From positions 331,929 through 395,928 of the forward strand of contig JAUICN010000001.1 of NCBI GenBank assembly GCA_030427835.1: a DNA stretch of 64,000 bases, in the 5' to 3' direction. The notes below the pieces were generated by a model that saw only the letters and a program-made list of their open reading frames with translations, was not told where the DNA came from and did no database searches. Both the position numbers and the translations under genes were made by a program. Source of the DNA: Polyangia bacterium (GTDB lineage Bacteria > Myxococcota_A > Polyangia > Polyangiales > JAUICN01). Below are positions 1 through 64,000 of this stretch, one piece after another; the first letter of the stretch is position 1; every line of letters begins with the position of its first letter.

Positions 1-21
1 GTGACTGTCTGTGCACTCATT

Positions 22-642
22 TCATGCCTCCGTTAGGTGCCCACGCTGGAAGCGGGGAATGAACATCGGCACGCGGCGCTGATACGCGCGGTATTCGTCG
101 CCGAACTTCTCGAGCATTTGGCGTTCCTCTTTCCGCGCCAGCATCGTGTACGCGAAGACGATGATTGGAAACGCGACCACCGAGACAATCGTCGGCCAGT
201 GCACGACACCTTCGCCGAAGACGATGAGAAACAGCCCCGTGTATTGCGGGTGACGCACGCGAGCATAGACGCCGTCGGCCATCAGCGTTTCCGCTCGCCT
301 TGCCTTGTGAATCCTGCGCCATCCGTCCGCGACCAGCGTTGCGCCGCTGAACACGATGGCGTAACCGATCACCATGGCGACGACATGCGCGGTCGGTGTT
401 CCAAAGAGCTGGGCCCAGAGGTTGCCGCCATCTCCCCACGCGAGGTCGAGCCCGAAGTAGCGAGCGAGAAAGTAGATGGTCAGTGGGAATCCGTACATCT
501 CCGCATAGAACGCGATGATGAAGGCTTGGAGCACACCCGCGCGGGTCCATTCCTTCCAGTTGTCAGGCGCGAGGTAGCGGTACATCAGCCACGAAGCGAT
601 GACGGTCACGATGGCCGCAAGGCCCCACATTCCTACGTGCAT
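22..642 (-). CDS. Isoprenylcysteine carboxyl methyltransferase-like membrane protein
   Basis: 206-residue polytopic membrane protein, last gene of the minus-strand copper operon. Four or five hydrophobic segments are visible (about residues 5-22, 38-58, 83-103 and a long pair near 145-170). The C-terminal half carries the ICMT/PEMT-type signature: VYARVRHPQYTG (RHPQY near residue 131), then an acidic-aromatic stretch with EER and FGDEYRAYQRRVP, which in this superfamily builds the S-adenosylmethionine pocket. The family methylates prenylcysteine or phospholipid head groups in membranes; bacterial members next to metal resistance genes have no settled substrate. It starts 3 bp after the stop of the upstream gene, so it is almost certainly co-transcribed. 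Family assignment is firm, substrate unknown. Confidence 0.8.
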   Translation of the reverse strand: MHVGMWGLAAIVTVIASWLMYRYLAPDNWKEWTRAGVLQAFIIAFYAEMYGFPLTIYFLARYFGLDLAWGDGGNLWAQLFGTPTAHVVAMVIGYAIVFSGATLVADGWRRIHKARRAETLMADGVYARVRHPQYTGLFLIVFGEGVVHWPTIVSVVAFPIIVFAYTMLARKEERQMLEKFGDEYRAYQRRVPMFIPRFQRGHLTEA

Positions 643-645
643 CGC

Positions 646-978
646 CTACCTCCCCGTCTCCACAGAAGACTGCGGCCGGTGCGGACCTATCGAGCCCATT
701 CCGGGGCCCCTCATTCCAGGACCCATGCCGGTCCCCGCGCCATCCATCACGCCGGGGTACCCCATGTGCACGCTGTCGAGCTCCCCGTGCGACTGGTACT
801 TGAACCAGTAGAACGTAGTGCAGGCGCCGACAACGACACCGCCCACGACGAGCACCCAGCCAGCGGCCTTGAGTAGGTTTGCTGGGGCTTCCTTGCTGGC
901 CCGATGGAGCAGCACGAGCCCCGCCGCGATGGCGAAGATCTCCAGCATGCCGGCGATGTCTGCGGTGAACTGAGCCAT
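646..978 (-). CDS. Small Met/Gly-rich membrane protein of the copper operon
   Basis: 110 residues, family not recognised. Two hydrophobic stretches (about residues 8-24 and 38-56) predict one or two membrane helices. The tail from about residue 70 is rich in Met, Gly, Pro and His (HMGYPGVM, then several GMGPGM-like repeats), the composition of periplasmic Cu/Ag-binding tails. It lies 10 bp from the lipoprotein gene upstream and 3 bp from the methyltransferase gene downstream, in the same operon as the P1B ATPase. Inference: a metal-binding accessory membrane protein. No catalytic motif is seen. Confidence 0.65.
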   Translation of the reverse strand: MAQFTADIAGMLEIFAIAAGLVLLHRASKEAPANLLKAAGWVLVVGGVVVGACTTFYWFKYQSHGELDSVHMGYPGVMDGAGTGMGPGMRGPGMGSIGPHRPQSSVETGR

Positions 979-988
979 GGTGTGCTTC

Positions 989-1627
989 TCACTTCTCAGG
1001 GTGGTGACTGTCGTGGTCTGGGTCGGCCGGGTTGGAAGGAGCGGGAGCTTCGCTGCCGGAGCCGAGCGACATCATCGGGCACTCGCCGCCAGCCATTTGC
1101 TGGGCCTTCGTACGGACGTGCTCCTGCAGCGCCGCGAGCTGAGCCGGGTCCTGGGGACGCAAGACGACCCGGGCTCCGCCCTCGACGTCTTCCACCGAAG
1201 CGGTGGCGGGGGGCATCATCATACCGCCGCGACCGTCGCCCTCGTGGGTAGCTCCGGACTGTGCACCATGCTGGTGTTCTGCTCCGCGGGGGGACTCGCC
1301 GTGGCCTCCCATCATCATGTGGCCGCCGCGCTCGTTGTGCATGTCGGCCATGCGGCGCACGCGCTGTCGTAGCTCGGCAACATCGTCGGTCGAGGTCGTG
1401 AACGAAAGGCTGACGCCGCCGTCGACATCCGCCGCCGCCACCTCTGTTCCTGGGATTCGCATTGGGCACATGCCAGCCATCGATGCATTGCCATGCTCGT
1501 GGCTCTCGTGTTCGTGAGACGGGGCCTCAGCCGTGGTGCGGGGTTCGCTCTGAGCAGTGCTCGTCGAGGCGCAGCCCGTGAGCGACGATATGAGCGCGAC
1601 TAAAAAGATTCCGCTGAACGTGTTCAT
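989..1627 (-). CDS. Met/His-rich lipoprotein with internal duplication
   Basis: 212-residue predicted lipoprotein: signal peptide MNTFSGIFLVALISS followed by lipobox LTGC (Cys 19), then a His-rich linker. Two similar modules follow. The first runs from CPMRIPG through DVDGGVSLSF to RQRVRRMADMH (about 54-97). The second runs from MMMPPATASVEDVEGG through LQEHVRTKAQQM to GECPMM (about 135-185). Each pairs a short beta-like segment with a helix and is flanked by Cys-Pro-Met or Met/His clusters that could bind Cu(I). The segment between them is also HMMMGGHG-rich. It starts 16 bp after the ATPase stop. No named family recognised; a periplasmic copper-binding role is inferred from composition and operon. 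Confidence 0.7.
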   Translation of the reverse strand: MNTFSGIFLVALISSLTGCASTSTAQSEPRTTAEAPSHEHESHEHGNASMAGMCPMRIPGTEVAAADVDGGVSLSFTTSTDDVAELRQRVRRMADMHNERGGHMMMGGHGESPRGAEHQHGAQSGATHEGDGRGGMMMPPATASVEDVEGGARVVLRPQDPAQLAALQEHVRTKAQQMAGGECPMMSLGSGSEAPAPSNPADPDHDSHHPEK

Positions 1628-1643
1628 CTCACTTTATCTCCTG

Positions 1644-4097
1644 TCAAAGCTCTGCCCGCCGAAGGCGAAGCGCGTTGGTGATGACCGACACCGAGCTGAA
1701 GCTCATCGCGGCTGCCGCAAGCATCGGGCTGAGCAAGACCCCAAATGCCGGATACAGGATCCCCGCGGCCACCGGGACGCCCAGCGCGTTGTAGATGAAG
1801 GCGAAGAACAGGTTCTGTTTGATGTTCGCCATCGCATTGCGAGACAGCTTTCGCGCACGCACGATGCCGCGAAGATCGCCTTTGACCAAAGTCACACTCG
1901 CGCTTTCCATTGCGACATCGGTGCCGGTTCCCATCGCGATTCCCACCTGGGCTTGAGCTAGGGCGGGCGCGTCGTTGATGCCATCACCGGCCATTGCGAC
2001 GATGTGGCCTTCGCTCTGGAACCGTCTTACTGCGGCGGCCTTCTCGTCTGGCAAAACCTCCGCTACGACTTCGTCGATCGAGAGCTTGCCCGCAACCGCG
2101 TTGGCCGTCGTTTGGCTGTCGCCCGTAAGCATGACAACGCGGATACCTTCGGCGTGCAGTGCGGCGATCGCCTCTGGAGTGCTCTCTTTGATCGGATCCG
2201 CAACACCTAGAAGGCCGGCAATCCGACCGTCGATCGCTACAAACATCACGGTTTGCCCTTCGGCGCGAAGGTCCTCGGCAGCCTTGCCCACGGCGTCGAT
2301 CTCGGCCCCTACGTCTTGCATCATGGCGAGGTTGCCGAGCGAGACCCGGCGTCCCTCCACCAGGCCCTGAACGCCCTTGCCCGTCACGGACCCGAATTCG
2401 TCAGCTTTCGTGACGGCCACGCCGCGTTCCTGCGCACCCGCGACGATAGCGGCGGCTAGCGGGTGCTCGCTGCCGCGTTCCAGCGTTGCCGCAAGCCTCA
2501 GCAATGTGCCTTCGTCGCATCCTGGTTCAGCCGATACGGTGACCAGCCGAGGCCGGCCCTCCGTGAGCGTTCCTGTCTTGTCGACCACGAGGGTGTCCAC
2601 CTTACGCATCACCTCGATGGCTTCGGCGTTCTTGAACAAGAGGCCGTAGCTCGCACCCTTGCCGGTTGCGACCATGATCGACATTGGTGTCGCCAATCCC
2701 AGCGCACAAGGGCATGCGATGATCAGAACAGCGACGGCGTTGATCAGCGCGTAAGCCATCGCAGGCTCAGGACCCACCGCGGCCCAGACGATGAACGTGA
2801 CGACGGCGATCAGGATTACGGCGGGAACGAAATACCCGGAAACCACGTCGGCTAGCTTCTGAATTGGCGCACGGCTTCGCTGGGCCTCTGCGACCATGCT
2901 TACGATTCGGGCAAGAAGCGTCTCGGCGCCGACCTTTTCAGCACGCATGACGAGACCACCGGTGCCATTCATCGTTGCGCCGACAACGGCGTCGCCCACT
3001 GCCTTCTGCACGGGAATCGGCTCGCCAGTGACCATCGACTCGTCTACGTTCGACGTGCCTTCGAGAACCACTCCATCCACCGGAATCTTCTCCCCAGGCC
3101 TCACGCGCAAGCGATCACCGGGAGAGACATCGTCGAGAGGCACGTCCTCCTCCGATCCATCGTCTTTGATGCGTCGGGCACTCTTTGCTGCCATCCCAAG
3201 CAGCTTCTTGATGGCGGCACTCGTTTGGCTGCGCGCCCTCAGCTCGAGCACTTGGCCGAGGAGGATCAACGTCACGATCACCGCGGCGGCTTCGAAGTAG
3301 ACCGCAACCTCGCCGCCGTGCCCTCGAAACGACTCTGGGAATACGTCCGGCAGAAGGGCAGCGACAACGCTGTAGATGAACGCGACGCTCACGCCGAGAC
3401 CGATGAGGGTGAACATGTTCAGGCTTCGGTTCCGAATTGAGCGGACGGCGCGCACGTAGAACGGCCACGCGGACCACAAGCACACCGGCGCGGCGAGACC
3501 GAGCTCGATGAACGAACGAATGCGTCCAGGCAGCGCGGCGGAAATCGGGCGCCCTGGCAACATGTCGAGCATCACGATAGCTAGCAGCGGAACTGAAAGA
3601 ACGGCCGCGAACCAGAAGCGACGCGTCATATCGCGCAGCTCGGCGTTGTCTTCCTCACCGGCCACAGGCGCCTTTGGTTCGAGCGCCATGCCGCAGATGG
3701 GGCAGTCCCCTGGTGCGTCCCGAACGACTTCCGGGTGCATGGGGCAGGTCCACTCGCCTCCGTGGGGGCTGGGAAGTGCGCCTGCTAGCTCAAGGCTCAT
3801 TCCGCACTTCGGGCAGTCCCCGGGCTTGTCCTGGGCCACCTCTGGGTGCATCGGGCAAGTGTAGACACCATGTCGCGAGTGCGAGTCCTGCGCCTTTTCG
3901 CGGTGCCCATGTTCGACCGACGCAGTGGCGGAGTAGCGCGCCGGGTCAGTCTCGAACTTCTCGGCACATCGGCTGCTGCAGAACAAGACGGTCTCCCCCG
4001 CCTGCTCGCGGCGATGCTGGGTATCCCTCCGGACCGTCATCCCGCAAACGGGATCCGTGGCCGTCTTGGCCGGCGCATTCTTCGGGTCAGCTGCCAT
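1644..4097 (-). CDS. Cu(I)/Ag(I)-exporting P1B-type ATPase with YHS and two heavy-metal-binding domains
   Basis: 817 residues from the chosen start. The N-terminus has a YHS domain (DPVCGM near residue 18 and a second Cys pair, FCSSRC) and then two HMBD modules (CPMHPEV...CPKCGM near 81-100; CPMHPEV...CPICGM near 118-137). There is no classical GMxCxxC HMA domain. The ATPase core is complete: CPC in IACPCALG near residue 461, DKTGTLT near 505, SEHPLA, TGD and GDGINDAPA. The last helices carry YN...P and MSFSSVSV, the P1B-1 signature for Cu(I)/Ag(I). Role: ATP-driven export of cytosolic copper into the periplasm. A longer frame reaches 4172, but that start lies upstream of the -24/-12 promoter at 4123-4138; ATG 4097 has GGAGG five bases upstream. 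First gene of the minus-strand operon. Confidence 0.95.
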
Positions 4098-4122
4098 GAA
4101 GGCCTCCATAGCCCTGCTGCCC

Positions 4123-4138
4123 AGCATGTTTCGTGCCA
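4123..4138 (-). promoter_or_regulatory. Sigma-54 promoter of the P1B ATPase operon
   Basis: Minus strand reads TGGCACGAAACATGCT: the -24 GG and -12 GC are separated by exactly 10 bases, matching TGGCACG-N4-TTGCW closely. Predicted transcription start near 4112 leaves a 15-base leader containing GGAGG ahead of ATG 4097. Confidence 0.8.
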
Positions 4139-4213
4139 ACTCTCTCATTCCCAAGGAACCCGCTAAATTCACGATCCTTGGGCGCTGAGTGGTTGCCGCG
4201 TGTGGTCATTTCG

Positions 4214-4238
4214 GTTACAAAGTGTCGAGTGGAGTTAC
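4214..4238. promoter_or_regulatory. Candidate enhancer between the divergent sigma-54 promoters
   Basis: Two GTTAC direct repeats (4214-4218 and 4234-4238) are spaced 20 bp, two helical turns. The second lies in GAGTTACTC-like context and matches the half-site of the 7240-7260 palindrome. The element lies about 75 bp from the ATPase promoter and about 50 bp from the kinase promoter, a usual range for bound activators of sigma-54 polymerase. Sequence-only inference. Confidence 0.45.
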
Positions 4239-4289
4239 TCAGACTCGGCCCAGGCAAGTGCACCGCCGGATCCTTCGGGGCGAGTCGCG

Positions 4290-4306
4290 TTGGCGCGCGT
4301 GCTGCA
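4290..4306 (+). promoter_or_regulatory. Sigma-54 promoter of the kinase/regulator operon
   Basis: TGGCGCGCGTGCTGCA at 4291-4306 has GG and GC separated by 10 bases and differs from the -24/-12 consensus at two positions only. It ends 21 bases before ATG 4328, so the two regulators probably depend on the response regulator they encode, as in the zraSR operon of enteric bacteria. Confidence 0.65.
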
Positions 4307-4327
4307 GATGCACCCTGAGAGATAGAG

Positions 4328-5839
4328 ATGATGGCGACCAAACTCACCCGTGACGGCTCGCCACGCTTCATTGCGCGGCAAATGGCTTTCGGATTCGGAG
4401 CCGTTAGCGTCGTCGCCGTAGGGATGTGCGCGATGCTACTGAGCATCATCTACGACGTGTCCGGGCTCGTGGAGTCCATGCGCCACGACGAGACGTCGAT
4501 CCGCCAGGGCCTTTCACTCGCGACCTCGGTGAGGGAGCTGTCGATCCACATCGCCCACACCGTAATCGAGGCGGACGACTCCCACCTCGACCACTATGGG
4601 GACTTTCGAGATCGTGTTCGGACACAAATCCAGGAGCTTTCCTCGCGGGTTCCGGCAGAGGAACGCTTCCGCCTCGAGGTGCTCGGCGAAAAGACGCAAC
4701 GAATGCACGACCTGCTCATGGAGTCGGCACTGCCCGCGGCGCGACGCGGGGACTTGGAAGAAGTGCGCAAGGTGCACCGCGATATCGAAGCACTCGGAGA
4801 AGAGGCCGCTCGGCATGCAGATGCTCTAGCTCACGTGACCACTTCGCAGATGGCCCACGCGCACGTACTCGCGACGAACTCGACGCGTTTGGGACTACTG
4901 GGAGGAGGCCTGTGTGCGGCGCTGATCGTGATTCTTTCGATCGGTTTTACGCTCCGCCTGAGGGCTGCCGTCCTGAAACCGCTCCTCACCCTCACCCAGG
5001 CGGCGCGTCGTTTCGGAAGCGGTAACTTCGAAGAACGCGTAGGCCGGGTCGGCAAAGGCGAGCTTGCTGCACTCGGGGATGCGTTCGATCACATGGCCGA
5101 CGAGCTCGCTCGCCGTGAGGCGCGACTGGTGCAGAACGAACGCATGGCAGCGATCGGCCAACTTGCCGCTGGCGTCGCCCATGAGCTCAATAACCCGATC
5201 GGCATCATTCGTGGCTACTTGAAGACGATGAGTCCAGAAGAAGACAGCGAGACGCTCCGCGACGAACTCGCGATCCTCGACGAAGAGGCCGGCCATTGCC
5301 AACGCATCGCCGACGACCTGCTTTCGTATGCTCGTACGGGAGAACTCTCCATTGACCGCGTCCACATGGGAGAGTTCCTGCAAGAGACGGCTAAGCGCTT
5401 TCAGAGCGGAAACGGTTCGAACGGATCGCGTGTCGAGGTGTCGGCGCAAGATGTGATTGTCGAGGCGGACGGTGCACGACTGAGGCAAGTTGTGCTCAAC
5501 CTTCTCACCAATGCGGACCAGGCATCGCCCCCGAACGCTGTGGTGCTGCTTCGAGGCAGCCTCGTTGGAGGTCAGTATCAGATCGAAGTCGAAGACGCCG
5601 GTCCGGGCGTCGCGCCAGAAGATCGCGCGCACGTCTTCGAGCCGTTCTTCTCCAAACGGCGAGGCGGCAGTGGGTTGGGGCTAGCCGTTTGCCAGGGCAT
5701 CGTGAGAGCACACGCGGGCACGATCGAGATAGTGGAAGCACGCGCGCCGGGGACGATCTTCCGGGTCACCCTGCCAGAAAAACACACACGGTCGTCACGG
5801 CCTAGTGACCCGGTCATGGCTCGCGAGGAGGCGCGATGA
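4328..5839 (+). CDS. Sensor histidine kinase (ZraS-like) of the copper regulon
   Basis: 503 residues. TM1 about 18-44, a periplasmic sensor region of about 140 residues, TM2 about 187-209, HAMP about 210-262. HisKA follows with phosphoacceptor H285 in GVAHELNNP, and a complete HATPase: N-box LLTNADQAS, G1 GPGVAPEDR, F-box FEPFFSKRR, G2 GGSGLGLAVCQG. The periplasmic part has no striking His/Met cluster, so the ligand cannot be read from the sequence; the island suggests Cu or Ag. The stop overlaps the response-regulator start in ATGA (5836-5839), so the pair is translationally coupled. An in-frame second ATG follows the first directly. Likely autoregulated through the -24/-12 element at 4290. 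Confidence 0.9.
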   Translation: MMATKLTRDGSPRFIARQMAFGFGAVSVVAVGMCAMLLSIIYDVSGLVESMRHDETSIRQGLSLATSVRELSIHIAHTVIEADDSHLDHYGDFRDRVRTQIQELSSRVPAEERFRLEVLGEKTQRMHDLLMESALPAARRGDLEEVRKVHRDIEALGEEAARHADALAHVTTSQMAHAHVLATNSTRLGLLGGGLCAALIVILSIGFTLRLRAAVLKPLLTLTQAARRFGSGNFEERVGRVGKGELAALGDAFDHMADELARREARLVQNERMAAIGQLAAGVAHELNNPIGIIRGYLKTMSPEEDSETLRDELAILDEEAGHCQRIADDLLSYARTGELSIDRVHMGEFLQETAKRFQSGNGSNGSRVEVSAQDVIVEADGARLRQVVLNLLTNADQASPPNAVVLLRGSLVGGQYQIEVEDAGPGVAPEDRAHVFEPFFSKRRGGSGLGLAVCQGIVRAHAGTIEIVEARAPGTIFRVTLPEKHTRSSRPSDPVMAREEAR

Positions 5840-7245
5840 GTAGTCGGCGTTGCACTCTTCTGATTGTCGATGACAAGAGGAACATGGTGCGGCTCATGGC
5901 TAAGGTCATGAAGAAGGACGCGGCCGTCCGTACCGCGGAGAATGGCGCGGAGGCACTGCGCGTGCTCGCAAGCGAGCCGGTGGACGTCGTGCTGTGCGAC
6001 CTGAAGATGCCCGACATGGACGGCCTCGACGTGCTTCGTGCCTGCCGCCGTCTTCGGCCCCAAGCCGAGTTCGTCCTCATGACGGCCTACGCAACTGTCG
6101 GCACCGCGGTCGAGGCGCTCAAGCTCGGCGCCTATGACTACCTGACTAAGCCGTTCGAGCCTGATGCGGCGCGAGCTGTGCTGTTGCGGGCACTCGCCCG
6201 GGCCGCTTCCACGCACCCCGACGCGGGTGGCGAAACGGAAGTGCTCCCAGGCGTCATCGCGCGCTCCCGCTCGATGCAGGACCTCGCCGACTTGATCAAG
6301 CGGATAGCCGACAGCGACGCCACGGCGCTCCTGCTGGGCGAGACAGGCACCGGCAAGGAACGGATCGCGCGAGCAGTTCACGATCTGTCTCCTCGCTCTG
6401 CGCGCCGCTTCGTTGCGCTCAACTGTGCGGCGGTGCCAGCCGAGCTGCTGGAGAGCGAACTGTTCGGGTACGCGAAAGGGGCATTCACAGGCGCCACCGC
6501 CGAGCGCAAGGGGCTGTTCGAGGAAGCGGACGGCGGCAGCCTCTTCCTAGATGAGATCGGCGACATGCGGCCGTCTCTACAAGCGAAGCTGACGCGCGCT
6601 CTCGAAGAGCGGGCCATCCGCCGCGTCGGGGACTCAAAGGAGCGCCCCGTCGATGTTCGGCTCATCGCAGCCACGCATCGCGACCTCGAAGCTATGGTCC
6701 AAAGCGGCACATTTCGCGAGGACCTCTGGTATCGTCTCAACGTCGCGCTCGTGCAGCTTCCTCCGCTGCGCGACCGACGGGATGACATCGAGCTCTTGGC
6801 GCACCACTTCTTGCGCCTGCAAGCAGAGCGCACGCGAGGCCGCAACATCAAGGGTTTCGCCCCGGCAACCCTTGAGGCCCTCACAGCATACGATTGGCCT
6901 GGCAATGTCCGTCAGCTTCGCTCGGCAGTCGAACGCGCCTGTGTCGTCACCCGCGATGAGAACATCGGCGTTGTCGATCTGCCTCCCGAGGTGCTCCGAG
7001 GCACCCATGGCACCGAGGAAGATCCTTCGCTGTCGCTGTGCACGTGGGCGCAAGCCGTGGAACGTGGCCGAGCTGACGTTGGCAGACGCTACTTGGAAGC
7101 CCTGATGCGCCGCTTTGACGGTCAAGTCGCCGAAGCCGCTGCCCAGGCCGGCGTGGAGCGCGAGAGCTTCTACCGCCTGCTCAGAAAGCACGGCGTGGAC
7201 GCCGGTGCGTTCAGAGGCAATGCAGGCGACGCAGGCCGAAAGTAA
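5836..7245 (+). CDS. Sigma-54-dependent response regulator (ZraR/NtrC-like)
   Basis: 469 residues with three domains. The receiver has D12-D13, phosphoacceptor D55 in [14 protein letters not shown]83 and K105 in YLTKPF. The AAA+ domain (about 140-375) has Walker A GETGTGKE, the sigma-54 contact loop GAFTGAT, Walker [12 protein letters not shown] and an arginine-finger region. The Fis-type HTH near the C-terminus contains [25 protein letters not shown]. It should bind enhancers and open sigma-54 promoters when phosphorylated by the preceding kinase. Three matching promoters flank or precede the island operons (4123, 4290, 7355), so it is the probable master regulator. Its stop codon lies inside a palindrome (7240-7260) that may be its own operator. 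Confidence 0.95.
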
Positions 7246-7260
7246 CCGATACAGTTACTT
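7240..7260. promoter_or_regulatory. Palindromic operator overlapping the regulator stop codon
   Basis: AAGTAAC (7240-7246) and GTTACTT (7254-7260) form a perfect 7-bp inverted repeat around a 7-bp spacer. The TAA stop of the response regulator is within the left arm. The centre is about 110 bp upstream of the sigma-54 promoter at 7355, consistent with an activator-binding enhancer. Confidence 0.55.
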
Positions 7261-7318
7261 CGAGACCGATGCAGCCACTTCGCTTTGGGCCGGGGCGGAG
7301 CGGACAAAGCCAGAAGCA

Positions 7319-7330
7319 TTGTAATTACAA
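7319..7330. promoter_or_regulatory. TTGTAATTACAA palindrome upstream of the efflux operon
   Basis: Perfect 12-bp palindrome 25 bp upstream of the -24 element. It shares the GTAA/TTAC core with the 7240-7260 and 4214-4238 elements, so it may be a second, weaker activator site. Being short, it could also arise by chance. Confidence 0.35.
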
Positions 7331-7354
7331 ACGCTTTGGCCAAGTGATGGCTGG

Positions 7355-7370
7355 TGGCACGATGCTTGCT
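7355..7370 (+). promoter_or_regulatory. Sigma-54 promoter of the cupredoxin/Cus/Cop operon
   Basis: TGGCACGATGCTTGCT fits TGGCACG-N4-TTGCW at every defined base, with GG and GC 10 bases apart. The predicted start near 7381 is followed by ATGGAGG and then ATG 7395. This is the same leader architecture as at the ATPase promoter, where ATGGAGG also precedes the start. Confidence 0.9.
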
Positions 7371-7394
7371 TCGCATGCCTCCATGGAGGTTTTC

Positions 7395-7781
7395 ATGAAA
7401 GTGGCTGCCGGCATCCTCACTACCGCCCTCATTGCTGCCTCTGGATGCAATTCCACTAAGGCGGAGAGTTCAGTTCAGACCGACCCGGCGGAGACCGCGA
7501 CCAGCGCACGCGCCGGTGAACGCGTAACCGTGACGGTCACGGGCCAGGGATACGAGCCCAGCTCGATCGATGCCGCCGCGGGTGCGCCCCTCACGTTGGT
7601 ATTCAAACGGACCAGCGACCAGGGATGCGGACACGAAGTGGTGTTTCCCGATCGGAACATCCGTCGGGAGCTGCCACTCAATGAGGAGGTCGAGATCACG
7701 CTGACTCCAGCCGCAGATGAACACATTGCTTTCACCTGCGGCATGGGCATGCTCCGCGGCACGATCGTGGCAACTCGGTAG
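7395..7781 (+). CDS. Cupredoxin-domain lipoprotein
   Basis: 128 residues: signal peptide MKVAAGILTTALIAA with lipobox ASGC (Cys 18), a short linker, then one cupredoxin fold (about 40-128). Type-1 copper ligands can be proposed from GCGHEVVF (Cys/His near 78-80) and the C-terminal FTCGMGM loop, which supplies the second Cys and Met. Likely a membrane-anchored periplasmic copper carrier or scavenger feeding the efflux pump or oxidases. The frame is open from 7269, but that start precedes the promoter; ATG 7395 has GGAGG five bases upstream. First gene of the plus-strand operon; 5 bp before the TolC-like gene. Confidence 0.85.
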   Translation: MKVAAGILTTALIAASGCNSTKAESSVQTDPAETATSARAGERVTVTVTGQGYEPSSIDAAAGAPLTLVFKRTSDQGCGHEVVFPDRNIRRELPLNEEVEITLTPAADEHIAFTCGMGMLRGTIVATR

Positions 7782-7786
7782 CAACG

Positions 7787-9223
7787 ATGCTCTACCTGTT
7801 CGCCACACGAGCGGCCCTGATCGGACTCACCGCTTGCGCGGCGGTGGCGCTGTTCGGCGGGTGCGCGGGCACCTACGAGTCTGCGGTCCGGCACTACATC
7901 GACACCGTGCGCGCCCGCCATGATTGGCCCGTCGATACCAGTGGCAGCGGAACTCCTCTCTCGCGAACTCAAGCCGACTCGCTTTCGACCGGGGTCCGGG
8001 CCTACGTTGCTCTGGCGCTGCAAAACAACCCCGAAATTCGCGCCGCGTTTGAGCGTTGGCAGGCCAGCGTGCACCGCATCTCCCGGGCCCGTCGGCTGCC
8101 AGAGCCCACGCTGGGGTTTGGCTACTTCATTCAGTCTGTGGAGACGCGGGTGGGTCCCCAGCAAGCCCGTATCAGTCTGCAACAAGCGTTTCCCTGGCCG
8201 ACGAAGCTCACGGCTGGAGCCGATGCCGCCTCGGCACAAGCCCGTTCCATACAGCGGAGGTTCGAGGCCCAGTCGCTCATGATCGCGCAGCGGGTGGTGA
8301 CCGCCTACTGGAGTCTCTGGCAGATCCGCAGCACCCGCTCGATTCATCAGCAACATCTCGAAGTCGTCCGTGGCCTCTCCGAGTCCGTGAGAGCTCGAAT
8401 ATCGACCGGTACCGCTACGCTGGCGGACCTTCAACAGATCGATCTCACGGCCGCTCGTCTGGAGGACAACATTCGGGGCATGGATGAAGCCGAGCGCGTC
8501 GCAGAAGCTCAACTGCGCGCAGCGATTGGCGTGCAGGGTGACCTTGTCGTCCCCACTGATCAGCCGCCCTCCGATCCGGCGTCGCCGAGTGAGAGCCGTG
8601 AGGTGCTGGTCGCCGCGGCGCAGGACCACCCGATGATCACGAGCCTCGGCTTTATGGCTGAAGCGGCGGAATCCTCCGCACGAGCAGAGGCTGCCGACCG
8701 CTACCCGAGCTTCACAGTGGGCGCAGACTGGATCATCACCGGCGACGCGGTGATGCCCGGCGTGGCCGACAGCGGCAAGGATGCGGTCATCGTCGGCGCA
8801 GGTATCCGGATCCCGCTCTGGCAGGGAAGCTACTCGGATAGCATTGCGGCTGCTCGCGCCGACGCCAGGGCCCAACGAGCGGACCAGCGAGCCCTCGAAG
8901 ATCGAGCGTCCGCCGAGCTGACCACGTCACTCTCCAATGTGGAGGATGCCGTTCGACGTGTCGCCCTCTACCGAGGAACGCTCGTTCCTCAAGCGGAGTC
9001 AGCCTACGACTCGGTGCTCGGCGCATACACGGTAGGTCGTGGAACCGTTGCTCAGGCACTTCTTGCGCAACGTGATCTGCTGGAGTTGCGCATCGAACTC
9101 GACCGTGCACGCGCCGACTACGAACGGGCGTGGGCACGCCTCGAGGAAATAACGGGCCGCGAGGTCAGACGCGCGTCCATCGCCGCTGAAGGCGAAAGCG
9201 CCCCAGAAGCTACCGATGAGTGA
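7787..9223 (+). CDS. cusC: CusC-type outer-membrane efflux lipoprotein (TolC family)
   Basis: 478 residues. The signal peptide ends in a lipobox (FGGC, Cys near 26), as in CusC. The rest has the TolC pattern: two homologous halves of long amphipathic helices with short strand segments, e.g. ALALQNNPEIRAAFERWQ at the start of the first half and TTSLSNVEDAVRRVALYRGTLVPQAESAYD in the second. Forms the trimeric outer-membrane channel of the CusCBA copper/silver efflux system. Its stop overlaps the start of the adaptor gene by 8 bp. Confidence 0.9.
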   Translation: MLYLFATRAALIGLTACAAVALFGGCAGTYESAVRHYIDTVRARHDWPVDTSGSGTPLSRTQADSLSTGVRAYVALALQNNPEIRAAFERWQASVHRISRARRLPEPTLGFGYFIQSVETRVGPQQARISLQQAFPWPTKLTAGADAASAQARSIQRRFEAQSLMIAQRVVTAYWSLWQIRSTRSIHQQHLEVVRGLSESVRARISTGTATLADLQQIDLTAARLEDNIRGMDEAERVAEAQLRAAIGVQGDLVVPTDQPPSDPASPSESREVLVAAAQDHPMITSLGFMAEAAESSARAEAADRYPSFTVGADWIITGDAVMPGVADSGKDAVIVGAGIRIPLWQGSYSDSIAAARADARAQRADQRALEDRASAELTTSLSNVEDAVRRVALYRGTLVPQAESAYDSVLGAYTVGRGTVAQALLAQRDLLELRIELDRARADYERAWARLEEITGREVRRASIAAEGESAPEATDE

Positions 9224-11126
9224 AGCCATGATGAACCGTCTCAAAAAGTTGCTCGTGAGAATCCGAGAGGGGATGAGGCCACAGGTTGGAAGGGCGGGAC
9301 TCTTGCTTCTTGGATTCCTCATTGCTTCCGTCCTATTTGCCGTTCGTTCTTGCTCCGAGCCAAAACCGCACGATGACCACCGGGCCACGCCGGCCGCGAG
9401 CAGCAGCGAGCAGACCATCTGGACGTGCTCGATGCATCCCCAGATCCGCCAGCCCGAGCCAGGGCAGTGTCCGATCTGCGGCATGGATCTGATTCCAGTC
9501 ACATCAGGCGACAACGCGGGGGCCAGTAGCCCCACGCGCATCGTGCTTTCGGACCGAGCTCGGGCCCTTGCAAGGCTGCGAACGGTGCCCGTACGTCGTC
9601 GCGCAGACGCGTCGGGTCAACTGCGACTGCTCGGGCGCATTGACGCGAACGAAACGACGTTGAAAACGATCACCGCGTGGACGGGCGGCCGCATCGATCG
9701 GTTGCATGTCAACGTGACCGGCGAGCGTGTTCGCGCGGGCCAAGTCATCGCGACGCTGTACAGTCCCGAGGTTTTCGCAGCGCACCAGGACTTGCTCGTA
9801 GCAAAGCGACAGGTTGAGCGCATGGCGCAAAGCCCGGACTCATCGCGCCGTGCTGCGGCGGCGGCTCTCGATGCCGCGCGCGAGCGACTTCGTCTCCTCG
9901 GCGTTCCCGACGATGAGCTGGCCCGCATGGAAAGGCAGGAACGACCGACACGGGCGGTGGCGATTCGCACGCCATTCGCAGGCACGGTGATCGAACGAAT
10001 AGCCACCGAGGGTGCGTATGTTTCAACTGGGACGCCGCTCTACCGGCTCGCCAACTTGAGCACGCTGTGGCTGCAGCTCGATGCCTATGAGAGTGACCTG
10101 TCAGGGGTTGCCCTCGAAGACTCCGTGCGGGTCATGGTGGATGCCCTGCCGGGAGAGGACTTCGAAGGCAAGGTGGCGTTCATCGATCCAACGATCGATC
10201 CGCGAACCAGGACTGCGCGTGTTCGCGTCGTGCTGGACAACGCCGAGGGACGCCTGCGGCCCGGGATGTTTGCCCAGGCCACGGTGGCGACGGGTGCGGT
10301 GGCAGATGGAAGAAGCCCCCTGGTGGTGCCGGCCACAGCCCCGCTGTTCACGGGCCGGAGGGCGATACTCTACGTGGAGGTACGGGACGGCGACCGCACC
10401 GCCTACGAGGCCCGGACGGTGCGGCTCGGGCCTCGACTCGGAGACTTCTATCCCGTGGTGGCGGGACTTTCCGAGGGCGAGCGCGTAGTTTCGCGCGGGG
10501 CATTCGCGCTCGACGCCGACCTCCAGATTCGCGGCGGAGCGAGCATGATGACGTCCCCGGACGACAGCGCGGAGGGAGTGTGGGACGCGGCGATTGAGCT
10601 GAGCGCTGGGCAGCGTGGACAGCTGGCCCCGATCGTAACCGCCTACTTGGCCGTTCAGAAAGCACTCGCCGCCGACAGCCTGTCCGAGGCGAAAGCCGGA
10701 GCCGAGCGCTTGATAGCCGCGATTGCCACTGTGAGCTTCGAGCGCTCGCGAGAAGCTGCGGCAGCTTGGGCCGAAGTGAGCGCCGGCCTCGGCCAGCATG
10801 GCCGCCACGTGAAGATGGCGACGGATCTCGAGGGCGCGCGCTCAGGTTTCGAGGGGCTGAGCCAGGAGGTCGAGGTTCTGCTTCGCCGATTTGGTAACCC
10901 GCTCGACACACCTCTCAACGTTGCGTTCTGTCCGATGGCCGTAGGAAGCGAGGGTGCTTCCTGGGTGCAGCGTGGGACGGAGATCGAGAACTCGTATTTC
11001 GGGGCCTCGATGCGCGACTGCGGAGAAATTCAGCACCAAGTGCCGGCCGAATCGTTTCTTTCTCCGCCCGCTGATTCGAGCGCGACCAGGCAGGCACCTG
11101 CGCCTGCTGGAGGGCACCAGCATTGA
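9216..11126 (+). CDS. cusB: CusB-type RND periplasmic adaptor with heavy-metal-binding and DUF3347 domains
   Basis: 636 residues. Membrane anchor about 26-43; HMBD about 69-92 (CSMHPQI...CPICGMDL, Cys 71, 85, 88); then the barrel-sandwich lipoyl, alpha-hairpin and beta-barrel domains of an HlyD/CusB adaptor (LDAYESDLSGV, DPRTRTARVRVVL). The C-terminal 140 residues resemble DUF3347: CPMAVGSEGASWVQ followed by NSYFGASMRDCG. Both extra domains carry Cys/Met metal ligands, so the adaptor probably binds and hands over Cu(I)/Ag(I). Start 9216 overlaps cusC; ATG 9228 is an alternative. Its TGA overlaps the TTG start of cusA. Confidence 0.92.
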   Translation: MSEAMMNRLKKLLVRIREGMRPQVGRAGLLLLGFLIASVLFAVRSCSEPKPHDDHRATPAASSSEQTIWTCSMHPQIRQPEPGQCPICGMDLIPVTSGDNAGASSPTRIVLSDRARALARLRTVPVRRRADASGQLRLLGRIDANETTLKTITAWTGGRIDRLHVNVTGERVRAGQVIATLYSPEVFAAHQDLLVAKRQVERMAQSPDSSRRAAAAALDAARERLRLLGVPDDELARMERQERPTRAVAIRTPFAGTVIERIATEGAYVSTGTPLYRLANLSTLWLQLDAYESDLSGVALEDSVRVMVDALPGEDFEGKVAFIDPTIDPRTRTARVRVVLDNAEGRLRPGMFAQATVATGAVADGRSPLVVPATAPLFTGRRAILYVEVRDGDRTAYEARTVRLGPRLGDFYPVVAGLSEGERVVSRGAFALDADLQIRGGASMMTSPDDSAEGVWDAAIELSAGQRGQLAPIVTAYLAVQKALAADSLSEAKAGAERLIAAIATVSFERSREAAAAWAEVSAGLGQHGRHVKMATDLEGARSGFEGLSQEVEVLLRRFGNPLDTPLNVAFCPMAVGSEGASWVQRGTEIENSYFGASMRDCGEIQHQVPAESFLSPPADSSATRQAPAPAGGHQH

Positions 11127-14100
11127 GTACGCAAGACGACGCTGCACCAGCCGACGCCGGCCCCCCCGGCTCCGGCGGGCTATGGCAGGCTCTCATCGGT
11201 TGGTTTGTCGACAACAAACTAATCGTATTCCTTCTCGCCCTCATGCTGATCGGCGGCGGGATCTATGTTTCACCGTTTGCATGGCAAAGTGGACCGCTCC
11301 CAAGAGATCCGGTCCCAGTCGATGCCATTCCAGACATCGGCGAGAACCAGCAGATCGTCTTCACAGAATGGCCCGGGAGATCCCCGCGCGACGTCGAAGA
11401 TCAGATCACCTATCCGCTGACCACCGCCCTGCTGGGCATTCCCGGAGTTCGCACCGTCAGGAGCTCTTCGGCGTTTGGCTTCTCCACGATCTACGTCATC
11501 TTCAACGACAACGTCGAGTTCTACTGGTCTCGATCGCGGGTGCTTGAGAAGCTCGCCTCGCTTCCACCGGGTACCGTTCCTGATGGAGTCACGCCCACCC
11601 TGGGACCCGACGCGACCGCCCTCGGGCAGATTTTCTGGTACACGCTCGAGGGACAAGATCCGCAAGGAAACGTCGTTGGGGGATGGGACCCTGACGAGCT
11701 GCGGAGTATTCAGGATTGGACCGTTCGCTACGCGCTGCAGTCAGTAGAGGGCGTAAGCGAGGTTGCATCGATAGGCGGATTCGTCCGTGAGTATCAAGTC
11801 GACGTGGACCCCGAGGCGATGCGGGCTCACGGAGTGAGCCTTGCCCAGGTCGCAAACGCCGTGCGCAACTCAAACCTCGATGTCGGCGCTCGAACGCTGG
11901 AGGTCAACAGCGTCGAGTACCTCGTACGAGGGCTAGGGTTCGTTAAGGACCTGTCCGATCTCGAAGCCACCGTGGTCGTCGCTAGAGAGAACACACCGAT
12001 TCGTGTGCGCGACGTGGGCCGCGTCTCGCTCGGCCCCGCACTGCGTCGCGGGGCGCTGGATGACGAAGGAGCACCGGCCGTGGGCGGCGTCGTGGTGGCC
12101 CGCTACATGGAGAATCCGCTCGCCGTCATCGATGGTGTGAAGTCGAAGATCGAACAGATCCAGGCCGGTCTACCCAGGCGCACCTTGGAAGACGGAACCA
12201 CCAGCCAGGTCACGATCGTGCCGTTCTACGACCGCACGACGCTCATCCACGAAACGCTGGGAACCCTGTCGACAGCACTGTTTCAAGAGATCCTGATCAC
12301 CATCATCGTCGTGCTCATCATGCTTCGCAACCTGCGAAGCTCGATGCTGATCTCCGCCATGTTGCCCTTGGGGGTCTTGGGCGCATTCGTGGTGATGAAG
12401 GTGACGGGGGTGGACGCCAATATCATGGCGCTCGGCGGGATCGCCATCGCCATCGGAACCATGGTGGACATCGGGATTGTGTTCGTGGAGAACATGAACC
12501 AGCACCTTGAAGATGCCGCACCGGGGGATGATCGCGCGGCTGTGGTGCGTAGGGCTGCAGCCGAAGTCGCGCCGGCGGTCATGACCTCGGTACTCACCAC
12601 GGTCGTGAGCTTCCTGCCGGTCTTCGGTTTGTCATCGACTGAGCTGCGACTCTTTGCTCCGCTTGCGTTCACCAAGACGTTCGCGATGAGCGGCGCGCTT
12701 GTTCTCGCGTTGCTCGTGCTCCCTGGCGCAGCCCTGATCGTTTTCCGACGCAGGCCGCAGGCACCTCGCACCACCGCCCAGGGATGGAGGAAGCTCGCCG
12801 TCTCTCTGTTTCGTGCGGAACACATCCGCGACTGGATATTTTTCGGGCTTGGCTTCGCGTTGCTCAAGTACAGCCTTCTTGGAGGCCTGCTGGTCGCGGC
12901 GCTCGGCGGGTATCGTCTGGTGCGCCCGCTTCTGGCTCCCGTGACCAACAAGCGGATGACAACCGGCGAGAACATCCTCGCCGTGGTAGCAGTCACCCTG
13001 CTGCTCGCCGAGGACTGGCTGCCGCTCGGACACAGTAAGGGGCTGGTACTGAATGTTCTTTTCGTTGGCGCTTTGATTGCCGGCGTGATGGTCACGTTTC
13101 GGCTGTTTGAGTCGAGCTACCCAACGATCCTGCGCGCGATCCTTCGCCGAAAGCTCCTCTTTCTGCTCCTGCCGTTCTCGATCTTCCTATTCGGTACGAC
13201 GGCGTGGTTGGGCTTCGATCGGGTGTTCGGCTTCCTGCCTCAGTCTGTTCGCGTAAGCCGGCCGGTGGCCGCCGTTGCTCACGCATTCCCCGGCTTCGGA
13301 CGAGAGTACATGCCCCCGTTCGACGAGGGGTCCTATCTCTACATGCCGACTACGATGCCGCATGCGTCCATCGGAGAGGTGCTCGGCATGCTCTCGGAGA
13401 TGGACGCCGCCATCGCACAGATCCCAGAAGTAGACCGGGTCGTTGGAAAGCTAGGTCGCGCCGACAGCGCGCTCGATCCGGCGCCGCTCTCGATGATTGA
13501 AACCGTCATCACTTACAAGCCGGAGTACAGGGTGGCAGAGGACGGTAGCCGAGAGCGCCTATGGCGCGACCACATTCGCTCTCCGCGAGACATATGGACC
13601 GAAATCGTGCGCGCTGCTGAGCGTCCAGGGGTCACGAGTGCACCGACGCTGATGCCGATCAACGCGCGAATCGTGATGCTGCAGAGCGGCATGCGGGCAC
13701 CAATGGGCATCAAAGTGCACGGTCCCAGTCTTGAGGCAATTGAAGCGTTTGGTCTGCGGCTCGAAGAGATCCTGAAGACCGTTCCTTCGGTTCGAACAGA
13801 GACTGTGTTCGCGGACCGGGTCGTGGGAAAGCCCTACATCGAAATCGACCTCAATCGCGAGGCCATCGGCCGGTACGGACTCACGATAGTCGACGTCCAG
13901 CACGTGCTTCAGGTGGCCCTCGGGGGGATGACGTTGACGCGTACCGTGGAAGGTCGCGAGCGCTATCCGGTCCGCGTGCGCTACATGCGAGAGGAACGCG
14001 ACAGCCTAGAAGCGCTCGAGCGCATCTTCGTACCGACGCCGGGTGGGCAGCAGATTCCAATCACGCAGCTGGCTGACATCCAGTACGTGCGTGGCCCCCA

Positions 14101-14911
14101 GATGATCAAATCCGAGGATACGTTCCTCACCAGCTACGTCCTGTTCGACCGTCAGCCGAACATCGCGGAGGTCGAAACCGTCGAGCAAGCCCGAGCGGTC
14201 ATCCAGGGGCAGATCGATAGTGGCGAGCTTCAAGTACCTGCCGGCGTCAGCTTCGAGTTTTCGGGCTCCTACGAAAACCAAGTCCGAAGCGAGAAAAGGC
14301 TCATGGTCCTCATCCCCGTGGCATTGGCGCTCGTATTCATCCTGCTCTACCTCCAGTTTCATCGGGTGGCGACAAGCGCGATCATCTACTCGGGCGTAGC
14401 AGTGGCGGTATCGGGCGGGTTCACGCTGCTTTGGCTCTATGGGCAACCTTGGTTTCTGGACTTCGAGGTGCTGGGTACTTCGATGCGAGACTTGTTCCAA
14501 GTCGGCACGGTCAACATGTCGGTGGCCGTCTGGATCGGCTTCATCGCCCTGGTGGGCGTCGCGACGGACGATGGCGTGGTGCTGTCGACTTACTTGAAGC
14601 AGCGCTTCGAGCAGGCGCCGCCGAGAACCATTGAAGAGGTACGCGAGCGGACGCTCGAGGCGGGGACTCGCCGTGTTCGCCCTTGTCTAATGACCACCGC
14701 GACGACGATCCTTGCCCTGCTTCCCGTCATCACGTCGCAGGGCCGAGGCTCCGACATCATGGTGCCGATGGCCCTCCCGTCGGTGGGCGGAATGGCCATC
14801 GAGCTCATCACGCTGTTCGTGGTGCCCGTGCTCTACTGCGCGTTCGAAGAGCGCAAGCTGAAGGTACGAGCGGCACCGGAGCTCGCCAGTGATTTGAGAG
14901 GAGCAAGGTAA
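11123..14911 (+). CDS. cusA: CusA-type heavy-metal RND efflux pump
   Basis: 1262 residues, about 200 longer than E. coli CusA. TTG start at 11123 within the cusB stop, with GGAGG upstream. The heavy-metal RND signature GGIAIAIGTMVD...VENMNQHLEDA is in TM4, and the periplasmic porter has REYMPPFDEGSYLYMP. The extra length is a central insertion (about residues 540-670) with several added hydrophobic helices, seen in some CusA/CzcA relatives but not in the enteric protein. Proton-driven export of Cu(I)/Ag(I) from periplasm or cytoplasm through CusC. Its TAA overlaps the ATG of the next gene. Confidence 0.93.
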   Translation: MSTQDDAAPADAGPPGSGGLWQALIGWFVDNKLIVFLLALMLIGGGIYVSPFAWQSGPLPRDPVPVDAIPDIGENQQIVFTEWPGRSPRDVEDQITYPLTTALLGIPGVRTVRSSSAFGFSTIYVIFNDNVEFYWSRSRVLEKLASLPPGTVPDGVTPTLGPDATALGQIFWYTLEGQDPQGNVVGGWDPDELRSIQDWTVRYALQSVEGVSEVASIGGFVREYQVDVDPEAMRAHGVSLAQVANAVRNSNLDVGARTLEVNSVEYLVRGLGFVKDLSDLEATVVVARENTPIRVRDVGRVSLGPALRRGALDDEGAPAVGGVVVARYMENPLAVIDGVKSKIEQIQAGLPRRTLEDGTTSQVTIVPFYDRTTLIHETLGTLSTALFQEILITIIVVLIMLRNLRSSMLISAMLPLGVLGAFVVMKVTGVDANIMALGGIAIAIGTMVDIGIVFVENMNQHLEDAAPGDDRAAVVRRAAAEVAPAVMTSVLTTVVSFLPVFGLSSTELRLFAPLAFTKTFAMSGALVLALLVLPGAALIVFRRRPQAPRTTAQGWRKLAVSLFRAEHIRDWIFFGLGFALLKYSLLGGLLVAALGGYRLVRPLLAPVTNKRMTTGENILAVVAVTLLLAEDWLPLGHSKGLVLNVLFVGALIAGVMVTFRLFESSYPTILRAILRRKLLFLLLPFSIFLFGTTAWLGFDRVFGFLPQSVRVSRPVAAVAHAFPGFGREYMPPFDEGSYLYMPTTMPHASIGEVLGMLSEMDAAIAQIPEVDRVVGKLGRADSALDPAPLSMIETVITYKPEYRVAEDGSRERLWRDHIRSPRDIWTEIVRAAERPGVTSAPTLMPINARIVMLQSGMRAPMGIKVHGPSLEAIEAFGLRLEEILKTVPSVRTETVFADRVVGKPYIEIDLNREAIGRYGLTIVDVQHVLQVALGGMTLTRTVEGRERYPVRVRYMREERDSLEALERIFVPTPGGQQIPITQLADIQYVRGPQMIKSEDTFLTSYVLFDRQPNIAEVETVEQARAVIQGQIDSGELQVPAGVSFEFSGSYENQVRSEKRLMVLIPVALALVFILLYLQFHRVATSAIIYSGVAVAVSGGFTLLWLYGQPWFLDFEVLGTSMRDLFQVGTVNMSVAVWIGFIALVGVATDDGVVLSTYLKQRFEQAPPRTIEEVRERTLEAGTRRVRPCLMTTATTILALLPVITSQGRGSDIMVPMALPSVGGMAIELITLFVVPVLYCAFEERKLKVRAAPELASDLRGAR

Positions 14912-16734
14912 TGGACGAGGTGGATGGTCGCCGACGCCAGTTCCTCAAGACCAGCATTCGAGCGGGCGGCGCGTTGCTTCTTGGTCGCTTTGTCACCGGC
15001 TGCGCCACCTCGGGAGCCGTGGCGCCAATGCGCCGTTCCCTCGTCACCGCCCGCGGCGAGAGCATCGACCTCCACATCGCCGAAACTCGCGTGGCCATCG
15101 CGGGGGGACGCGCCACCGCGACGACCATCAACGGTGGCGTGCCCGGACCCGAGCTTCGGCTCAGAGAGGGGCAGGACGTGCTGCTACGCGTGCACAATGG
15201 ACTGGACGTTGATACGTCCATCCACTGGCACGGACTCTTGGTCCCGCCGGAGATGGACGGCGTGCCTGGCGTGAGCTTCCCCGGGATCCGTCCCGGCACG
15301 ACCTTCGAGTACCGCTTCCCGATCCGTCAGAGCGGGACCTACTGGTACCACAGCCACAGCGGCTTTCAGGAGCAGACGGGGATCTATGGGCCCATCGTGA
15401 TCCAACCGCGGGAGCCCGAGCCCTACGACTACCAGCGCGAGTTCACCATCGTCCTTTCGGACTGGACCTTCGAGAACCCGCATCGGGTGCTGGCCAACCT
15501 TAAACGGTACGGAGGGTACTACAACTACCAGCGCCGAACGCTGGCCAACCTTGGCGATGAGGCTGAGCGCATGGGCTTCTGGGGCGCTCTTGGCGATCGA
15601 CTGAGCTGGGGACGCATGCGCATGGATGCCTCCGACATCTCGGATGTCACGGGCGCTACGTACACGTTCCTGATGAACGGTCTCTCGCCCGATGAAAACT
15701 GGCGTGGGATGTTTCGTCCCGGAGAACGCGTCAGACTGCGCTTCATCAACGCGTCCGCGGCGACCTACTTCGACGTGCGGATTCCGGGGCTGCCTATGCA
15801 GGTCATCCAGGCCGACGGCATGCCCGTCGCGCCGGTTGAGACCGATGAGTTCCGACTGGCCATTGCCGAGACGCTGGACGTCGTCGTCGAGCCCACCCGC
15901 GCGGCCTACACCATCTTTGCCGAGGCGATGGACCGCAGCGGACACGCCCGGGGAACGCTGGCCACCGATCAAGTTTCGACGGCGCCGGTGCCAGGGCGAC
16001 GTCCGCGTCCGCTACTCACGATGGCAGACATGGGCATGGATCATGGCGACATGGAGGGCATGGATCACGGTGGCGCCCCCACGGGCGGGCACGGCTCCGA
16101 CCACGGCGGCGGGTCCCACAGAGGGCACGCGGGCATGTCCGGGATGGACCACGGTGGCGCTTCTGCAGCGGGCGATGCAGCGCCGAGATGCCGGGAGAAC
16201 CTCGAAGTCGTCGCTCGCCACGACGATGATGGTCATGGCGCCGGCAACGCGATGGTCGCAGAAACCGCGCGCTCTCGCATCACCGAGCCTGGAGTCGGCC
16301 TTGGCCAGGACGGCTGGCGCGTCCTCACCTATTCACAGCTGCGCCGAGCCGCGCCTGGGCCGTCGACTGCAGCAGTGACGAGAACGATCGAGCTGCACCT
16401 GACCGGCAACATGGAGCGCTACATGTGGTCGTTCGACGGTGAGCAGTACCACCATGACATGCCTGACATCGTCCTTCGCTACGGGGAGCGCGTCCGTTTC
16501 GTGCTCATCAACGACACGATGATGGCTCACCCCATACACCTCCACGGCATGTTCTTCGAGCTCGACGTGGGGGCGTGCGAGCGCAACCCGCTCAAGCACA
16601 CCGTCAACGTCCAGCCCGCCGAACGCACGTCCTTTGTCGTGACGGCCCACGAGGTCGGCCGCTGGGCCTTCCACTGCCACGTCCTCTATCACATGGAGGC
16701 GGGGATGTTCCGGGTGGTGGAGGTGCGCCAATGA
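14911..16734 (+). CDS. copA: Tat-exported multicopper oxidase CopA (PcoA type)
   Basis: 607 residues. Twin-arginine signal (R7-R8-R9-Q-F-L-K) and hydrophobic core, so it is exported folded. Four copper-binding motifs: IHWHG near 105, YWYHSHSG near 147, HPIHLHG near 540 and HCHVLYHMEAGM near 590. The Met/His-rich insertion (about 370-420, several MDH and GMDHG units) is typical of CopA/PcoA and binds Cu(I) for oxidation to Cu(II). Periplasmic copper detoxification. The ATG overlaps the cusA stop and the TGA overlaps copB in ATGA; the CopA-CopB order matches the classic cop/pco operons. Confidence 0.95.
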   Translation: MDEVDGRRRQFLKTSIRAGGALLLGRFVTGCATSGAVAPMRRSLVTARGESIDLHIAETRVAIAGGRATATTINGGVPGPELRLREGQDVLLRVHNGLDVDTSIHWHGLLVPPEMDGVPGVSFPGIRPGTTFEYRFPIRQSGTYWYHSHSGFQEQTGIYGPIVIQPREPEPYDYQREFTIVLSDWTFENPHRVLANLKRYGGYYNYQRRTLANLGDEAERMGFWGALGDRLSWGRMRMDASDISDVTGATYTFLMNGLSPDENWRGMFRPGERVRLRFINASAATYFDVRIPGLPMQVIQADGMPVAPVETDEFRLAIAETLDVVVEPTRAAYTIFAEAMDRSGHARGTLATDQVSTAPVPGRRPRPLLTMADMGMDHGDMEGMDHGGAPTGGHGSDHGGGSHRGHAGMSGMDHGGASAAGDAAPRCRENLEVVARHDDDGHGAGNAMVAETARSRITEPGVGLGQDGWRVLTYSQLRRAAPGPSTAAVTRTIELHLTGNMERYMWSFDGEQYHHDMPDIVLRYGERVRFVLINDTMMAHPIHLHGMFFELDVGACERNPLKHTVNVQPAERTSFVVTAHEVGRWAFHCHVLYHMEAGMFRVVEVRQ

Positions 16735-17477
16735 TCCGGGCTCGCCTCCACGCCATGAACGTCGCCGCGCTGATCCTGGGGGCCATCGTTGTTGGTTCGC
16801 CCGTATCTGCGAGCGCCGAGATGGGGGATCCACCGCTCAATCACATCATCTTGTTCGAGGAGCTCGAGTACGGTTTCAACAACGGAGAGAACCCGCTGAG
16901 CTGGGACTCTACGTCCTGGGTCGGTGGGGATTGGAATCGTGTGTGGTTCAAGACCGAGGGCGAGATGTCGACGACCGATCCGGAGGTGGATGGTGAAGCG
17001 CAGTTGCTCTACAGTCGCCTTATCGCGCCCTTTTGGGAGTTTCAGGTCGGGCTTCGCGGCGACCTCGTCGCCGCAGAAGGCCAAGCGACGGAAGGTCGTG
17101 GCCACCTGGTGCTCGGGCTCGAGGGGCTTGCGCCGTATTGGTTTGAAGTCGAGCCCGCGGTATTCGTGAGTCACCGGGGGGATGTCTCATTTCGTCTGCG
17201 GGCGACTTACGACCTGTTCATCACCCAGCGCCTAATCGCGCATCCGAGCTTCGAGACGAACATCGCCGTCCAGTCGGTGCCCGAGTTCGGAGTGGGGGCG
17301 GGCTTCAACGACATCGAGCTTGGGCTTCGTCTCGGCTATCAGATTGCCCGCGAGCTCACGCCTTACATCGGAATCTCGTGGAATCAGGCTTTTACCGAAA
17401 CGGCTGATTTCAGACGAGCGGCGGGAGGCAAAGCGAGTGACGTCCAAGGCGTCGCGGGCCTGCGATTTTGGTTCTGA
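16731..17477 (+). CDS. copB: Copper resistance outer-membrane protein CopB
   Basis: 248 residues from ATG 16731, which overlaps the copA stop (ATGA) and follows a GGTGG/GGAGG-like stretch; the frame opens earlier but that part is copA. Signal peptide about 1-30 ending ASA. The body has alternating beta-barrel character with the CopB pattern: FEELEYG, WDSTSWVGGDWNRVWFKTEGE, AQLLYSRLIAPFWEFQVGLRGD, ending in aromatic WF as outer-membrane barrels do. It works with CopA in periplasmic copper tolerance. Confidence 0.92.
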   Translation: MIRARLHAMNVAALILGAIVVGSPVSASAEMGDPPLNHIILFEELEYGFNNGENPLSWDSTSWVGGDWNRVWFKTEGEMSTTDPEVDGEAQLLYSRLIAPFWEFQVGLRGDLVAAEGQATEGRGHLVLGLEGLAPYWFEVEPAVFVSHRGDVSFRLRATYDLFITQRLIAHPSFETNIAVQSVPEFGVGAGFNDIELGLRLGYQIARELTPYIGISWNQAFTETADFRRAAGGKASDVQGVAGLRFWF

Positions 17478-17501
17478 CGTGGGGAGGACTTGAAGGACAT
17501 C

Positions 17502-18209
17502 ATGGAACAGCTTCTGCCCGGATTGAGCTCAGCCCCCAACCTGCATCCCATGGTGGTGCACTTTCCCATCGCCTTTTGGGTCGCGGCCACGGGGGCGTGG
17601 CTGCTCGCGGTGACACGCAAGCGAGACGAGGCGTGGCGCTTCGGCCTGTGGCTCCACCTCCTCGGGGTGCTCGGAGCCGCCGTGGCCGTGGCCTTTGGCT
17701 TCTGGGCAACCGAGAAGATGGGGCACGACAGCCCGGGGCACGCTCTCGTCCATGTGCACCGCGACATCATGTTGTGGGCAACGGGGCTCGCGCTGACTGT
17801 CACGGCTCTCGGCTGGTGGAAGCGCACCGCGAAGCTGCGTGCTTCACTCACCGCGTTGTCCGTGGTGCTGGTCGGCCTCCTCACCGTTGGAGCAGATCGC
17901 GGAGCCGAGCTCGTGTTCCGGTACGGGATGGGCGTCGCGCATGAGACGCCGCCCGAATCAACACATACCCACTCGCACGACGACGACCACGGAGAGGCTC
18001 ACGAGCATTCAGGTCCGCAGCAAGCGGCTCCCCAGGGACATGGAGCCGTCCCGCACGCGGAGCCTGAAGCGCACCACTCGGCCGACGCCGGGCAAGACGT
18101 CGCGGCGCCGCTGGCAGAACCATCGGATTCCGTTCGAGAGCCGGCTAAGGCACGACCGCGACCGGCTCAGCATCCGCACGACCATGACCACTCGACCCAT
18201 GAACACTGA
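17502..18209 (+). CDS. DUF2231 membrane protein with His-rich tail
   Basis: 235 residues from ATG 17502 (AAGGA four bases upstream; a TTG at 17490 is possible but sits too close to its GGAGG). Residues about 12-130 hold four hydrophobic helices with the DUF2231 motif LHPMVVHFPIAFWV. The C-terminal ~100 residues are hydrophilic and very His-rich (HTHSHDDDHGEAHEH, a terminal HPHDHDHSTHEH), suggesting metal binding. DUF2231 proteins are common in metal and redox gene sets; no biochemical role is established to my knowledge. 24 bp after copB; overlaps the next gene. Confidence 0.8.
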   Translation: MEQLLPGLSSAPNLHPMVVHFPIAFWVAATGAWLLAVTRKRDEAWRFGLWLHLLGVLGAAVAVAFGFWATEKMGHDSPGHALVHVHRDIMLWATGLALTVTALGWWKRTAKLRASLTALSVVLVGLLTVGADRGAELVFRYGMGVAHETPPESTHTHSHDDDHGEAHEHSGPQQAAPQGHGAVPHAEPEAHHSADAGQDVAAPLAEPSDSVREPAKARPRPAQHPHDHDHSTHEH

Positions 18210-18876
18210 AAACCATACCACCCCGGCGGGGTTCATTCCCGCGCTGCGGTTTCACGCGCTCACGCGCCTCTACGACCCGGTGGTGCGTCTCACCACCCGT
18301 GAGCTCACGATCAAGAGGCGCCTCGTCGCAGGGCTCGGCCAAGGCGTTCAGAGCGTCCTCGATCTGGGGAGCGGAACTGGAACGTTGCTCAGTCTCGTTC
18401 GGTCCGCGTACCCGGGAGCCAAACTGGTCGGACTCGATGCGGATCCGCGCATCATCGCCCTAGCGAGAGCAAAGGTGGCGAGCGATGTCGAACTCGTCCA
18501 CGGCGACGCGACGAATCCTCCATTCGATCCTGGTTCCTTCGATCGCGTGGTGTCGAGCCTCGTGCTCCACCATCTGACCCGGGAACAAAAGCTGCGGGCG
18601 CTCTCCGCAGCAAGCGCGCTACTGAAATACGACGGTGAGCTTCACATCGCCGACTGGTCTTTCCCACACGACGTCGTCATGCGGGGCATGTTTCTCGTCG
18701 TGCAGCTCCTCGATGGCTTCGAGACCACGCGCGACAACGTGCGCGGAGATTTGCCAGACCTGATTCGCGAGGCTGGTTTCGGTGACGTCGTCGAGACCTA
18801 TCGGCAGCGGACGCCATTTGGCTCCATGGCCATCTACCGCGCGCGCTCCCGAGCGGCGGGCGGAGAAGCAAGATGA
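18199..18876 (+). CDS. Class I SAM-dependent methyltransferase
   Basis: 225 residues with a Rossmann methyltransferase core: motif I VLDLGSGTGTLL, the acidic end of strand 2 LVGLDADP, motif II/III VELVHGDATNPPF and the post-motif SLVLHHLTREQKLRAL, a pattern shared with UbiE/Coq5-like enzymes. Substrate unknown. Start: ATG 18199 overlaps the preceding stop (coupling); ATG 18184 is also possible. The frame stays open upstream, but that part overlaps the DUF2231 gene. Why a methyltransferase lies between two copper genes is unclear; with the ICMT-like gene it is the second methyltransferase of the island. Confidence 0.8.
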   Translation: MNTENHTTPAGFIPALRFHALTRLYDPVVRLTTRELTIKRRLVAGLGQGVQSVLDLGSGTGTLLSLVRSAYPGAKLVGLDADPRIIALARAKVASDVELVHGDATNPPFDPGSFDRVVSSLVLHHLTREQKLRALSAASALLKYDGELHIADWSFPHDVVMRGMFLVVQLLDGFETTRDNVRGDLPDLIREAGFGDVVETYRQRTPFGSMAIYRARSRAAGGEAR

Positions 18877-20378
18877 ACTGTTCGAAGTGTGAACCGTCGT
18901 CGAAACGCCGTTGGCCGATCTGGTTTGGGATCGTCTTCGTCGTTGTGGCGGGCATGGCATTGTGGGACTGGAGGAGCGGCGCACACCAGACACCGAAGTC
19001 GGGTAGTGAGCGGACGACAGCAAGTGATGCAGTCCGCGGCGTCTTCGAGACGGAGCTGTCGCATGCCTACCCGATCGCTTCGCCCGCTGTGACGGGTACC
19101 CGTCGCTTCGAGCTCCGGGCCGCGCCGACCGAGGTGCAGCAGTTCGACGGCAGGATGCTATCGGTCTGGGCGTACAACGGTCAGGTGCCGGGTCCGGAGC
19201 TGCGCGTCCGGCTCGGCGAAGAGGTCGAGGTGCAGCTGAAGAACGACCTGCCCCAGCCGACAACGATCCACTGGCACGGGGTTCGGGTCCCAAACGCGAT
19301 GGACGGTGTTCCGGGAGTCACGCAAGACCCGATCGCTCCCGGGGACGCGTTCACCTACCGGTTCGTCCCGAAAGACGCGGGCACGTTCTGGTTCCACCCT
19401 CACGTGCGGGGGGCCGAGCAGGTCGAGCGCGGGCTCTACGGCGTGCTCATCGTCGACGACGCCGAGACGCTGCCCTACAGCCGAGACGAGGTGTGGGTAC
19501 TCGACGACTGGCGGCTCGGCCCCGATGGCGAGATCGATCCACGCTTCGTTACTCGGCACGACCTCGCGCACGACGGACGCTGGGGCCAGGTCGTCACAGT
19601 GAACGGCGACGCGTCGAAGCGCATGACGGTTCACCCCGGTGAGCGCATTCGCCTTCGGTTGGTGAACACCTCGAACGGCAGGGTCTATCGTCCGGACTTC
19701 GGGGCGTTGTCTCCCAAGGTCATCGCCGTCGATGGGATGTACACGGCGCGCCCCCTCGCCATCGACGGCTTCGACCTCGCTCCCGGCAATCGTCTCGACC
19801 TCGAGATTCAGATCCCGACTGACGCTGCTGGGCAGATTGTCGCCGTGGTCGACAGGTTCACTCGCCGTCCGTTCACGCTCGCGACCTTGGAGGTTGAAGG
19901 AGATGCAGTCGATACGCCTGCGTTCGCGCCGCCATCGAACCTCCACATCCCGAGGTGGGCAGGCGCGACCGAGCGCCCGGTTGACGTCACCTACGTTCTC
20001 AATGCGCAGCGGGGCGGCGAGCACGGCATCCAATGGACCATCAACGGGAAGCCCTGGGGAGAGCACTCGGTGACCCAGCTCGCCGAGGGCAGGTGGGTGC
20101 GGGTTCGATTTCAGAACGACTCGGCGCGCCTGCACCCGATGCACATCCACGGACAGTTCTTCAAGGTCATCGCCCGCAATGGCCAGGCTTTGGACGACTC
20201 CTACTTTCGGGACACCGTGCTGCTACGGGGTCGCGAGACCATCGACGTCGGCATGGTGCCGCTCGACTGGGGCCGCTGGATGATGCACTGCCACATCCTC
20301 GAGCACGCCGACTCGGGGATGATGACCGAGGTGCAGGTCGGCGAGGGTGACACCACCCCGTCCCGGGGTGAACACTGA
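18873..20378 (+). CDS. Second multicopper oxidase (CueO/SufI-like), membrane-anchored
   Basis: 501 residues. Short Cys-containing N-terminus (MNCSKC), then a hydrophobic helix (about 14-34) with no twin-arginine motif, so probably a signal anchor. Three cupredoxin domains with all four copper motifs: IHWHGVRVP, TFWFHPHVRG, HPMHIHGQFF and HCHILEHADSGMM. It lacks the Met/His-rich loop of the copA product, so it may oxidise another substrate or act on Cu(I) less specifically. Overlaps the methyltransferase stop in ATGA. Last clear gene of the plus-strand operon. Confidence 0.9.
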   Translation: MNCSKCEPSSKRRWPIWFGIVFVVVAGMALWDWRSGAHQTPKSGSERTTASDAVRGVFETELSHAYPIASPAVTGTRRFELRAAPTEVQQFDGRMLSVWAYNGQVPGPELRVRLGEEVEVQLKNDLPQPTTIHWHGVRVPNAMDGVPGVTQDPIAPGDAFTYRFVPKDAGTFWFHPHVRGAEQVERGLYGVLIVDDAETLPYSRDEVWVLDDWRLGPDGEIDPRFVTRHDLAHDGRWGQVVTVNGDASKRMTVHPGERIRLRLVNTSNGRVYRPDFGALSPKVIAVDGMYTARPLAIDGFDLAPGNRLDLEIQIPTDAAGQIVAVVDRFTRRPFTLATLEVEGDAVDTPAFAPPSNLHIPRWAGATERPVDVTYVLNAQRGGEHGIQWTINGKPWGEHSVTQLAEGRWVRVRFQNDSARLHPMHIHGQFFKVIARNGQALDDSYFRDTVLLRGRETIDVGMVPLDWGRWMMHCHILEHADSGMMTEVQVGEGDTTPSRGEH

Positions 20379-20380
20379 CG

Positions 20381-20518
20381 ATGTCCCCATCCCGCAGTAA
20401 ACCCGCCTTTAAGCCTCGCGCCGTCGAAAAGCGCCGAGCTGTAAACCAGGCCCCCGCGCTCTCTCCCCGATCTCAGAGACAGAGAGCCGAGAACGCCCCG
20501 AGACTGCCTTCGACGTGA
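20381..20518 (+). CDS. Possible small basic ORF after the copper operon
   Basis: 45 codons beginning 2 bp after the oxidase stop: MSPSRSKPAF then a strongly basic stretch (PRAVEKRRAV) and an Arg/Gln-rich end. No family recognised and no separate ribosome site beyond coupling to the upstream gene. It may be a spurious frame in CG-rich DNA. Confidence 0.25.
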   Translation: MSPSRSKPAFKPRAVEKRRAVNQAPALSPRSQRQRAENAPRLPST

Positions 20519-20603
20519 CCGCGCGTGATCTCTGTGCGCACGCGGCCGAGACCGTTGCGAGCGTCACGGGTCGCGTAGAAGCCTGCGAAGACTGGGGGAT
20601 TCA

Positions 20604-20636
20604 AGAAAAAGCCCCGGGCGTTTCCGACCGGGGCTT
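20604..20636 (-). terminator. Rho-independent terminator of tRNA-Asn
   Basis: AAGCCCCGG (20609-20617) pairs with CCGGGGCTT (20628-20636). Read on the minus strand, the hairpin ends in GGGGCTTTTTC, a strong stem plus U-run about 45 bp after the tRNA 3' end. Confidence 0.85.
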
Positions 20637-20679
20637 CTGTGAACTGGTGGCGGCCCACCTGTTGGTGGACCGCCGTAAA

Positions 20680-20755
20680 TGGCTCCGAGAGCAGGACTCG
20701 AACCTGCGACCAAGTGATTAACAGTCACCCGCTCTACCAACTGAGCTATCTCGGA
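20680..20755 (-). tRNA. tRNA-Asn (anticodon GTT)
   Basis: 76 nt with encoded CCA. Minus strand begins TCCGAGATAGCTCAGTTGG (acceptor and D arm). The anticodon loop contains CTGTTAA with GTT, and the T loop is GTTCGAGTCC. The acceptor stem TCCGAGA pairs with TCTCGGA. The 3' end faces the copper island, the orientation used by tRNA-targeting integrases. Confidence 0.97.
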
Positions 20756-20812
20756 AAAGTGGCGCCTAACATGTCCTGTGGTCCCAAAACCGTCAAGTCT
20801 TCGGCACCCGCC

Positions 20813-21250
20813 CTATTCCAAACGAAGAGGTTTACTGGGCAGTTTAGCGTCTAGGGGCCTGGGATAGGCGGGTTCAAGCCCATGCCCGGGCACGGAAGGT
20901 TGGCTCTGCATCACCCTACGCGCAGTCTCAATCAATGATTGGGTGGTCCAGGGCTGCTCGGAAGCGGGAACGGGCCACAGTTTCGCACCTAGCGCTAGCC
21001 CAAGGGCTTTTGCCGTGACCATTCCCACACGGGTGGACGTGTACCCACCAGGGCCTACGCACACCACGACTGCGGTGATTTGAGTTTTTTCGTATCCACA
21101 GTCGGCCAGCAAACGATCCAGCGTGTTCAAAAGCACCTCTGAATGTCGTTTTCCTTGCGCAGCTTCCGTTGCACCCTGGGATCCAAGGGGCCCGTCAACC
21201 GCCAGGTGGAGGTCTTTTCCGGAAGTATCAATGGCAATCATCACGGACAT
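20813..21250 (-). CDS. tsaB: Short TsaB-like tRNA threonylcarbamoyladenosine factor
   Basis: 145 residues; usual TsaB is about 220-235. The first ~95 residues match the ASKHA-fold N-terminal half: MIAIDTSGKDLHLAV, KRHSEVLLNTLDRLLADCG, VVVCVGPGGYTSTRVGMVTAKALGLALG. The second domain is essentially missing: after SEQPWTTQSLIETA only about 40 residues remain, ending in a TsaB-like GLEPAYPRP tail. No stop-interrupted remainder is seen downstream. TsaB partners TsaD/TsaE in making t6A on ANN-decoding tRNAs such as the neighbouring tRNA-Asn. Divergent from the MiaE-like gene. Either a genuinely compact TsaB or an internally deleted one. Confidence 0.75.
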   Translation of the reverse strand: MSVMIAIDTSGKDLHLAVDGPLGSQGATEAAQGKRHSEVLLNTLDRLLADCGYEKTQITAVVVCVGPGGYTSTRVGMVTAKALGLALGAKLWPVPASEQPWTTQSLIETARRVMQSQPSVPGHGLEPAYPRPLDAKLPSKPLRLE

Positions 21251-21312
21251 GGGGTGGGTAGTGTGATGGTCACTGGCCTGGGGGTCCAGTGTGATCCAGA
21301 ATTGCCGCTTCG

Positions 21313-21894
21313 ATGCTTGGTTTGTTACGCCCCACGGACAGGAGCTGGGTGGATACCACCCGTGGAAATCTCGGTATTCTGCTGAGCGATCACGCCCATT
21401 GTGAGCTTAAGGCGGCCCAAAGTGCACTCAGCCTTGTGGCGCGCTTTGGGGGGGAGTTCCCTCAACTGGTGGCACCGCTATCCGCCCTCGCACGGGAGGA
21501 AACGGAGCATTTTGAACAGGTGCATCAAGTCGCGGCTGAGTACGGCACTGCGATTGGCTATCCAGAGGCGGATACCTATGTCAACGCGGTGCGTACCGCG
21601 CTTCAGGGCCTTGGGAACGCGCCGAACATGCTGGACCGACTGCTTGTGGCAGCCGTCATCGAAGCGCGGTCCTGCGAGCGCTTTAAGGTGCTCTCAACAC
21701 ACATGGAACCCGAGAAGCTACGGGTGTTTTACCGGGAACTGATGGAATCCGAGGCACGACATTTCGCCCTGTTTTCGCAACTTGCAGACGATTGCTTTGG
21801 TGCGGATCTGGCACGCCCACGACTCAAGCGACTCATGGCGCTGGAAGCGGACATCATCCAAGCCCGTTCTGTGAACCCCACCGTACACGGGTAG
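21313..21894 (+). CDS. miaE: MiaE-like tRNA-(ms2io6A) hydroxylase
   Basis: 193 residues, the usual MiaE length. A four-helix ferritin-like di-iron protein: ligand motifs DHAHCELKAA, REETEHFEQV, EARSCERF and ESEARHFALF supply Glu and His residues in the expected spacing. MiaE hydroxylates the isopentenyl group of ms2i6A-37 in tRNAs reading UNN codons, using O2. With TsaB and tRNA-Asn this makes a small tRNA-related cluster. Its TAG stop is inside the first unit of a 14-bp tandem repeat (21889-21941). Confidence 0.85.
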   Translation: MLGLLRPTDRSWVDTTRGNLGILLSDHAHCELKAAQSALSLVARFGGEFPQLVAPLSALAREETEHFEQVHQVAAEYGTAIGYPEADTYVNAVRTALQGLGNAPNMLDRLLVAAVIEARSCERFKVLSTHMEPEKLRVFYRELMESEARHFALFSQLADDCFGADLARPRLKRLMALEADIIQARSVNPTVHG

Positions 21895-21941
21895 CTGTGC
21901 ATGGGCAGCTGTGCATGGGTAGTTGTGCATGGGTAGCTGCC
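21889..21941. repeat. 14-bp tandem repeat starting at the miaE stop codon
   Basis: Unit GGGTAGCTGTGCAT: exact at 21889-21902, then copies with one change each at 21903-21916 and 21917-21930, and a partial copy to 21941. The TAG in the first unit is the miaE stop and is itself copied. Confidence 0.9.
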
Positions 21942-21988
21942 TTATCCCGTGCGTGGGCAGCCCAGGACTGCTACATGGGCCAAGGTTT

Positions 21989-22786
21989 ATGGCCAAGGGA
22001 AAACATACCCCCTCTCGACCGCCGACTGGCAAACGGCGCACAGGGGAAGGGGAGTCCACTGCCAGCCCGGCACCTGAAAGCGCGTGGTCGAATTTTCGAA
22101 CGATTCTCGTGGCTCTACTTGTGGCGCTAGGTATTCGCGTGGCACTGATCGAACCGTTCGAGATTGAGGGGCCGTCCATGGAGCCCACCCTGCTGAATGG
22201 GGACCGGGTCGTGTTGGCAAAGTATGCCTACGGGCTTTTCCTACCCTTCACAAAGAAGGCCATTCTTACGTGGAACGAACCCAACCCTGGGGACGTGGTC
22301 ATCGTCAAAAGCCCCCATGATGAACTTGATATCGTGAAACGCGTGATCGGCGTTCCTGGGGATATCATTGAGGTGCGTAGCGGCGCTGTGTACAAAAACG
22401 GCCGTGGGATCTTGGACAAGAAACTTGGGCCCTGTGGCGAGCAGGACGGGGAGCATTTTGAGGAGGGCTGTGTTTGGCACCAGGAAAAGGTCGGGGACCA
22501 CGTGTACCGCACTAGCCAGATGGGCGCGTTACGGTTTCCCGATTCACCGCAGGGTATGGCCCACGCCCCCCTTGGAGACAGCTTTCCTGCCGTGGAAGTT
22601 CCTGAGGGTCATGTGTATGTCATGGGAGACCATCGGGATAGGTCCAACGACAGCCGCTACTTTGGCATGGTCCCCATGGGCCGCGTAAAGGGCAAGGCGG
22701 TGTTTATTCACTGGTCTCGCGACCCATCGTTTAGGGGCGTTTTTGTGAACAGCCGTTGGACACGGATCTTCTCGTTCATCGACTAG
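21989..22786 (+). CDS. lepB: Signal peptidase I
   Basis: 265 residues from ATG 21989. Basic, Ser/Pro-rich N-terminus, one membrane helix (about 36-56), then the S26 catalytic domain: nucleophile S63 in GPSMEPTLLNGDRV and general base K117 in DIVKRVIGVPGD, plus the conserved GHVYVMGDHRDRSNDSRYFG box near the end. Cleaves Sec and Tat signal peptides at the outer face of the inner membrane. The frame opens at 21923 but the earlier part derives from repeat DNA. Convergent with nuoN; the gap is filled by a tandem repeat. Confidence 0.95.
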   Translation: MAKGKHTPSRPPTGKRRTGEGESTASPAPESAWSNFRTILVALLVALGIRVALIEPFEIEGPSMEPTLLNGDRVVLAKYAYGLFLPFTKKAILTWNEPNPGDVVIVKSPHDELDIVKRVIGVPGDIIEVRSGAVYKNGRGILDKKLGPCGEQDGEHFEEGCVWHQEKVGDHVYRTSQMGALRFPDSPQGMAHAPLGDSFPAVEVPEGHVYVMGDHRDRSNDSRYFGMVPMGRVKGKAVFIHWSRDPSFRGVFVNSRWTRIFSFID

Positions 22787-22790
22787 TGGG

Positions 22791-22843
22791 CTGGTATCGA
22801 CTGGCCGTCTGGTATCGATGGCAGCCTGGTATCGATAGGAAGC
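22791..22843. repeat. 17-18-bp tandem repeat between lepB and nuoN stops
   Basis: CTGGTATCGA recurs at 22791, 22809 and 22826, each followed by a similar GGC/GGA-containing tail. The array occupies almost the whole gap between the two convergent stop codons (22786 and 22844). Confidence 0.85.
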
Positions 22844-24352
22844 CTAGAGGGCGCGGGCGGCGCCGATAGCGATTTCCATGTAGTTGCCGGGTGCGATTCC
22901 GATACGGAAAACGAAGTAGGCTGCAAGCCCAATGGCTGCCCAAAGGTGTACGGAGCGCATGGGCACCGCCTGGGCAGCCTCCTGTTCCTGATCCTCCATG
23001 TACATTACAACAATGAGCTTCAGGTAATAAAAAGCCCCTACTGCACTCGCAAGCACTGCAAATATTACGAGAGGAATCAGGCCATCGCCCACGTTTACGG
23101 CAGACTGGAATAGGTAGTATTTTCCAATAAAACCGGCGGTTGGAGGAAAGCCCATGAGAGAAAGGGCTCCCACCATCATGGCTACGCCAATCCACGGGTG
23201 TCGCCGGCCAAGGCCCTTAAGGTCTTCGTAGGATACGACCTCTTTGCCTTTTGAGCCCGCCCAGATGAGGGATCCAAACACCAAGAGACTCGAAGCGGCG
23301 TAGCTCGCCAGGTACAACAGCATTGCGCTAAGCGCTTGATCTCCTGCACCCTCGTCGCCACCGGCTGCACTATGTGCATAGGCCACGAACCCCACCATGA
23401 TGTATCCCGCGTGGGCGATGGAAGAGTAGGCCAACATGCGTTTGACGTTGGTTTGTACCAATGCCGATAGGTTGCCCACCAACATGGAAGCGACCGCGAG
23501 GCCCATAACCAACGGGGGCCACCCGGAGAACGGGTCGGCCAGATTTGCGGCAGACAGGGCCACCACAGCAATGCGTACCCATACCGTGAACGCCGCAACT
23601 TTTACGACCACGGCCATGAACGCGGTCACAGATGTGGCCGCACCCTCGTAGACGTCTGGGCTCCACATGTGAAACGGAACCGCGCCCACCTTAAAGGCAA
23701 GGCCCGCGGTAATCAGGGCGGTGCCAAGCAGGGCAAGTGTGTTGTGTGCACTCCCCTCCACAAGCGCAGTGGCGATGGCCGCAAGTTCCATCTCGCCCGT
23801 GGCGCCGTAGAGGAGCGCCATTCCAAACAGAAGCAATGCGGCCGCGAAGGACCCCAGCAGAAAGTACTTCATTGCCCCCTCTACGGAACGGGGGCTGGTA
23901 CGTCGAAATGCGGCGAGGGAATAGACACCCAGGGACATGGTCTCAAGACCCACAAAGACCGAAAGTAGGTGCGTTGAGTGCACCAGCACCATGGCGCCAA
24001 AGGCAGCGAGCAGCATCACCACGTAGTACTCGCCCCGTTCCATCTGGTGCTCACGAAGGTAGGCACCCGCGAGCAAGGCCGTGATTGCCCCCGCTCCAGC
24101 GATCACTGCATCCAACAACAGGGCCATGGGGTCGGCCGCAAGAAAGGGCGCCACCAGGGGGTGCAACGCCATCGTATCGCCTTGCACCCATAGGCCAATC
24201 GCGCCCCCGGATGCACCCACGAAGGCCCAAAACGTGACTGTGGAAAGGTCGTTGGATTGGCCTTTGTCAGAGAATGCGTCTGCGAGCATGACTGCCGCCG
24301 CGCCCACAAGAACAAGAACCAGAGGAGAAAAACGAATGATGAGATCCAACAT
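22844..24352 (-). CDS. nuoN: NADH-quinone oxidoreductase subunit N
   Basis: 502 residues from ATG 24352, 4 bp after the nuoM stop; the frame opens at 24397 but that part is nuoM. About 14 membrane helices. Proton-translocating Mrp-antiporter-like subunit: the conserved Lys/Glu helices are recognisable (LSVFVGLETMSLGVYSLAAF with the TM5 Glu; GLAFKVGAVPFHMWSPDVYEGA; LVQTNVKRMLAYSSIAHAGY). Last gene of the minus-strand complex I operon. Confidence 0.95.
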   Translation of the reverse strand: MLDLIIRFSPLVLVLVGAAAVMLADAFSDKGQSNDLSTVTFWAFVGASGGAIGLWVQGDTMALHPLVAPFLAADPMALLLDAVIAGAGAITALLAGAYLREHQMERGEYYVVMLLAAFGAMVLVHSTHLLSVFVGLETMSLGVYSLAAFRRTSPRSVEGAMKYFLLGSFAAALLLFGMALLYGATGEMELAAIATALVEGSAHNTLALLGTALITAGLAFKVGAVPFHMWSPDVYEGAATSVTAFMAVVVKVAAFTVWVRIAVVALSAANLADPFSGWPPLVMGLAVASMLVGNLSALVQTNVKRMLAYSSIAHAGYIMVGFVAYAHSAAGGDEGAGDQALSAMLLYLASYAASSLLVFGSLIWAGSKGKEVVSYEDLKGLGRRHPWIGVAMMVGALSLMGFPPTAGFIGKYYLFQSAVNVGDGLIPLVIFAVLASAVGAFYYLKLIVVMYMEDQEQEAAQAVPMRSVHLWAAIGLAAYFVFRIGIAPGNYMEIAIGAARAL

Positions 24353-24356
24353 ACTT

Positions 24357-26048
24357 CTACCTTGCCGTTGCCGAAACTGTGTGTGACCCGGCTTCAAGTG
24401 CCCCTACCACGTAGTGATCACCCGATGGTTTACGGGCAGCCGCTTGCTGTTCTGCCTGTTGCTCGGCTTCTTCATCGATGGGCGCCGCCGCCCCACTTGC
24501 AAGCTCTGGGGGTAGCAAACGAAGAGAGTCGTCGCGATTGATCTCCACCAGTTTAGATTGGTAACGGGCCAGGTACTGCTCCACCGTACTTTCCATGGGC
24601 TTCAGAAAGTGGTTAGGAAAGAGGCCAATCCAAAACACCAGCAACATCAGTGGGGCCAGGGCCAGGCCTTCCTTCAGGTTGATATCCTTCAAGGCCTTAT
24701 TGGCTTCATGTGTGACCGGCCCCCAGAACATCTTGAGCACCGCATGCAGCATGTAGATTGCCGCAAGAATTACCCCCGTGGCTGCGCAAAGTACGAAGAT
24801 GCGTGACCAGGGCTGCAATGCGTTGGAGGCGAATGTTCCCGCAAGGATCATGAACTCGCCAATGAACCCGTTGGTTCCAGGGAGCCCGATGGAGCTCATG
24901 GATGTGATCACAAACAGCACGGCATACAAGGGCATCACCGCCGCAAGGCCACCAAAGTCCGAAAGCAATCGGGTGTGTCGACGGTCGTAAATGACACCCA
25001 CAAGAATAAAGAGCGCTCCTGTGGAGATGCCGTGGTTTACCATCTGAAGAATCGCTCCGGACACCCCGCTCGCGTTTAGGGAGAAGATCCCCAGCATGAC
25101 GAAACCCAGGTGGCTGACGGAACTGTAGGCTACCAGCTTTTTCACGTCCTTCTGCATCCAGGCACAGAAGGCGCCATAGATGATGCCAATGATGGCGATG
25201 GCGGCGATGGTGGGCCCAAGATAGTGCGCCGCCAGGGGGAACATGGGCATGGCGAACCGCAGGAATCCGTAGGTGCCTAGCTTCAACATCACAGCGGCAA
25301 GAATCACCGAACCACCCGTGGGGGCCTGGGTGTGAGCATCCGGCAACCAGGTGTGGAACGGAAACATGGGCACTTTGATGGCAAAGGCCAACGCAAAGGC
25401 GGAGAAGAGCCAGATTTGCGAAGAATAGGGAAGCGCAACCCTGGAAAGGTCCTGAAGGTCAAAGGAGTAGATCCCCGTCAACGCGTGGTACTGGGAGCCC
25501 ACGTACAGGATTGCCACCAACATGAGCAAACTGCCCACCATGGTGTAAAGGAAGAACTTGAGTGCGGCGTAGATCTTGTCCTTGCCGCCCCACACTCCCA
25601 CGATGAGGTACATGGGAACGAGCATGAGCTCCCAGAAGACGTAGAAGAGAAATAGATCAAGGGCGACGAAGGTGCCGATCATGGCGGACTCAAGCGCAAG
25701 GAACGCAATGGCGAACTCCTTGATTCGCTGATTTACACTCAACCAGGAGGCAAATAGCGCCACGGGAGTAAGCAGGGTGGTCAGCAGTACAAGCCAAAGG
25801 GAAATGCCGTCGAGACCGACTTTGTAGGCGATTCCAAACTGCTCAATCCAGGGAATGTCCACCACGTAGCGCAGCCCCGGAGTTTCCCAGGAGCTCGAAA
25901 GCAGGGATATGGAAAGCACGAGGTTCACCGCCATGAACGCGAGGGAACCCCAGCGGAAGAGGCCTTCATTTTTCCTGGGTGCGCCGGCAAGGAAAAGTGC
26001 CCCCACGAGAGGAATGGCGATCAACGCAGTGAGAATCCAACTACTCAT
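24357..26048 (-). CDS. nuoM: NADH-quinone oxidoreductase subunit M
   Basis: 563 residues, slightly longer than usual (about 500-510). The core is a complete antiporter-like subunit (FWELMLVPMYLIVGVWGG, FAIKVPMFPFHTWLPDAHTQAPT, WMQKDVKKLVAYSSVSHLGFV). The last ~60 residues, after VEQYLARYQSKLVEI, are a hydrophilic tail with Glu/Gln repeats (EEAEQQAEQQAA) not found in canonical NuoM. Its start overlaps the nuoL end by 8 bp. Confidence 0.95.
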   Translation of the reverse strand: MSSWILTALIAIPLVGALFLAGAPRKNEGLFRWGSLAFMAVNLVLSISLLSSSWETPGLRYVVDIPWIEQFGIAYKVGLDGISLWLVLLTTLLTPVALFASWLSVNQRIKEFAIAFLALESAMIGTFVALDLFLFYVFWELMLVPMYLIVGVWGGKDKIYAALKFFLYTMVGSLLMLVAILYVGSQYHALTGIYSFDLQDLSRVALPYSSQIWLFSAFALAFAIKVPMFPFHTWLPDAHTQAPTGGSVILAAVMLKLGTYGFLRFAMPMFPLAAHYLGPTIAAIAIIGIIYGAFCAWMQKDVKKLVAYSSVSHLGFVMLGIFSLNASGVSGAILQMVNHGISTGALFILVGVIYDRRHTRLLSDFGGLAAVMPLYAVLFVITSMSSIGLPGTNGFIGEFMILAGTFASNALQPWSRIFVLCAATGVILAAIYMLHAVLKMFWGPVTHEANKALKDINLKEGLALAPLMLLVFWIGLFPNHFLKPMESTVEQYLARYQSKLVEINRDDSLRLLPPELASGAAAPIDEEAEQQAEQQAAARKPSGDHYVVGALEAGSHTVSATAR

Positions 26049-28662
26049 GGTGAGCTCCCATCTGGGCCAATGGCTTGGCTTCGATATTACTGAAGGCGTG
26101 GGATTTTACCGGTGTCATGTCCTTGAGCCATAGGGATCGTGTTTGGGAACGAAGGTTTCCAAAACCGTTGCGCACTTCTACCTTGGTTTTCACCTGTGCG
26201 ATGAATCGAGCTTCTACTCCGCCGAGGACAATGCGCTGCCCTGGGGTGAGGGTTACTTCCTCTCCACCAAGGCCGGGCGTGGATGCGTCGTTTCGCCTCA
26301 GCACGATCGTCCCTTTTTCTACCCAAATCACAGGTGGGCGCTGGGTGGACGCTTCAGGGTTACGCCAGTCACCGGAAAGCATGGATAGGGGTACTATTTT
26401 CTTTGCACCGTCTATGGGAATGCGAAGTGTATTCTCTCGCTTCAGGGGGCCGATGAGATGCACGGCGTAGGAGGTGAACTGCTCGGGCCCATAGGTCCGT
26501 GTGAGGGAACGTTGACTGCGGCTCCATTCTCCGTCGTATTCGCCGTCGCCATCGGCATCCCACCTGTATTCATAGCCGGCACCTGGCCGAGCGGTCCACG
26601 TGACCTTGTTTCCCTCAGCCACACCCTCAAGCGAGGGGTGGGGGCTTGTGAACCAAACGAGTACCGCAAAAACGCCAAAGACCATCAATGCACCGTAAGT
26701 GTACACAAGGCCACTCTGGGCACGGCTAGTGACATGGCCCACCATCCGCACGATCCCGGCCGGTACACGGGTAAGAATCACGTCCACGAAGTAACGATCT
26801 ACGGCGGCTGAGAACTGGCCCAGTTGCCGCATGGCCCCCACCACATACCGGTTGTAGGCAGCGTCGATTCGCCAGGCGTCAAACATCCATCGCGCAACTC
26901 CCTTTTCAGGGTCGGCGCCAGGCACCCCCTTGCCATTGGCGTACCGCTGCCATGCGACGCCAATGCCCACCGCCATGGCCACCGTACCGGCCGCCATGGC
27001 GATCCAAGCTTCGCCGCCCCCATGGTGACCGCCCACCGACGCAAGTGTGGCGTGCAACCAATCCCCCCAGAGGTTCGGAAGGTGCAACGCATGTGGCAAG
27101 CCAAGGTAACCCACCACAACGGCGCCGACGCCGAGGATACGCAGGGGCCACGCAATGGCGGGTTCCGGGCGATGGGGGTGGGGGTCATACCCATGGGCAT
27201 CATGGGAAGACTCGCCACCTTCGGCTTCCTCCTCAGGGTTGGCCGCAGCGCTTCGGTAGTCACCGGAGAAAGTTAAGAAGTAGAGACGGAACATGTAGAA
27301 CGCCGTCATGGTGGCGGCGAGCACAAGTGATCCGAATACAAACCAGGTCACCCAACCCATGTGGTGCACGTGGGTGCCTAGAAGCGCGCCGAGCAGGATC
27401 TCATCCTTGGAGAAGAACCCGCTGAACAGGGGAACTCCAGCAATCGCAAGGCAGCTGACGAGAAAGGTCCAGCGCACGGTGGGCAGGTGCTTGGACATTC
27501 CACCAAGTTTGCGTACGTCCGCATCCCCGTGGGCGTGTACGGCGTGCATGACGGCCCCGGCCCCAAGGAACAAACAGGCCTTGAAGAACGCGTGGGTGAA
27601 CACATGGAAGAACCCAGCCGCGAAGGCCCCCGAACCAACGGCCGCGAACATGAACCCCAGCTGGCTCACGGTGGAGTAGGCCAGGATTTTCTTCATTTGG
27701 TTCTGTACGAGTGCCACGGACGCGGCGAGGAGAGCGGTCAATGCACCCACCACGGCAACGGTGGCCATGGCCGTGGGTGACAAAACGAACACCCCACTCA
27801 AACGGCAGCATAGGTACACGCCAGCGGTGACCATGGTGGCGGCGTGAATAAGAGCGGATACCGGTGTGGGGCCGGCCATGGCATCGGGCAGCCATACGTA
27901 GAGGGGCAGCTGTGCGCTCTTTCCGGCACACCCCAGGAACAGGAAGAATGCCGCAACCGTTGCGTAGCTGCCAACCTCCACGCCTCCCAACATGAATGGG
28001 CGGGTGAGCATATCCACGCTCTCGTTGATGCCCTGGAACTCCATGGACTGGGTGCCTACCCAGAGGGCGAGCATTCCAAAGATAACCCCGAAGTCGCCAA
28101 TGCGATTGACCACGAAAGCCTTGCGCCCGGCGGCCGCATACTCAGGTGTTTTGTACCAAAACCCGATGAGCAGGTAGCTGCAAAGCCCCACGCCTTCCCA
28201 ACCCACAAACAGCACGGGGAAGCTGCTTCCCAGGATGAGAATGAGCATGGATGCGGTGAACAGGTTGAGGTAGGTCAGAAACCTGGCGAAGCCGGGGTCT
28301 TCTTTCATGTAGCCCAGGCTGTAGATGTGGATAAGCAGGCCGATCCCGGTGACCACAAGTGCCATGATTCCGCTCAGGGAATCGATGACAAAGGCGATTC
28401 TCACGGGAATGGCCCGTTGCCCGATGTGCAGGCTGAACCACTCGTAGAGCTCCGCTTCCACCCTGGCGTCAGCGACACCGGCACCCTTCTGGGTGACCAG
28501 TTCCATGAAGTTGATTCCAGCAAATAGGAACGCCAGGGAAACTGAACCCAGGGCGACCGCGGTCACCACCTTTTTGCTGGTGAAACGGCCCGTGACTCCA
28601 TTGATGAGTGCACCGGCGAGGGGAAGAAGAACGATCCAGGGGAGTGTGGCTTGAGCGAGCAT
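26041..28662 (-). CDS. nuoL: NADH-quinone oxidoreductase subunit L with ~200-residue C-terminal extension
   Basis: 873 residues against about 610-650 in typical NuoL. Residues 1 to about 670 are a normal NuoL: antiporter core (GWEGVGLCSYLLIGFWY, PTPVSALIHAATMVTAGVY, VQNQMKKILAYSTVSQLGFM), the lateral region and a last helix (LMVFGVFAVLVWF). From about 672 (DNA 26041-26649) comes a soluble domain. It begins with a PKD-like strand set (GYEYRWDADGDGEYDGEWS) and continues with beta-rich sequence containing LTPGQRIVLGGVEARF, which loosely recalls FHA or Ig-like folds. No stop or frameshift separates the parts, so it is one protein. The function of the extension is unknown. Confidence 0.93.
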   Translation of the reverse strand: MLAQATLPWIVLLPLAGALINGVTGRFTSKKVVTAVALGSVSLAFLFAGINFMELVTQKGAGVADARVEAELYEWFSLHIGQRAIPVRIAFVIDSLSGIMALVVTGIGLLIHIYSLGYMKEDPGFARFLTYLNLFTASMLILILGSSFPVLFVGWEGVGLCSYLLIGFWYKTPEYAAAGRKAFVVNRIGDFGVIFGMLALWVGTQSMEFQGINESVDMLTRPFMLGGVEVGSYATVAAFFLFLGCAGKSAQLPLYVWLPDAMAGPTPVSALIHAATMVTAGVYLCCRLSGVFVLSPTAMATVAVVGALTALLAASVALVQNQMKKILAYSTVSQLGFMFAAVGSGAFAAGFFHVFTHAFFKACLFLGAGAVMHAVHAHGDADVRKLGGMSKHLPTVRWTFLVSCLAIAGVPLFSGFFSKDEILLGALLGTHVHHMGWVTWFVFGSLVLAATMTAFYMFRLYFLTFSGDYRSAAANPEEEAEGGESSHDAHGYDPHPHRPEPAIAWPLRILGVGAVVVGYLGLPHALHLPNLWGDWLHATLASVGGHHGGGEAWIAMAAGTVAMAVGIGVAWQRYANGKGVPGADPEKGVARWMFDAWRIDAAYNRYVVGAMRQLGQFSAAVDRYFVDVILTRVPAGIVRMVGHVTSRAQSGLVYTYGALMVFGVFAVLVWFTSPHPSLEGVAEGNKVTWTARPGAGYEYRWDADGDGEYDGEWSRSQRSLTRTYGPEQFTSYAVHLIGPLKRENTLRIPIDGAKKIVPLSMLSGDWRNPEASTQRPPVIWVEKGTIVLRRNDASTPGLGGEEVTLTPGQRIVLGGVEARFIAQVKTKVEVRNGFGNLRSQTRSLWLKDMTPVKSHAFSNIEAKPLAQMGAHHE

Positions 28663-28668
28663 AGGAAC

Positions 28669-28971
28669 CTAGTTGCGCAGACTGTCACCCGCGTCGGTGA
28701 CCACGGTTTTCTTGAGACGGAAAAAGGCGATGACGATGGCCAGCCCAACGGCTGCTTCGGCCGCAGCCACTGCGATGACAAAGAACGCGAACACCTGCCC
28801 CATGTGATTGGAGGGCATGAATCGGTTGAATGCCACGAACACCACGTTCACGGCGTTGAGCATGATCTCAATGCTCATCAGCTGAATAAGCACGTTGCGA
28901 CGGGTGAGGAACCCGGTGGCTCCAATGCCAAACAGAATACTCCCAAGGGCTAGATATTCTCCGATTCCCAT
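28669..28971 (-). CDS. nuoK: NADH-quinone oxidoreductase subunit K
   Basis: 100 residues, standard NuoK length: three membrane helices with the two conserved Glu positions ([40 protein letters not shown]). Part of the proton-pumping membrane arm. The start codon immediately follows the nuoJ stop (TAAATG) and 6 bp separate it from nuoL. Confidence 0.95.
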
Positions 28972-29553
28972 TTAGGCAGCTCCTTCGGGGGTGGTGGGGC
29001 CCTCATTCTTGGGGGAGGTGGCTGTCGTCTTGCCCTTGGCCACGGCAATGGCCCCCACAATGGCAACGGTGAGCAGGATGGATACGAGCTCAAACGGCAC
29101 CATGGATCCTAGGTACAGCTCGGCTCCGACGGCAGTCACTCCACCGAACTGCCCGCACTCTGCACCGGCGCCTGGCGGGCACTGGGGGATCGGCAGCAGT
29201 TGGGCATCGTGTCGCACCAGGGTGAAGGCAAGCACCGAAGTGGACAGAAGAGCACCCACGGCGCCGAGGATACGGGTTCCGACCGCCCTTGGCGCGCGCT
29301 GCTCGTTGGCGGTTGGGCCGATCAACATGATCACGAAAATGAACAACACCACCACGGCACCGGCGTACACAAGGACCTGGATGGTGGCTAGCAAATGGGC
29401 CTTTAGGGAAAGGTAAATGCCGCAGAGAGAAAGAATATGGATCAGTAGGGAAACCGCGGCACGAAGGGGATTGCGCATGGATATGGTGCCCACGGCAGAG
29501 CCAAGTGCAACGGCGGCGGATACCCAGAACAGCATGAGGCCTGACGTATTCAT
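28972..29553 (-). CDS. nuoJ: NADH-quinone oxidoreductase subunit J
   Basis: 193 residues, five helices, with the NuoJ core LRAAVSLLIHILSLCGIYLSL and VLVYAGAVVVLFIFVIMLIG containing the pi-bulge region that couples quinone chemistry to pumping. The C-terminus is Lys/Thr/Pro-rich (KGKTTATSPKNEG). Its start overlaps the nuoF stop in ATGA. nuoG, nuoH and nuoI, which usually lie between nuoF and nuoJ, are absent here. Confidence 0.93.
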   Translation of the reverse strand: MNTSGLMLFWVSAAVALGSAVGTISMRNPLRAAVSLLIHILSLCGIYLSLKAHLLATIQVLVYAGAVVVLFIFVIMLIGPTANEQRAPRAVGTRILGAVGALLSTSVLAFTLVRHDAQLLPIPQCPPGAGAECGQFGGVTAVGAELYLGSMVPFELVSILLTVAIVGAIAVAKGKTTATSPKNEGPTTPEGAA

Positions 29554-30929
29554 GGTGCAGCTCCAATCAGGGCAAGGGCACTGTCGTCCATGCGACCTGC
29601 ACCCGTTCCATTTTTTGCAGCTTCGGTGAACTCGTCTGTGAACTGGCGAATGAGCCCCAACATGGGCATGGCCGTTCCTTCTGCAAACGCGCAGATGGTG
29701 TTGCCCATCATGTTGTTGGCCACGTCGGCGAGCAGCTGTGTGTCCGTGTCTTTGCCCTTCCCTTCGGCCATGTGGTCGAGCAGATCCACCAGCCAGCCGG
29801 ACCCCTCACGACAGGGGGTGCACTGGCCGCAGGACTCGTGGCCATAGAAACGCATGAGATTTCGGGCCACGTCCACCATGTTGACCGATGTGTCCATAAC
29901 GATGGCGCAGCAGGTTCCAAGCATGGTGCCTAGCGCCCGATAGGTTTCCACCCCCATGGGAACGTCGATTTCGCTTTTTCCGTGCCACGCGTGAAGCGGG
30001 TGATCCTCCGCGGGGGCATCCACTAGCCGGTCCGGCCGTAGGACAGGGGTTGACGAACCCCCGGGAATGACTCCCTTGAGAGGTCGCTCGTCGTTGAGCA
30101 TTCCGCCGCCGTACTCGTCGATGAGTTGGCGCATGGTGATCCCAACAGGCGCTTCGTACACCCCAGGGCGCTTTACGTGGCCGCTGATGCCGTAGAGGCG
30201 GCTGCCCCCATCCGCTGGCCCAAGGCGACTCATTGCGGCCCAGGCGTCTCCGCCCATTTCGATAATGTCGGGTACCTGGGCGATGGTTTCGATGTTGTTG
30301 ACGATGGTGGGCTGATCAAACACGCCCTTGATGGCAGGAAATGGGGGCTTGAGACGAGGCTCACCGCGCCGCCCTTCCAGGGAATTCAGCAACGCTGTCT
30401 CTTCCCCGCAAATGTACGCTCCTGCACCGGAGTGGGTGTAGATGTCGATGGGGTAGTCGGTGCCGAAGGGTGTGGCGCCGATGTATCCTTTTGCCCTGGC
30501 TTCAGCGATGGCTTTGTCCAGGACCTTGATCGCGTGGGCAAGCTCGCCTCGAACGTAAATCCAGCACTTGTGGGCACCGATGGCCTTGCAGGCAATGAGG
30601 CAACCCTCCAGCAGTCGGTGGGGGTCTTTGACCATGATGGTGCGATCCTTGAACGTGCCAGGTTCGCTTTCGTCACCGTTGACCACCAGGTACACCTGGT
30701 TGTCCGGCCCGGGGTTCAGGAACCCCCATTTGACACCCGCTGGAAAGCCCGCCCCGCCGCGACCGCGGATGGAGCCCTTTTTGACCTCGTCCTTCAACTG
30801 GTCGGGGGTCATTTCGGTGAGGGCTCTACGCGCTACGGTGTAGACACCGTGCTTCTCTGCAACCGCGAGGGTTTCGCTCCCTTCAATGCCGTAGCGTTTT
30901 GTGAGTACGGGAGAAAAGGAGTTCGACAC
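29550..30929 (-). CDS. nuoF: NADH-quinone oxidoreductase subunit F
   Basis: 459 residues from GTG 30929, which shares its G with the nuoE stop (TAGTG). FMN/NADH-binding flavoprotein: RGRGGAGFPAGVKWGF (FMN loop), NGDESEPGTFKDR, AYICGEETALLNSLEGRRGEPR (NADH site), and the 4Fe-4S motif ESCGQCTPCREG with a later Cys in GNTICAFAEG. Oxidises NADH and passes electrons via FMN into the complex I iron-sulfur chain. The frame continues past the start but overlaps nuoE. Confidence 0.96.
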   Translation of the reverse strand: MSNSFSPVLTKRYGIEGSETLAVAEKHGVYTVARRALTEMTPDQLKDEVKKGSIRGRGGAGFPAGVKWGFLNPGPDNQVYLVVNGDESEPGTFKDRTIMVKDPHRLLEGCLIACKAIGAHKCWIYVRGELAHAIKVLDKAIAEARAKGYIGATPFGTDYPIDIYTHSGAGAYICGEETALLNSLEGRRGEPRLKPPFPAIKGVFDQPTIVNNIETIAQVPDIIEMGGDAWAAMSRLGPADGGSRLYGISGHVKRPGVYEAPVGITMRQLIDEYGGGMLNDERPLKGVIPGGSSTPVLRPDRLVDAPAEDHPLHAWHGKSEIDVPMGVETYRALGTMLGTCCAIVMDTSVNMVDVARNLMRFYGHESCGQCTPCREGSGWLVDLLDHMAEGKGKDTDTQLLADVANNMMGNTICAFAEGTAMPMLGLIRQFTDEFTEAAKNGTGAGRMDDSALALIGAAP

Positions 30930-31423
30930 TATTTGCCCTCCGGGGTCTTGGCTGCGATCTGGTCCAGCACGGCGTCCAGTTTCTCGATGGTGAGATCCTC
31001 GTAGTAGTCGTCGTTGACCTGAATCATGGGCGCCTGACCGCAGGCCGCGAGGCATTCCGCCTTAAGTAAGGTGAACTTTCCGTCCGTGCTGGTGCCGCCG
31101 GCGCTGCAGCCGAACCGCTTTTCCATGTGTTCTTGCACGGCTTTTGCGCCTCGGAGCTCGCAGGAAAGGGTTCTGCAGACCCAAACCACGTTGGGCGCCA
31201 CCTTTTTCTCGTGGAACATCGTGTAAAACGTGACCACTCCTTTTACAGCAGCGGTGGAGAGTTCAAGCTTCTCTGCCACGAACGCAATCACTTCGTCGTT
31301 GGTCCACCCGGTTTGCCTCTGGCATAGCCATAGGAGAGGCAGGCACGCCGCACGCTTGGTGGGGTACCGGGCGATGATTTCGTCTGCTTCCCGCGTCTGT
31401 TCCGGGCTCAGTTGAAACGCCAT
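30929..31423 (-). CDS. nuoE: NADH-quinone oxidoreductase subunit E
   Basis: 164 residues from ATG 31423. Thioredoxin-like 2Fe-2S protein with the four ligands in VCRTLSCELRG and AECLAACGQAP; N-terminal helical region LLWLCQRQTGWTNDEVIAFVAEKL. Binds NuoF and holds the off-path N1a cluster. A GTG at 31465 would add 14 residues but lacks a properly spaced ribosome site. First gene of the minus-strand nuo operon; divergent from mlaF. Confidence 0.93.
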   Translation of the reverse strand: MAFQLSPEQTREADEIIARYPTKRAACLPLLWLCQRQTGWTNDEVIAFVAEKLELSTAAVKGVVTFYTMFHEKKVAPNVVWVCRTLSCELRGAKAVQEHMEKRFGCSAGGTSTDGKFTLLKAECLAACGQAPMIQVNDDYYEDLTIEKLDAVLDQIAAKTPEGK

Positions 31424-31602
31424 GGATGTTACCGTCGCTCCGTCTTCACTTAAGTTTTTGGCCACTCCAGCCTCAGGCCACTTTAACCTTAAGTTCTGGG
31501 GTCACTTTGGGTAGCGCCAAGCTAGGCGCGCCCTATCTTAATGTCAAGGAGCTCAGGAGGGTTGGATTCTTCAACCTACCCCTGTTTGGCTACCCCTGGC
31601 CC

Positions 31603-32370
31603 ATGTCGCTGATTTCTTTTCAACACGTCCGTAAATCTTTTGGCCCCAAACAGGTCTACCAGGATCTTTGCCTGGATGTTCACGCCGGGGAGTCCCTCAC
31701 GATTATCGGCGGATCTGGGCAGGGCAAAAGTGTGATGCTCAAGATGCTTATTGGCCTGCTGGATGTGGATGGCGGCTCGATTACCTATGACGGCAAGGAA
31801 ATTACGGAGTGCGACGATTCTGAATGGTTGGCCGTGCGGCGGCAGATCGGCATGCTGTTCCAGGGTGCGGCGCTCTTTGATTCGCTGACCGTGCGGGAAA
31901 ACGTGGCCTACGGGCTTCGGGAGCACCTACACATGGACGAGGGGGCCATCACCCAGCGTGTTGGGGAATCCCTTGCGAGCGTGGGCCTGCCAGGGATCGA
32001 GCACATGTGGCCCGCGGATCTGTCTGGCGGGATGAAAAAACGGGTGGGCCTTGCCCGGGCGATTGCGGTCCGCCCTCGGGTACTGTTGTACGACGAGCCC
32101 ACGACGGGGCTGGATCCAATCAGCACCAACCGTATCAACCGGCTTATTCTTAGCCTCAAACGGGAACTTCAGGTCACAAGCGTGGTGGTGACCCACGATC
32201 TGCAAAGTGCCTACATGGTGAGCGATCGCATGGCCATGATTCACCAAGGAAAAGTGATTTTCACGGGAACACCAAAGGAGCTGCGGACATGTACGGACCC
32301 CCGTGTGCGTGATTTTGTGGAAGGAAACCTCACTGTGGCGGGAGAGGAGACTTCCGCTTTGGGAACTTGA
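31603..32370 (+). CDS. mlaF: MlaF-like ABC transporter ATPase
   Basis: 255 residues from ATG 31603 (MSLISFQHVRKSFG); the frame opens at 31426 but the earlier part has no coding character and overlaps the nuoE promoter side. Walker A GGSGQGKS, Q-loop, signature LSGGMKKRVGLARA, Walker B VLLYDEPTTGLDP and switch His VVTHDLQS. The GMKKR signature is that of the Mla/Mkl phospholipid transport ATPases. It should pair with an MlaE permease, but none is adjacent; the MCE protein follows directly. Confidence 0.9.
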   Translation: MSLISFQHVRKSFGPKQVYQDLCLDVHAGESLTIIGGSGQGKSVMLKMLIGLLDVDGGSITYDGKEITECDDSEWLAVRRQIGMLFQGAALFDSLTVRENVAYGLREHLHMDEGAITQRVGESLASVGLPGIEHMWPADLSGGMKKRVGLARAIAVRPRVLLYDEPTTGLDPISTNRINRLILSLKRELQVTSVVVTHDLQSAYMVSDRMAMIHQGKVIFTGTPKELRTCTDPRVRDFVEGNLTVAGEETSALGT

Positions 32371-32393
32371 CCCGCGTTGGGGATGGGTCATGG

Positions 32394-33500
32394 ATGGGCC
32401 AAGTGTCTAAGTCAGTCCAAGGCCAGGCCTCTGGAAAGGGCCGCAACACCGAGTTGTGGGTGGGGATCTTTGTGCTTGCTTCCCTCGTGGCTGGCGGAGC
32501 CGTGCTCTTCATTATTGGCAATCAAGCCAACCTGTTTACGCCAAAAACAGAGTTTGAAGCTGCGTTCAAGGATGCTGACGGCCTGAGAGCGGGGAGCCCC
32601 ATACGTATCGCGGGCGTGGACGTGGGAACGGTGACTGAAGTGCACCTGGAGGACGACGGGAGCACCCGCATCATATTTTCTATCGTACGTGGGGCCGACC
32701 GATTGGTCCGCGAGGGGTCCACCGCCATCATCGGCAGCAAGGGCATGTTGGGAGACAAGCAGATCGATTTGAGCGTCGGAGAGGGCCCTGCGTTGGAGGC
32801 GGGTAGCCGGGTGCGCACGGAGCAGCCTCCCGGGCTGACAGACTACGTAAAAACCGCGGGTGACTTGATCGATTCCGCGCAGCGCACGCTAGCCAGCGTT
32901 GAAAAAGCCACTGCGGCTTTTGGGGACGATAGCTTTTCTACGGATGTGAAAGCCATGGCCGCCAATATGGCGAAGCTGACGAACATGGCAACGAACGAGG
33001 GCAGTGCGCTAGGCCGCCTGATGACCGACCAGGCCATGGGCGCCGATCTCAAGCGTGGAACGGCGGGCATGGCCCAGGCGTCCGTGGAGCTTTCCAAAAC
33101 CCTGCGCGAGGTGCAAAGCATGACCGCCCAGGCACGAAAAGGGCCCGGGTTACTTCACGCCCTACTGTACGGAGAAGGTGGCGAAGAGGTGGTGCAACAC
33201 CTGGGTGCGGCCACCGGTGAACTGGCGGCGACCCTGCGGCAAGTGCGCGAGGGCAACGGCGGGCTTCACCAGCTCATCTACTCGGAGGAAGCGGGTCAAC
33301 TGGTGACCGATCTAGCGGCGCTTAGCGCTTCTCTTCGAACGGTGGGTGAGGGTTTGGAGAATGGGGAGGGTTCCCTGGGAGCCATGCTCGCCGATCCATC
33401 CCTCTACGAAGACATGAAGGCGCTGGTGGGCAATCTGGAGCGCAACCGTGTGCTGAAAGCCCTCGTGCGTTACTCGATTCGCAACGGCGATTCCGAATAG
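32394..33500 (+). CDS. mlaD: MCE-domain (MlaD-like) lipid-binding protein
   Basis: 368 residues from ATG 32394 (a TTG at 32367 overlapping the mlaF stop is an alternative). One N-terminal membrane helix (LWVGIFVLASLVAGGAVLFII), then a single MCE domain of about 90 residues (FKDADGLRAGSPIRIAGVDVGTVTEVHL; KGMLGDKQIDLSVG), then a long helical region of about 220 residues with repeated LGRLMTD / LLHALLYGEGG / LHQLIYSEEAGQ / LGAMLADPSLYEDMK units typical of MCE tails that line a lipid tunnel. Works with MlaF in moving phospholipids across the periplasm. Confidence 0.9.
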   Translation: MGQVSKSVQGQASGKGRNTELWVGIFVLASLVAGGAVLFIIGNQANLFTPKTEFEAAFKDADGLRAGSPIRIAGVDVGTVTEVHLEDDGSTRIIFSIVRGADRLVREGSTAIIGSKGMLGDKQIDLSVGEGPALEAGSRVRTEQPPGLTDYVKTAGDLIDSAQRTLASVEKATAAFGDDSFSTDVKAMAANMAKLTNMATNEGSALGRLMTDQAMGADLKRGTAGMAQASVELSKTLREVQSMTAQARKGPGLLHALLYGEGGEEVVQHLGAATGELAATLRQVREGNGGLHQLIYSEEAGQLVTDLAALSASLRTVGEGLENGEGSLGAMLADPSLYEDMKALVGNLERNRVLKALVRYSIRNGDSE

Positions 33501-33533
33501 CAAAGCTGACCCCGGCTCTCTTTGAACACTTGC

Positions 33534-35039
33534 CTATTGCAAATCAGGGGAGACTTGCATGGCCTGGGCCACACGGGCGGCCATATGGAGGTAGGGATCG
33601 TATTCAAGGGATGGCCACTGTGGATGGTTTTCCGAAACCCGGCTGACAATGCTTCGGAGTTGGGCAGACCGTACGCTTCCCCTCTCGATTGCCTGCCGCC
33701 GGATGCGATGCCCCGAGGCGTGTGGACTCCAGGGAATATGACCAGGAAGGCTTTGTTCACAGGCCACCGCAGGGGGAAAGCGACGATGGTTTGGATCGGT
33801 ACGGGTCGTGGCATCGGTACAGGCCTCCCCCACCGAACCCTGGCCTGCCTGGCGGGCAACGTTTGGAGAAATATCAGGAGCGATTCCCATGGCCTGAACC
33901 GAAAGCCCCCAGGGGGTGAGATAACGAGCAGAGGTTAGCTTCACGGCGGAGCCGTCGGGCAATAGAAAAACATTTTGCACTGTACCTTTGCCAAAGGTGC
34001 GATCACCGACAATCCAGGCACGGTTGTTTTCTCGAAGTGCCGCCGCCAACACCTCCGCCGAACTGGCTGTGTAGTGGTTTGTGAGGACAACCAATGGCCA
34101 TCTGGGGAATGTCCCTGCGCGATGGGCTCGGTATCTGTCTTGCACACGTCCGCGGGCATCCTCCACTGTGAGGATCAACCCGGATCTCAGGAAACAGTCG
34201 GCCACTTCAATCGCCTGCTGCAACAGGCCCCCGGGGCTGGAACGGAGGTCGAGTATCACGGCTTGAATGGCCGTGCCTGGTGGATTCTCGGGGTGGCTCC
34301 CTTGTTGACGGGTCTCCCTCTGGCCGATCTCCCGCCCGCGAATCTCCTGGAGCCGTTGCCGTAGCTGATCCGCAGTGTTGTCCTGGAAGGGGCCGATTCG
34401 AATCAGGGGCAGTTGGGGGTGGGGCCACTGGAGGGCTACCGCTTGGATCGGAATTTCCTGGCGCACCAGCTTCACGGGGATGACCTGCGCCTGGCCTGGG
34501 CGGCGGATCCGAAGCCGCACGGCCGATCCGATGGGGCCACGAAGGAGTTCTAGGGACTCCGTAAATCGTAGGTCCCTGGCCCACACTTCTTCCACTTGGA
34601 CAATCCGGTCGCCAGTCTTGATCCCGGCGTGTGCTGCCGGCGATCCGTCAAAGACCCGGGCGACCTCAAGCCATCCATCGACGCTTAGGACCTCGATGCC
34701 CATCCCGCCAAACTTTCCTCGGGTTTCCTCCTGGAGCCGAGCCCATTGCAGGGGACTCAGATACTCCGAGTGGGGATCCAGGGCTGTGATCATTCCCCGC
34801 AGGGCGCCCGCCTGGAGCCGGGCCTGGAGTTCACCATGGGCTGCTGAGTTGTTCGGGGCTGCAGCGCCAAGCCAACGTTGCTCGATGATCGCCTCCACGT
34901 GCGAAACCATATCCGATAGCTCGGAAACGCCCTGGGGCGCGCCCTCCCCTGGGGCCTGGGCCAGAACCGAACCCTGGGCGAAAATCGTGCCCAGGGCCGT
35001 GAAAGACAGTAGGCACGTCAACAAACACACCCACTTCAT
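33534..35039 (-). CDS. CtpA-type S41 carboxyl-terminal processing peptidase
   Basis: 501 residues from ATG 35039 (GGGGAG upstream). Signal peptide about 1-28 (MKWVCLLTCLLS...SVLAQ). PDZ domain about 95-165 (GKFGGMGIEV...HAGIKTGDRIVQVEEV), then the S41 protease domain: substrate strand VILDLRSSPGGLLQQAIEVA, catalytic Ser in YTASSAEVLAAAL and Lys in GDRTFGKGTVQ. The C-terminal ~80 residues after DISPNVARQAG are low-similarity and basic. Periplasmic protease that trims or degrades proteins from the C-terminus. A degenerate 15-bp tandem repeat lies in the loop before the catalytic domain. Confidence 0.92.
   Translation of the reverse strand: MKWVCLLTCLLSFTALGTIFAQGSVLAQAPGEGAPQGVSELSDMVSHVEAIIEQRWLGAAAPNNSAAHGELQARLQAGALRGMITALDPHSEYLSPLQWARLQEETRGKFGGMGIEVLSVDGWLEVARVFDGSPAAHAGIKTGDRIVQVEEVWARDLRFTESLELLRGPIGSAVRLRIRRPGQAQVIPVKLVRQEIPIQAVALQWPHPQLPLIRIGPFQDNTADQLRQRLQEIRGREIGQRETRQQGSHPENPPGTAIQAVILDLRSSPGGLLQQAIEVADCFLRSGLILTVEDARGRVQDRYRAHRAGTFPRWPLVVLTNHYTASSAEVLAAALRENNRAWIVGDRTFGKGTVQNVFLLPDGSAVKLTSARYLTPWGLSVQAMGIAPDISPNVARQAGQGSVGEACTDATTRTDPNHRRFPPAVACEQSLPGHIPWSPHASGHRIRRQAIERGSVRSAQLRSIVSRVSENHPQWPSLEYDPYLHMAARVAQAMQVSPDLQ
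34310..34354. repeat. Degenerate 15-bp tandem repeat inside the S41 peptidase gene
   Basis: Three 15-bp units sharing a TCTCC core (34310-34324, 34325-34339, 34340-34354) encode a hydrophilic loop around RGREIGQRETRQQ. Units are diverged, so the repeat is weaker than the others in this window. Confidence 0.5.
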
Positions 35040-35066
35040 GCAGTGACTCCCCATGGCCCGCAAAGG

Positions 35067-35097
35067 TTGACACATTCCCCCGGTTTCGGTGTATCTT
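35067..35097 (+). promoter_or_regulatory. Possible sigma-70-type promoter of the small RHH-like gene
   Basis: TTGACA at 35067-35072 and TATCTT at 35092-35097, spacing 19 bp (slightly long). It lies about 100 bp upstream of ATG 35196 in the divergent interval with the peptidase gene. Confidence 0.4.
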
Positions 35098-35195
35098 GGG
35101 TGCGTTCTTTGCCTGCAGGGTGCGTATTCGCGTACTTAGGCAGGTAAACCTGGCCGTGGTTGACGCGGCCTTGGAAAGTGGAGGCACTTAAGACC

Positions 35196-35396
35196 ATGGC
35201 AAGCACCGACAAGCGCAAGCAGAGCCTATATTTCCCTGAGTCCATGTTGCAAGACGTTCAACATGAGGCGGCCCGGTTGGATCGTTCCCTTTCGTGGATC
35301 GTGCAGCGATGCGTGAAGATCGCCCTGCCTGAGATTCGCAAGTTGCCATCTGTGAACGACATTCCAGAGGACAGCAACGAGCTGAACCCAGAATAG
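35196..35396 (+). CDS. Small ribbon-helix-helix-like protein (TIGR04563-type)
   Basis: 66 residues from ATG 35196. Basic start MASTDKRKQSLYFPESML, then helix LQDVQHEAARLDRSLSWIVQRCVKIAL. The strand-helix-helix layout and the KQSLYFPE/DRSLSW pattern match a group of short proteins common in Myxococcota that I recall as TIGR04563; they resemble RHH DNA-binding domains. The acidic tail (VNDIPEDSNELNPE) is extra. Could be a transcription regulator or an antitoxin-like protein, but no toxin gene is next to it. Confidence 0.7.
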   Translation: MASTDKRKQSLYFPESMLQDVQHEAARLDRSLSWIVQRCVKIALPEIRKLPSVNDIPEDSNELNPE

Positions 35397-35407
35397 GTCG
35401 TGAGTGA

Positions 35408-36343
35408 TTGACTGCCCGTTATTCCGCCGGATTTTTTGAGGGTGTGGGAGGCGCTCGTCTGTTTTACGAGCGCTGGATACCTGAGGGGGGTTCGGGACCG
35501 GGTGAGGAGTCTTCTGACTTTTCCCGCGTGATCCATCCGAAAACGGTGGTGTTGTGCGACGGGATCGGCTGCGATGGTTTTGTTTGGCGCCATCTGACCG
35601 CTCCGATCGCGGAGCACTTTCCCGTGGTGCATTGGCACTACCCTGGGCACGGACGCAGTGGCCCCATCGATGCCGATCGGATTTCCATTGAGCTGCTATC
35701 TGGAAATCTGCACCGCTTGATGGACCATTTGGAGTTGGAACGACCGGTGCTTTTGGGCCACTCCATGGGAACCCAAGTGGTACTTGAGTCGCTTCGTGCA
35801 CAGCCGGACAGGGTGGGTGGTCTCGTGCTGGCAAACGGAAGTTTTGGACGGATCACCGATACGTTTCACGATACGGAAGTACTCAAGAATGCGCTTCCCG
35901 AGTTGCTGCGGGCGGCTGAAAAACACCCCTACATGGCCCGGGCGCTCTGGGGGCGGATCCCTCCCAAGCTTGCGTTTCGTGCTGCCTCTCGATTGGGGGA
36001 GATTGACCGTAGGCATATGCGTGAGGAGGACTTCACGCTCTACTGGGAGCACATCAACCTGATCTCCCCAGAGGTCTTTCTCAATCTATTGCGTCGGGCA
36101 GGGGAGCACACCGCCGAGGATTTGCTGTCTTCGATCGCCGTACCGTGCCTGGTTGTGGCCGGGGAGTTGGACATGTTTATTCCGGCGAAGGTGGTTCGGA
36201 ACATGGCGCTGCAAATCCCCCACGCACGGTATTTGGAACTGGTGGGAGCCAGCCATGCGGGCCTGGCGGAACAGCCAGACAACGTATTGGAAGAGCTGAT
36301 CCCGTTTCTGGAACGGGTGTCCTCAAGGCCCCAGCCAACCTAG
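35408..36343 (+). CDS. Alpha/beta hydrolase
   Basis: 311 residues with a TTG start at 35408, 11 bp after the upstream stop. Alpha/beta-hydrolase fold: oxyanion strand VVLCDGIGCDGFVWRH, HYPGHGRSG, nucleophile elbow LLGHSMGTQVVLE, Asp in VVAGELDMFIPA and His in GASHAGLAEQPD, so the triad is complete. Substrate unknown; lipase, lactonase or haloperoxidase-like relatives share the pattern. The stop codon lies in a 16-bp tandem repeat that also contains the stop of the convergent FHA gene. Confidence 0.85.
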   Translation: MTARYSAGFFEGVGGARLFYERWIPEGGSGPGEESSDFSRVIHPKTVVLCDGIGCDGFVWRHLTAPIAEHFPVVHWHYPGHGRSGPIDADRISIELLSGNLHRLMDHLELERPVLLGHSMGTQVVLESLRAQPDRVGGLVLANGSFGRITDTFHDTEVLKNALPELLRAAEKHPYMARALWGRIPPKLAFRAASRLGEIDRRHMREEDFTLYWEHINLISPEVFLNLLRRAGEHTAEDLLSSIAVPCLVVAGELDMFIPAKVVRNMALQIPHARYLELVGASHAGLAEQPDNVLEELIPFLERVSSRPQPT

Positions 36344-36399
36344 AACGGGGCCTACCTAAAACGGGGCCAACCTAGAACGAAACCGGTCTAGAACTGCAC
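36336..36399. repeat. 16-bp tandem repeat spanning two convergent stop codons
   Basis: Four units: CAACCTAGAACGGGGC (36336-36351), then copies at 36352-36367, 36368-36383 and 36384-36399 with increasing changes. Unit 1 carries the hydrolase TAG; unit 4 carries the FHA-gene stop on the other strand. CTAG or CTAA occurs at the same place in each unit. Confidence 0.9.
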
Positions 36400-37434
36400 A
36401 CGAAAGAGCTGTTGACCCATGAGCAGCAAATCTCCGGGGCGAAGTTTGTGGCTTCCACGGATTTTCAGGAACGTGCCGTTGGAACTTCCCTCGTCCATGA
36501 GGAATACCGAATCGTTTTCAACGTACACACGGCAATGGAGCCCAGAGACATAGCCATCGTCTGGAAATACCACTTCGCCCCGTTCACGCCCAAAGTGGAG
36601 CCCATCCTTGGGGACGCAGTAGGCGTTGCCCACCGTATCGGGAGAGATCACGAGGGCGACACGCCCCACGTAGTCCTTGCTGGGGCTTCCCAATACTTTT
36701 GTACCCTGGACAACGCCACCCAGGTTTTGAAACGCTTCATACCGCAAAACCTCTTGGCCGATTCGAAATACGGTCTTGTCATCGATCTCGTAGGGGACTT
36801 TTGCATCGATGCGCACGTAGACCCCATTGAGACTGTTCTGGTCGGTTACCGTGAGCTCACCTTCTGAAAGGGAAAACTTGGCATGCTTGGGCGACAGGAA
36901 TAGGTCGTCTGAAAGGGACTCTCCAGAGGAGGTGCTTGCAGAGTCCCGCCCGAGTACGGTGTCACCGTCTTCAAGCCCGATGGTTTGCCCTTCGGTGCCA
37001 TCTGGACGAATCAATACGAGGGAAGCCCGTGCTCCGGCTGAGGGCGAGGCCTTGTTTTCTTCCTCGTTCAGGGACAGCCCGCAGTTGCCACAAAAGCGAA
37101 AATGCCCTGGGTTTTCGGTTCCGCAGCTGGGACAGGGCACCCGATCTGCGGAGGCTCCAGTGGCCGTTTGGCTTGGGTCCCCGGCCGTGGCTTCAACCTT
37201 GCCCTGGCTGCTACCCATCTGAGTCGACGCTAGGCCTTCGGCGTCCCCTTTGCCGTTGCCGCTTGAAGGGCGATCCGTACCTGAACTTCCACCGTTGGCC
37301 TCCCCTTCCGCCGCCGGTGCATCTGTTGTGCTCTTTACAGGACTTTCGTCCGCCTTGGGTAAGGGTGCTCCGCATACCAGGCAAAACTTGTAATGGTCCT
37401 GGTTTTCATTGCTACACCTTGTGCAAACGATCAC
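36388..37434 (-). CDS. Zinc-ribbon double-FHA protein (paralogue 1)
   Basis: 348 residues from GTG 37434, with AGGAGG upstream. Domain order: N-terminal zinc ribbon (CTRCSNENQDHYKFCLVCG), a 70-residue Ser/Gly/Ala-rich linker, a second zinc ribbon (CPSCGTENPGHFRFCGNCG), FHA 1 (GDTVLGRDS...LSPKHAKFS...DQNSLNGVYV) and FHA 2 (LHFGRERGEV...VSGLHCRVY...DEGSSNGTF). FHA domains bind phosphothreonine peptides; both keep the Arg/Ser-His/Asn core, so this is probably a reader of Ser/Thr kinase signalling. No kinase gene is in the window. Followed at 37562-38545 by a paralogue of the same architecture. Confidence 0.85.
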   Translation of the reverse strand: MIVCTRCSNENQDHYKFCLVCGAPLPKADESPVKSTTDAPAAEGEANGGSSGTDRPSSGNGKGDAEGLASTQMGSSQGKVEATAGDPSQTATGASADRVPCPSCGTENPGHFRFCGNCGLSLNEEENKASPSAGARASLVLIRPDGTEGQTIGLEDGDTVLGRDSASTSSGESLSDDLFLSPKHAKFSLSEGELTVTDQNSLNGVYVRIDAKVPYEIDDKTVFRIGQEVLRYEAFQNLGGVVQGTKVLGSPSKDYVGRVALVISPDTVGNAYCVPKDGLHFGRERGEVVFPDDGYVSGLHCRVYVENDSVFLMDEGSSNGTFLKIRGSHKLRPGDLLLMGQQLFRVQF

Positions 37435-37561
37435 GGTGACGTCCTCCTGCAATCCATACAAAATCTAAGCATTCGCGCGGCGTTCTTCTCGGGTGTAGAT
37501 GAAACCCGTCAGGGAGCAAGCCGTGGCCCTGGCCCCTTGGCGGGTATTGGGTTTTGTCTAT

Positions 37562-38545
37562 CTAGGCTGTAAGCTCCACCCGGAGGAGCTCCTTGCCCAC
37601 AAACAGGTAGTCTCCATCCTTTAGTTCACGTGTGCCATCAATTTTCACGTAAGTGCCATTTTTTGAGTCTAAATCGGTGAGGGTGAAGGCCCCTTCGGGA
37701 GTGACTTCAATTTTTGCGTGGGAGCCGGACATGAAAACATCGTCGATGAAGTTCATGTGGCAATCCTCACGGCCCACCGTGACTGCGTGTTCTCGGGCAC
37801 AGTAACGCATGCCCTGGTCACCGCCCTCGAGCACCTGAACCAAGCAAAAGGGGCTTGGCCGCTTGGGGGATGAGTAAAAGTAGGTCTGTTCCGTGCCCGA
37901 TTCCGAAGAGGGCTCAGGGAGGCTGCCCTCCAGAATGAACAGTTGTTCTCCGCAGAGAAAATGATCGCCTGGTTGCAATGTGACCGGTTCCAGAACCCTA
38001 ACGTAGACCCCGTTTTGACTGCCCTCATCCTCAATGGTCATTCCAGTGGGGCTCGGCTTGAGGCGGGCATGGGTCTCGCTTACCCAGGGATCGTTTGGAA
38101 ACAGGATCTCCCCTTGGGTGCGACCCAGCACGTGCTCGGTCCCCTGGAGGGAATAGGTCATGCCTTCGCTTCCGTCTGCTGTGCGGATGACCACTACCTG
38201 GGCTGTGCCCGGAGACTGCATTGCCCCAAAGTATTTGGTTCTCAATTCCAGGATATCAGGCGGCACCGAGACCCCACAGGCCCCACAGAACTTGTGGCTT
38301 GATGGCACCGCGGTCGCGCAGCTCTTACAGACATAGTTTCGTGCTTGTTCCATGCGTTCTTTCTCCGAAGGGACCTGTTGGCGTTCACTGGGCGACGATC
38401 CTGCGAGGCTGGACGGGCTCGCTGGCCTTTTTTCTGTGAACAACTTTAGGGAGTGATCACAGGAGGCACACCGACTGCTCGTCGCTTCGTTGTAGGAATC
38501 GCAATGGCCACAGACCAGGCCAAATCCTTGTCCCAGGGCTTCCAC
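37562..38545 (-). CDS. Zinc-ribbon double-FHA protein (paralogue 2)
   Basis: 327 residues, GTG start. N-terminal ribbon CGHCDSYNEATSSRCASC, second ribbon CKSCATAVPSSHKFCGACG, then two FHA domains: first LGRTQGEILFPNDPWVSETHARL...DEGSQNGVYV, second VTVGREDCHMNF...MSGSHAKIE...DLDSKNGTYV, each ending in the same GDxxxxGxxLxR(V/L) strand (CGEQLFILEG; VGKELLRVEL). Same domain order as the gene downstream, so the two probably arose by duplication. The first FHA has T-H in place of S-H (SETHARL), conservative. Confidence 0.85.
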   Translation of the reverse strand: MEALGQGFGLVCGHCDSYNEATSSRCASCDHSLKLFTEKRPASPSSLAGSSPSERQQVPSEKERMEQARNYVCKSCATAVPSSHKFCGACGVSVPPDILELRTKYFGAMQSPGTAQVVVIRTADGSEGMTYSLQGTEHVLGRTQGEILFPNDPWVSETHARLKPSPTGMTIEDEGSQNGVYVRVLEPVTLQPGDHFLCGEQLFILEGSLPEPSSESGTEQTYFYSSPKRPSPFCLVQVLEGGDQGMRYCAREHAVTVGREDCHMNFIDDVFMSGSHAKIEVTPEGAFTLTDLDSKNGTYVKIDGTRELKDGDYLFVGKELLRVELTA

Positions 38546-38803
38546 ACTCGAAAAGTAGCAGGTTGTCGAACAAAATGCCTCAACTCCGATGGAGTTGTTT
38601 TTTGGCGAACCGAAGGACCTGCGTGCCTGGCTCTCTTCGGGTATGAACGGGAGGTGACAATACCGTGTTGGGTGGGCCCTTCCACCAATCAGTTGCCTCC
38701 ATCACAGGCGTGCAAGAGCCTCGACTTCCTGGAAGTAGGCCCCCGTGCGAACCCGCCCCGGCCTGGAACGGTTGGTAAGTGGCGTGAATCCTGCCCTGAA
38801 CAT

Positions 38804-39376
38804 ATGCGGCTTTCCTGGGTGGTGGATGCACGTGACTGGAAAGCCGATCCCGCAGAAGGGGAGATGGCCCGTTTGATGGCCACCCTGGAGGCCGCGGCGG
38901 CTCAATATGTGGTGGTGCGCACCGGACGCCACATGGGCCCGGGCCCCGCAGGAATACGACGGGTGGAAGCTCTACTCGCGACATTAGGCAAGGGGATTGG
39001 GCTCCATAGTCCCCATTGTGAGATGGTTTGGTGGCCCGACGGAATTTGGGATGCGGATGCCGCCCAGGCGGTCGCTATCCAATGTTCTGTGGGGCGCGTG
39101 GTGGATCCCTTTGTGGAGCGGGCACCTGACACCGGCATCGCCACGAGCACAACGTACCTTCGGATCCAGGCCCTGGGGCGGCAGCGACGCTTGCAGCAGG
39201 GTGTTGTGGATCGGCTGGCCCCATGGCTCCCGGAGCATGGCGAGGAAGGAACCTCGCCGAACAGCGGGGGTCCTACGGACAAGCGGCCGGTCATCGCCAT
39301 TGCATCGGATGACGGGCTGCGGGACAGCCGGCGGCTCCAACGCTGGATGGCCGGCACTGAACTGGAAGATTTCTAG
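38804..39376 (+). CDS. Short DUF72 (YecE)-like protein
   Basis: 190 residues from ATG 38804; the frame is open from 38453 but that part has no coding look and overlaps the divergent FHA start. Alternating strands and helices, with MRLSWVVDARDWKADPAEGE and VVVRTGRHMGPGPAGIRRVEALLATLG, then SVGRVVDPFVERAP and TTYLRIQALGRQRRLQ. The last pair resembles the DUF72 C-terminal vDPf...yxRlhG pattern. DUF72 proteins are about 240 residues TIM-barrel-like and of unknown function; this one is shorter and ends in a hydrophilic tail. Assignment tentative. Confidence 0.55.
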   Translation: MRLSWVVDARDWKADPAEGEMARLMATLEAAAAQYVVVRTGRHMGPGPAGIRRVEALLATLGKGIGLHSPHCEMVWWPDGIWDADAAQAVAIQCSVGRVVDPFVERAPDTGIATSTTYLRIQALGRQRRLQQGVVDRLAPWLPEHGEEGTSPNSGGPTDKRPVIAIASDDGLRDSRRLQRWMAGTELEDF

Positions 39377-39448
39377 GCCAGTTCGTTTGGGATGACATGC
39401 CTCGACTGCCCGGGACGGCACAGGGGACCGGTCGACGGTTGGACAACG

Positions 39449-39490
39449 AAAAAACCCCGGGATCACCTTGTTAAGGGTGAGCACCGGGGC
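39449..39490 (-). terminator. Terminator of the histone-like gene
   Basis: CCCCGG (39455-39460) pairs with CCGGGG (39484-39489), with an inner TCACC/GGTGA stem. On the minus strand the hairpin is followed by GGGGTTTTTTC, a good U-run. It lies about 70 bp beyond the histone-like stop and may also stop the convergent DUF72-like transcript. Confidence 0.8.
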
Positions 39491-39560
39491 ATTTCCAGGA
39501 AGAAGTCCTGTTTCAACACCAGGGGCCAGTTGAATCGCCCCGGGGTTGCCTATGTTCCAC

Positions 39561-39971
39561 CTATAGAAGTGGAGGAAGCGGAGAAGACTTTTTCCTAGTT
39601 GTCTTCCGGCCCGCCTTCTTTGCTGGCTTTTTTCCAGCCTTTTTTGCGGCTTTCTTGGCAGGACGCTTCTTGGTGGCTTTCTTAGCTACCTTCTTCTTGG
39701 TGGCCTTCTTCGCAGTGCGCTTCTTGGTGGCTTTCTTAGCTACCTTCTTCTTTGTGGCCTTCTTCGCAGTACGCTTCTTGGTGGCTTTCTTAGCTACCTT
39801 CTTCTTGGTGGCCTTCTTCGCAGTACGCTTCTTGGTGGCTTTCTTAGCTACCTTCTTCGTTGCCTTCTTTGCAGTGCGCTTCTTTGCTACCTTTCGGGTA
39901 GCCTTCTTCGCAGTGCGTTTGGCGGGCTTTCGCTTAGTGGACTTCTTAGTGGTTTTTTTTGTTGCTGCCAT
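39561..39971 (-). CDS. Lys/Ala-rich histone H1-like protein
   Basis: 136 residues, almost wholly Lys, Ala, Thr, Arg and Val. Four 18-residue repeats of the KKRTAKKATKKKVAKKAT type (54-bp DNA period) flanked by diverged copies, then a short non-basic end SSPLPPLL. The composition matches AlgP/HupN-tail or eukaryotic H1-like proteins that compact DNA. Strong ribosome site (GGAGGTCC) before ATG 39971. Abundant nucleoid protein is the likely role. The number of repeats probably varies between strains. Confidence 0.85.
   Translation of the reverse strand: MAATKKTTKKSTKRKPAKRTAKKATRKVAKKRTAKKATKKVAKKATKKRTAKKATKKKVAKKATKKRTAKKATKKKVAKKATKKRTAKKATKKKVAKKATKKRPAKKAAKKAGKKPAKKAGRKTTRKKSSPLPPLL
39664..39879. 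repeat. 54-bp tandem repeat in the histone-like gene
   Basis: Copies begin at 39664, 39718, 39772 and 39826, nearly identical at DNA level, including third codon positions, which suggests recent expansion. Confidence 0.9.
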
Positions 39972-40007
39972 TTAGGACCTCCTCCTCGTGGGGTCGTAAC
40001 GCGTTGT

Positions 40008-40037
40008 ACGGTATTGTCATGTCATGCCACGTGTCAA
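40008..40037 (-). promoter_or_regulatory. Candidate promoter of the histone-like gene
   Basis: On the minus strand TTGACA (40037-40032) precedes a weak TACCGT (40013-40008) with 18-bp spacing, predicting a ~30-base leader before ATG 39971. Confidence 0.4.
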
Positions 40038-40044
40038 GCACGTG
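40028..40044. promoter_or_regulatory. Two CACGTG palindromes over the histone-like promoter
   Basis: CACGTG at 40028-40033 and 40039-40044, 11 bp apart (one helical turn), overlapping the -35 element; a third ACGTG follows directly. The layout suggests an operator bound by a dimer or two dimers. Confidence 0.35.
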
Positions 40045-40477
40045 AACGTGTAATTTATATCTAAGTTAGTTGAATTAACGCTACATTTTTAACCAATTGA
40101 TTTGTACGCCGTTGTTTTTATTGATGTTTTCCTCTCTCACAGCGGCACTGTTAAAACGCCAACGTAGTGAAATTGGTTGGATTCTTTGTGAAACCCACAG
40201 TCCTGATCCGATTGACTGGTTGGGGGGGTGGAGGCTACATTAGGGGTCGGTGGAGAACTGTGTTCTCTTGTATGCAGTGGGTGGAGTGGCAAGTGCCGTG
40301 GCGGAGCATCAGAATGTTTGAGAGCAACAGCTCTCGGAGTTTTCAGTGTTTGTTCCAATAGGGTTGTTGCCGAAATGAGATGGGGTTCAGATTTGTGTCC
40401 CCAGGGCTGTTTCTACGGTTAGTCGCAGCCACCACCCGCGGGCAAGAGAGCCTGAAACAAGGAATAAGGAGTCCAGA

Positions 40478-40972
40478 ATGCAGACTCAGCACGAGTTTAA
40501 GGTGGGTGACAAAGCTGTTTATCCTGCCCGTGGCGTTGCAGAGATTGTGTCCATTGAAGAGAAGGATATTGCTGGCAATCGCCAGCAGTTTTATGTTCTT
40601 CGACTTTTGGATACGGATCAAAAGATTATGGTGCCTGTGAACAATGCCGATAGTGTGGGGTTGCGACCTCCGATTTCGGAACAGGAGATTCGGGAGATCT
40701 TTTCGATTCTCAAGGAACAAACCATTGCTTTTGACAATCAGACCTGGAATCGCCGTTACAGGGGTTTCATGGACAAGATCAAGACCGGCTCGGTCTTTGA
40801 CGTGGCTGAGGTGATGCGTGACCTCTACCGCTTGAAGGTGGAGAAATCCCTTTCATTTGGTGAACGCCAGATGCTGGAGCGTGCACGCAACCTCATTGTG
40901 AAAGAGATCGCTGTGGCCCGTAAGAATAGCGAAGACACGGTCCAGAACGAGATCGAACGCATTTTTCACTAA
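40478..40972 (+). CDS. cdnL: CdnL/CarD-family transcription factor
   Basis: 164 residues, the length of Myxococcus CdnL. N-terminal RNA-polymerase-interacting Tudor-like domain (FKVGDKAVYPARGVAEIVSIEEK...QQFYVLRLLDTDQKIMVPV) and a helical C-terminal domain (TGSVFDVAEVMRDLYRLKVEKSLSFGERQMLERARNLIVKEIA) with the conserved LSFGE and Trp-containing region (TWNRRYR). It lacks the AT-hook tail of true CarD, so it is CdnL-like. CdnL stabilises open complexes at housekeeping and rRNA promoters. Strong ribosome site upstream and a terminator 15 bp downstream show a single-gene unit. Confidence 0.95.
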   Translation: MQTQHEFKVGDKAVYPARGVAEIVSIEEKDIAGNRQQFYVLRLLDTDQKIMVPVNNADSVGLRPPISEQEIREIFSILKEQTIAFDNQTWNRRYRGFMDKIKTGSVFDVAEVMRDLYRLKVEKSLSFGERQMLERARNLIVKEIAVARKNSEDTVQNEIERIFH

Positions 40973-40986
40973 CATGTGACTGATTT

Positions 40987-41025
40987 CACCCCGCTTTCGC
41001 ACATGGCGTGAAAACGGGGTGTTTT
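40987..41025 (+). terminator. Terminator of cdnL
   Basis: CACCCCG (40987-40993) pairs with CGGGGTG (41015-41021), followed by TTTTCTGCTT. Begins 14 bp after the cdnL stop. Confidence 0.85.
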
Positions 41026-41137
41026 CTGCTTATTTTTGGGCTTGCCCAAGTAATTTTACCGGGACTCCCCGTGGTGTTGTTGCAAGCTTGCGCTGGCACG
41101 GCTGGATGCTTCCGAACTCCAAAGAAAGGCCAAGGCC

Positions 41138-42661
41138 TTGGCTCAGGATTCAATTCTTATCAATGTGGATGTGGGTGAGACTCGTGTCGCTCTCATCGAA
41201 GATGGACATATTGCAGAGTTCTACGTGGAACGCCGGAAGGACCGCAGCCCCGTAGGCAATATCTACCTAGGAAAAGTGACCCGTGTTCTTCCCGGAATGC
41301 AGGCGGCCTTTGTGGATATCGGCCTGGAACGTGCAGCATTTCTCCATGTGGAGGATTTGTTGCCGTCGGAGGATCCAGACTCTGTCACCGATGCGGACGT
41401 GCCTGACGGAGAAGGTTCGACCTCCAGCAGGCGGCCAAAACGGTTTTCGCGGGATACCCCCATTCGAGACGTGGTGAAGGAAGGGGAGCACGTGGTGGTG
41501 CAGGTAAGCAAAGCCCCGATTGGCACCAAGGGTGCTCGGGTGACGGGACATGTTTCCCTGCCCGGCCGGTACGTGGTGTATCTGCCTACGATCGATCACG
41601 TGGGGGTCTCCAAGCGCATTGGTAACGATCGGGAACGGCGTCGCCTCAAGGAGGTCATGCAGTCCATCAAACCACCCAAGGGCGGGCTCATCGTGAGGAC
41701 CTTGGCCCAGGGGCTCACCAAAAAGAGCCTTAAGACGGACATCGCGTACCTGATGCACACCTGGGAAGAGATCGCCAAGAAGCGTGAGTCCCAAAAGAAA
41801 GCACCTGCGCTTCTGTACGAAGACCTGGATATGATTCGCCGCGCTGCCCGGGATTTGATGGTGGATGGGGTTTCCACGATCGTCATTGACGATGCGGAGG
41901 AATACACCCGGCTGAAGTCATTTTTGAAACTGTTCATGCCTGAGCGCGCAGAGGACGTGGAGCTTTACACCGCGCCCGAACCCCTGTTTGACGAGTACGG
42001 GGTGGAAGAGGAGATCGCCCGTTCTCTTTCCAGGAAGATCCCGCTGCCCTCCGGTGGATACCTGATCATGGACCAGGCGGAGGCGTTGACGGCGGTGGAT
42101 GTGAACACGGGCCGGTTCACCGGCAAGGGCAATGAGGTCAGCGAGACCATCCTGCAAACCAATCTCGAGGCCGCCACGGAACTGGCCGCGCAGTTACGGT
42201 TTCGGAATATCGGCGGCCTGATCGTGGTGGACTTTATCGATATGGAGAAGAGCTCCCATCGGGAGAAGGTCTCACGGGCGCTTGCGGAGGTCCTGAAGAA
42301 GGACAAGGCAAAAACCACCACAGAGCGCATCAGTGAGCTGGGATTGGTGGAAATGACACGCAAGCGTACCCACGAGTCCCTGGGTCGGACGCTGCACGAG
42401 CCCTGTTTTTATTGTGACGGCACTGGCCTTGTGCAGTCCAAGCACACGGTTTGCCATGAGATCTTCAGGCAGATCCGTAGGGAAAGCGATTCTATTCCGG
42501 GCTATAAAATTGCAATCCATGCCCATCCCGCGGTGTGTGATGTGCTGGAAAGAGATGAGAAAGCTTCCCTGGATAAGGCTGTGGCCCTGTATCAACGCCG
42601 TGTGGAGCTCCGCCCGCACAAGGATTACCATATGGAGCAGTTTCATCTCTCCGGGGCGTAG
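41138..42661 (+). CDS. rng: Ribonuclease G/E family protein
   Basis: 507 residues, TTG start at 41138 after AAAGG. S1 domain at the N-terminus (VGNIYLGKVTRVLPGMQAAFVDIGLERAAFLHVEDL) with an insertion of about 35 residues (SEDPDSVTDADVPDGEGSTSSRRP), then the RNase H-like and DNase I-like catalytic region: GLIVRTLAQG, YLIMDQAEALTAVDVNTGR with the catalytic Asp, IGGLIVVDFIDM with the second Asp, and the Zn-link EPCFYCDGTG. Length fits RNase G, without the long RNase E C-terminal scaffold. Processes rRNA and mRNA 5' ends. Confidence 0.93.
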   Translation: MAQDSILINVDVGETRVALIEDGHIAEFYVERRKDRSPVGNIYLGKVTRVLPGMQAAFVDIGLERAAFLHVEDLLPSEDPDSVTDADVPDGEGSTSSRRPKRFSRDTPIRDVVKEGEHVVVQVSKAPIGTKGARVTGHVSLPGRYVVYLPTIDHVGVSKRIGNDRERRRLKEVMQSIKPPKGGLIVRTLAQGLTKKSLKTDIAYLMHTWEEIAKKRESQKKAPALLYEDLDMIRRAARDLMVDGVSTIVIDDAEEYTRLKSFLKLFMPERAEDVELYTAPEPLFDEYGVEEEIARSLSRKIPLPSGGYLIMDQAEALTAVDVNTGRFTGKGNEVSETILQTNLEAATELAAQLRFRNIGGLIVVDFIDMEKSSHREKVSRALAEVLKKDKAKTTTERISELGLVEMTRKRTHESLGRTLHEPCFYCDGTGLVQSKHTVCHEIFRQIRRESDSIPGYKIAIHAHPAVCDVLERDEKASLDKAVALYQRRVELRPHKDYHMEQFHLSGA

Positions 42662-42709
42662 GGGCCTTCCCTGCGAGTTGGGCGAGCCGTACGCCTGTCA
42701 GGAGATGGT

Positions 42710-43114
42710 GTGTTGGGGATGGGGAAACACGTGAACGAACAGAGCCACAATCGCGCGGAAACTGGGGTCGGTAATATTCAGGAGGGGATCTCTGGGGATG
42801 GGGACCAACGTGCTTTTGCCCGGGTGGCCATCAACAAGGAGTTCGAGTCCTTTGATGCGTTTGTGCACGAATATGTGACCAACGTTTCCCGGACTGGGGT
42901 ATTTGTGCGATCCCAGGAGCCCCTCGCCATAGGGACCGAAGTGGATCTGGAGTTTACGGTGATTACGGATTCGGTGGAGACCATCCATGGCACCGGGGAA
43001 GTGGTTCGTGTAACCGATGATCCACCGGGGATGGGTGTGGTGTTTACCGAGCTCAAGGGATATTCCGGAGAGCTCCTGAATCGATTGCTTACTCAGGCTA
43101 AAGTTACCCTTTAG
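42710..43114 (+). CDS. PilZ-domain protein
   Basis: 134 residues from GTG 42710, with AGGAG five bases upstream. Hydrophilic N-terminus of ~30 residues, then a PilZ domain with both c-di-GMP motifs: RxxxR as R34-A-F-A-R38 and (D/N)xSxxG as N58-V-S-R-T-G63. The rest is beta-barrel-like (GTEVDLEFTVITDSVETIHGTGEVVRV; GMGVVFTEL). This single-domain form is common in Myxococcota. Likely a c-di-GMP receptor. Its stop interlocks with that of the convergent FHA gene. Confidence 0.88.
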   Translation: MLGMGKHVNEQSHNRAETGVGNIQEGISGDGDQRAFARVAINKEFESFDAFVHEYVTNVSRTGVFVRSQEPLAIGTEVDLEFTVITDSVETIHGTGEVVRVTDDPPGMGVVFTELKGYSGELLNRLLTQAKVTL

Positions 43115-44067
43115 GAATCGACGACCGCGATGCCAAGGCGGAGAAGCTCTGCCAGGGCTTGGCCGGATTGCAGGTCAGACCCCTGGAGCTCATCGAGGGT
43201 ACGACCCACGGTCCCACAGGCGTTGATGGTCTGTAGTAGCTGCAGTTGCTCTGCCGATAGGCCATTCCAGGGTTGCTCCATCTGCGGCGCACACCGGATG
43301 GCTGACTCTAGGGGTGGAAGTTGGGACTCCAGCTGGCGTAGTTCGTCCAGCTGGCGCATGGCATCCATGAGCAAGCCTTCCGTGCTTACTTCCATGCGTT
43401 GTTCGCAATCCAGGGGAGCGCTGGAATCCATCTCAAAGTCGCCCTCAGGCCAGGAAAGGATCCGAACAAATGCCTTTTCGGGAGGCACGGTAGGGCTGCT
43501 TTGCACCTGGGCAGAAATCAGATTGCCCTCCTCAATGAAGATTCGACCCGTGTCGGTGGCCGTGCGCACGGACAACACCCCAGTCTTTCTGGAGGTTGAA
43601 AAAAGCTGTATCAGGTCTGGCAGCGGGATCTCGGCGACGGAACCCGTCATCGTGCGGACCTGGGATGCGGGCCGGGAGGGCAGCGCGTTGGTATTCGAGT
43701 GGTCCATTTCCGCAGTGGCACGGCCTGCGGTTCCGGAAGGGATGTCCACATTGGCCTGGGAAGCTTGAACCGTCACCACTTTGATGATGCTCGTGCCGAC
43801 GAGCACGCGATCTCCCTCACCGATTTTTGCACGGGTGATTTTCTCGCCGTTGACGAACGTGCCGTTGGTGGAACCCAGATCTTCAATATGAAGCTCCGTG
43901 GGGCTCACGGTGATTTTGGAATGCCTTCGGGAGACCATATCCTCCACGAGAACCATATCCAGGTCGCTGGAGCGACCGATGACAATTTCTCCAGATTCGG
44001 GGAGAGGAAACTCTCCGCCTTGGTATTTGCCCGAAATAAACCGGAGGGCGTAGTTGCGTTCGTTCAT
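43111..44067 (-). CDS. FHA-DUF4388 signalling protein
   Basis: 318 residues. FHA domain about 1-105 with all core residues (IVIGRSSDLDMVL, MVSRRHSKIT, DLGSTNGTFVNG). Then a linker and a DUF4388 domain about 135-230 (GSVAEIPLPDLIQLFSTSRKTGVLSV...GRIFIEEGNLISAQ...AFVRILSWPEGDFEM), and a helical C-terminus of ~85 residues (LLMDAMRQLDELRQLESQLPPLES). DUF4388/PATAN modules occur in bacterial signalling proteins. FHA suggests a phosphothreonine partner; its convergent neighbour is a PilZ protein. Confidence 0.88.
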   Translation of the reverse strand: MNERNYALRFISGKYQGGEFPLPESGEIVIGRSSDLDMVLVEDMVSRRHSKITVSPTELHIEDLGSTNGTFVNGEKITRAKIGEGDRVLVGTSIIKVVTVQASQANVDIPSGTAGRATAEMDHSNTNALPSRPASQVRTMTGSVAEIPLPDLIQLFSTSRKTGVLSVRTATDTGRIFIEEGNLISAQVQSSPTVPPEKAFVRILSWPEGDFEMDSSAPLDCEQRMEVSTEGLLMDAMRQLDELRQLESQLPPLESAIRCAPQMEQPWNGLSAEQLQLLQTINACGTVGRTLDELQGSDLQSGQALAELLRLGIAVVDS

Positions 44068-44164
44068 GAGTTGATTTTCGTGTCAGGTTAGGGGTGCAAC
44101 CCTAGCCTGGTCAAGGGTTGATGGTAGGGCCCAGACCTTACTGAGATCCAGATCGCCACAACCC

Positions 44165-47100
44165 GTGGTCTTTACACCTGCCATTGTAGTGAACTCACCC
44201 ACCGACACCCAGCGCCCAACGCATTTTTGTGGCCCCCAGAGGGTATTTTTTTTGGTGGCCCTCTGTTTTGGGATCGTTTGTTCAGTTGCAGTGGGTCCGC
44301 CCGGAAGCCGCCTGGGGGAATCTGCTCTTTGGGGAACTCGGGTGGCGGGCGCCCAGGTGCGGGATATGCGCACCCGTTGGTTGACCGTTCGTAGCCCCCA
44401 TTTTTCGGTGCACTACCACGAACCCCTTGGGGCTGCGGCGCGCCGGGTTCTGGAGGTGGCAGAGCGCGCCCAGGCGATCCTGGCTCCGGAACTGGGCCAT
44501 ACCCCCAAACGGCGGACGGTGATCGCTCTTACGGACGGAACGGACAACGCCAACGGTTCGGCCCAGGTACTGCCCTACAACGCAATTCGCCTCTTTGTGA
44601 CCGCGCCGGACGACTTGAGCCCCCTGGCCACCTACGACGACTGGCTCTCCATGCTTACCGTGCATGAGCATGCCCACGTGGTGCACTTGGACACCATTGG
44701 GGGGATTCCAGCGATCATCAACGCTGTTTTCGGCAAGTTGGCAGCCCCGAACGCACTGGAGCCCCGGTGGCTCATCGAGGGTTTGGCGGTACACGAGGAA
44801 TCTGCCCACACGACGGCGGGGCGACTGCGATCCTCGATTTTTGACATGTACCTGCGGGCGGATGCGCTTGCGGACCGCATGCCGGACTTGGATCAGCTTT
44901 CCCACGACGTGCTTCGGTGGCCCCACGGCACCCTTTGGTACCTCTATGGTTCGCACTTCATGCACTACATCACCGAACAGCACGGGGAGCAGGTGTTGGC
45001 AGACATTAGCCGGTACTACGGAAGTCGGATCATTCCCTATGGCCTGAACCGGGCCTGCAAACGGGCAACTGGTTTCACCTTCGTGGAGCTGTACGAGCAG
45101 TTCCGGAAAGACCAACGTGAGCGGGCGACTGGGCTGGAGCGGCGCGTTCGCTCAGAGGGCGCAGTGGAGGGAACGCGGCTGACGTTCCATGGGGAGCAGG
45201 CGGGTAGCCCACGGTTCTTGCCCGGGGGAAATGTGATCTACTGGGTGGCCGATGGGAAACGAAGGGGCCAGATCCGACAGGTGGACGTGGCCCAGGCGCG
45301 ATTGCAGGCGCCAGGGGATCTATCCAGTGCAAGGGCCTGGCTGCGGGGAAAGGCCGCTGCGGGAAAAAGGTTGGCACGGGTCAACGGACGTGGCTCCGCA
45401 AGCTGGGCGGGAAACGGGCGGTACGTGTTTTTCAGTGGAGAGGACGCGGGGCGCAACCTGTATTATTTTCACGATCTCTACCGCCATGACCGGGCGACGG
45501 GACGGACACAGCGCCTCACCCAGGGGCTGCGAGCCCGGGAACCGGATGTGTCCCCGGATGGCCAGGAGGTTGCGTTTGTGGTGTCGGGGGCGGGAACTTC
45601 CCACCTGGCTGTGGGCCCCACGCGAACACCGGAGCAATACCGCGTGCGCTTTCGCAACGCGCGCTTTGACCAGGTGTACACGCCCCGTTGGTCACCGGAC
45701 GGAACCCAAATCGCGTTCAGTGCATGGTCCCAGGGTGGATTTCGTGATCTCTGGGTGCTCGACGTGGAGTCCGGGGCGACGCGGCGAATCACCCGGGATC
45801 GGTTCTTTGACTCTGGCCCAACGTGGAGCCCCGACGGCCGTTGGTTGTTGTTTTCCTCGGACGCGAGCGGTGTTCCCAACGTGCATGGGATTCGGTTGGA
45901 CACGGGGCAGGAATACCAGGTGACCCATGTGGTCACGGGCGCGTTTCAACCCGACGTTTCCAGGGATGGAAAACAGTTGGTCTACCTGGGCTACACCACC
46001 CATGGGTTTGACCTGTTCACCATGGGATTTGAACCGAAGTCCTTTCGAGTGTTTGAACGTCGCCCCAACTCCCGGACCGCCCAGGGAGACGATGGCCGGA
46101 ACCCGACCGAGGTTGTACCGCTTGCAGTCCCTACTCGGGATTTGGAGGTGGCCGGTGCCTATTCCAGGGTATCTGCGTACAATCCGGTTTCCACGTTGTT
46201 ACCACGGGCCTATTTTCTGGACCTGACCCAGGCACCGGTGGGCACACAACTTGGCGTGTCTGTCACCGGTGCGGATATTGTGGGCTACAACGGCTACTCC
46301 GGGCGTGTGGGGTTTGGTCTGGACCGGGCCGAGGTGGATGCGGAGCTTACCTGGAACCTGTACCGTTCGCCGGTACCCCTGGAGGTCAACCTTTTTCGTT
46401 TCGTCTCGCCGCGCAACGGTCTCATTGTCGAAAACGAGGGCGCCGTTTGGTACCAGGAAACCGCGGGAGCACGGTTTCGATTGCGGTTTCCCTGGTTGAA
46501 GAGATTCTCCAACCAACGGTTTGAGGCCAGCTACCTGCTGCAGCATGTGGGCCAAGCACGGCCCTTTGGGGGATCACTTGATCCGAACGATCATCCACCC
46601 ACCCTGCCCCAACTGGGTTTCCAACCCCGGGTGACTGCCCGTTGGACCTACTCTCGGTTGTTGCGGACACGGTACGATGTTTCGAACTCGGAGGGGCTCA
46701 ATGCGAGTCTTGGAACCGCCGTGGCGAGCCCCGTGGTGGGGGCGGACCACTGGTCCTGGACGCTAAGCGGTTACGTAGAAGGGTTTGTGGAAAACCCATG
46801 GGTGGAGCGGCACGTTCTGGCAACGCGCTACACCATGGGGACGGGGCGTGCGGAGTCTGGGCACGACACCTTTTTTGGTGTGGGTGGGTTTGGACAACAG
46901 GACGTGGTGTCGTCGCTTTCAGATTTGACGTTTTTTGGGGGTGTGGCGTTGCGAGGCTACCCCCCGTTTCATCGGGTGGGCACCCAATACCACCTTGTGC
47001 AAATGGAATACCGCGCGCCGTTGATGCAGGTGGATCGGGGTTTGGGAACCCTACCGGTGTACCTCAACCGGGTCTGGGGGTTGGCGTTTGCGGACGTGGG

Positions 47101-47275
47101 GGATGCGTTTGAGCAGCCCCAGGACGCGCGGCCCCGGGTTGGGGCCGGGGCGGAACTGCTCACCGAGTTCACCATGGGCTACTACATTCCGTTTACCCTG
47201 CGGCTGGGGCTCGCTCGTGGGCTGGGTAGCGGAGGAGAAACCCAGGTCTACGTCAACCTGGGCACTCCGTTCTAG
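44165..47275 (+). CDS. Outer-membrane protein fusing a metallopeptidase-like domain, a TolB-like propeller and a beta-barrel
   Basis: 1036 residues, GTG start at 44165 (start uncertain). Signal-like hydrophobic stretch about 27-44. Domain 1, about 70-330: gluzincin/peptidase-MA-like, with HEHAH at 167-171 (HExxH) and a candidate third ligand E205 in WLIEGLAVHEE. Domain 2, about 345-640: WD40-like/PD40 propeller repeats (SPDGQEVAFV, SPDGTQIAFSAW, SPDGRWLLFSSDA, SRDGKQLVYLG). Domain 3, about 690-1036: beta-barrel of the surface-antigen (BamA-like) type ending VYVNLGTPF with terminal Phe. The order suggests a barrel anchored in the outer membrane displaying a propeller and peptidase in the periplasm. 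Substrate unknown. Confidence 0.82.
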   Translation: MVFTPAIVVNSPTDTQRPTHFCGPQRVFFLVALCFGIVCSVAVGPPGSRLGESALWGTRVAGAQVRDMRTRWLTVRSPHFSVHYHEPLGAAARRVLEVAERAQAILAPELGHTPKRRTVIALTDGTDNANGSAQVLPYNAIRLFVTAPDDLSPLATYDDWLSMLTVHEHAHVVHLDTIGGIPAIINAVFGKLAAPNALEPRWLIEGLAVHEESAHTTAGRLRSSIFDMYLRADALADRMPDLDQLSHDVLRWPHGTLWYLYGSHFMHYITEQHGEQVLADISRYYGSRIIPYGLNRACKRATGFTFVELYEQFRKDQRERATGLERRVRSEGAVEGTRLTFHGEQAGSPRFLPGGNVIYWVADGKRRGQIRQVDVAQARLQAPGDLSSARAWLRGKAAAGKRLARVNGRGSASWAGNGRYVFFSGEDAGRNLYYFHDLYRHDRATGRTQRLTQGLRAREPDVSPDGQEVAFVVSGAGTSHLAVGPTRTPEQYRVRFRNARFDQVYTPRWSPDGTQIAFSAWSQGGFRDLWVLDVESGATRRITRDRFFDSGPTWSPDGRWLLFSSDASGVPNVHGIRLDTGQEYQVTHVVTGAFQPDVSRDGKQLVYLGYTTHGFDLFTMGFEPKSFRVFERRPNSRTAQGDDGRNPTEVVPLAVPTRDLEVAGAYSRVSAYNPVSTLLPRAYFLDLTQAPVGTQLGVSVTGADIVGYNGYSGRVGFGLDRAEVDAELTWNLYRSPVPLEVNLFRFVSPRNGLIVENEGAVWYQETAGARFRLRFPWLKRFSNQRFEASYLLQHVGQARPFGGSLDPNDHPPTLPQLGFQPRVTARWTYSRLLRTRYDVSNSEGLNASLGTAVASPVVGADHWSWTLSGYVEGFVENPWVERHVLATRYTMGTGRAESGHDTFFGVGGFGQQDVVSSLSDLTFFGGVALRGYPPFHRVGTQYHLVQMEYRAPLMQVDRGLGTLPVYLNRVWGLAFADVGDAFEQPQDARPRVGAGAELLTEFTMGYYIPFTLRLGLARGLGSGGETQVYVNLGTPF

Positions 47276-47299
47276 ACCGGCTCGATGTTTAGGGGCTCC

Positions 47300-47857
47300 C
47301 TAAACTTCAAGAATGTCTTTTTCTTTGTTTCCCACGGTGGTGTCGATGTGGGTTTGGGCGGCCTGCACAATTTCTTCTAGCTTTTTGCGGGCGCGGTCGC
47401 ATTCATCTTCGCTGGCGTCGCCATCCTTCTGAAGGGCGTCCAGAACGTCCTTGGCTTCGTGCCGGGCCTTGCGCACCACGACCTTGGCATCTTCGCCAGC
47501 TTTCTTTGCCATCTTCACCAGACCCTTGCGACGGTCTTCGGTCAGGGTGGGCATGGGAACTCGAATGAGGTCACCGTCGGTCTGGGGGTTCAGATCTAGC
47601 CCCGCTTCCACGATGGCTTTCTCAATGGTTTTCACCATGTTTTTTTCCCAGGGTTTCACCGTCAACAGCCTGGGTTCGGGAACGGCGATGTTGGCCACCT
47701 GGCCCAGGGGGGTGGGGGTGCCGTAGTAGTCCACGCGGATCCCAGCGATAAGGTCGGGGTTCGCGCGGCCGGCACGGAGCCTCCCCAACTCACGCACCAA
47801 GGATTCATGGGCTTTGGTGTTTGCTTGCTGCAGTTCTTCTAGTGCTTCGTCAATCAT
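47300..47857 (-). CDS. frr: Ribosome recycling factor
   Basis: 185 residues, standard length. Three-helix tail region (MIDEALEELQQANTKAHESLVRELGRLRAGRANPDLI; TEDRRKGLVKMAKKAGEDAKVVVRKAR) and the beta domain YYGTPTPLGQVANIAVPEPRLL. Splits post-termination ribosomes with EF-G. Its ATG overlaps the pyrH stop in ATGA. Last gene of rpsB-tsf-pyrH-frr. Confidence 0.97.
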   Translation of the reverse strand: MIDEALEELQQANTKAHESLVRELGRLRAGRANPDLIAGIRVDYYGTPTPLGQVANIAVPEPRLLTVKPWEKNMVKTIEKAIVEAGLDLNPQTDGDLIRVPMPTLTEDRRKGLVKMAKKAGEDAKVVVRKARHEAKDVLDALQKDGDASEDECDRARKKLEEIVQAAQTHIDTTVGNKEKDILEV

Positions 47858-48684
47858 GTGTTTTGCCCTTTCTTCGCATCCTTACCGTGATGGCCGTCAT
47901 CGTCGTCGGTCACCAGGGTTCCCAACTCCTGCCCTTCGGCGACCCTCCGGATATTGCCCCGTTCCGCAAGTTTCACCACACGAATGGGAAGCTGGTTCTC
48001 CCGGCAAAGCGCAACGGCAGTGGAATCCATCACGCCAATACGTTCGGTGAGAAACCGATCGTAGCTGACGCGGTGAAACATGGTGGCGTTCTCGAATCGC
48101 ACCGGATCCTTGTTGTAGATGCCCTTGACCTTGGTGGCCTTGATGAGCACGTCGGCGTTGATTTCCATGGCGCGGAGGGCGGCGGCGGTATCGGTGGAGA
48201 AGAAGGGGTTTCCGGTACCGGCCACAAATACGACCACCCTTCCCTTTTCCAGGTGGCGAACGGCGCGCGCTCGGATGTAGGGCTCTGCCACCTGGCGTAT
48301 TTCGAGGGCGCTCACCAGGCGGGTATTCACCCCCTGTTTTTCGAGACCATCTTTTAGGGCAATCCCGTTCATGACCGTGGCCAACATGCCCATGTAGTCG
48401 GCACTGGTGCGATCCATGCCGGACGCGCTGCCCTTAAGACCACGAAAGATATTCCCACCGCCAATGACGACAGACAGTTCCACACCGGTGGCGTGAACTT
48501 CCGCCAGTTCCTCCGCCACCTCGTTGAGGATCACGGTGTCGATCCCAAAGCCACCCGCTCCCCCGCATAGGGCCTCCCCCGACAGCTTCACCATGATGCG
48601 GCGAAGTGGCCTGTCTGGGGCGGATTGAACAGGAGTCGAGGGGGTCAGGCTCGCGGGGCTGGACGGGGCGTCGGGGTCGGTCAC
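47854..48684 (-). CDS. pyrH: UMP kinase
   Basis: 276 residues from GTG 48684, 7 bp after the tsf stop; about 30 residues longer than usual at the N-terminus (VTDPDAPSSPASLTP... Ser/Pro-rich) before the canonical start RRIMVKLSGEAL. An ATG at 48594 would begin inside this motif and remove needed residues. Amino-acid-kinase fold: KLSGEAL, VVIGGGNIFRG, MGMLATVMNGIAL, GTGNPFFSTDTAAALRA, ATKVKGIYNKDP. The C-terminus is acidic/basic (DDDDGHHGKDAKKGQNT). Makes UDP from UMP. Confidence 0.93.
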   Translation of the reverse strand: MTDPDAPSSPASLTPSTPVQSAPDRPLRRIMVKLSGEALCGGAGGFGIDTVILNEVAEELAEVHATGVELSVVIGGGNIFRGLKGSASGMDRTSADYMGMLATVMNGIALKDGLEKQGVNTRLVSALEIRQVAEPYIRARAVRHLEKGRVVVFVAGTGNPFFSTDTAAALRAMEINADVLIKATKVKGIYNKDPVRFENATMFHRVSYDRFLTERIGVMDSTAVALCRENQLPIRVVKLAERGNIRRVAEGQELGTLVTDDDDGHHGKDAKKGQNT

Positions 48685-48691
48685 GCCCGAA

Positions 48692-49372
48692 CTATGATTG
48701 GCTAGCCAGGGTGGCCGCAACCTCCGCAGCCAAATCACTTGTCTTTTTCTCGATGCCCTCCCCAAGTTCGAAGCGAATGAAGCGTCGAATGGAGATCTTT
48801 TCACCGATTGTGGCGCTTAGTTTGTCGCAAATCTGCTGAACGGTCTCCCCTTCGTCCGATTGCACGGAAACCTGATCCACTAGGCACGCCTCGGTAAGCC
48901 ACTTGTTCAGCTTGCCTTCGATGATTTTTTCCACGGCCTGGGGAGGTCGCTTTTTGCCGCTGGCGGCCTCTTCTTCAGCCAATTGGCCCTTAAAGAACTC
49001 TGCTTTCTTGGCCTTGTCGGACTCCTGGACGTCTTCCCGGCGCACGTATTCGGGACCCATGGATGCGATTTGCAAACCCACCATGTCCACAAACTCCTTG
49101 AAGTCGTCATTGCGGGCCACGAAATCTGTTTGGCAGTTCACTTCCACCAATACCCCAAGGCGTGCCCCCGGATGAATGTAGGCGTGAATGGTACCTTCTG
49201 CGGCAATGGCGCCGGCCTTTTTGGCGACCTTGGCAAGGCCCTTTTTTTGGATGGCCTCCACGGCCTGTTCTTCATTTCCGCCGGCCTCTTCGAGTGCCTT
49301 TTTGCAGTCCATCATTCCGGCACCGGTACGGTCACGGAGGGATTTCACCATGGTTGCGTTGATCTGAGTCAT
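48692..49372 (-). CDS. tsf: Elongation factor Ts
   Basis: 226 residues, the short form. Conserved N-terminus VKSLRDRTGAGMMDCKKALEEAGGNEEQAVEAI (UBA-like domain, TDF-type contact in NCQTDFVARNDDF) and a single core domain ending FIRFELGEGIEKK. Guanine exchange factor for EF-Tu. Sits between rpsB and pyrH as in most bacteria. Confidence 0.97.
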   Translation of the reverse strand: MTQINATMVKSLRDRTGAGMMDCKKALEEAGGNEEQAVEAIQKKGLAKVAKKAGAIAAEGTIHAYIHPGARLGVLVEVNCQTDFVARNDDFKEFVDMVGLQIASMGPEYVRREDVQESDKAKKAEFFKGQLAEEEAASGKKRPPQAVEKIIEGKLNKWLTEACLVDQVSVQSDEGETVQQICDKLSATIGEKISIRRFIRFELGEGIEKKTSDLAAEVAATLASQS

Positions 49373-49429
49373 TGCTTGTTTTCCTTAAAATTTGCGCGTT
49401 GCTGCGGTTTGTTTGGCTATGGGAGCCGG

Positions 49430-50422
49430 TTATTGGGGAGCTGCGGCAGATTTTGCTGCCCCACGACGGCGCTGGAAGTCCACCTGCACGCCGGCGGATG
49501 TCCCGCCCGCATTGGGTTGATCCACGAAGTTGGCAGCCTGGCGTTCGGCACCTTCCACACAGGCATCTGCAATGCGGCTTGTGATCAATCGAATGGCTCG
49601 GATGGAGTCATCGTTGCCGGGGATTACGAAATCCACCGAGGAGGGATCACAGTTGGAATCCGTCAACGCCACCACGGGGATGTGCAGGCGACGGGCTTCT
49701 CGGATGGCGATGTGCTCGTGGGAAGGATCGACCACAAACATGGCGGCGGGAAGGGCGTCCATCATTTTGATTCCGCCCAGATACTTGTGAAGCTTGTCTT
49801 TCTGACGTCGCAGGCGAATGGCTTCCTTCTTCTGAAGGAGATCCAGCTCGCCATCGGCGTCCCGCTGTTCCAGATCGCGTAGGCGTTCAATGGCGCCCTT
49901 CACGGTGCGGAAGTTGGTGAGGGTTCCGCCAAGCCAACGGTCGGTGACGTAGAACTGATCGCTGCGGGTGGCCTCTTCGACAATGACGTCCGCTGCCTGC
50001 CGCTTGGTACCCACAAAGAGCACATGGCCCCCACGGGAAACGGCGTTGGCGAGAAACCGGTAGGCCTTGTTAAAGAGGTTGAGCGTCTGGTCCAGATCGA
50101 TGATGTGAATGCCGTTGCGGGCGCCGTAGATGTACGGCTTCATCTTTGGGCTCCAGCGCTTGGTCTGATGACCAAAGTGGGCTCCGGCGTCCACGAGCTC
50201 CCGGAGCTGGATAGGCGTGGGGTTTTCCTTGGGGGCATCGACCCCGTTGCCCTTGGGAGCGGGCTCGGCTGCTGGCGTTTCAACCGCTGGCGTTTCAACG
50301 GCGGAGGTCTCAACGGCGGAGGTCTCCACCGGAGCGGTCTCCAATTGGGAAGACTCGGTCGCCGTGGTTTCGGGGGTGGAAGTTGGGTCTGCGGAAGCTG
50401 GGGTGTTGTTTTCGTCAGTCAT
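49430..50422 (-). CDS. rpsB: Ribosomal protein S2 with long acidic N-terminal extension
   Basis: 330 residues against about 240 in E. coli. Canonical S2 begins near residue 71 (IQLRELVDAGAHFGHQTKRWSPKMKPYIYGARNGIHIIDL). The preceding ~65 residues are acidic and low complexity, containing VETSA/VETPA repeated five times (15-bp DNA repeats at 50271-50345). The C-terminus also has ~35 extra residues (VDQPNAGGTSAG...AAKSAAAPQ). No internal ATG with a ribosome site restores the short form, so the extension is probably translated. Start ATG 50422. Confidence 0.93.
   Translation of the reverse strand: MTDENNTPASADPTSTPETTATESSQLETAPVETSAVETSAVETPAVETPAAEPAPKGNGVDAPKENPTPIQLRELVDAGAHFGHQTKRWSPKMKPYIYGARNGIHIIDLDQTLNLFNKAYRFLANAVSRGGHVLFVGTKRQAADVIVEEATRSDQFYVTDRWLGGTLTNFRTVKGAIERLRDLEQRDADGELDLLQKKEAIRLRRQKDKLHKYLGGIKMMDALPAAMFVVDPSHEHIAIREARRLHIPVVALTDSNCDPSSVDFVIPGNDDSIRAIRLITSRIADACVEGAERQAANFVDQPNAGGTSAGVQVDFQRRRGAAKSAAAPQ
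50271..50345. repeat. 15-bp tandem repeat in the rpsB extension
   Basis: Five 15-bp units (50271, 50286, 50301, 50316, 50331): two GCTGGCGTTTCAAC-type, two GCGGAGGTCTC-type and one diverged, encoding the VETSA/VETPA pentapeptides. Confidence 0.9.
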
Positions 50423-50772
50423 TGGCTTGTTTCCGGTTGTTTTAGGGTGCGAGGCCGTGGCGACAACCCAAGCAGGTCCATTTCATGGGGCCTGTGGGCA
50501 CCGGGTCACCGGGAAAATCCCGCGCACCTGGGGTTTCGGGCCCACTTCCTTCACCTCGGGGTGTTGGTCCTGGGAACCGGCCTCCTTCGAGGCGGCGGGG
50601 TATTTAACACGAAAACTGCCCGAGTCCATGGTTGCGGCACTCCTACCTCCGGGGACCAACGGGGCCGGTTCCCTGGGGTTCGATGGCTGCAACGGAGGAT
50701 TCACAGACCCCTGGGTTCTTGCATTCAAGATGGGCATTGCGGAAAGGAGGGCGCACTTCGTACACTGGGCCC
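50423..50772. other. 350-bp leader/intergenic region upstream of rpsB
   Basis: Separates rpsB (minus) from the small secreted protein gene (plus). It holds a possible 48-codon minus-strand ORF (50483-50626) and a CxxC-encoding mini-ORF overlapping it. No convincing promoter pair or attenuator hairpin was identified. Confidence 0.5.
50483..50626 (-). CDS. Possible small leader ORF before rpsB
   Basis: 47 residues, MDSGSFRVKYPAASKEAG... ending VTRCPQAP, with AGGAG about 11 bases upstream. Its stop overlaps (ATGA) a second frame reading MKWTCLGCRHGLAP (14 codons). Read together they hint at a small Cys protein split by a frameshift, or a translated rpsB leader. No family recognised. Confidence 0.3.
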   Translation of the reverse strand, partial: DSGSFRVKYPAASKEAGSQDQHPEVKEVGPKPQVRGIFPVTRCPQAP

Positions 50773-50802
50773 ATGAAACTGTACACTGGGCCCATGAAAC
50801 CG
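50761..50802. repeat. 21-bp tandem duplication containing a start codon
   Basis: TACACTGGGCCCATGAAAC plus two bases occurs at 50761-50781 and again at 50782-50802 with one change, giving two in-frame ATG codons (50773, 50794). Confidence 0.9.
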
Positions 50803-51348
50803 GGTGTGGCTCGCGTTGTGAAGTGTGGGGCGTTGGCTCTTTCTGTGGCGTTTTACGGGGCAAACCCGAGTGTTTGTGCCCAGGATCAAGCAACCGGGGA
50901 CGGGGAAAACGCATCGGACGCCTCACCGGTACCGGTGGAGTGGGGCCGAGTGGCTCCAGGTGTGGTGCTGGGCGTAGGAATGGCCACGGCGGTGGCCGCG
51001 GCCATTGTGGCGGGATCCGCTTCTAGGAAATACGACGCGGCGGAGAACGCGGACAACCATATGGAGGGTGTGGGGGCCCGGGACCGGGCGGAACGTCTGG
51101 TGGCGGCCTCCAACCGGACCTGGCTTGCGGCGGGAACGCTCATGGCTGTAGGTGTGGGCTGGGGGTCTGTGGCCTGGACCCGACGGATGCGTACCGAGCT
51201 TCCCGTGACTCCAACCGTAGCTCAAACGAAGGGCACGCAAGTCGCCGATCGAACCGATTCGAGTCGGGAACATGGGATCCAAATCGCGGGCATCCTTGGC
51301 GGGTTTGACGGCCACGGGTTTACGCTGGGCCTGCGCGGCTCTTTCTAG
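50794..51348 (+). CDS. Secreted/membrane hypothetical protein
   Basis: 184 residues from ATG 50794 (ATG 50773 is in frame and identical in context because of the 21-bp duplication). Signal peptide MKPGVARVVKCGALALSVAFYGANPSVCAQ. Two further hydrophobic segments (GVVLGVGMATAVAAAIVAG; LAAGTLMAVGVGWGSVAW) flank a charged, probably helical segment with ENADNHMEGVGARDRAERLVAASN. Ends FTLGLRGSF. No family recognised; a small envelope protein is all that can be inferred. Confidence 0.65.
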   Translation: MKPGVARVVKCGALALSVAFYGANPSVCAQDQATGDGENASDASPVPVEWGRVAPGVVLGVGMATAVAAAIVAGSASRKYDAAENADNHMEGVGARDRAERLVAASNRTWLAAGTLMAVGVGWGSVAWTRRMRTELPVTPTVAQTKGTQVADRTDSSREHGIQIAGILGGFDGHGFTLGLRGSF

Positions 51349-51361
51349 ATCGCTTCGGGGT

Positions 51362-52108
51362 TTAGTTGCCCAGGCCGGTGGGGGTGAGTGCTGGGTCGGT
51401 GGTGATGGCGATTTTGTCGAGGCTGGCAGGTTCTCGGTAGGCAAAATCAAGGGTGTGGGAGCCCGCGGTGAGGTTGTAGGTAACGACGGCCTGACTGTTG
51501 TTGGAATCAAAGAGTCGTACCCAGGTCCAGGCGGAGGCGGCCTGAATATCGTTCCAAAGGGTCCAGGTACCGCCATCCATACGTACCCAAAAGGAATCTT
51601 CCGTGAAGACTGGCGCAAGGACCCGACCCCAGACCCGGTAGGTGGCGGCGGTGGGAGCGTTGAAGGTGAAGGAAGCGTGGGCACCCATGGGGTTGTTGTC
51701 CGTGGCGGGCATGGTGCCAGCAGGCGCGCCGACGAACATCCCTGAGGAGGCCCCGAGATCGTTTTGGGTTTGGAATGGAGTGTCGATTCCAGAAGCCGCT
51801 TCACCCTCGAACCAGAAGGTACTGACCGCTGCGGCATCGGCGGTGCCGGTGTCCGCGGCAGATCCATCTGTGGTCGATCCATCGGCGTTCGTGGACGCAT
51901 CAGCGAGGGCCCCGGCGTCGTCTCCTGACGCGGGGTTCCTTTGGCACAGGTTGCTCGCCGTATTGCATATCCAACCGGAAGCACAGGGGCAGGGAAGGTT
52001 TGCCACGTCAACGGCCTGGGGATCCACACAGGAAACCATGACACCGCTGGCGAGAACCATGCGGGTACACACAAGAACAGGAATGTGAAGACTCAAACGC
52101 CGGAGCAT
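51362..52108 (-). CDS. Lipoprotein with Cys-rich motif and CBM6/35-like domain
   Basis: 248 residues. N-terminal signal with lipobox-like VMVSC (Cys 27), then a compact Cys-rich segment (LPCPCASGWICNTASNLCQ) like those found in myxobacterial surface lipoproteins, an Ala/Asp/Thr linker, and a C-terminal beta-sandwich (about 100-245): FWFEGEAASG, ATYRVWGRVLAP, DSFWVRMDGGTWTLWND, LTAGSHTLDFAYREPASLDKIAITTD. This last pattern is that of CBM6/CBM35-type carbohydrate-binding domains. Probably a surface glycan-binding lipoprotein. Confidence 0.7.
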   Translation of the reverse strand: MLRRLSLHIPVLVCTRMVLASGVMVSCVDPQAVDVANLPCPCASGWICNTASNLCQRNPASGDDAGALADASTNADGSTTDGSAADTGTADAAAVSTFWFEGEAASGIDTPFQTQNDLGASSGMFVGAPAGTMPATDNNPMGAHASFTFNAPTAATYRVWGRVLAPVFTEDSFWVRMDGGTWTLWNDIQAASAWTWVRLFDSNNSQAVVTYNLTAGSHTLDFAYREPASLDKIAITTDPALTPTGLGN

Positions 52109-52162
52109 GCGTTTCGTAGGGTAGCATCGCGTCGCATTGGTTGGCGAGAAGTCGTTGGACAG

Positions 52163-53287
52163 CTAGCTCAGGTGGATGTGCTGGCGTGCCTGGAGGCAGG
52201 CGGGGGTGGCGCGGGTGAAGTCTCGGCAGGTTTGGGGGCGTTGGTTGTAGATGGTGCAGTGGCTCTGAACGGCTTGGGCTGAAGTGGGAGGGCAGGAGCC
52301 TAGGGTGAGCGCTGCGCACTGGGTCTTGTGGAGCTGCGTCTTGTGGGGCTGGCTTTTTTGGGGCTGGGCTCCTTGGAACGGGGCCTCGTTGGAAACCTCA
52401 ACACGCCGTAAAGTGCGTCTGCCCTGGTATTCGACCACTAGATTTTTGGGAACGTGATCTTCGGGGCCAAGCTCCACCGCATCAAAGGCTTCCCTACAAC
52501 ACGCCCCACAGGTGGTGCAGGTGACGTTCTCTTCCGGTTCGTGAAAGTAGCAAGCGTGCTGTTCTTTCCCGGGTATTGGTGAGCCCGTTCGATGGCATTG
52601 CCAATTGGAATCGGTTTGTTGGTGCCAGGTGCAGTCGGAACAGGAAACACTGGAGGCAGGGTGTAGTGGCAAACCGTTGGGATGGGCCACCGTGGGCACA
52701 CGAAGGGACCAGAGGGAGGGCGTGTCCGAGAGATCGGATGGGTGGGAAGCAGGGAGCACCGAGCTCAGTTGTTTGGCTACGCCGATGGTGGACACAAGGG
52801 CACGCTGGAGGTGGGGAAACCAGGGGGGAGACCAGGCCCGTGCCAGTGCGTTACGAGCTTGCCGTGCAGTTGCAGAGGTTCCCTGAACGGGATAGTTCGG
52901 AAGTTTGTCGTAGTAGGCGCGATGCTCGGTGGTGGGCGCAAGCACCTGTCGCAACCCAAGGGGTGTCAGTAGGGCCGCTTGTAGCCGTAGGCAGGCGTGC
53001 TCCTTGTCCAGGTCCCTGTTGGAGGTGTTGCACAGGCCCCAATCCTCCTGCCCCAGGCCCGCGGGGGCGCCGAGCACTGCGTGGCAAACTTCGTGCAACA
53101 CCATTTGGGCCAGGCAATCGTCCGAATCGAGGGTGTTGTGGGATCCGAGCGTAAGCGTGCGCGCTCCGTCGAAAGAGGCGTACACGTCATCGCTGCGAGC
53201 TAAGCTCCAGCCGAGCGCGTGGACCAGGCCCAACCAGATTTGGTCCACCGGGTCCACGTACCTATGTGTGACTTCACGATCGCCCAC
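52163..53287 (-). CDS. Putative zincin fused to a YkgJ-like CxxCxxCC domain
   Basis: 374 residues, GTG start. N-terminal part: HEVCH at 65-69 (HExxH) in CLAQMVLHEVCHAVLG, resembling the SprT/peptidase-like helix, with later Glu/Asp residues as possible third ligand. Central Pro/Ser-rich region containing CSDCTWHQQTDSNWQC. C-terminal part: TCTTCGACCREAFDAVELG...CTIYNQRPQTCRDF, the metal-cluster signature of the YkgJ/UPF0153 family. A 15-bp tandem repeat (52323-52382) encodes QPQKSQPHKTQLHKT between the two cysteine sets. Both halves are in one uninterrupted frame. Function unknown. Confidence 0.72.
   Translation of the reverse strand: MGDREVTHRYVDPVDQIWLGLVHALGWSLARSDDVYASFDGARTLTLGSHNTLDSDDCLAQMVLHEVCHAVLGAPAGLGQEDWGLCNTSNRDLDKEHACLRLQAALLTPLGLRQVLAPTTEHRAYYDKLPNYPVQGTSATARQARNALARAWSPPWFPHLQRALVSTIGVAKQLSSVLPASHPSDLSDTPSLWSLRVPTVAHPNGLPLHPASSVSCSDCTWHQQTDSNWQCHRTGSPIPGKEQHACYFHEPEENVTCTTCGACCREAFDAVELGPEDHVPKNLVVEYQGRRTLRRVEVSNEAPFQGAQPQKSQPHKTQLHKTQCAALTLGSCPPTSAQAVQSHCTIYNQRPQTCRDFTRATPACLQARQHIHLS
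52323..52382. repeat. 15-bp tandem repeat in the zincin-YkgJ gene
   Basis: Four units (52323, 52338, 52353, 52368) around TTGTGGGGCTGG encode repeated QPHKT-like pentapeptides inside the YkgJ domain, between its two cysteine clusters. Confidence 0.8.
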
Positions 53288-53302
53288 AGGGCGGGATCTA
53301 AC

Positions 53303-55306
53303 TCACCTCTCTGTGACGTCGACCCGCAGGCTGTAGGAACCATGCTGATCTTCCTGAAAACCGTCGGCAATGATGTAGTAGGTGCCCGCCTCCAGGGTGG
53401 TTTCGATTTTGGCGTTACGTTCGCCCTCTTCGGCATCATCATTGCATGCAATCTCATCGGTGCTTTCCATGCAGCTGGAACGCAGGTGAAGGGCGGTGTC
53501 GAAATCACCCGAGAGTTCAATGGTTACATTGGAACGGTTTTCGAGAACCAGCTGGTACACGTCGTCACGGCTTTTGGTGTTTCCGGCACAGCTGGCGTGA
53601 AACGTGTCGTCGCTGGAAGCCGTGTTGCCGGCAATGCGGTCGCCACCTTCCACCTTACGAGCGTCGCTGCAGACCTGGCTGAGCTTCTCGAAATCCGTGG
53701 TGCTTACACGCAGACGGCCCTGACCAAAGTCGATGTCACCACCTTCGTCGCCATCCACCGCCACGAAATGGTTACCCTTCTCGAGTACGGTTTCCACAAA
53801 GGTGCTTTCCCCCTGGGACCAGTTGATGCACAGCGCTTCGTCTTCGGCATTGGCGCAGCCCTTTGAGCGTACGTAGAGGGCACCCGCAAACTGGGCTTTC
53901 TCCACCTCGATGCGTGCACGAACCTTCTTGCGGGTGTTGAACTGGAACACCTGGTCCGAAGAGTCGCCGCCACCACAGCTCCCCGCAAGGCTGTCCTGTA
54001 GGGCGAAGGTATCCACATCAGCCCAGTCGTTAAGATCTAGCTCAACGGCGTTGCTGCAGCTGTTGCCCGCGCCGTCGCCACCGCCCTCGGGCGCTTGATC
54101 GGCCTGAAGGGTGTAGTTGCCTGAGTTGTCTGTTTGAAAACCGTCTGAGAATACGTAGTAGGTTCCCGGATCCAGCACGGTGGTGATGGCCGAGTGCTGT
54201 TGGTCCACAGAATCGTCGTTGCAGGCGATTTCAGAGGTGCTGTCCTCGCAGGTGGAGCGAAGGTGCAGGGCCGAATCGTAGTCACTGCGCTGGTGTACAC
54301 GCACGCGGGACCGTTCGGTGACTTCCATGGAGTACACGTGATCCGGGGAATGGGCCCCGCCTGCACAACTGGCCGCAAAATCATCTGTGGCTCCCTGGGT
54401 GGAGGCGGACTCGGGCTGCCCCCACTGTAGGGCCTTGGCTTCGCCGCACACCGCAACGACCGCTTGCATGGGAGAGGCCGAAACGACGAGCTCGTAGGCG
54501 CCACTGGCCTGGTTGAAGCCGTCGACCACCACAAAATAGGTGCCGGGTTCCACCGTGGTGCGAACTTCAGAGCGGGTCGCGTTGGGGGAGTCGTCGTTGC
54601 AAGCGAGTTCGGTGCCGCCGCATTCGCTCATGATGTAAAGCATGCCGTCGTACTGGGATTGCAGCACGGCCCGGAGCTGGCTGCGTTCTTCTACCGTGAC
54701 CTGGTAGACATGCTCGGGTGCTGCGGCCTGTCCACAGCTTCCCTGGGTGCTGGATTGGGCGCCGGTGGTATTGCCGCTCACGGAGGTGCCTAGCTCTAGC
54801 TCCACGGGGGAGGCGCATGTGCCCCCTGCGCTTCCGGCAGAGTCACCGTCCCCTTGTGCCCGGGTCCACACGGAGAGCACGTACTGACCCGCCCCCGCTG
54901 CCATTCCCACAACGATCTTGGAATCCACATTCTTTTGGGTGCACCACTTTGCGGAGGAGTAGGCATCGTAGGTGTTGTCACGGGCCACGGTGTTGCCGTC
55001 GCTGTCCTGGATCAGAATGTCCAGGTTCTCGACGCCCTTTCCGCCAAGGCCCACCACGACGTAGCACTTTCCTCGCTCCAGTTTCATGGAGTGGCTTGCC
55101 TGCGCACCCTTTTTGAGCTTGCCCCGTTGGGTAGCCCCCACCTGGCTCAGGTTCATGCTGGACATGGAGTGGTGTACGGCCACGAAACTGGATTCAAGGG
55201 CTCCGCCGCCACAGCCGAGACCGGTGCTCGCCAGGAGCAGGCCAAGGGCCAGGGGGCTCGCCAAGGAAGAGGCAAGGGCGGGTCGGGTATTGGATCGGTA
55301 GTGCAC
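53303..55306 (-). CDS. Large lipoprotein with four repeated beta-sandwich domains
   Basis: 667 residues from GTG 55306 (AAGGAG eight bases upstream); the frame runs on to 55624 but that part is antisense to the MFS gene. Lipobox GLGC (Cys about 25). After an ~110-residue PPC-like N-terminal domain come four repeats of ~120 residues. Each begins with a Cys and ends with GTYYxxxDGF. The core has SCG..xxDxVYxxxVxxRSxVRxxxxSxYDxALxLRSxCxxxxxEIACNDDS. Repeats 1, 2 and 4 are well kept; repeat 3 is diverged (ALCINWSQ). The CNDD loops could bind Ca2+. Common in Myxococcota surface proteins; role unknown. Confidence 0.8.
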   Translation of the reverse strand: MHYRSNTRPALASSLASPLALGLLLASTGLGCGGGALESSFVAVHHSMSSMNLSQVGATQRGKLKKGAQASHSMKLERGKCYVVVGLGGKGVENLDILIQDSDGNTVARDNTYDAYSSAKWCTQKNVDSKIVVGMAAGAGQYVLSVWTRAQGDGDSAGSAGGTCASPVELELGTSVSGNTTGAQSSTQGSCGQAAAPEHVYQVTVEERSQLRAVLQSQYDGMLYIMSECGGTELACNDDSPNATRSEVRTTVEPGTYFVVVDGFNQASGAYELVVSASPMQAVVAVCGEAKALQWGQPESASTQGATDDFAASCAGGAHSPDHVYSMEVTERSRVRVHQRSDYDSALHLRSTCEDSTSEIACNDDSVDQQHSAITTVLDPGTYYVFSDGFQTDNSGNYTLQADQAPEGGGDGAGNSCSNAVELDLNDWADVDTFALQDSLAGSCGGGDSSDQVFQFNTRKKVRARIEVEKAQFAGALYVRSKGCANAEDEALCINWSQGESTFVETVLEKGNHFVAVDGDEGGDIDFGQGRLRVSTTDFEKLSQVCSDARKVEGGDRIAGNTASSDDTFHASCAGNTKSRDDVYQLVLENRSNVTIELSGDFDTALHLRSSCMESTDEIACNDDAEEGERNAKIETTLEAGTYYIIADGFQEDQHGSYSLRVDVTER

Positions 55307-55502
55307 TGCGGAGTCTCCTTCGTTCGGTCTTGGTTTGGAACACTCGCACAAAAACGGCCGGTAATGCCAAAGATTCGACCACTGGATTGCACATATTATC
55401 TGCGCGGCAGAATTTTTATTTCTGCATGATGAAAACACGGGTCGCCGTGCTAGCGTTTGGCGTGAGCAGGGCAGCCAATGACTACAGCGCACCTCATTTG
55501 AG
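55307..55502. promoter_or_regulatory. Divergent promoter region of the repeat lipoprotein and MFS genes
   Basis: About 200 bp, locally A/T-rich. The minus strand has GATAATATG near 55400, a good -10 for the lipoprotein. GCAGAA and TTCTGC form a 6-bp inverted repeat at about 55407-55424 that could be an operator for either gene. Confidence 0.4.
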
Positions 55503-56933
55503 ATGATTGAGAGTTTGACCGCAGTAGATTTGGTTCGGGAGCGAGGAGGCGCGCGCAGGCGGGCCCGGGCGGCCTGGTGCTGGTTTGATTTCGCAAACTC
55601 ACCGTTCCCCACGTTGGCGATCACGGCGTTCGGGGCGCCCTACTTTGCAAGCGTATTGGCGGGCGGTGACCGGGAGTCGGGTTTAGGCGCGGCCTCGGCC
55701 TGGGGGATTTCCATGGCGGCGGCCATGTTGCTTGCAGCGGTGACCTCACCGGTGGTGGGCGCGGCTCTGGACCGGGGGCTGAGCAAACGAAAGACCCTGG
55801 CGGTTTACGTGTGGGTGTGTGTTGCGGCGACTACGGGCCTGGGCTTTGTGCAGCCTGGGCAACTGGGCTGGGCCATGGGTTTGTACATCCTGGCCACGTT
55901 CGCGCTCGAGGGAGCCTACGTTTGTTACAACGCCTACCTGCCAGAATTGGCGGTAACCAAGATTGGGCCTACCCACGGGGATTCTGCCAACGGGGATTTT
56001 GGCGGCACGGATTCTGGTAGTCAGGGTTCGAAGGCCGACAACGACGTGGGCCGCCTGTCGGGGCGCGCCTGGGCTTTGGGTTACGCGGGCGGGCTGCTTG
56101 CCCTGGGGCTGTGCTTTCCCCTGTTGCCCCAGGACTACAACGCGGCGGGAGCGGTGGCGGCTTCGCGGATCTACTGGGTTGTGGCTGCCTGGTACGGGAT
56201 CTTTTCATTGCCCGCCCTGATTTGGCTTCCTGAACCTGATCCCCAACGGCCCGGCGCCACAACAGCCCGTTCCATGGGCCACAGGCAGAGCTTTTTCGGA
56301 CTTATGAGAGATGCCTTTGGGCACCTTGGTCACACGCTGGGGACGGTGCGTTCCCTTCCCGTGTTGGCCCTGTTCCTGGCTGCGTTTTTTCTTTATTCCG
56401 ATGCCATTGCCACGGTCATTGAGTTCATCGGTGTGTTTACCAAGGAAGTGTTGGCGTTTGGGCCTTCGGACAACGTGGTGTTGTTTTTGATTCTCAACGT
56501 GGTGGCGATTCCGGGAACGCTGATGTTTGGGGTGTTGACGGATCGCCTTGGCGGCGTGCCCACGTTGCGGATCACCCTGGTACTTTGGACTGTGGTGGCG
56601 GTGGCCGGGGCGTTTGTGCAAGGCCGCGCCATGTTTTGGGGGGTGGCCATGTTGGCGGCCACGGTCATTGGGGCGGCACAGGCCACAAGCCGTGCGGTGA
56701 TGGCCCAACTTGCACCCGAGGGGCGTACCGGGGAGTTCATGGGATTGCTTGCGTTCAGCGGGAAGGCATCGGCGGTGCTCGGCCCTGTGCTCTACGGCGT
56801 GATGGCCGACTCCTTTTCTACCGGAGAGGACCATTCCCTGGGGCACCGACTGGCCATGGGGTTACTGGGCCTGCTGTTTGTGGTGGCCTGGATGGTGTTG
56901 GGGCGACTTCAAAGGCTCCAGGCCAACCCCTAG
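55503..56933 (+). CDS. UMF1/Atg22-type major facilitator transporter
   Basis: 476 residues, about 12 membrane helices. The N-terminus has the family hallmark AWCWFDFANSPFPTLAITAFGAPYFA. Further MFS features: ALDRGLSKRKTLAVYVWV in loop 2-3 and GVLTDRLGGVPTLRI in loop 8-9. Between helices 4 and 5 lies a hydrophilic insertion (THGDSANGDFGGTDSGSQGSKADND) built from 15-bp DNA repeats. Substrate unknown; amino-acid export is known for Atg22 relatives. Its stop codon starts a 26-bp tandem repeat. Confidence 0.85.
   Translation: MIESLTAVDLVRERGGARRRARAAWCWFDFANSPFPTLAITAFGAPYFASVLAGGDRESGLGAASAWGISMAAAMLLAAVTSPVVGAALDRGLSKRKTLAVYVWVCVAATTGLGFVQPGQLGWAMGLYILATFALEGAYVCYNAYLPELAVTKIGPTHGDSANGDFGGTDSGSQGSKADNDVGRLSGRAWALGYAGGLLALGLCFPLLPQDYNAAGAVAASRIYWVVAAWYGIFSLPALIWLPEPDPQRPGATTARSMGHRQSFFGLMRDAFGHLGHTLGTVRSLPVLALFLAAFFLYSDAIATVIEFIGVFTKEVLAFGPSDNVVLFLILNVVAIPGTLMFGVLTDRLGGVPTLRITLVLWTVVAVAGAFVQGRAMFWGVAMLAATVIGAAQATSRAVMAQLAPEGRTGEFMGLLAFSGKASAVLGPVLYGVMADSFSTGEDHSLGHRLAMGLLGLLFVVAWMVLGRLQRLQANP
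55977..56021. repeat. 15-bp tandem repeat in the MFS gene
   Basis: Three units (55977, 55992, 56007) around GGGGATTCTGCCAAC encode GDSAN, GDFGG and TDSGS in a cytoplasmic or periplasmic loop. Confidence 0.75.
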
Positions 56934-57027
56934 GTTTAGGTGCTAGCTTCGAGCGCTAGGTTTAGGTGCTAGCTTCGAGCCCTAGGTTCGGGGCCCAGCT
57001 CGTAGGACCCAGCTTGTAGGACCCAGC
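56930..57027. repeat. 26-bp and 14-bp tandem repeats between convergent MFS and glycerate kinase stops
   Basis: A 26-bp unit beginning CTAGGTTTAGGTGC occurs at 56930-56955 and 56956-56981 (one change), with a partial third start at 56982. A second array, CCCAGCTCGTAGGA, follows at 56994 and 57008 plus a partial copy. Both gene stop codons lie in CTAGG unit starts (56931-56933 and 56982-56984). Confidence 0.9.
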
Positions 57028-58475
57028 ACAATCGCGCGCACGTCCATGAGATTGGTGCCCGTGGACCAGGCGGGGAATTGGGATTGGGCACAGGCCAGGT
57101 AGGGCGCGGAGTCAAAGCGTCGCCAGGCTTCCCTCAAATCACACCCCTGGGATTGGGCGTGGCGAATGCGTTGCAGGTTCAGCCAACCGCCGGATGCGGC
57201 GCTGTTTCCATCGGCCCCGTCGCTGGCAAGGCTTAGGATGTGCAGACGCTCCAGATCCTCGGGTGGAAGTTGAAACCGGTTTTCCACCAGCAATGTGCTG
57301 GCGGCCCCCAACACAAAGTGGCTGTTGCGCCCTCCCCGGCCGGGGTGCCCGGTACTCACGGTGTTGGGAACGGCGACGGTCAGCTCCCCTCCGCTGACCC
57401 AACCCCGGGTGCTTGAGGATCCCAAGTTGCCCGAGATCCATTCCTGACGGATGTGCCCTAGCCAGGTTTCTAAACCCGCCTCCAGGGAGGCATTCAGGAT
57501 CGGAGCAGGCTGGTGGCAGGTGATTCCCTGAGAGGTGATTCCCTGAGAGATGATACCCTGTGCAGCCAGGGCCCGTTGCGCGCTTTGCGTTAGGTCCGTA
57601 CCCCCTGCCAGGCCAAGGGCCTGCACATGTTTTCGGGACAAGGCCGCTTGAACACCTTCGCGCTGATTCCGAAATGCGGTCGACGCCAGATGGTTGATTA
57701 CGGTGTCCAGCGCGGTTCCCGTGAGCCAACGGTTGGCGGCTTCGGCCACGTCGGCGGTGCTGCGGTTTTGAAACAGGGTGGGCCCTGACCCGACCATGCT
57801 GAGTTCCTTTGACGGAACATCTGAGGTGACCAGGGTGAGTACCCGCCGGGCCGATGTGGCTGCCAACAGCCCACCGTTTTTGATTTGGGAAAGGCTGCTG
57901 CGAATGGAGTTCATGGCCCCGATGTCCGCACCGCTTTGCACCAGCTGATGGTGAACTTCGGACACCTGGCACGCAGAAAGGCCGGGGAGCGGGTGCTCAA
58001 GCAATGCGGAGGCCCCCCCGGAAAGCAGGCACAGAAGCGTGGCATTTGGGGGAAGCCGGGAGACGGACTCGAGCACAGCCCTGCCCGCGGCAAAGGAGTC
58101 TTGCCCCGGTACCGGGTGATCGCCCTGGAGTGTTTGCATACTGGGGAGGGCGAACGTGTGAACGTTCGATGCCTTCGGTGAGATCACACATCCACCACAC
58201 CATGGAAGGGATTGGTGAAGGGATTGACCCGTACTGGAGCGAACATCTAGAAACGCCATGGCCTGTTCATGGGCGGCTTTTCCGAGGGCAAGCAGGTACA
58301 GGGGCTCACCTTTGCTCAGGGCAAGGGTGTGTTCGCCCAGAACCACTTCGCCACCCTGGATGCGCAACTTTTCCAGGAACAACCGCGAGGCAGCCATGGG
58401 CTCCAGTGTGCGCTTGGCCCAGGCCAGCGGATCGAACCGCGACCCTGAGTCACCCTGTGCATCAGGGTGACTCAA
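56982..58475 (-). CDS. Glycerate 2-kinase (DUF4147/MOFRL type)
   Basis: 497 residues. N-terminal DUF4147 Rossmann-like region (LYLLALGKAAHEQAMAF; GDHPVPGQDSFAAGRAVLESV; LLCLLSGGASALLEHP) and C-terminal MOFRL region (GELTVAVP...GRGGRNSHFVLGAA...SLASDGADGNSAASGG). Phosphorylates D-glycerate with ATP. The C-terminal codons come from the 14-bp repeat (VLGPTSWVLRAGPRT), and an internal SQGIT repeat lies near residue 310. Start overlaps the upstream permease stop (58472-58475), so uptake and phosphorylation are coupled. Confidence 0.9.
   Translation of the reverse strand: MSHPDAQGDSGSRFDPLAWAKRTLEPMAASRLFLEKLRIQGGEVVLGEHTLALSKGEPLYLLALGKAAHEQAMAFLDVRSSTGQSLHQSLPWCGGCVISPKASNVHTFALPSMQTLQGDHPVPGQDSFAAGRAVLESVSRLPPNATLLCLLSGGASALLEHPLPGLSACQVSEVHHQLVQSGADIGAMNSIRSSLSQIKNGGLLAATSARRVLTLVTSDVPSKELSMVGSGPTLFQNRSTADVAEAANRWLTGTALDTVINHLASTAFRNQREGVQAALSRKHVQALGLAGGTDLTQSAQRALAAQGIISQGITSQGITCHQPAPILNASLEAGLETWLGHIRQEWISGNLGSSSTRGWVSGGELTVAVPNTVSTGHPGRGGRNSHFVLGAASTLLVENRFQLPPEDLERLHILSLASDGADGNSAASGGWLNLQRIRHAQSQGCDLREAWRRFDSAPYLACAQSQFPAWSTGTNLMDVRAIVLGPTSWVLRAGPRT
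57518..57562. repeat. 15-bp tandem repeat in the glycerate kinase gene
   Basis: AGGTGATTCCCTGAG at 57518 and 57533 is exact; a third copy at 57548 has three changes. Encodes SQGIT pentapeptides. Confidence 0.9.
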
Positions 58476-59860
58476 CGCAGGCCGTCCATGGAGAGCACTG
58501 CGGCAAGGCCCACAAGGCCCTGGATCAATGTGGCTAGGGTATGCGTGCGAAAGGCCCAGGAAGCGGGGGTGCGACTGAGCTGACTTACCACCCAGAAGTA
58601 GCTGTCGTTGCCGTGGGAGACGGTCATGGATCCAGAACCGATGGAGGCGACCACAAGCGCGACCCCCCAGGGATCTCCGTAGCCGCTTTGCAATGCCCAG
58701 GGCTGCAGCAGGGCGGAGGTGGTGACAAGGGCCACCGTGGAGGAACCGCTGGAGGTTTTGATCAGGGCCGCGACCACAAAGGGTGTGACCAGGCCAAGGT
58801 CCATGTGTGCAAGGGACTTTATTCCATCCTGTACGGATGGATTTTGCTGGAGCACGTAGCCCAGGGCCCCCCCAAGGGCGGTGACGAGCAGAATGCTTCC
58901 CCCCATTTCCATTCCCTTTTGAATCACCTCGTGGCGGGGGTGCGCATGGCTTTGTCTCTTTTTAAGGAGGCTGAGCGCCAGCAGCGCACCTAGGAAAAGG
59001 GCCATGGAGGGATTGGACAACAGCGACACCCAGTCCCCCGCACCCGTGTCCCGAACCCGCTCTTTCAACAACGTTCCGGAGGCGATGAGGGCCACTGGCA
59101 GCGCGATTGGTGTGGCGCTTGCAAGCCAACCCCATGATGCGTTACCGCTAGTGTCGTCTAGGCCACCTCGCGCAACGGGATCGTTGTGATTGTTGAGACT
59201 CCGATCCAGGGCTCGAATACCGGGAAGTGTGGAAAGGTACCGTGCGTAGACGACCCCGGCCGCCATGCACAACAGGGCCACGGTGCCCCCCACCGCAAAG
59301 AGGGGGCCCCAATGGATGGCGCCCTGGGATAGGGTGTTTTGGGCCAGGGCATCTTGAGACATGGCCAGGTTTTGGGCGGCCGCCACGGGACCGGGTGTGG
59401 GAGGAACGAGCGTGTGGGTGGCGTAGAGCCCGGTGGCCAATGCGGTGGAAAGGGCCGTCACCGACGCGCCGGTTCGCTCTGCGATGCGGGCTCGGAGGCC
59501 GCTCAGTACGGCAAACCCGGAGTCACAATACACCGCCACGGAGACCACAAAACCAAGCAGGCCCGTGGCCGCGAGGGGCATTTTCCTTCCCCAGCCGCTG
59601 CAGAGTGCTGAGGCAAGTTTGGCCGCCCCGCCCGAACGCTCCAGGGCAAGCCCCATGATGGCACCAAACACCAGGACCAAACCGATGCCACCGGCGGTCT
59701 TTCCAAATCCATGGGCAATCCACCCCAGGGCCTCGGGCAGGGGAGCGCCAGTACCCACCGCTGCGGCCACAGTGGCCACAAATAGGGTCATCAGCGGATG
59801 CCAACGCAGGAGGCCAGAAGCCACCACAATCCACACCACCACTGCCACCACCCAGCCCAC
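58472..59860 (-). CDS. GntP-family permease (probable glycerate transporter)
   Basis: 462 residues, GTG start, about 12-14 membrane helices. GntP features: GFGKTAGGIGLVLVFGAIMG, AVYCDSGFAVLSGLRARIAERTG, THTLVPPTPGPVAAAQNL and GSGSMTVSHGNDSYFWVVSQL near the end. GntP proteins import gluconate, D-glycerate or similar sugar acids with protons; coupling to a glycerate kinase points to D-glycerate. Confidence 0.9.
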   Translation of the reverse strand: MGWVVAVVVWIVVASGLLRWHPLMTLFVATVAAAVGTGAPLPEALGWIAHGFGKTAGGIGLVLVFGAIMGLALERSGGAAKLASALCSGWGRKMPLAATGLLGFVVSVAVYCDSGFAVLSGLRARIAERTGASVTALSTALATGLYATHTLVPPTPGPVAAAQNLAMSQDALAQNTLSQGAIHWGPLFAVGGTVALLCMAAGVVYARYLSTLPGIRALDRSLNNHNDPVARGGLDDTSGNASWGWLASATPIALPVALIASGTLLKERVRDTGAGDWVSLLSNPSMALFLGALLALSLLKKRQSHAHPRHEVIQKGMEMGGSILLVTALGGALGYVLQQNPSVQDGIKSLAHMDLGLVTPFVVAALIKTSSGSSTVALVTTSALLQPWALQSGYGDPWGVALVVASIGSGSMTVSHGNDSYFWVVSQLSRTPASWAFRTHTLATLIQGLVGLAAVLSMDGLR

Positions 59861-59950
59861 GGGAAGAGTCCTAGCGCAAAAGATCTTTTTATTTTAGGCC
59901 AGGGTGCATTTCGTCCTTGTGACATTGGGAAATCGATCTATTTTTTTGGG

Positions 59951-60178
59951 GTGAAGCCCCGATGCCCAAGCTGCGGGATTACGCTCCTGCCACCGAAACC
60001 TGCCTCCGAGAGGAAGGCAACCTCACCTGCGGGGGGTGCCCCGGGCCCACAATCGGCATGGCCTTTCTGTTCCACCCGGTGCCGCGCGGTGGATTTGTCC
60101 AAGTGGCTGGGGGAAGACTACCGGGTGGCGCAAACGGCCCCGGCCTGGGCACCTGAGTCGGACGAACCGTCCAGGTAG
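59951..60178 (+). CDS. yacG: YacG-like zinc-binding DNA gyrase inhibitor
   Basis: 75 residues from GTG 59951. Two Cys pairs: PRCPSCG near the start and PFCSTRCRAVDLSKWLGEDYRV, the YacG signature, with a longer spacer between them than usual (about 25 extra residues, Gly/Pro-rich). YacG binds GyrB and limits gyrase activity. The last 61 bp overlap the 3' end of the convergent hemG. No good ribosome site was seen; the start is uncertain. Confidence 0.75.
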   Translation: MKPRCPSCGITLLPPKPASERKATSPAGGAPGPQSAWPFCSTRCRAVDLSKWLGEDYRVAQTAPAWAPESDEPSR

Positions 60179-61665
60179 GCCACCACCCGTTCGGCCACGT
60201 GCTCGGCGGTGCGTACGGTGTCGGGGATGCCCACGCCATGGAGCCCGTTTCCCGCCAAAAACAGGCCCGGCTGACGTTGGAGCTGGGCTTCGATGCGCTC
60301 CACACGGTGCAGGTGGCCCAGGGTGTACTGGGGCATGGCGTCCAACCAGCGGTCCACCCGCATCCACAGGGGCCTGGCTTGCACTCCCATGGTGCGCGCA
60401 AGGCCGTCCAGGGCGAGGGCTTCGAGTTGCGCTTCAGTGCAGGCAAAGGGTTCCGGGTTCCTGTAGCTGCCCAGGAACACACGTAGGATTTGCACGCCCT
60501 GGGGGCTACGCCCGGGCCACTTCCGGCTGGTCCAGGTGCACGCGGTCAGGGCTTCGGTGGGGGATGCCGGAACCACGAACCCGGAAGCTTCCGACGGGTA
60601 GGCCACATCCGGGGAGGCAAAGGCACAGGTCACCGCGGCAGCAGAACCCAAGGGAATGGATTGGAGACGCTCTGAAAGGTGAGGATGGAATGACGCAACA
60701 AGGGGTGCGGCGGCCCTGGGCGATGTACCAAAAGCCACACAACGGGCTCGGAGGGGCCCCCGATCGGTGGCCACCACCCAACCGTCCGAAGGGGCGCTTG
60801 GTGGGGTCAGAGATTCCACCGTTGCATGGCATCGTTTGTTTCCCAAAAATGCGTTGCTCAATGCGTCGACGAGGGTTTGGGACCCCCGTTCAAAGTTAAA
60901 GAACATGCCGTACCGGACCGCACCTTCACTGCCTGTGACGTGGGAGCTGGCATCGCCTCGCCCACGACTGGCCACGGCGTTGGCAGACGTTGGGATGGCG
61001 GTGGGGGCGGCACCCTTGCTTGAGGGAAACAGGAAGCGAGGAAAAGTGGCCGCCATGCTGAGGGTTTCGGGATCGGCGCCGTAGATCCCACCGGCCAGGG
61101 GCTGGGCCAGGCTCTCCAACAGTTCCGGCCCAAATCGCCTCCTTACAAAACCCGCAAGGGATTCGTCACCGATGCTCCCCTGCTGAACGGAGGCTGCCCG
61201 AGCGGTTCGACCCATACGGGTTGCAAGGGACGCGTGGGTCATGCCCCACAGGGCTCGCAACTTGCCCTTTGGACTGAGCAATGGCGTTGAAAACAGGGAG
61301 CTCACACGGGTGGGTACCAGTAGGGAAAAGCCTTCTGGAATCGGGTTTAGACTCCCGTTCTTGAAAATCAACGCACGCCGGGACTCCGGGCGGGTGTGGA
61401 TGATCTGTTCTTGCAACCCCAGCCGTTGTGCCAACCGAAGGGCCTGGGGTTTGCTGCGCAGAATGGACTCCGCGCCTCGCTCCACCACACAACCCTGGGT
61501 TTCCTCGGTGTGTAGATGCCCCCCCAGGCGGGAAGTCTTTTCGAGCAGTGTCACTTTTCGTGTGGGGTCCAATTCCTGCACACGGTGGGCCAATGTAAGC
61601 CCGGAAAGCCCTCCCCCCACGATCACGAGATCGAGAATCTCAGGATGACCCGAAACCTCACTCAT
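60118..61665 (-). CDS. hemG: Protoporphyrinogen/coproporphyrinogen oxidase (HemG/HemY type)
   Basis: 515 residues. FAD-binding Rossmann motif VIVGGGLSGLTLAHRVQE near residue 15, then RLGGHLHTEE, the amine-oxidase-like RGAESILRSKPQALRLAQRLGL, and the C-terminal FAD motif GLFLAGNGLHGVGIPDTVRTAEHVAE. Oxygen-dependent oxidation of protoporphyrinogen IX. A low-complexity insertion (SANAVASRGRGDASSHVTGSE) is present mid-protein. Overlaps hemE by 4 bp at its start. Confidence 0.92.
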   Translation of the reverse strand: MSEVSGHPEILDLVIVGGGLSGLTLAHRVQELDPTRKVTLLEKTSRLGGHLHTEETQGCVVERGAESILRSKPQALRLAQRLGLQEQIIHTRPESRRALIFKNGSLNPIPEGFSLLVPTRVSSLFSTPLLSPKGKLRALWGMTHASLATRMGRTARAASVQQGSIGDESLAGFVRRRFGPELLESLAQPLAGGIYGADPETLSMAATFPRFLFPSSKGAAPTAIPTSANAVASRGRGDASSHVTGSEGAVRYGMFFNFERGSQTLVDALSNAFLGNKRCHATVESLTPPSAPSDGWVVATDRGPLRARCVAFGTSPRAAAPLVASFHPHLSERLQSIPLGSAAAVTCAFASPDVAYPSEASGFVVPASPTEALTACTWTSRKWPGRSPQGVQILRVFLGSYRNPEPFACTEAQLEALALDGLARTMGVQARPLWMRVDRWLDAMPQYTLGHLHRVERIEAQLQRQPGLFLAGNGLHGVGIPDTVRTAEHVAERVVAYLDGSSDSGAQAGAVCATR

Positions 61666-62759
61666 TGAAACGAATGGACATGGTCCACGAGGGCGCGCAC
61701 GTCGTCCACTTGCATGTTGGGCATGATCCCATGGCCCAGGTTGAAAATGTGGCCGGGCCTGCCGCGCATGGATTCAAGGATGCGTGTGGCCTGGGCACGC
61801 ATGACGCCCTGGCCGGAAAGGATAGCCACCGGATCGAGGTTTCCCTGAACGGCCACCGAGGGAAACTTGTCTGCCCACTGCCGCAGATCCACACGCCAGT
61901 CGAACCCCATGACCGTACCCTTGTCCCGGCGGGCCGCCTCAAACATGGCGGGGTAGAGTAGTGGGTTGCCTGTCCCAAACTGAATGGCGGGAACGCCCTC
62001 GGGAAGGGCAGCGAAAATCTTCTGGGTGTGGGGGAATACAAAGGTTCGGTAGTCCTGCTCCGAGAGGACACCTACCCAGCTGTCAAAGAGTTGCACGGCA
62101 TCGGCCCCCGCATGGAGCTGGGCCAAGAGGTACGTGATGGTGGCGTCGGAGATCCGTTCCATAAGGGCGTGCCAACGGGAAGGGTCTTCCCACATGAAAC
62201 GCTTGGCGTGGGCGTAGTGTTTGGAACCGCCCCCTTCGATCAAATAGGACGCCAGCGTAAAGGGTGCGCCCGCAAAACCGATGAGCGCCTTTTCCTTTGG
62301 CAACGCTGCACGGGTCAACCGCAGGGTTTCAAGGACGTAGTCAAGCCCGCGCACGCCTGCGCTGCCGTCATCTGCGCTGCCGTCACGAGCACTGCCGCTA
62401 GCAGCACTGCCGCCACCCATGCGTAGGCCATCGGTGGCCAGGGCGTCGACCTGGGCTGCGGTGCGGATGGGTTGGTTCACCCTGGGCCCGTCGTCTGGCG
62501 TGAAATGGAACGGTGCTCCCAGAGGCTCGAGGATGAGGAGAATGTCTGCGAACAGAATGGCCGCGTCCACGTCCATCTGCTGCACGGGTAGCAGGGTCAC
62601 TTCGGCGGCCAGGTCGGAGCGTTTGCAGAGTTCCACAAAGCTGAACTTTTCGCGCAGGGCTCGGTACTCGGGCTGGTAGCGCCCCGCCTGGCGCATGAGC
62701 CAAATGGGGGTGTGATCGGTGGGCTGCATGGCGCAGGCATTGAGAAATGTGTGACTCAT
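61662..62759 (-). CDS. hemE: Uroporphyrinogen decarboxylase
   Basis: 365 residues from ATG 62759; the frame opens further upstream but overlaps folC. Conserved WLMRQAGRYQPEYRALR, DAAILFADILLILEPLG, GFAGAPFTLASYLIEGGGSK, LFDSWVGVLS and FNLGHGIMPNMQVDDVRALV. Decarboxylates the four acetates of uroporphyrinogen III. A pentapeptide repeat loop (GGSAASGSARDGSADDGSAG, 15-bp DNA repeats at 62359-62418) is inserted near residue 115-135, away from catalytic residues. Confidence 0.95.
   Translation of the reverse strand: MSHTFLNACAMQPTDHTPIWLMRQAGRYQPEYRALREKFSFVELCKRSDLAAEVTLLPVQQMDVDAAILFADILLILEPLGAPFHFTPDDGPRVNQPIRTAAQVDALATDGLRMGGGSAASGSARDGSADDGSAGVRGLDYVLETLRLTRAALPKEKALIGFAGAPFTLASYLIEGGGSKHYAHAKRFMWEDPSRWHALMERISDATITYLLAQLHAGADAVQLFDSWVGVLSEQDYRTFVFPHTQKIFAALPEGVPAIQFGTGNPLLYPAMFEAARRDKGTVMGFDWRVDLRQWADKFPSVAVQGNLDPVAILSGQGVMRAQATRILESMRGRPGHIFNLGHGIMPNMQVDDVRALVDHVHSFQ
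62359..62418. repeat. 15-bp tandem repeat in hemE
   Basis: Four units (62359, 62374, 62389, 62404) around GCGCTGCCGTCAT encode xGSAx pentapeptides; neighbours differ by two to five bases. Confidence 0.9.
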
Positions 62760-62778
62760 GATTTGTGCTGGGAAACGA

Positions 62779-64000
62779 TTACATCGCGATGGGAGGATCG
62801 GTCGCCACTCCAAGCAGGTGGGCACGGGCGCGCGCGACCACAAAAATAGAACCCGCAATCACCACCCTGCCCTGGCTGCCCGCCTTTTCTACGGCGAGAT
62901 CCAACCCCTCTTCCACGGTTTGGGCGGTGGCCCCTGGGCGTACCATGGCGAGCGCGCCCACGTCCGTGGAACGGGCCATGCCTGCGGAAACAAATACGTG
63001 CGCATCCACCACCGGGTCCAGGGCGGTTAGCATTTCGTCGTAGTGCTTGTCTGTCATGGTGCCGAACACCAGGACCGTGGGGCCTTGCACGGGTTGCTTT
63101 TTCGACTCCTGTGCCAGGTGGGCTGCAAGGGCGTGACACCCGTCGGGATTGTGGGCCACATCCAAAAGGATGGGGCAGGGGTGCACGTCCCGGATGGTCT
63201 CCAGGCGGGCAGGCCACCGGGCGGCGCGAATTCCGTTCCGAATGGAGTCATCGGAAACAAACAGCCCCCGGCCACGCAGGGCAAGTAGGGTGGCCGCAGC
63301 CGTTCGAGCGTTCTGTTGTTGGTGATCCCCCACAAGCCCAGCCATCACAGACCGCACCGTTTCACGGCCCACGGAGACGTGATCGGCGCCGCCAGGGCCG
63401 GGTCGATGATCCATGCCCTTGCCCCAGGTCAACAGCGGTGCCTGGATCGCTTGGGTCACCTGCTGCACCACGGCCAGCACCTCCGGCGGGGACGCCGCAC
63501 AGAGAAAAGGCACGTTTCGTTTGGCAATGCAGGCCTTCTCCTGGGCGATTTCACCAAGGGTGTCGCCGAGCACGTGTTGATGATCAAACCCCACATGGGT
63601 CAACACACTCACGAGCGGTTCAATGACGTTGGTGGCGTCCAGACGCCCGCCCAGGCCCACTTCGGCCACGGCCACGTCGCAGGAGGCTTGTGCAAAGATC
63701 TCACAGGCGAGCATGAAGGACGCCTCAAAGAAACTCAGACGTGGAAACCCGGGTTCGGCCATGTTTCGCCGCAACCCCTGGATGGCCTGGGTGATTTGGG
63801 ATTCGGACACGGGGCGGCCGTTGATTCGAATGCGCTCCACAAAACGGTGCAGGTGGGGTGAGGTAAATGTGCCCACCCGGAGCCCCTCCTGTTTGAGGGC
63901 TGAGGTGACCATGGCCGAAACGCTACCCTTGCCGTTGGTGCCCGCCACATGCACCCACTTGACCCGTCGATCGGGCCGCCCGCGGAGCTCCAGGGCACGG
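62779..64000 (-). CDS. folC: Folylpolyglutamate/dihydrofolate synthase (5' end beyond window)
   Basis: At least 406 residues; the frame is open to the window edge (RGRPDRRVKWVHVAGTNGKGS), so the true start lies beyond 64,000. Mur-ligase fold: P-loop HVAGTNGKGSVSAM, FTSPHLHRFVERIRING, VAEVGLGGRLDATNVI, DVAHNPDGCHALAAHL. Adds glutamate to dihydropteroate or folates. Precedes hemE by 19 bp on the same strand. Confidence 0.95.
   Translation of the reverse strand, partial: RALELRGRPDRRVKWVHVAGTNGKGSVSAMVTSALKQEGLRVGTFTSPHLHRFVERIRINGRPVSESQITQAIQGLRRNMAEPGFPRLSFFEASFMLACEIFAQASCDVAVAEVGLGGRLDATNVIEPLVSVLTHVGFDHQHVLGDTLGEIAQEKACIAKRNVPFLCAASPPEVLAVVQQVTQAIQAPLLTWGKGMDHRPGPGGADHVSVGRETVRSVMAGLVGDHQQQNARTAAATLLALRGRGLFVSDDSIRNGIRAARWPARLETIRDVHPCPILLDVAHNPDGCHALAAHLAQESKKQPVQGPTVLVFGTMTDKHYDEMLTALDPVVDAHVFVSAGMARSTDVGALAMVRPGATAQTVEEGLDLAVEKAGSQGRVVIAGSIFVVARARAHLLGVATDPPIAM

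Follow-up and report, generated by a model that had tools for sequence, protein, structure and literature searches.

The enteric copper regulators CusRS and CueR are of the OmpR and MerR type, respectively, and work with sigma-70. Sigma-54 enters copper control in Myxococcus xanthus where, according to the sections of the CorSR study covered here, copper induction is mostly lost upon deletion of corSR, four putative sigma-54 promoters were reported (one of them before corS), and copA answers also to the ECF factor CorE (PMC3707914). The preliminary description of the locus treated below had implied that sigma-54 control of copper genes is rare. This cannot be maintained, because CorSR, whose targets include its own kinase gene and copA, has been published as a sigma-54 two-component system for copper (PMC3707914). 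A second sigma-54 response regulator tied to copper was not found in the literature searched, which included parts of PMC12316311, PMC3333781, PMC10141476 and PMC10142276; in Desulfovibrio alaskensis, PAS-type sigma-54 regulators are raised by Cu(II), as stated in the portion of PMC8836040 covered. The scheme proposed here has already been demonstrated for copper in M. xanthus, and the present case extends it rather than opening a new one; new is the binding site of the regulator, predicted solely from sequence.

The window, i.e., the whole stretch of DNA that was analyzed, comprises 64,000 nt of a Polyangia bacterium (GCA_030427835.1, contig JAUICN010000001.1, positions 331,929–395,928 of the forward strand). 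With a probability of roughly 80%, it encodes a metal-responsive two-component system, most likely for copper or silver, which would act on three operons via sigma-54 and whose regulator would recognize GTAACC-N5-GGTTAC dyads. The minus-strand operon begins with a copper-type P1B ATPase (1644–4097; YHS, two HMBD, and E1-E2 ATPase domains in Pfam; 600 bits for NCBIfam TIGR01511, cut-off 397), followed by a His/Met-rich putative lipoprotein (989–1627) for which the Pfam search returned no family and, probably, by two small membrane-type proteins within 22–978 (646–978 and 22–642, the latter with methyltransferase-type Pfam matches). On the plus strand, a sensor histidine kinase (4328–5839; HAMP, HisKA, HATPase_c) precedes a sigma-54 response regulator (5836–7245) in which the claimed contact motif GAFTGA is present at residues 215–220. 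The regulator is classified as NtrC-type on the basis of its receiver (Response_reg) and its GAFTGA-containing Sigma54_activat domain, the presence of rpoN (one match in the genome), and −24/−12 elements at its targets. Downstream on the same strand follow a cupredoxin-like lipoprotein (7395–7781; Cupredoxin_1), CusC/TolC-, CusB-, and CusA/CzcA-type heavy-metal efflux proteins (7787–14911; Pfam; 783.5 bits for TIGR00914, cut-off 701.45) and, within 14911–20378, a CopA-type multicopper oxidase (14911–16734; 765 bits for TIGR01480, cut-off 479), further genes, and a second multicopper-oxidase-like protein (18873–20378).

As in CorSR, a kinase with a periplasmic sensor is paired with a sigma-54 response regulator, and the gene types beside the pair recur among the M. 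xanthus targets (cupredoxin, PF13473; multicopper oxidase; YHS-containing CopA ATPase); in contrast, M. xanthus curA is one nine-gene operon, and the table of that study contains no Cus pump (PMC3707914, sections covered). Kinase and ATPase searches and the inspection of four stretches in the Corallococcus genome behind locus L103 revealed no curA-like cluster accompanied by a matching pair. With CusRS-CusCBA and CueR-CopA, the locus shares its outputs (Cus-type pump, P1B ATPase, and multicopper oxidase), whereas its regulator is NtrC-type and accompanied by sigma-54 elements.

The three −24/−12 elements named in the preliminary description were recovered 37–41 bp before the starts. For scoring, a −24/−12 weight matrix with preset rather than fitted weights was applied to the window. 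That of the cupredoxin operon (TGGCACGATGCTTGCT; 7355–7370, plus) lies 40 bp before the start at 7395 and scored 19.8, that of the ATPase operon (TGGCACGAAACATGCT; 4123–4138, minus) lies 41 bp before the start at 4097 and scored 16.7, and that of the kinase-regulator operon (TGGCGCGCGTGCTGCA; 4291–4306, plus) lies 37 bp before the start at 4328 and scored 12.2. Among the 127,970 positions on both window strands, they rank 1, 2, and 9, respectively. When each 250-nt upstream stretch was dinucleotide-shuffled 2,000 times, the observed score was reached in 0, 2, and 23 shuffles, in the same order. The predicted transcription starts are 7381 (cupredoxin; leader of 14 nt), 4112 (ATPase; 15 nt), and 4317 (kinase; 11 nt). 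Escherichia coli controls scored with the same matrix gave 16.7 (zraP), 13.1 (zraS), 14.7 (glnA), and 17.1 (atoD); the kinase site thus falls slightly below all four. A loose count that allows up to three mismatches gives 166 matches in the window where 172.9 are expected, and hence no enrichment; only high-scoring, well-placed sites are informative. Genome-wide, exact TGGCACG-N4-TTGCW sites number 17, versus one for the pattern read backward.

A strong candidate enhancer of the form GTAACC-N5-GGTTAC (GTAACCGATACAGTTAC; 7242–7258; one mismatch; equaled in 1 of 2,000 shuffles) overlaps the stop codon of the regulator gene, its center being 105 bp upstream of the cupredoxin −24/−12 element; a possible degenerate second copy follows 20 bp on (7262–7278) and is weak, with five mismatches. 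Between the divergent ATPase and kinase promoters there are two weak candidate copies, again 20 bp apart (GTGGTCATTTCGGTTAC, 4202–4218, three mismatches; GTGTCGAGTGGAGTTAC, 4222–4238, four mismatches). A site as good as the better of these occurred in 67 of 2,000 shuffles of the gap, and two RGTTAC half-sites, as the gap contains, in none of 2,000. The zraP–zraS gap of E. coli holds a three-mismatch site too and none better. The consensus, in four written forms, was not found in the literature searched, and an enhancer is not reported in the covered sections of the CorSR study (PMC3707914).

In relatives, the dyad holds up out of sample: when the four main training loci are set aside, 38 regions upstream of kinase genes are left, and 12 of these have it with no more than two mismatches; in the same regions, other spacers (0–11) gave at most 3 and other half-site permutations at most 5. 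Of the 35 regions before a kinase gene that opens its operon, 15 contain it (expectation 0.12), compared with 0 of 27 regions before CusA and 0 of 17 before CusB inside operons, and where copies are paired, a spacing of 20–23 bp is preferred. Across the own genome the dyad is not enriched, its counts falling below those of the backward control, both for the strict consensus (up to one mismatch: 4 sites, two in the island and two elsewhere, versus 17) and for a relaxed one (up to one mismatch: 116 versus 176). Exact sites in the phylum amount to 47 in 24 of 377 genomes, with the backward control of the same order. Eleven of the 47 were inspected: five precede kinase-regulator or Cus operons (G254, G363, G130, and two in G179, where no sigma-54 match of at least 13.5 was found nearby), two, both in G345, are located near metal loci, next to other genes, and the remaining four (L254–L257) had no copper gene by tblastn.

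In relatives, 17 of the 34 loci whose kinase gene comes first in its operon have a sigma-54 site before it at p ≤ 0.05, a threshold to be read with the kinship of these loci in mind, which makes the p values too small. Such sites precede CusC in 4 of 11 loci, in contrast to 1 of 26 for CusA and 1 of 16 for CusB inside operons. First-in-operon cupredoxin genes had such a site in 0 of 4 loci, and the nearest relative, L120, likewise lacks one before cupredoxin; first-in-operon ATPase genes had one in 1 of 6, a count that leaves out the site of L125, whose ATPase start was misjudged. In L125, the ATPase and kinase genes are divergent as well, and an exact enhancer lies between them; in the two nearest relatives (L120 and L121), the kinase gene is preceded by a sigma-54 site and also by an exact enhancer.

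Site quality, the reappearance of sigma-54 sites in related loci, and the common candidate enhancer support the claimed switch, in which one autoregulated activator would govern the ATPase and cupredoxin/Cus/Cop operons. Its weakest links are the promoter of the kinase gene and the paired enhancer copies between the ATPase and kinase genes. Sigma-54 might thus drive only the ATPase and cupredoxin operons, with a chance −24/−12 match before the kinase gene, another promoter in use there, and no autoregulation. The lowest score of the three, the 23 of 2,000 shuffles, the weak gap pair, and the 17 of 34 relatives in which no kinase site passes the threshold fit this explanation; however, the other 17 do have the site, L120 and L121 combine it with an exact enhancer, a sigma-70-like site was not found within 4090–7400, and the genuine zraS promoter scores low as well. 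Absence of autoregulation is, on balance, unlikely.

The preliminary description had also called the system ZraSR-like, which applies to the architecture and not to kinship. In E. coli, the target and kinase-regulator operons are likewise divergent, both have sigma-54 elements (zraP 16.7, zraS 13.1), and the regulator is NtrC-type. A ZraSR-type zinc or envelope-stress system placed beside copper genes by accident would share this layout, ZraR, at 43%, is closer than the other two E. coli regulators in the comparison, and the histidine ligands of the sensor would suit zinc too. Yet the NCBIfam cut-offs are far from reached (ZraR 392 of 760 bits; ZraS 146 of 479 bits), the regulator sits on a separate tree branch from ZraR, its recognition helix is unlike that of ZraR, the BLAST match of the kinase to ZraS is confined to 256–488, ZraP is absent from the gene set of the window, and the neighbors are copper-type, all of which makes this explanation very improbable. 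Judged from genes and sites, the system would work like ZraSR but is not ZraSR. That a CueR/CusR-type regulator runs the island with sigma-70, the −24/−12 matches being decoys, is hardly credible: the genome has three MerR-family matches elsewhere, but none exceeds the NCBIfam CueR cut-off (best 84.9 versus 147.4 bits), MerR-type dyads were not found within the set limits, the one CusR-like match lies exactly at the limit (three mismatches), no sigma-70-like site was found within 4090–7400, and the adjacent regulator is NtrC-type.

In the sigma-54 switch preferred here, periplasmic metal would be bound by a histidine cluster of the kinase, which, judging from its domains, would phosphorylate the regulator. 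The latter is predicted, from sequence and conservation, to bind the dyads about 60–105 bp upstream of the −24 elements, and its AAA+/GAFTGA activity would open RNA polymerase–sigma-54 at the −24/−12 elements, as is established for this activator family. Outputs would be the P1B ATPase operon, the kinase-regulator operon (positive autoregulation), and the cupredoxin-Cus-multicopper oxidase operon. Because sigma-54 promoters stay shut until opened by an ATP-driven activator, basal expression under such a switch is expected to be low and induction steep and self-amplifying, which would set it apart from the copper regulators that have been studied in more detail. With the predicted enhancer, part of the regulon can be read from the sequence of many genomes, and footprinting has a direct target.

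All five sensor histidines (H74, H77, H86, H89, and H150) are conserved in an alignment of 42 kinases. The sensor was modeled from a single sequence (mean pLDDT 69), and a structure search returned nothing at E ≤ 0.001, its top hits being NarQ fragments (E 1.1e-3, TM about 0.3); with matches this weak, only a helical bundle is taken from the model. Copper-type genes surround 17/20 and 15/20 relatives. In family f35 (L244–L248; regulators 46–50%), four loci were without a copper-type gene by tblastn, and L246 had only a 28% CusC-type match. It seems fairly probable that the system represents a phylum-wide family of sigma-54 metal switches distinct from ZraSR, which would be characterized by the five-histidine sensor, an ERES(F/L)(Y/H)RL-type recognition helix, and the enhancer GTAACC-N5-GGTTAC, often in tandem 20–23 bp apart, and would run copper export through a sigma-54 regulon that reinforces itself; it may include or parallel CorSR.

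The sequence ATGGAGG, which had been pointed out as common to the ATPase and cupredoxin leaders, is indeed present in both; it contains the ribosome-binding site GGAGG inside predicted leaders of 14–15 nt, so a special explanation is unneeded and it was set aside as a special element. Two palindromes, TTGTAATTACAA (7319–7330) and CCTCCATGGAGG (7378–7389), are also present.

The copper island occupies the start of the window and extends to 20378, in a genome of 3.3 Mb (98% complete). From 4097 on the minus strand, a copper-type P1B ATPase gene is followed by genes for a putative lipoprotein rich in His and Met and for two small proteins of membrane type, probably in one operon. The plus strand carries a kinase-regulator pair (4328-7245) and, after it and up to 20378, genes for a cupredoxin and a Cus-type pump as well as for two proteins of the multicopper-oxidase type. 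The preliminary description had placed this island under a sigma-54-dependent, ZraSR-like autoregulated two-component switch, and its three -24/-12 elements, before the ATPase (4123-4138, minus), the kinase (4291-4306, plus), and the cupredoxin (7355-7370, plus), were recovered at the same positions. Scored with preset, unfitted matrix weights, they reached 16.7, 12.2, and 19.8, respectively, which was attained by 2, 23, and 0 of 2,000 shuffled versions of the respective 250-nt upstream regions. The E. coli promoters used as controls ranged from 13.1 to 17.1, which puts the kinase site slightly under the control range. The predicted starts would leave leaders of 15 (ATPase), 11 (kinase), and 14 nt (cupredoxin). 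A search of 4090-7400 for sigma-70-type sites gave none, and rpoN has one match in the genome. Two perfect 12-bp palindromes flank the cupredoxin element, TTGTAATTACAA (7319-7330) upstream of its -24 part and CCTCCATGGAGG (7378-7389) covering the ribosome-binding site. A -24/-12-like site with one mismatch, TGCCACATGCGTTGCA (27083-27098, minus), lies outside the island.

When 377 genomes of the phylum were searched with the kinase's N-terminal two thirds (E ≤ 1e-20), 36 of them, counting the window's own, gave matches; 40 stretches around such matches were taken, one from G379. Sigma-54 matches (P ≤ 0.05) preceded 17 of 34 first-in-operon kinase genes (window excluded; 1.7 expected), 4 of 11 first-in-operon CusC genes, and 2 of 8 first-in-operon MCO2-type genes. 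For the cupredoxin, the counts were 0 of 4 first-in-operon and 2 of 6 inside-operon genes; the inside-operon controls CusA and CusB gave 1 of 26 and 1 of 16. The combined P-value for recurrence (1.9e-14) is too small because several rows are near copies and gene starts were estimated. The nearest relative (L120) has a site before the kinase and none before the cupredoxin. Among first-in-operon ATPases, the automatic test found 1 of 6; it missed TGGCACCGCTCTTGCT, the sigma-54 site preceding the ATPase of L125, a relative sharing the window's layout of ATPase divergent from kinase.

Reading 15 upstream stretches revealed a candidate enhancer, GTAACC-N5-GGTTAC. Within two mismatches, it occurred in 15 of 35 kinase-first stretches (0.12 expected), the window's own kinase region not being among them, and before 3 of 11 CusC, 0 of 4 cupredoxin, and 2 of 9 MCO2-type genes when first in their operons. 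Inside operons, it preceded 3 of 7 cupredoxin, 0 of 27 CusA, 0 of 17 CusB, and 2 of 40 regulator genes (0.08 expected for the last). Because the motif had been found by eye, the window and the relatives' stretches L120, L121, and L125 were removed from a follow-up test on the other 38 kinase regions, which is incompletely blind, as part of these were among the stretches read at discovery. At spacer 5, 12 of the 38 regions carried the motif; the other spacers between 0 and 11 each gave 3 or fewer. The true half-site came first among 180 permutations, the runner-up giving 5. Around 30 sites, second copies (≤4 mismatches) turned up in 11 of 240 trials at distances of 20-23 bp and in 5 of 1,620 at other offsets of 10-40 bp, some pairs entering twice. 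Paired dimer sites are fitting for NtrC-type activators.

In the window, a strong candidate copy (7242-7258), equalled in 1 of 2,000 shuffles, lies upstream of the cupredoxin operon. The ATPase/kinase gap holds two weak copies spaced by 20 bp. Of 2,000 gap shuffles, 67 contained a three-mismatch site and none contained two RGTTAC half-sites. Genome-wide, the motif is enriched locally, not globally, since only four sites lie within one mismatch, compared with 17 for the backward-read pattern, and two of the four are in the island (7242-7258 and 7524-7540) and two elsewhere. The regulon is possibly confined to the island. The enhancer-like site at 7524-7540 (one mismatch) falls inside the cupredoxin coding sequence. 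Exact enhancers were also seen in other genomes. That at 8896-8912 of L258 (genome G345, a relative) separates two divergent genes, of which one encodes a small lipoprotein, YHS-like by eye; it lies ∼6 kb from a P1B ATPase and is a possible further target in that relative. At 8601-8674 of L255 (genome G206), an exact enhancer and, after it, a strong sigma-54 match (15.2) precede the gene for a putative lipoprotein of 601 aa, and copper genes are absent from its vicinity; this copy is either a chance occurrence or serves a different activator.

The regulator contains GAFTGA at residues 215-220. Its 13-residue recognition region differs from ZraR's GITRKTLLAKLSR, and it falls below the NCBIfam cut-offs of ZraR, AtoC, and NtrC alike. 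In a tree of 68 regulators (one incomplete row dropped beforehand), 41 of 42 kinase-linked rows, including the regulator of L053 (G379, Myxococcales bacterium), formed one branch with 100/99 support; E. coli ZraR, AtoC, NtrC, and 16 other references all fell outside. The branch is wider than copper, because some members have no copper gene alongside. Similarity of the kinase to ZraS is confined to 256-488. Among 42 kinases (the window's included), sensor histidines H74, H77, H86, H89, and H150 were kept in 39, 39, 38, 32, and 39, respectively. A single-sequence sensor model (mean pLDDT 69) has helices at 12-79, 86-105, 110-140, and 143-228; judged from the helix ends, all five histidines would sit at the end of the bundle farthest from the membrane.

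The DNA elements and protein domains are present and conserved. Metal would bind the sensor histidines, the kinase would pass its phosphate to the regulator, and the latter, docked at the predicted enhancer dyads, would activate the three operons, its own among them. Gene neighborhood points to copper or silver as the signal: in one set of 20 relatives, 17 have copper-type genes on the stretch taken, and in another, 15 of 20 do (L040 left aside). RND matches of 25-34% identity are perhaps generic. L040 is a low-coverage contig of another assembly and is probably chimeric: its last 672 bp (6001-6672) share 89% identity with the regulator gene (97% at the protein level), and the sequence ahead of them shows no similarity.

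The preliminary description contrasted the island with CueR or CusRS control, which is fair for enteric bacteria but overlooks the closest case, CorSR of M. xanthus. CorSR is a sigma-54 pair within a cupredoxin/oxidase/CopA operon, four putative sigma-54 promoters are listed, and corSR deletion abolishes most copper-dependent copA expression (PMC3707914). Relative to that description, the window has another gene layout and carries a Cus pump. Sigma-54 two-component control of copper genes is thus already known, and the window probably holds a further case of it; the enhancer is the one new prediction, and easily tested.

The G+C content is 63.6% in the island (1-20400) versus 59.6% in 20800-64000, and a tRNA-Asn gene (20680-20755) adjoins its end. 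Integrated islands often end next to a tRNA gene; a search of the window and of the adjoining 20 kb on its left gave no repeat of the tRNA-Asn end exceeding 12 bp. As further metal-type genes lie in those 20 kb (L272), together with a long ORF (462-3557) that is primase-like by eye, the island may extend past the left edge of the window.

Follow-up and report, generated by a model that had tools for sequence, protein, structure and literature searches.

The nuo locus and the NuoL product

The window (the whole 64,000-nucleotide stretch of Polyangia bacterium DNA that was analysed) carries complex I genes in the order nuoE-F-J-K-L-M-N (22844-31465), with nuoE, nuoF, nuoJ and nuoK identified from their sequence only. 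The nuo set of this genome is split, in that nuoD and nuoH lie on another contig (G000:C27:51408-54971). Because NuoH and NuoD have one match apiece in the genome, the window NuoL appears to serve its sole complex I. The nuoL product matches curated NuoL models (TIGR01974 at 646 bits against a cut-off of 407.5, and also NF005141), but only over residues 7-672, the match ending at the last helix (end 671-672). The full-length AF2 model has 16 transmembrane (TM) helices, TM1-15 and TMH16, with the lateral helix HL before TMH16, and Foldseek relates it to solved NuoL/ND5 chains with E values down to 1e-34. Beyond TMH16 the product runs on into the tail described here (Table 1). In the full-length model pLDDT falls below 50 at the hinge of residues 649-654, and hence the placement of the tail against the membrane is not predicted.

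The end of nuoL, at its stop, and the start of nuoM share 8 bases, which leaves no space in which a separate gene could lie before nuoM. A frameshift, a mis-assembly or a separate gene was rejected as the source of the tail on this ground and on three others: the open frame, the 83 relatives with a tail in the same frame and position, and the purifying selection described below.

Two further features of the locus were noted. NuoL has an acidic, His-rich insertion, EEEAEGGESSHDAHGYDPHPHRPEP, at residues 468-498 (window 27169-27261), between TM13 and TM14; it is cytoplasmic by helix count, and model confidence there is low. The product of nuoM (window 24357-26048) is also extended at its C-terminus, by ~60 residues beyond the NuoM of other phyla; this extension is common to Polyangia relatives, is of low complexity past its first 25 residues and, being periplasmic by helix count, would share its side of the membrane with the NuoL tail.

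Table 1. Features of nuoL and its product, in window coordinates
Feature	Position	Strand	Basis
nuoL CDS (NADH-quinone oxidoreductase subunit L with C-terminal extension)	26041..28662	-	873 aa, single uninterrupted frame
Antiporter core, residues 1-574, TM1-TM15, beta-hairpin at 68-93	26941..28662	-	AF2 full-length model; Foldseek
Lateral amphipathic helix HL, residues 596-649, cytoplasmic face	26716..26877	-	AF2 model; side by homology (PMC7419157)
TMH16, residues 654-672	26647..26703	-	AF2 models
C-terminal tail, residues 672-873, 202 residues	26044..26649	-	Model match end, AF2
PKD-like sandwich, first part, residues 674-725, invariant-type PH linker and PGxGYxYRWD	26488..26643	-	AF2, alignment; PF00801 matches in relatives
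GxGY loop, residues 694-697, among the most conserved of the tail	26572..26583	-	Alignment of 83 tails
DADGDGEYD, DxDxDG-type candidate calcium loop, residues 702-710	26533..26559	-	Alignment; weak EF-hand and ColH PKD matches
FHA-like beta-sandwich in EF turn of the PKD-like fold, residues 731-826	26185..26472	-	Foldseek, insert alignment
PKD-like sandwich, last two strands, residues 827-847, N-A/G-F-G turn at 832-835	26122..26184	-	AF2, alignment
Low-confidence end, probably disordered, residues 848-873	26044..26121	-	pLDDT 51-62 mostly; 31-47 from residue 851 in full-length model

Anatomy and fold of the tail

The tail, which contains DADGDGEYDGEW, comes out as beta-rich in AF2 models of TMH16 plus tail built with 60 relatives (mean pLDDT 89; about 97 in the first sandwich and 91-98 in most of the second). 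The prediction, made with high confidence, is of a PKD-like beta-sandwich in which one turn holds a second sandwich of FHA-like fold. The first-pass annotation had described a NuoL with a beta-rich C-terminal domain of some 200 residues after a normal last helix, and had seen a PKD-like segment in it. Both descriptions stand, the latter as a PKD-like fold with PF00801 matches among relatives, and structure prediction and fold search (AF2, Foldseek) return a folded domain of two nested sandwiches; the nested FHA-like insert had been missed.

Alignment of the tails of 83 distinct relatives defines a common core of ~90 residues, made up of the P-H linker, strands A and B, (A)PGxGYxYRWDxDgDGxxD, strand E, LEVxNAFG and strand G. 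Near-invariant in this core are P674 (80/83 tails), A691, G694 (79/83), G696, Y697 (77/83), Y699, W701, G707, V830, N832 (74/83) and F834 (79/83). The strict DxDxDGxxD pattern, of the calcium-loop type, is present in 45 of the 83 tails and has been lost in many members, for example Sorangium and Polyangium. The FHA-like insert (~95 residues, between strands E and F) occurs in 31 of the 83, the window tail included. A second type of insert, ~85 residues placed after the calcium-type DG loop, was seen in L007, L008, L011, L033, L089 and L102; L153, with a tail of 330 residues, is listed alongside them.

The PKD identity of the window tail is suggested by its relatives and not by a match of its own, as searches of this tail against Pfam and PDB sequences gave no significant match and the PF00801 gathering score was not reached. 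Two class-mates do pass Pfam cut-offs (the G265 tail at 30.7 against 23.5 for PF00801, and the G042 tail for PKD_4), 18 of 60 order tails match PF00801 at E<1 (best 2e-4), and profile-profile alignment joins class tails to order tails at a probability of 95% (E 3e-8). The strand order of the AF2 model fits a PKD beta-sandwich; Foldseek listed Ig-like, FnIII and SiiE structures at low TM-score without singling out PKD, and pairs of Ig-like or FnIII domains match the whole tail, also at low TM-score. With known PKD domains (PF00801, PF18911) the tail shares its predicted strand order, the Y.WD.DGDG motif and the V..N/D.FG turn; it differs from them in its lack of a significant Pfam match and in being interrupted by the FHA-like domain.

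For the insert, Foldseek gives the FHA fold with probabilities of 0.98-1.00 and TM-scores, by target, of 0.39-0.63 over ~100 columns. Many inserts also have the NG-then-L.pG...iG pattern in common with FHA domains (PF00498). The differences are that the insert is shorter, would be periplasmic, and shows no significant match to the FHA family by sequence (best E 0.3, in 1 of 24 members), and that, by eye, none of the phosphothreonine-binding residues of FHA (GR, SxxH) is conserved in the 31 aligned inserts, neither the Arg nor the Ser-x-x-His. Matches of the tail to HipA, collagenase ColH, EF-hand and beta-trefoil were weak and were read as chance or motif matches.

Distribution of the tail and selection on it

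NuoL sequences were gathered by tblastn and ORF comparison over public genomes, together with genomes read by kinship. The tblastn/ORF comparison found tails of 96-307 residues on the NuoL of Sandaracinaceae, Polyangiaceae, Sorangium, Polyangium and Minicystis. Within the same order a PKD-like tail of 89-330 residues occurs at the same place in all main-copy NuoL read, from 11 families (f1-f7, f56, f58-f60). Among other families of the same class, 4 of 5 (f8, f9, f10, f15) have a tail of 88-104 residues with the PKD pattern; the fifth, f11 (L108-L110), has one of 62-87 residues without that pattern, e.g., TVSSLEPSAVHRVQ, which would be either a decayed or a replaced tail. In the other classes of the phylum (15 families) NuoL ends 1-8 residues past TMH16, so that the search for the extension in other Myxococcota succeeds for one class and fails for the rest of the phylum. 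In Bacteroidota, Planctomycetota, Acidobacteriota, Omnitrophota, Chloroflexota and others, mostly 3-9 residues follow TMH16, an absence outside Myxococcota that comes from a scan biased to peptides of the window NuoL; one Sericytochromatia NuoL record has 42 residues there, resembling another helix. Moreover, several order-mates have second, paralogous NuoL copies (L156-L160) that are tail-less, ending 2-5 residues past TMH16 (L161, a distant NuoL paralog, is not alignable at TMH16). The tail is therefore restricted to one class and one paralog, and is not phylum-wide. Because class and order tails align as profiles, a single gain, at the base of the class or close to it, with later loss or decay in f11, would fit this pattern.

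In 17 of 17 close pairs the tail has a dN/dS below 1 (0.16-0.83), and in the nine pairs compared with the last 181 core codons the ranges are 0.16-0.50 for the tail and 0.10-0.46 for the core, low dS in some pairs making single values rough. These ratios show purifying selection on the tail, if not quite as strong as on the core.

Side of the membrane and position in complex I

Four lines of evidence give good support to a periplasmic location of the tail: the number of helices, the charge of the loops, cysteine pairs in some relatives and the calcium-type loop. Both Mrp and complex I have HL at the cytoplasmic face of the membrane and the beta-hairpins at the periplasmic face (PMC7419157). 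Between the periplasmic beta-hairpin after TM2 and the tail there are 14 helices, an even number, and hence both should be periplasmic. The cytoplasmic residues, 182 in all, include 22 lysines and arginines (11 among 103 loop residues and 11 among the 79 of the HL stretch), compared with 6 among the 138 residues of the periplasmic loops. Most tails (72 of 83) are free of cysteine; in f4, exactly two cysteines flank one loop in 6 of 6 tails read, and f60 has a close cysteine pair, an arrangement that suits a disulfide-forming compartment.

If a domain of PKD or FnIII topology has its N-terminus at the membrane, its BC and FG loops and its linker point to the membrane, and its CC' and EF turns are found at the opposite, outer end. 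The GxGY of the BC loop, the NAFG of the FG loop and the PH linker would all be at the membrane end, and so, going by strand order, the constrained face of the tail would be turned toward complex I and the inserts would be at its outer end.

As to where along the membrane arm this would be, HL in solved complexes spans from TMH15, at the tip, to TMH16; at that far end of HL, TMH16 adjoins ND2/NuoN, ND4L/NuoK and ND6/NuoJ and, in bacterial structures, has ND6 TMH4 packed against it (PMC8762328). By analogy with these homologous structures, the tail would lie beneath NuoN, NuoK and NuoJ and so below the inner half of the arm, away from its distal tip. The proposal of the first-pass annotation that the domain caps the distal end of the arm was rejected on this position of TMH16, which the tail directly follows.

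Comparison with known systems

The window protein has the features of NuoL/ND5/Nqo12 (TIGR01974), namely 16 TM helices, the beta-hairpin, the lateral helix and TMH16; the difference is that nearly all others read end 1-9 residues past TMH16, and this one adds ~200 residues in two sandwiches. The initial claim that no typical complex I antiporter subunit has such a domain agrees with the solved structures: among the NuoL/ND5 chains found in the PDB none has a comparable soluble C-terminal domain, judged by length and name, the longest being plant NdhF (777 aa) and an N-terminally extended ND5 (750 aa). MrpA chains exceed these in length owing to added TM helices; the NuoL-like part of MrpA also runs past TMH16 (PMC7419157), but its continuation consists of NuoJ-like TM helices and not of a soluble domain.

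Also comparable are the C-termini of NuoB, NuoF and NuoI and the loop of NuoG in Escherichia coli, which are likewise lineage-specific extensions of core subunits in place of extra subunits (PMC8357420). Those cytoplasmic extensions of the peripheral arm are short and for the most part lack secondary structure, whereas the NuoL tail is predicted to be folded, periplasmic and on the membrane arm. In expected location the tail resembles the mitochondrial accessory subunits NDUFS5 and NDUFA11/B4/B8, which occupy the outer face of ND6/ND4L/ND2 or anchor the ND5 lateral helix and TMH16 (PMC8762328), but these are separate alpha-helical polypeptides whose fold is unrelated. Unlike such accessory (supernumerary) subunits, the tail is fused in frame to NuoL in every case. 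A search of freely accessible journal papers found no description of a C-terminal, PKD or periplasmic domain on NuoL.

Interpretation

Our preferred explanation, to which we give about an even chance of being right, is that the tail is a periplasmic brace fused to NuoL that holds TMH16 and the lateral helix. Past TMH16 the polypeptide would emerge into the periplasm and fold into the PKD-like beta-sandwich, stabilised by Ca2+ in many species as predicted from the loop motif, and in the window species the FHA-like sandwich would be inserted at the outer end. With TMH16 as the far anchor of the lateral helix, packed beside NuoN, NuoK and NuoJ, the domain would sit under the inner half of the arm and would pin TMH16, and thereby the lateral helix, to the periplasmic faces of these three subunits. 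The contact surface, the binding of Ca2+ and the stabilising function are what we infer for the tail. There are precedents in that mitochondria have separate accessory subunits at these places, NDUFS5 on the outer face and NDUFA11, NDUFB4 and NDUFB8 over the lateral helix (PMC8762328), and in that the E. coli extensions make the peripheral arm more stable and occupy sites that overlap those of accessory subunits (PMC8357420). Moreover, TMH16, HL and ND6 TMH4 are together poorly resolved in some mammalian maps of the resting or deactivated enzyme (PMC10036122), which makes the TMH16/HL anchor a plausible weak point. On the other side, the FHA-like and other inserts vary among tails, the f11 tail without the PKD pattern means that the PKD domain is not indispensable, and the conserved Y, W and G residues may serve folding only.

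The tail could instead be a docking module, the other role proposed in the first-pass annotation, that binds another respiratory complex or a periplasmic electron carrier and so builds a lineage-specific supercomplex. It would face the side of cytochrome c and of the domains of complexes III and IV, PKD-like and FHA-like folds are common protein-binding folds, and outer-end inserts of differing size would suit a changing partner; however, conservation would be highest at the membrane end, with most of the variation in the outer parts, and we consider docking rather unlikely. Anchorage of complex I to peptidoglycan or to an outer-membrane protein would agree with the frequency of PKD domains in extracytoplasmic, polymer-binding proteins, but a domain that starts two residues past TMH16 and in many species has only ~90 aa has little reach, Pfam searches of the tails matched no peptidoglycan-binding family, and we regard such a link as very improbable.

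The tail might also regulate coupling, holding TMH16 by NuoJ TMH4 and thus setting the open/closed or active/deactive equilibrium, perhaps through periplasmic Ca2+. The packing of ND6 TMH4 on TMH16, the joint weak density in the mammalian maps cited above and the DxDxDG loop in over half of the tails point this way; the loop is not universal, however, and this role seems unlikely. That an ancient fusion is merely tolerated, or is cleaved off, would explain a tail that evolves faster than the core and varies in length. Its retention in all order-mates read, the dN/dS below 1 in every close pair tested and the near-invariant residues argue otherwise, and make a neutral passenger quite unlikely. 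A wider proposal, held tentatively and as well short of probable, is that the whole class has a rebuilt periplasmic face of complex I, in which the tail would be either a docking platform for a periplasmic or membrane partner or a Ca2+-responsive gate acting through TMH16 and NuoJ TMH4; if true, this would be a complex I regulation or a supercomplex bridge of a kind not described before.

Complex I is well studied in its architecture, yet the bacterial structures come from few lineages. The tail would be a lineage-wide, conserved and folded domain on a face where known bacterial enzymes have almost nothing and mitochondria have many accessory subunits, and extension of core subunits, known for the peripheral arm of E. 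coli, would thus occur on the membrane arm too. Since some order-mates also have a tail-less second copy of NuoL, a single cell may contain both tailed and tail-less complex I, which would be a natural comparison. More generally, the tail offers a natural test of what accessory subunits may do when they brace TMH16 and the lateral helix, be it stabilisation of the arm, the open/closed equilibrium or the building of supercomplexes.
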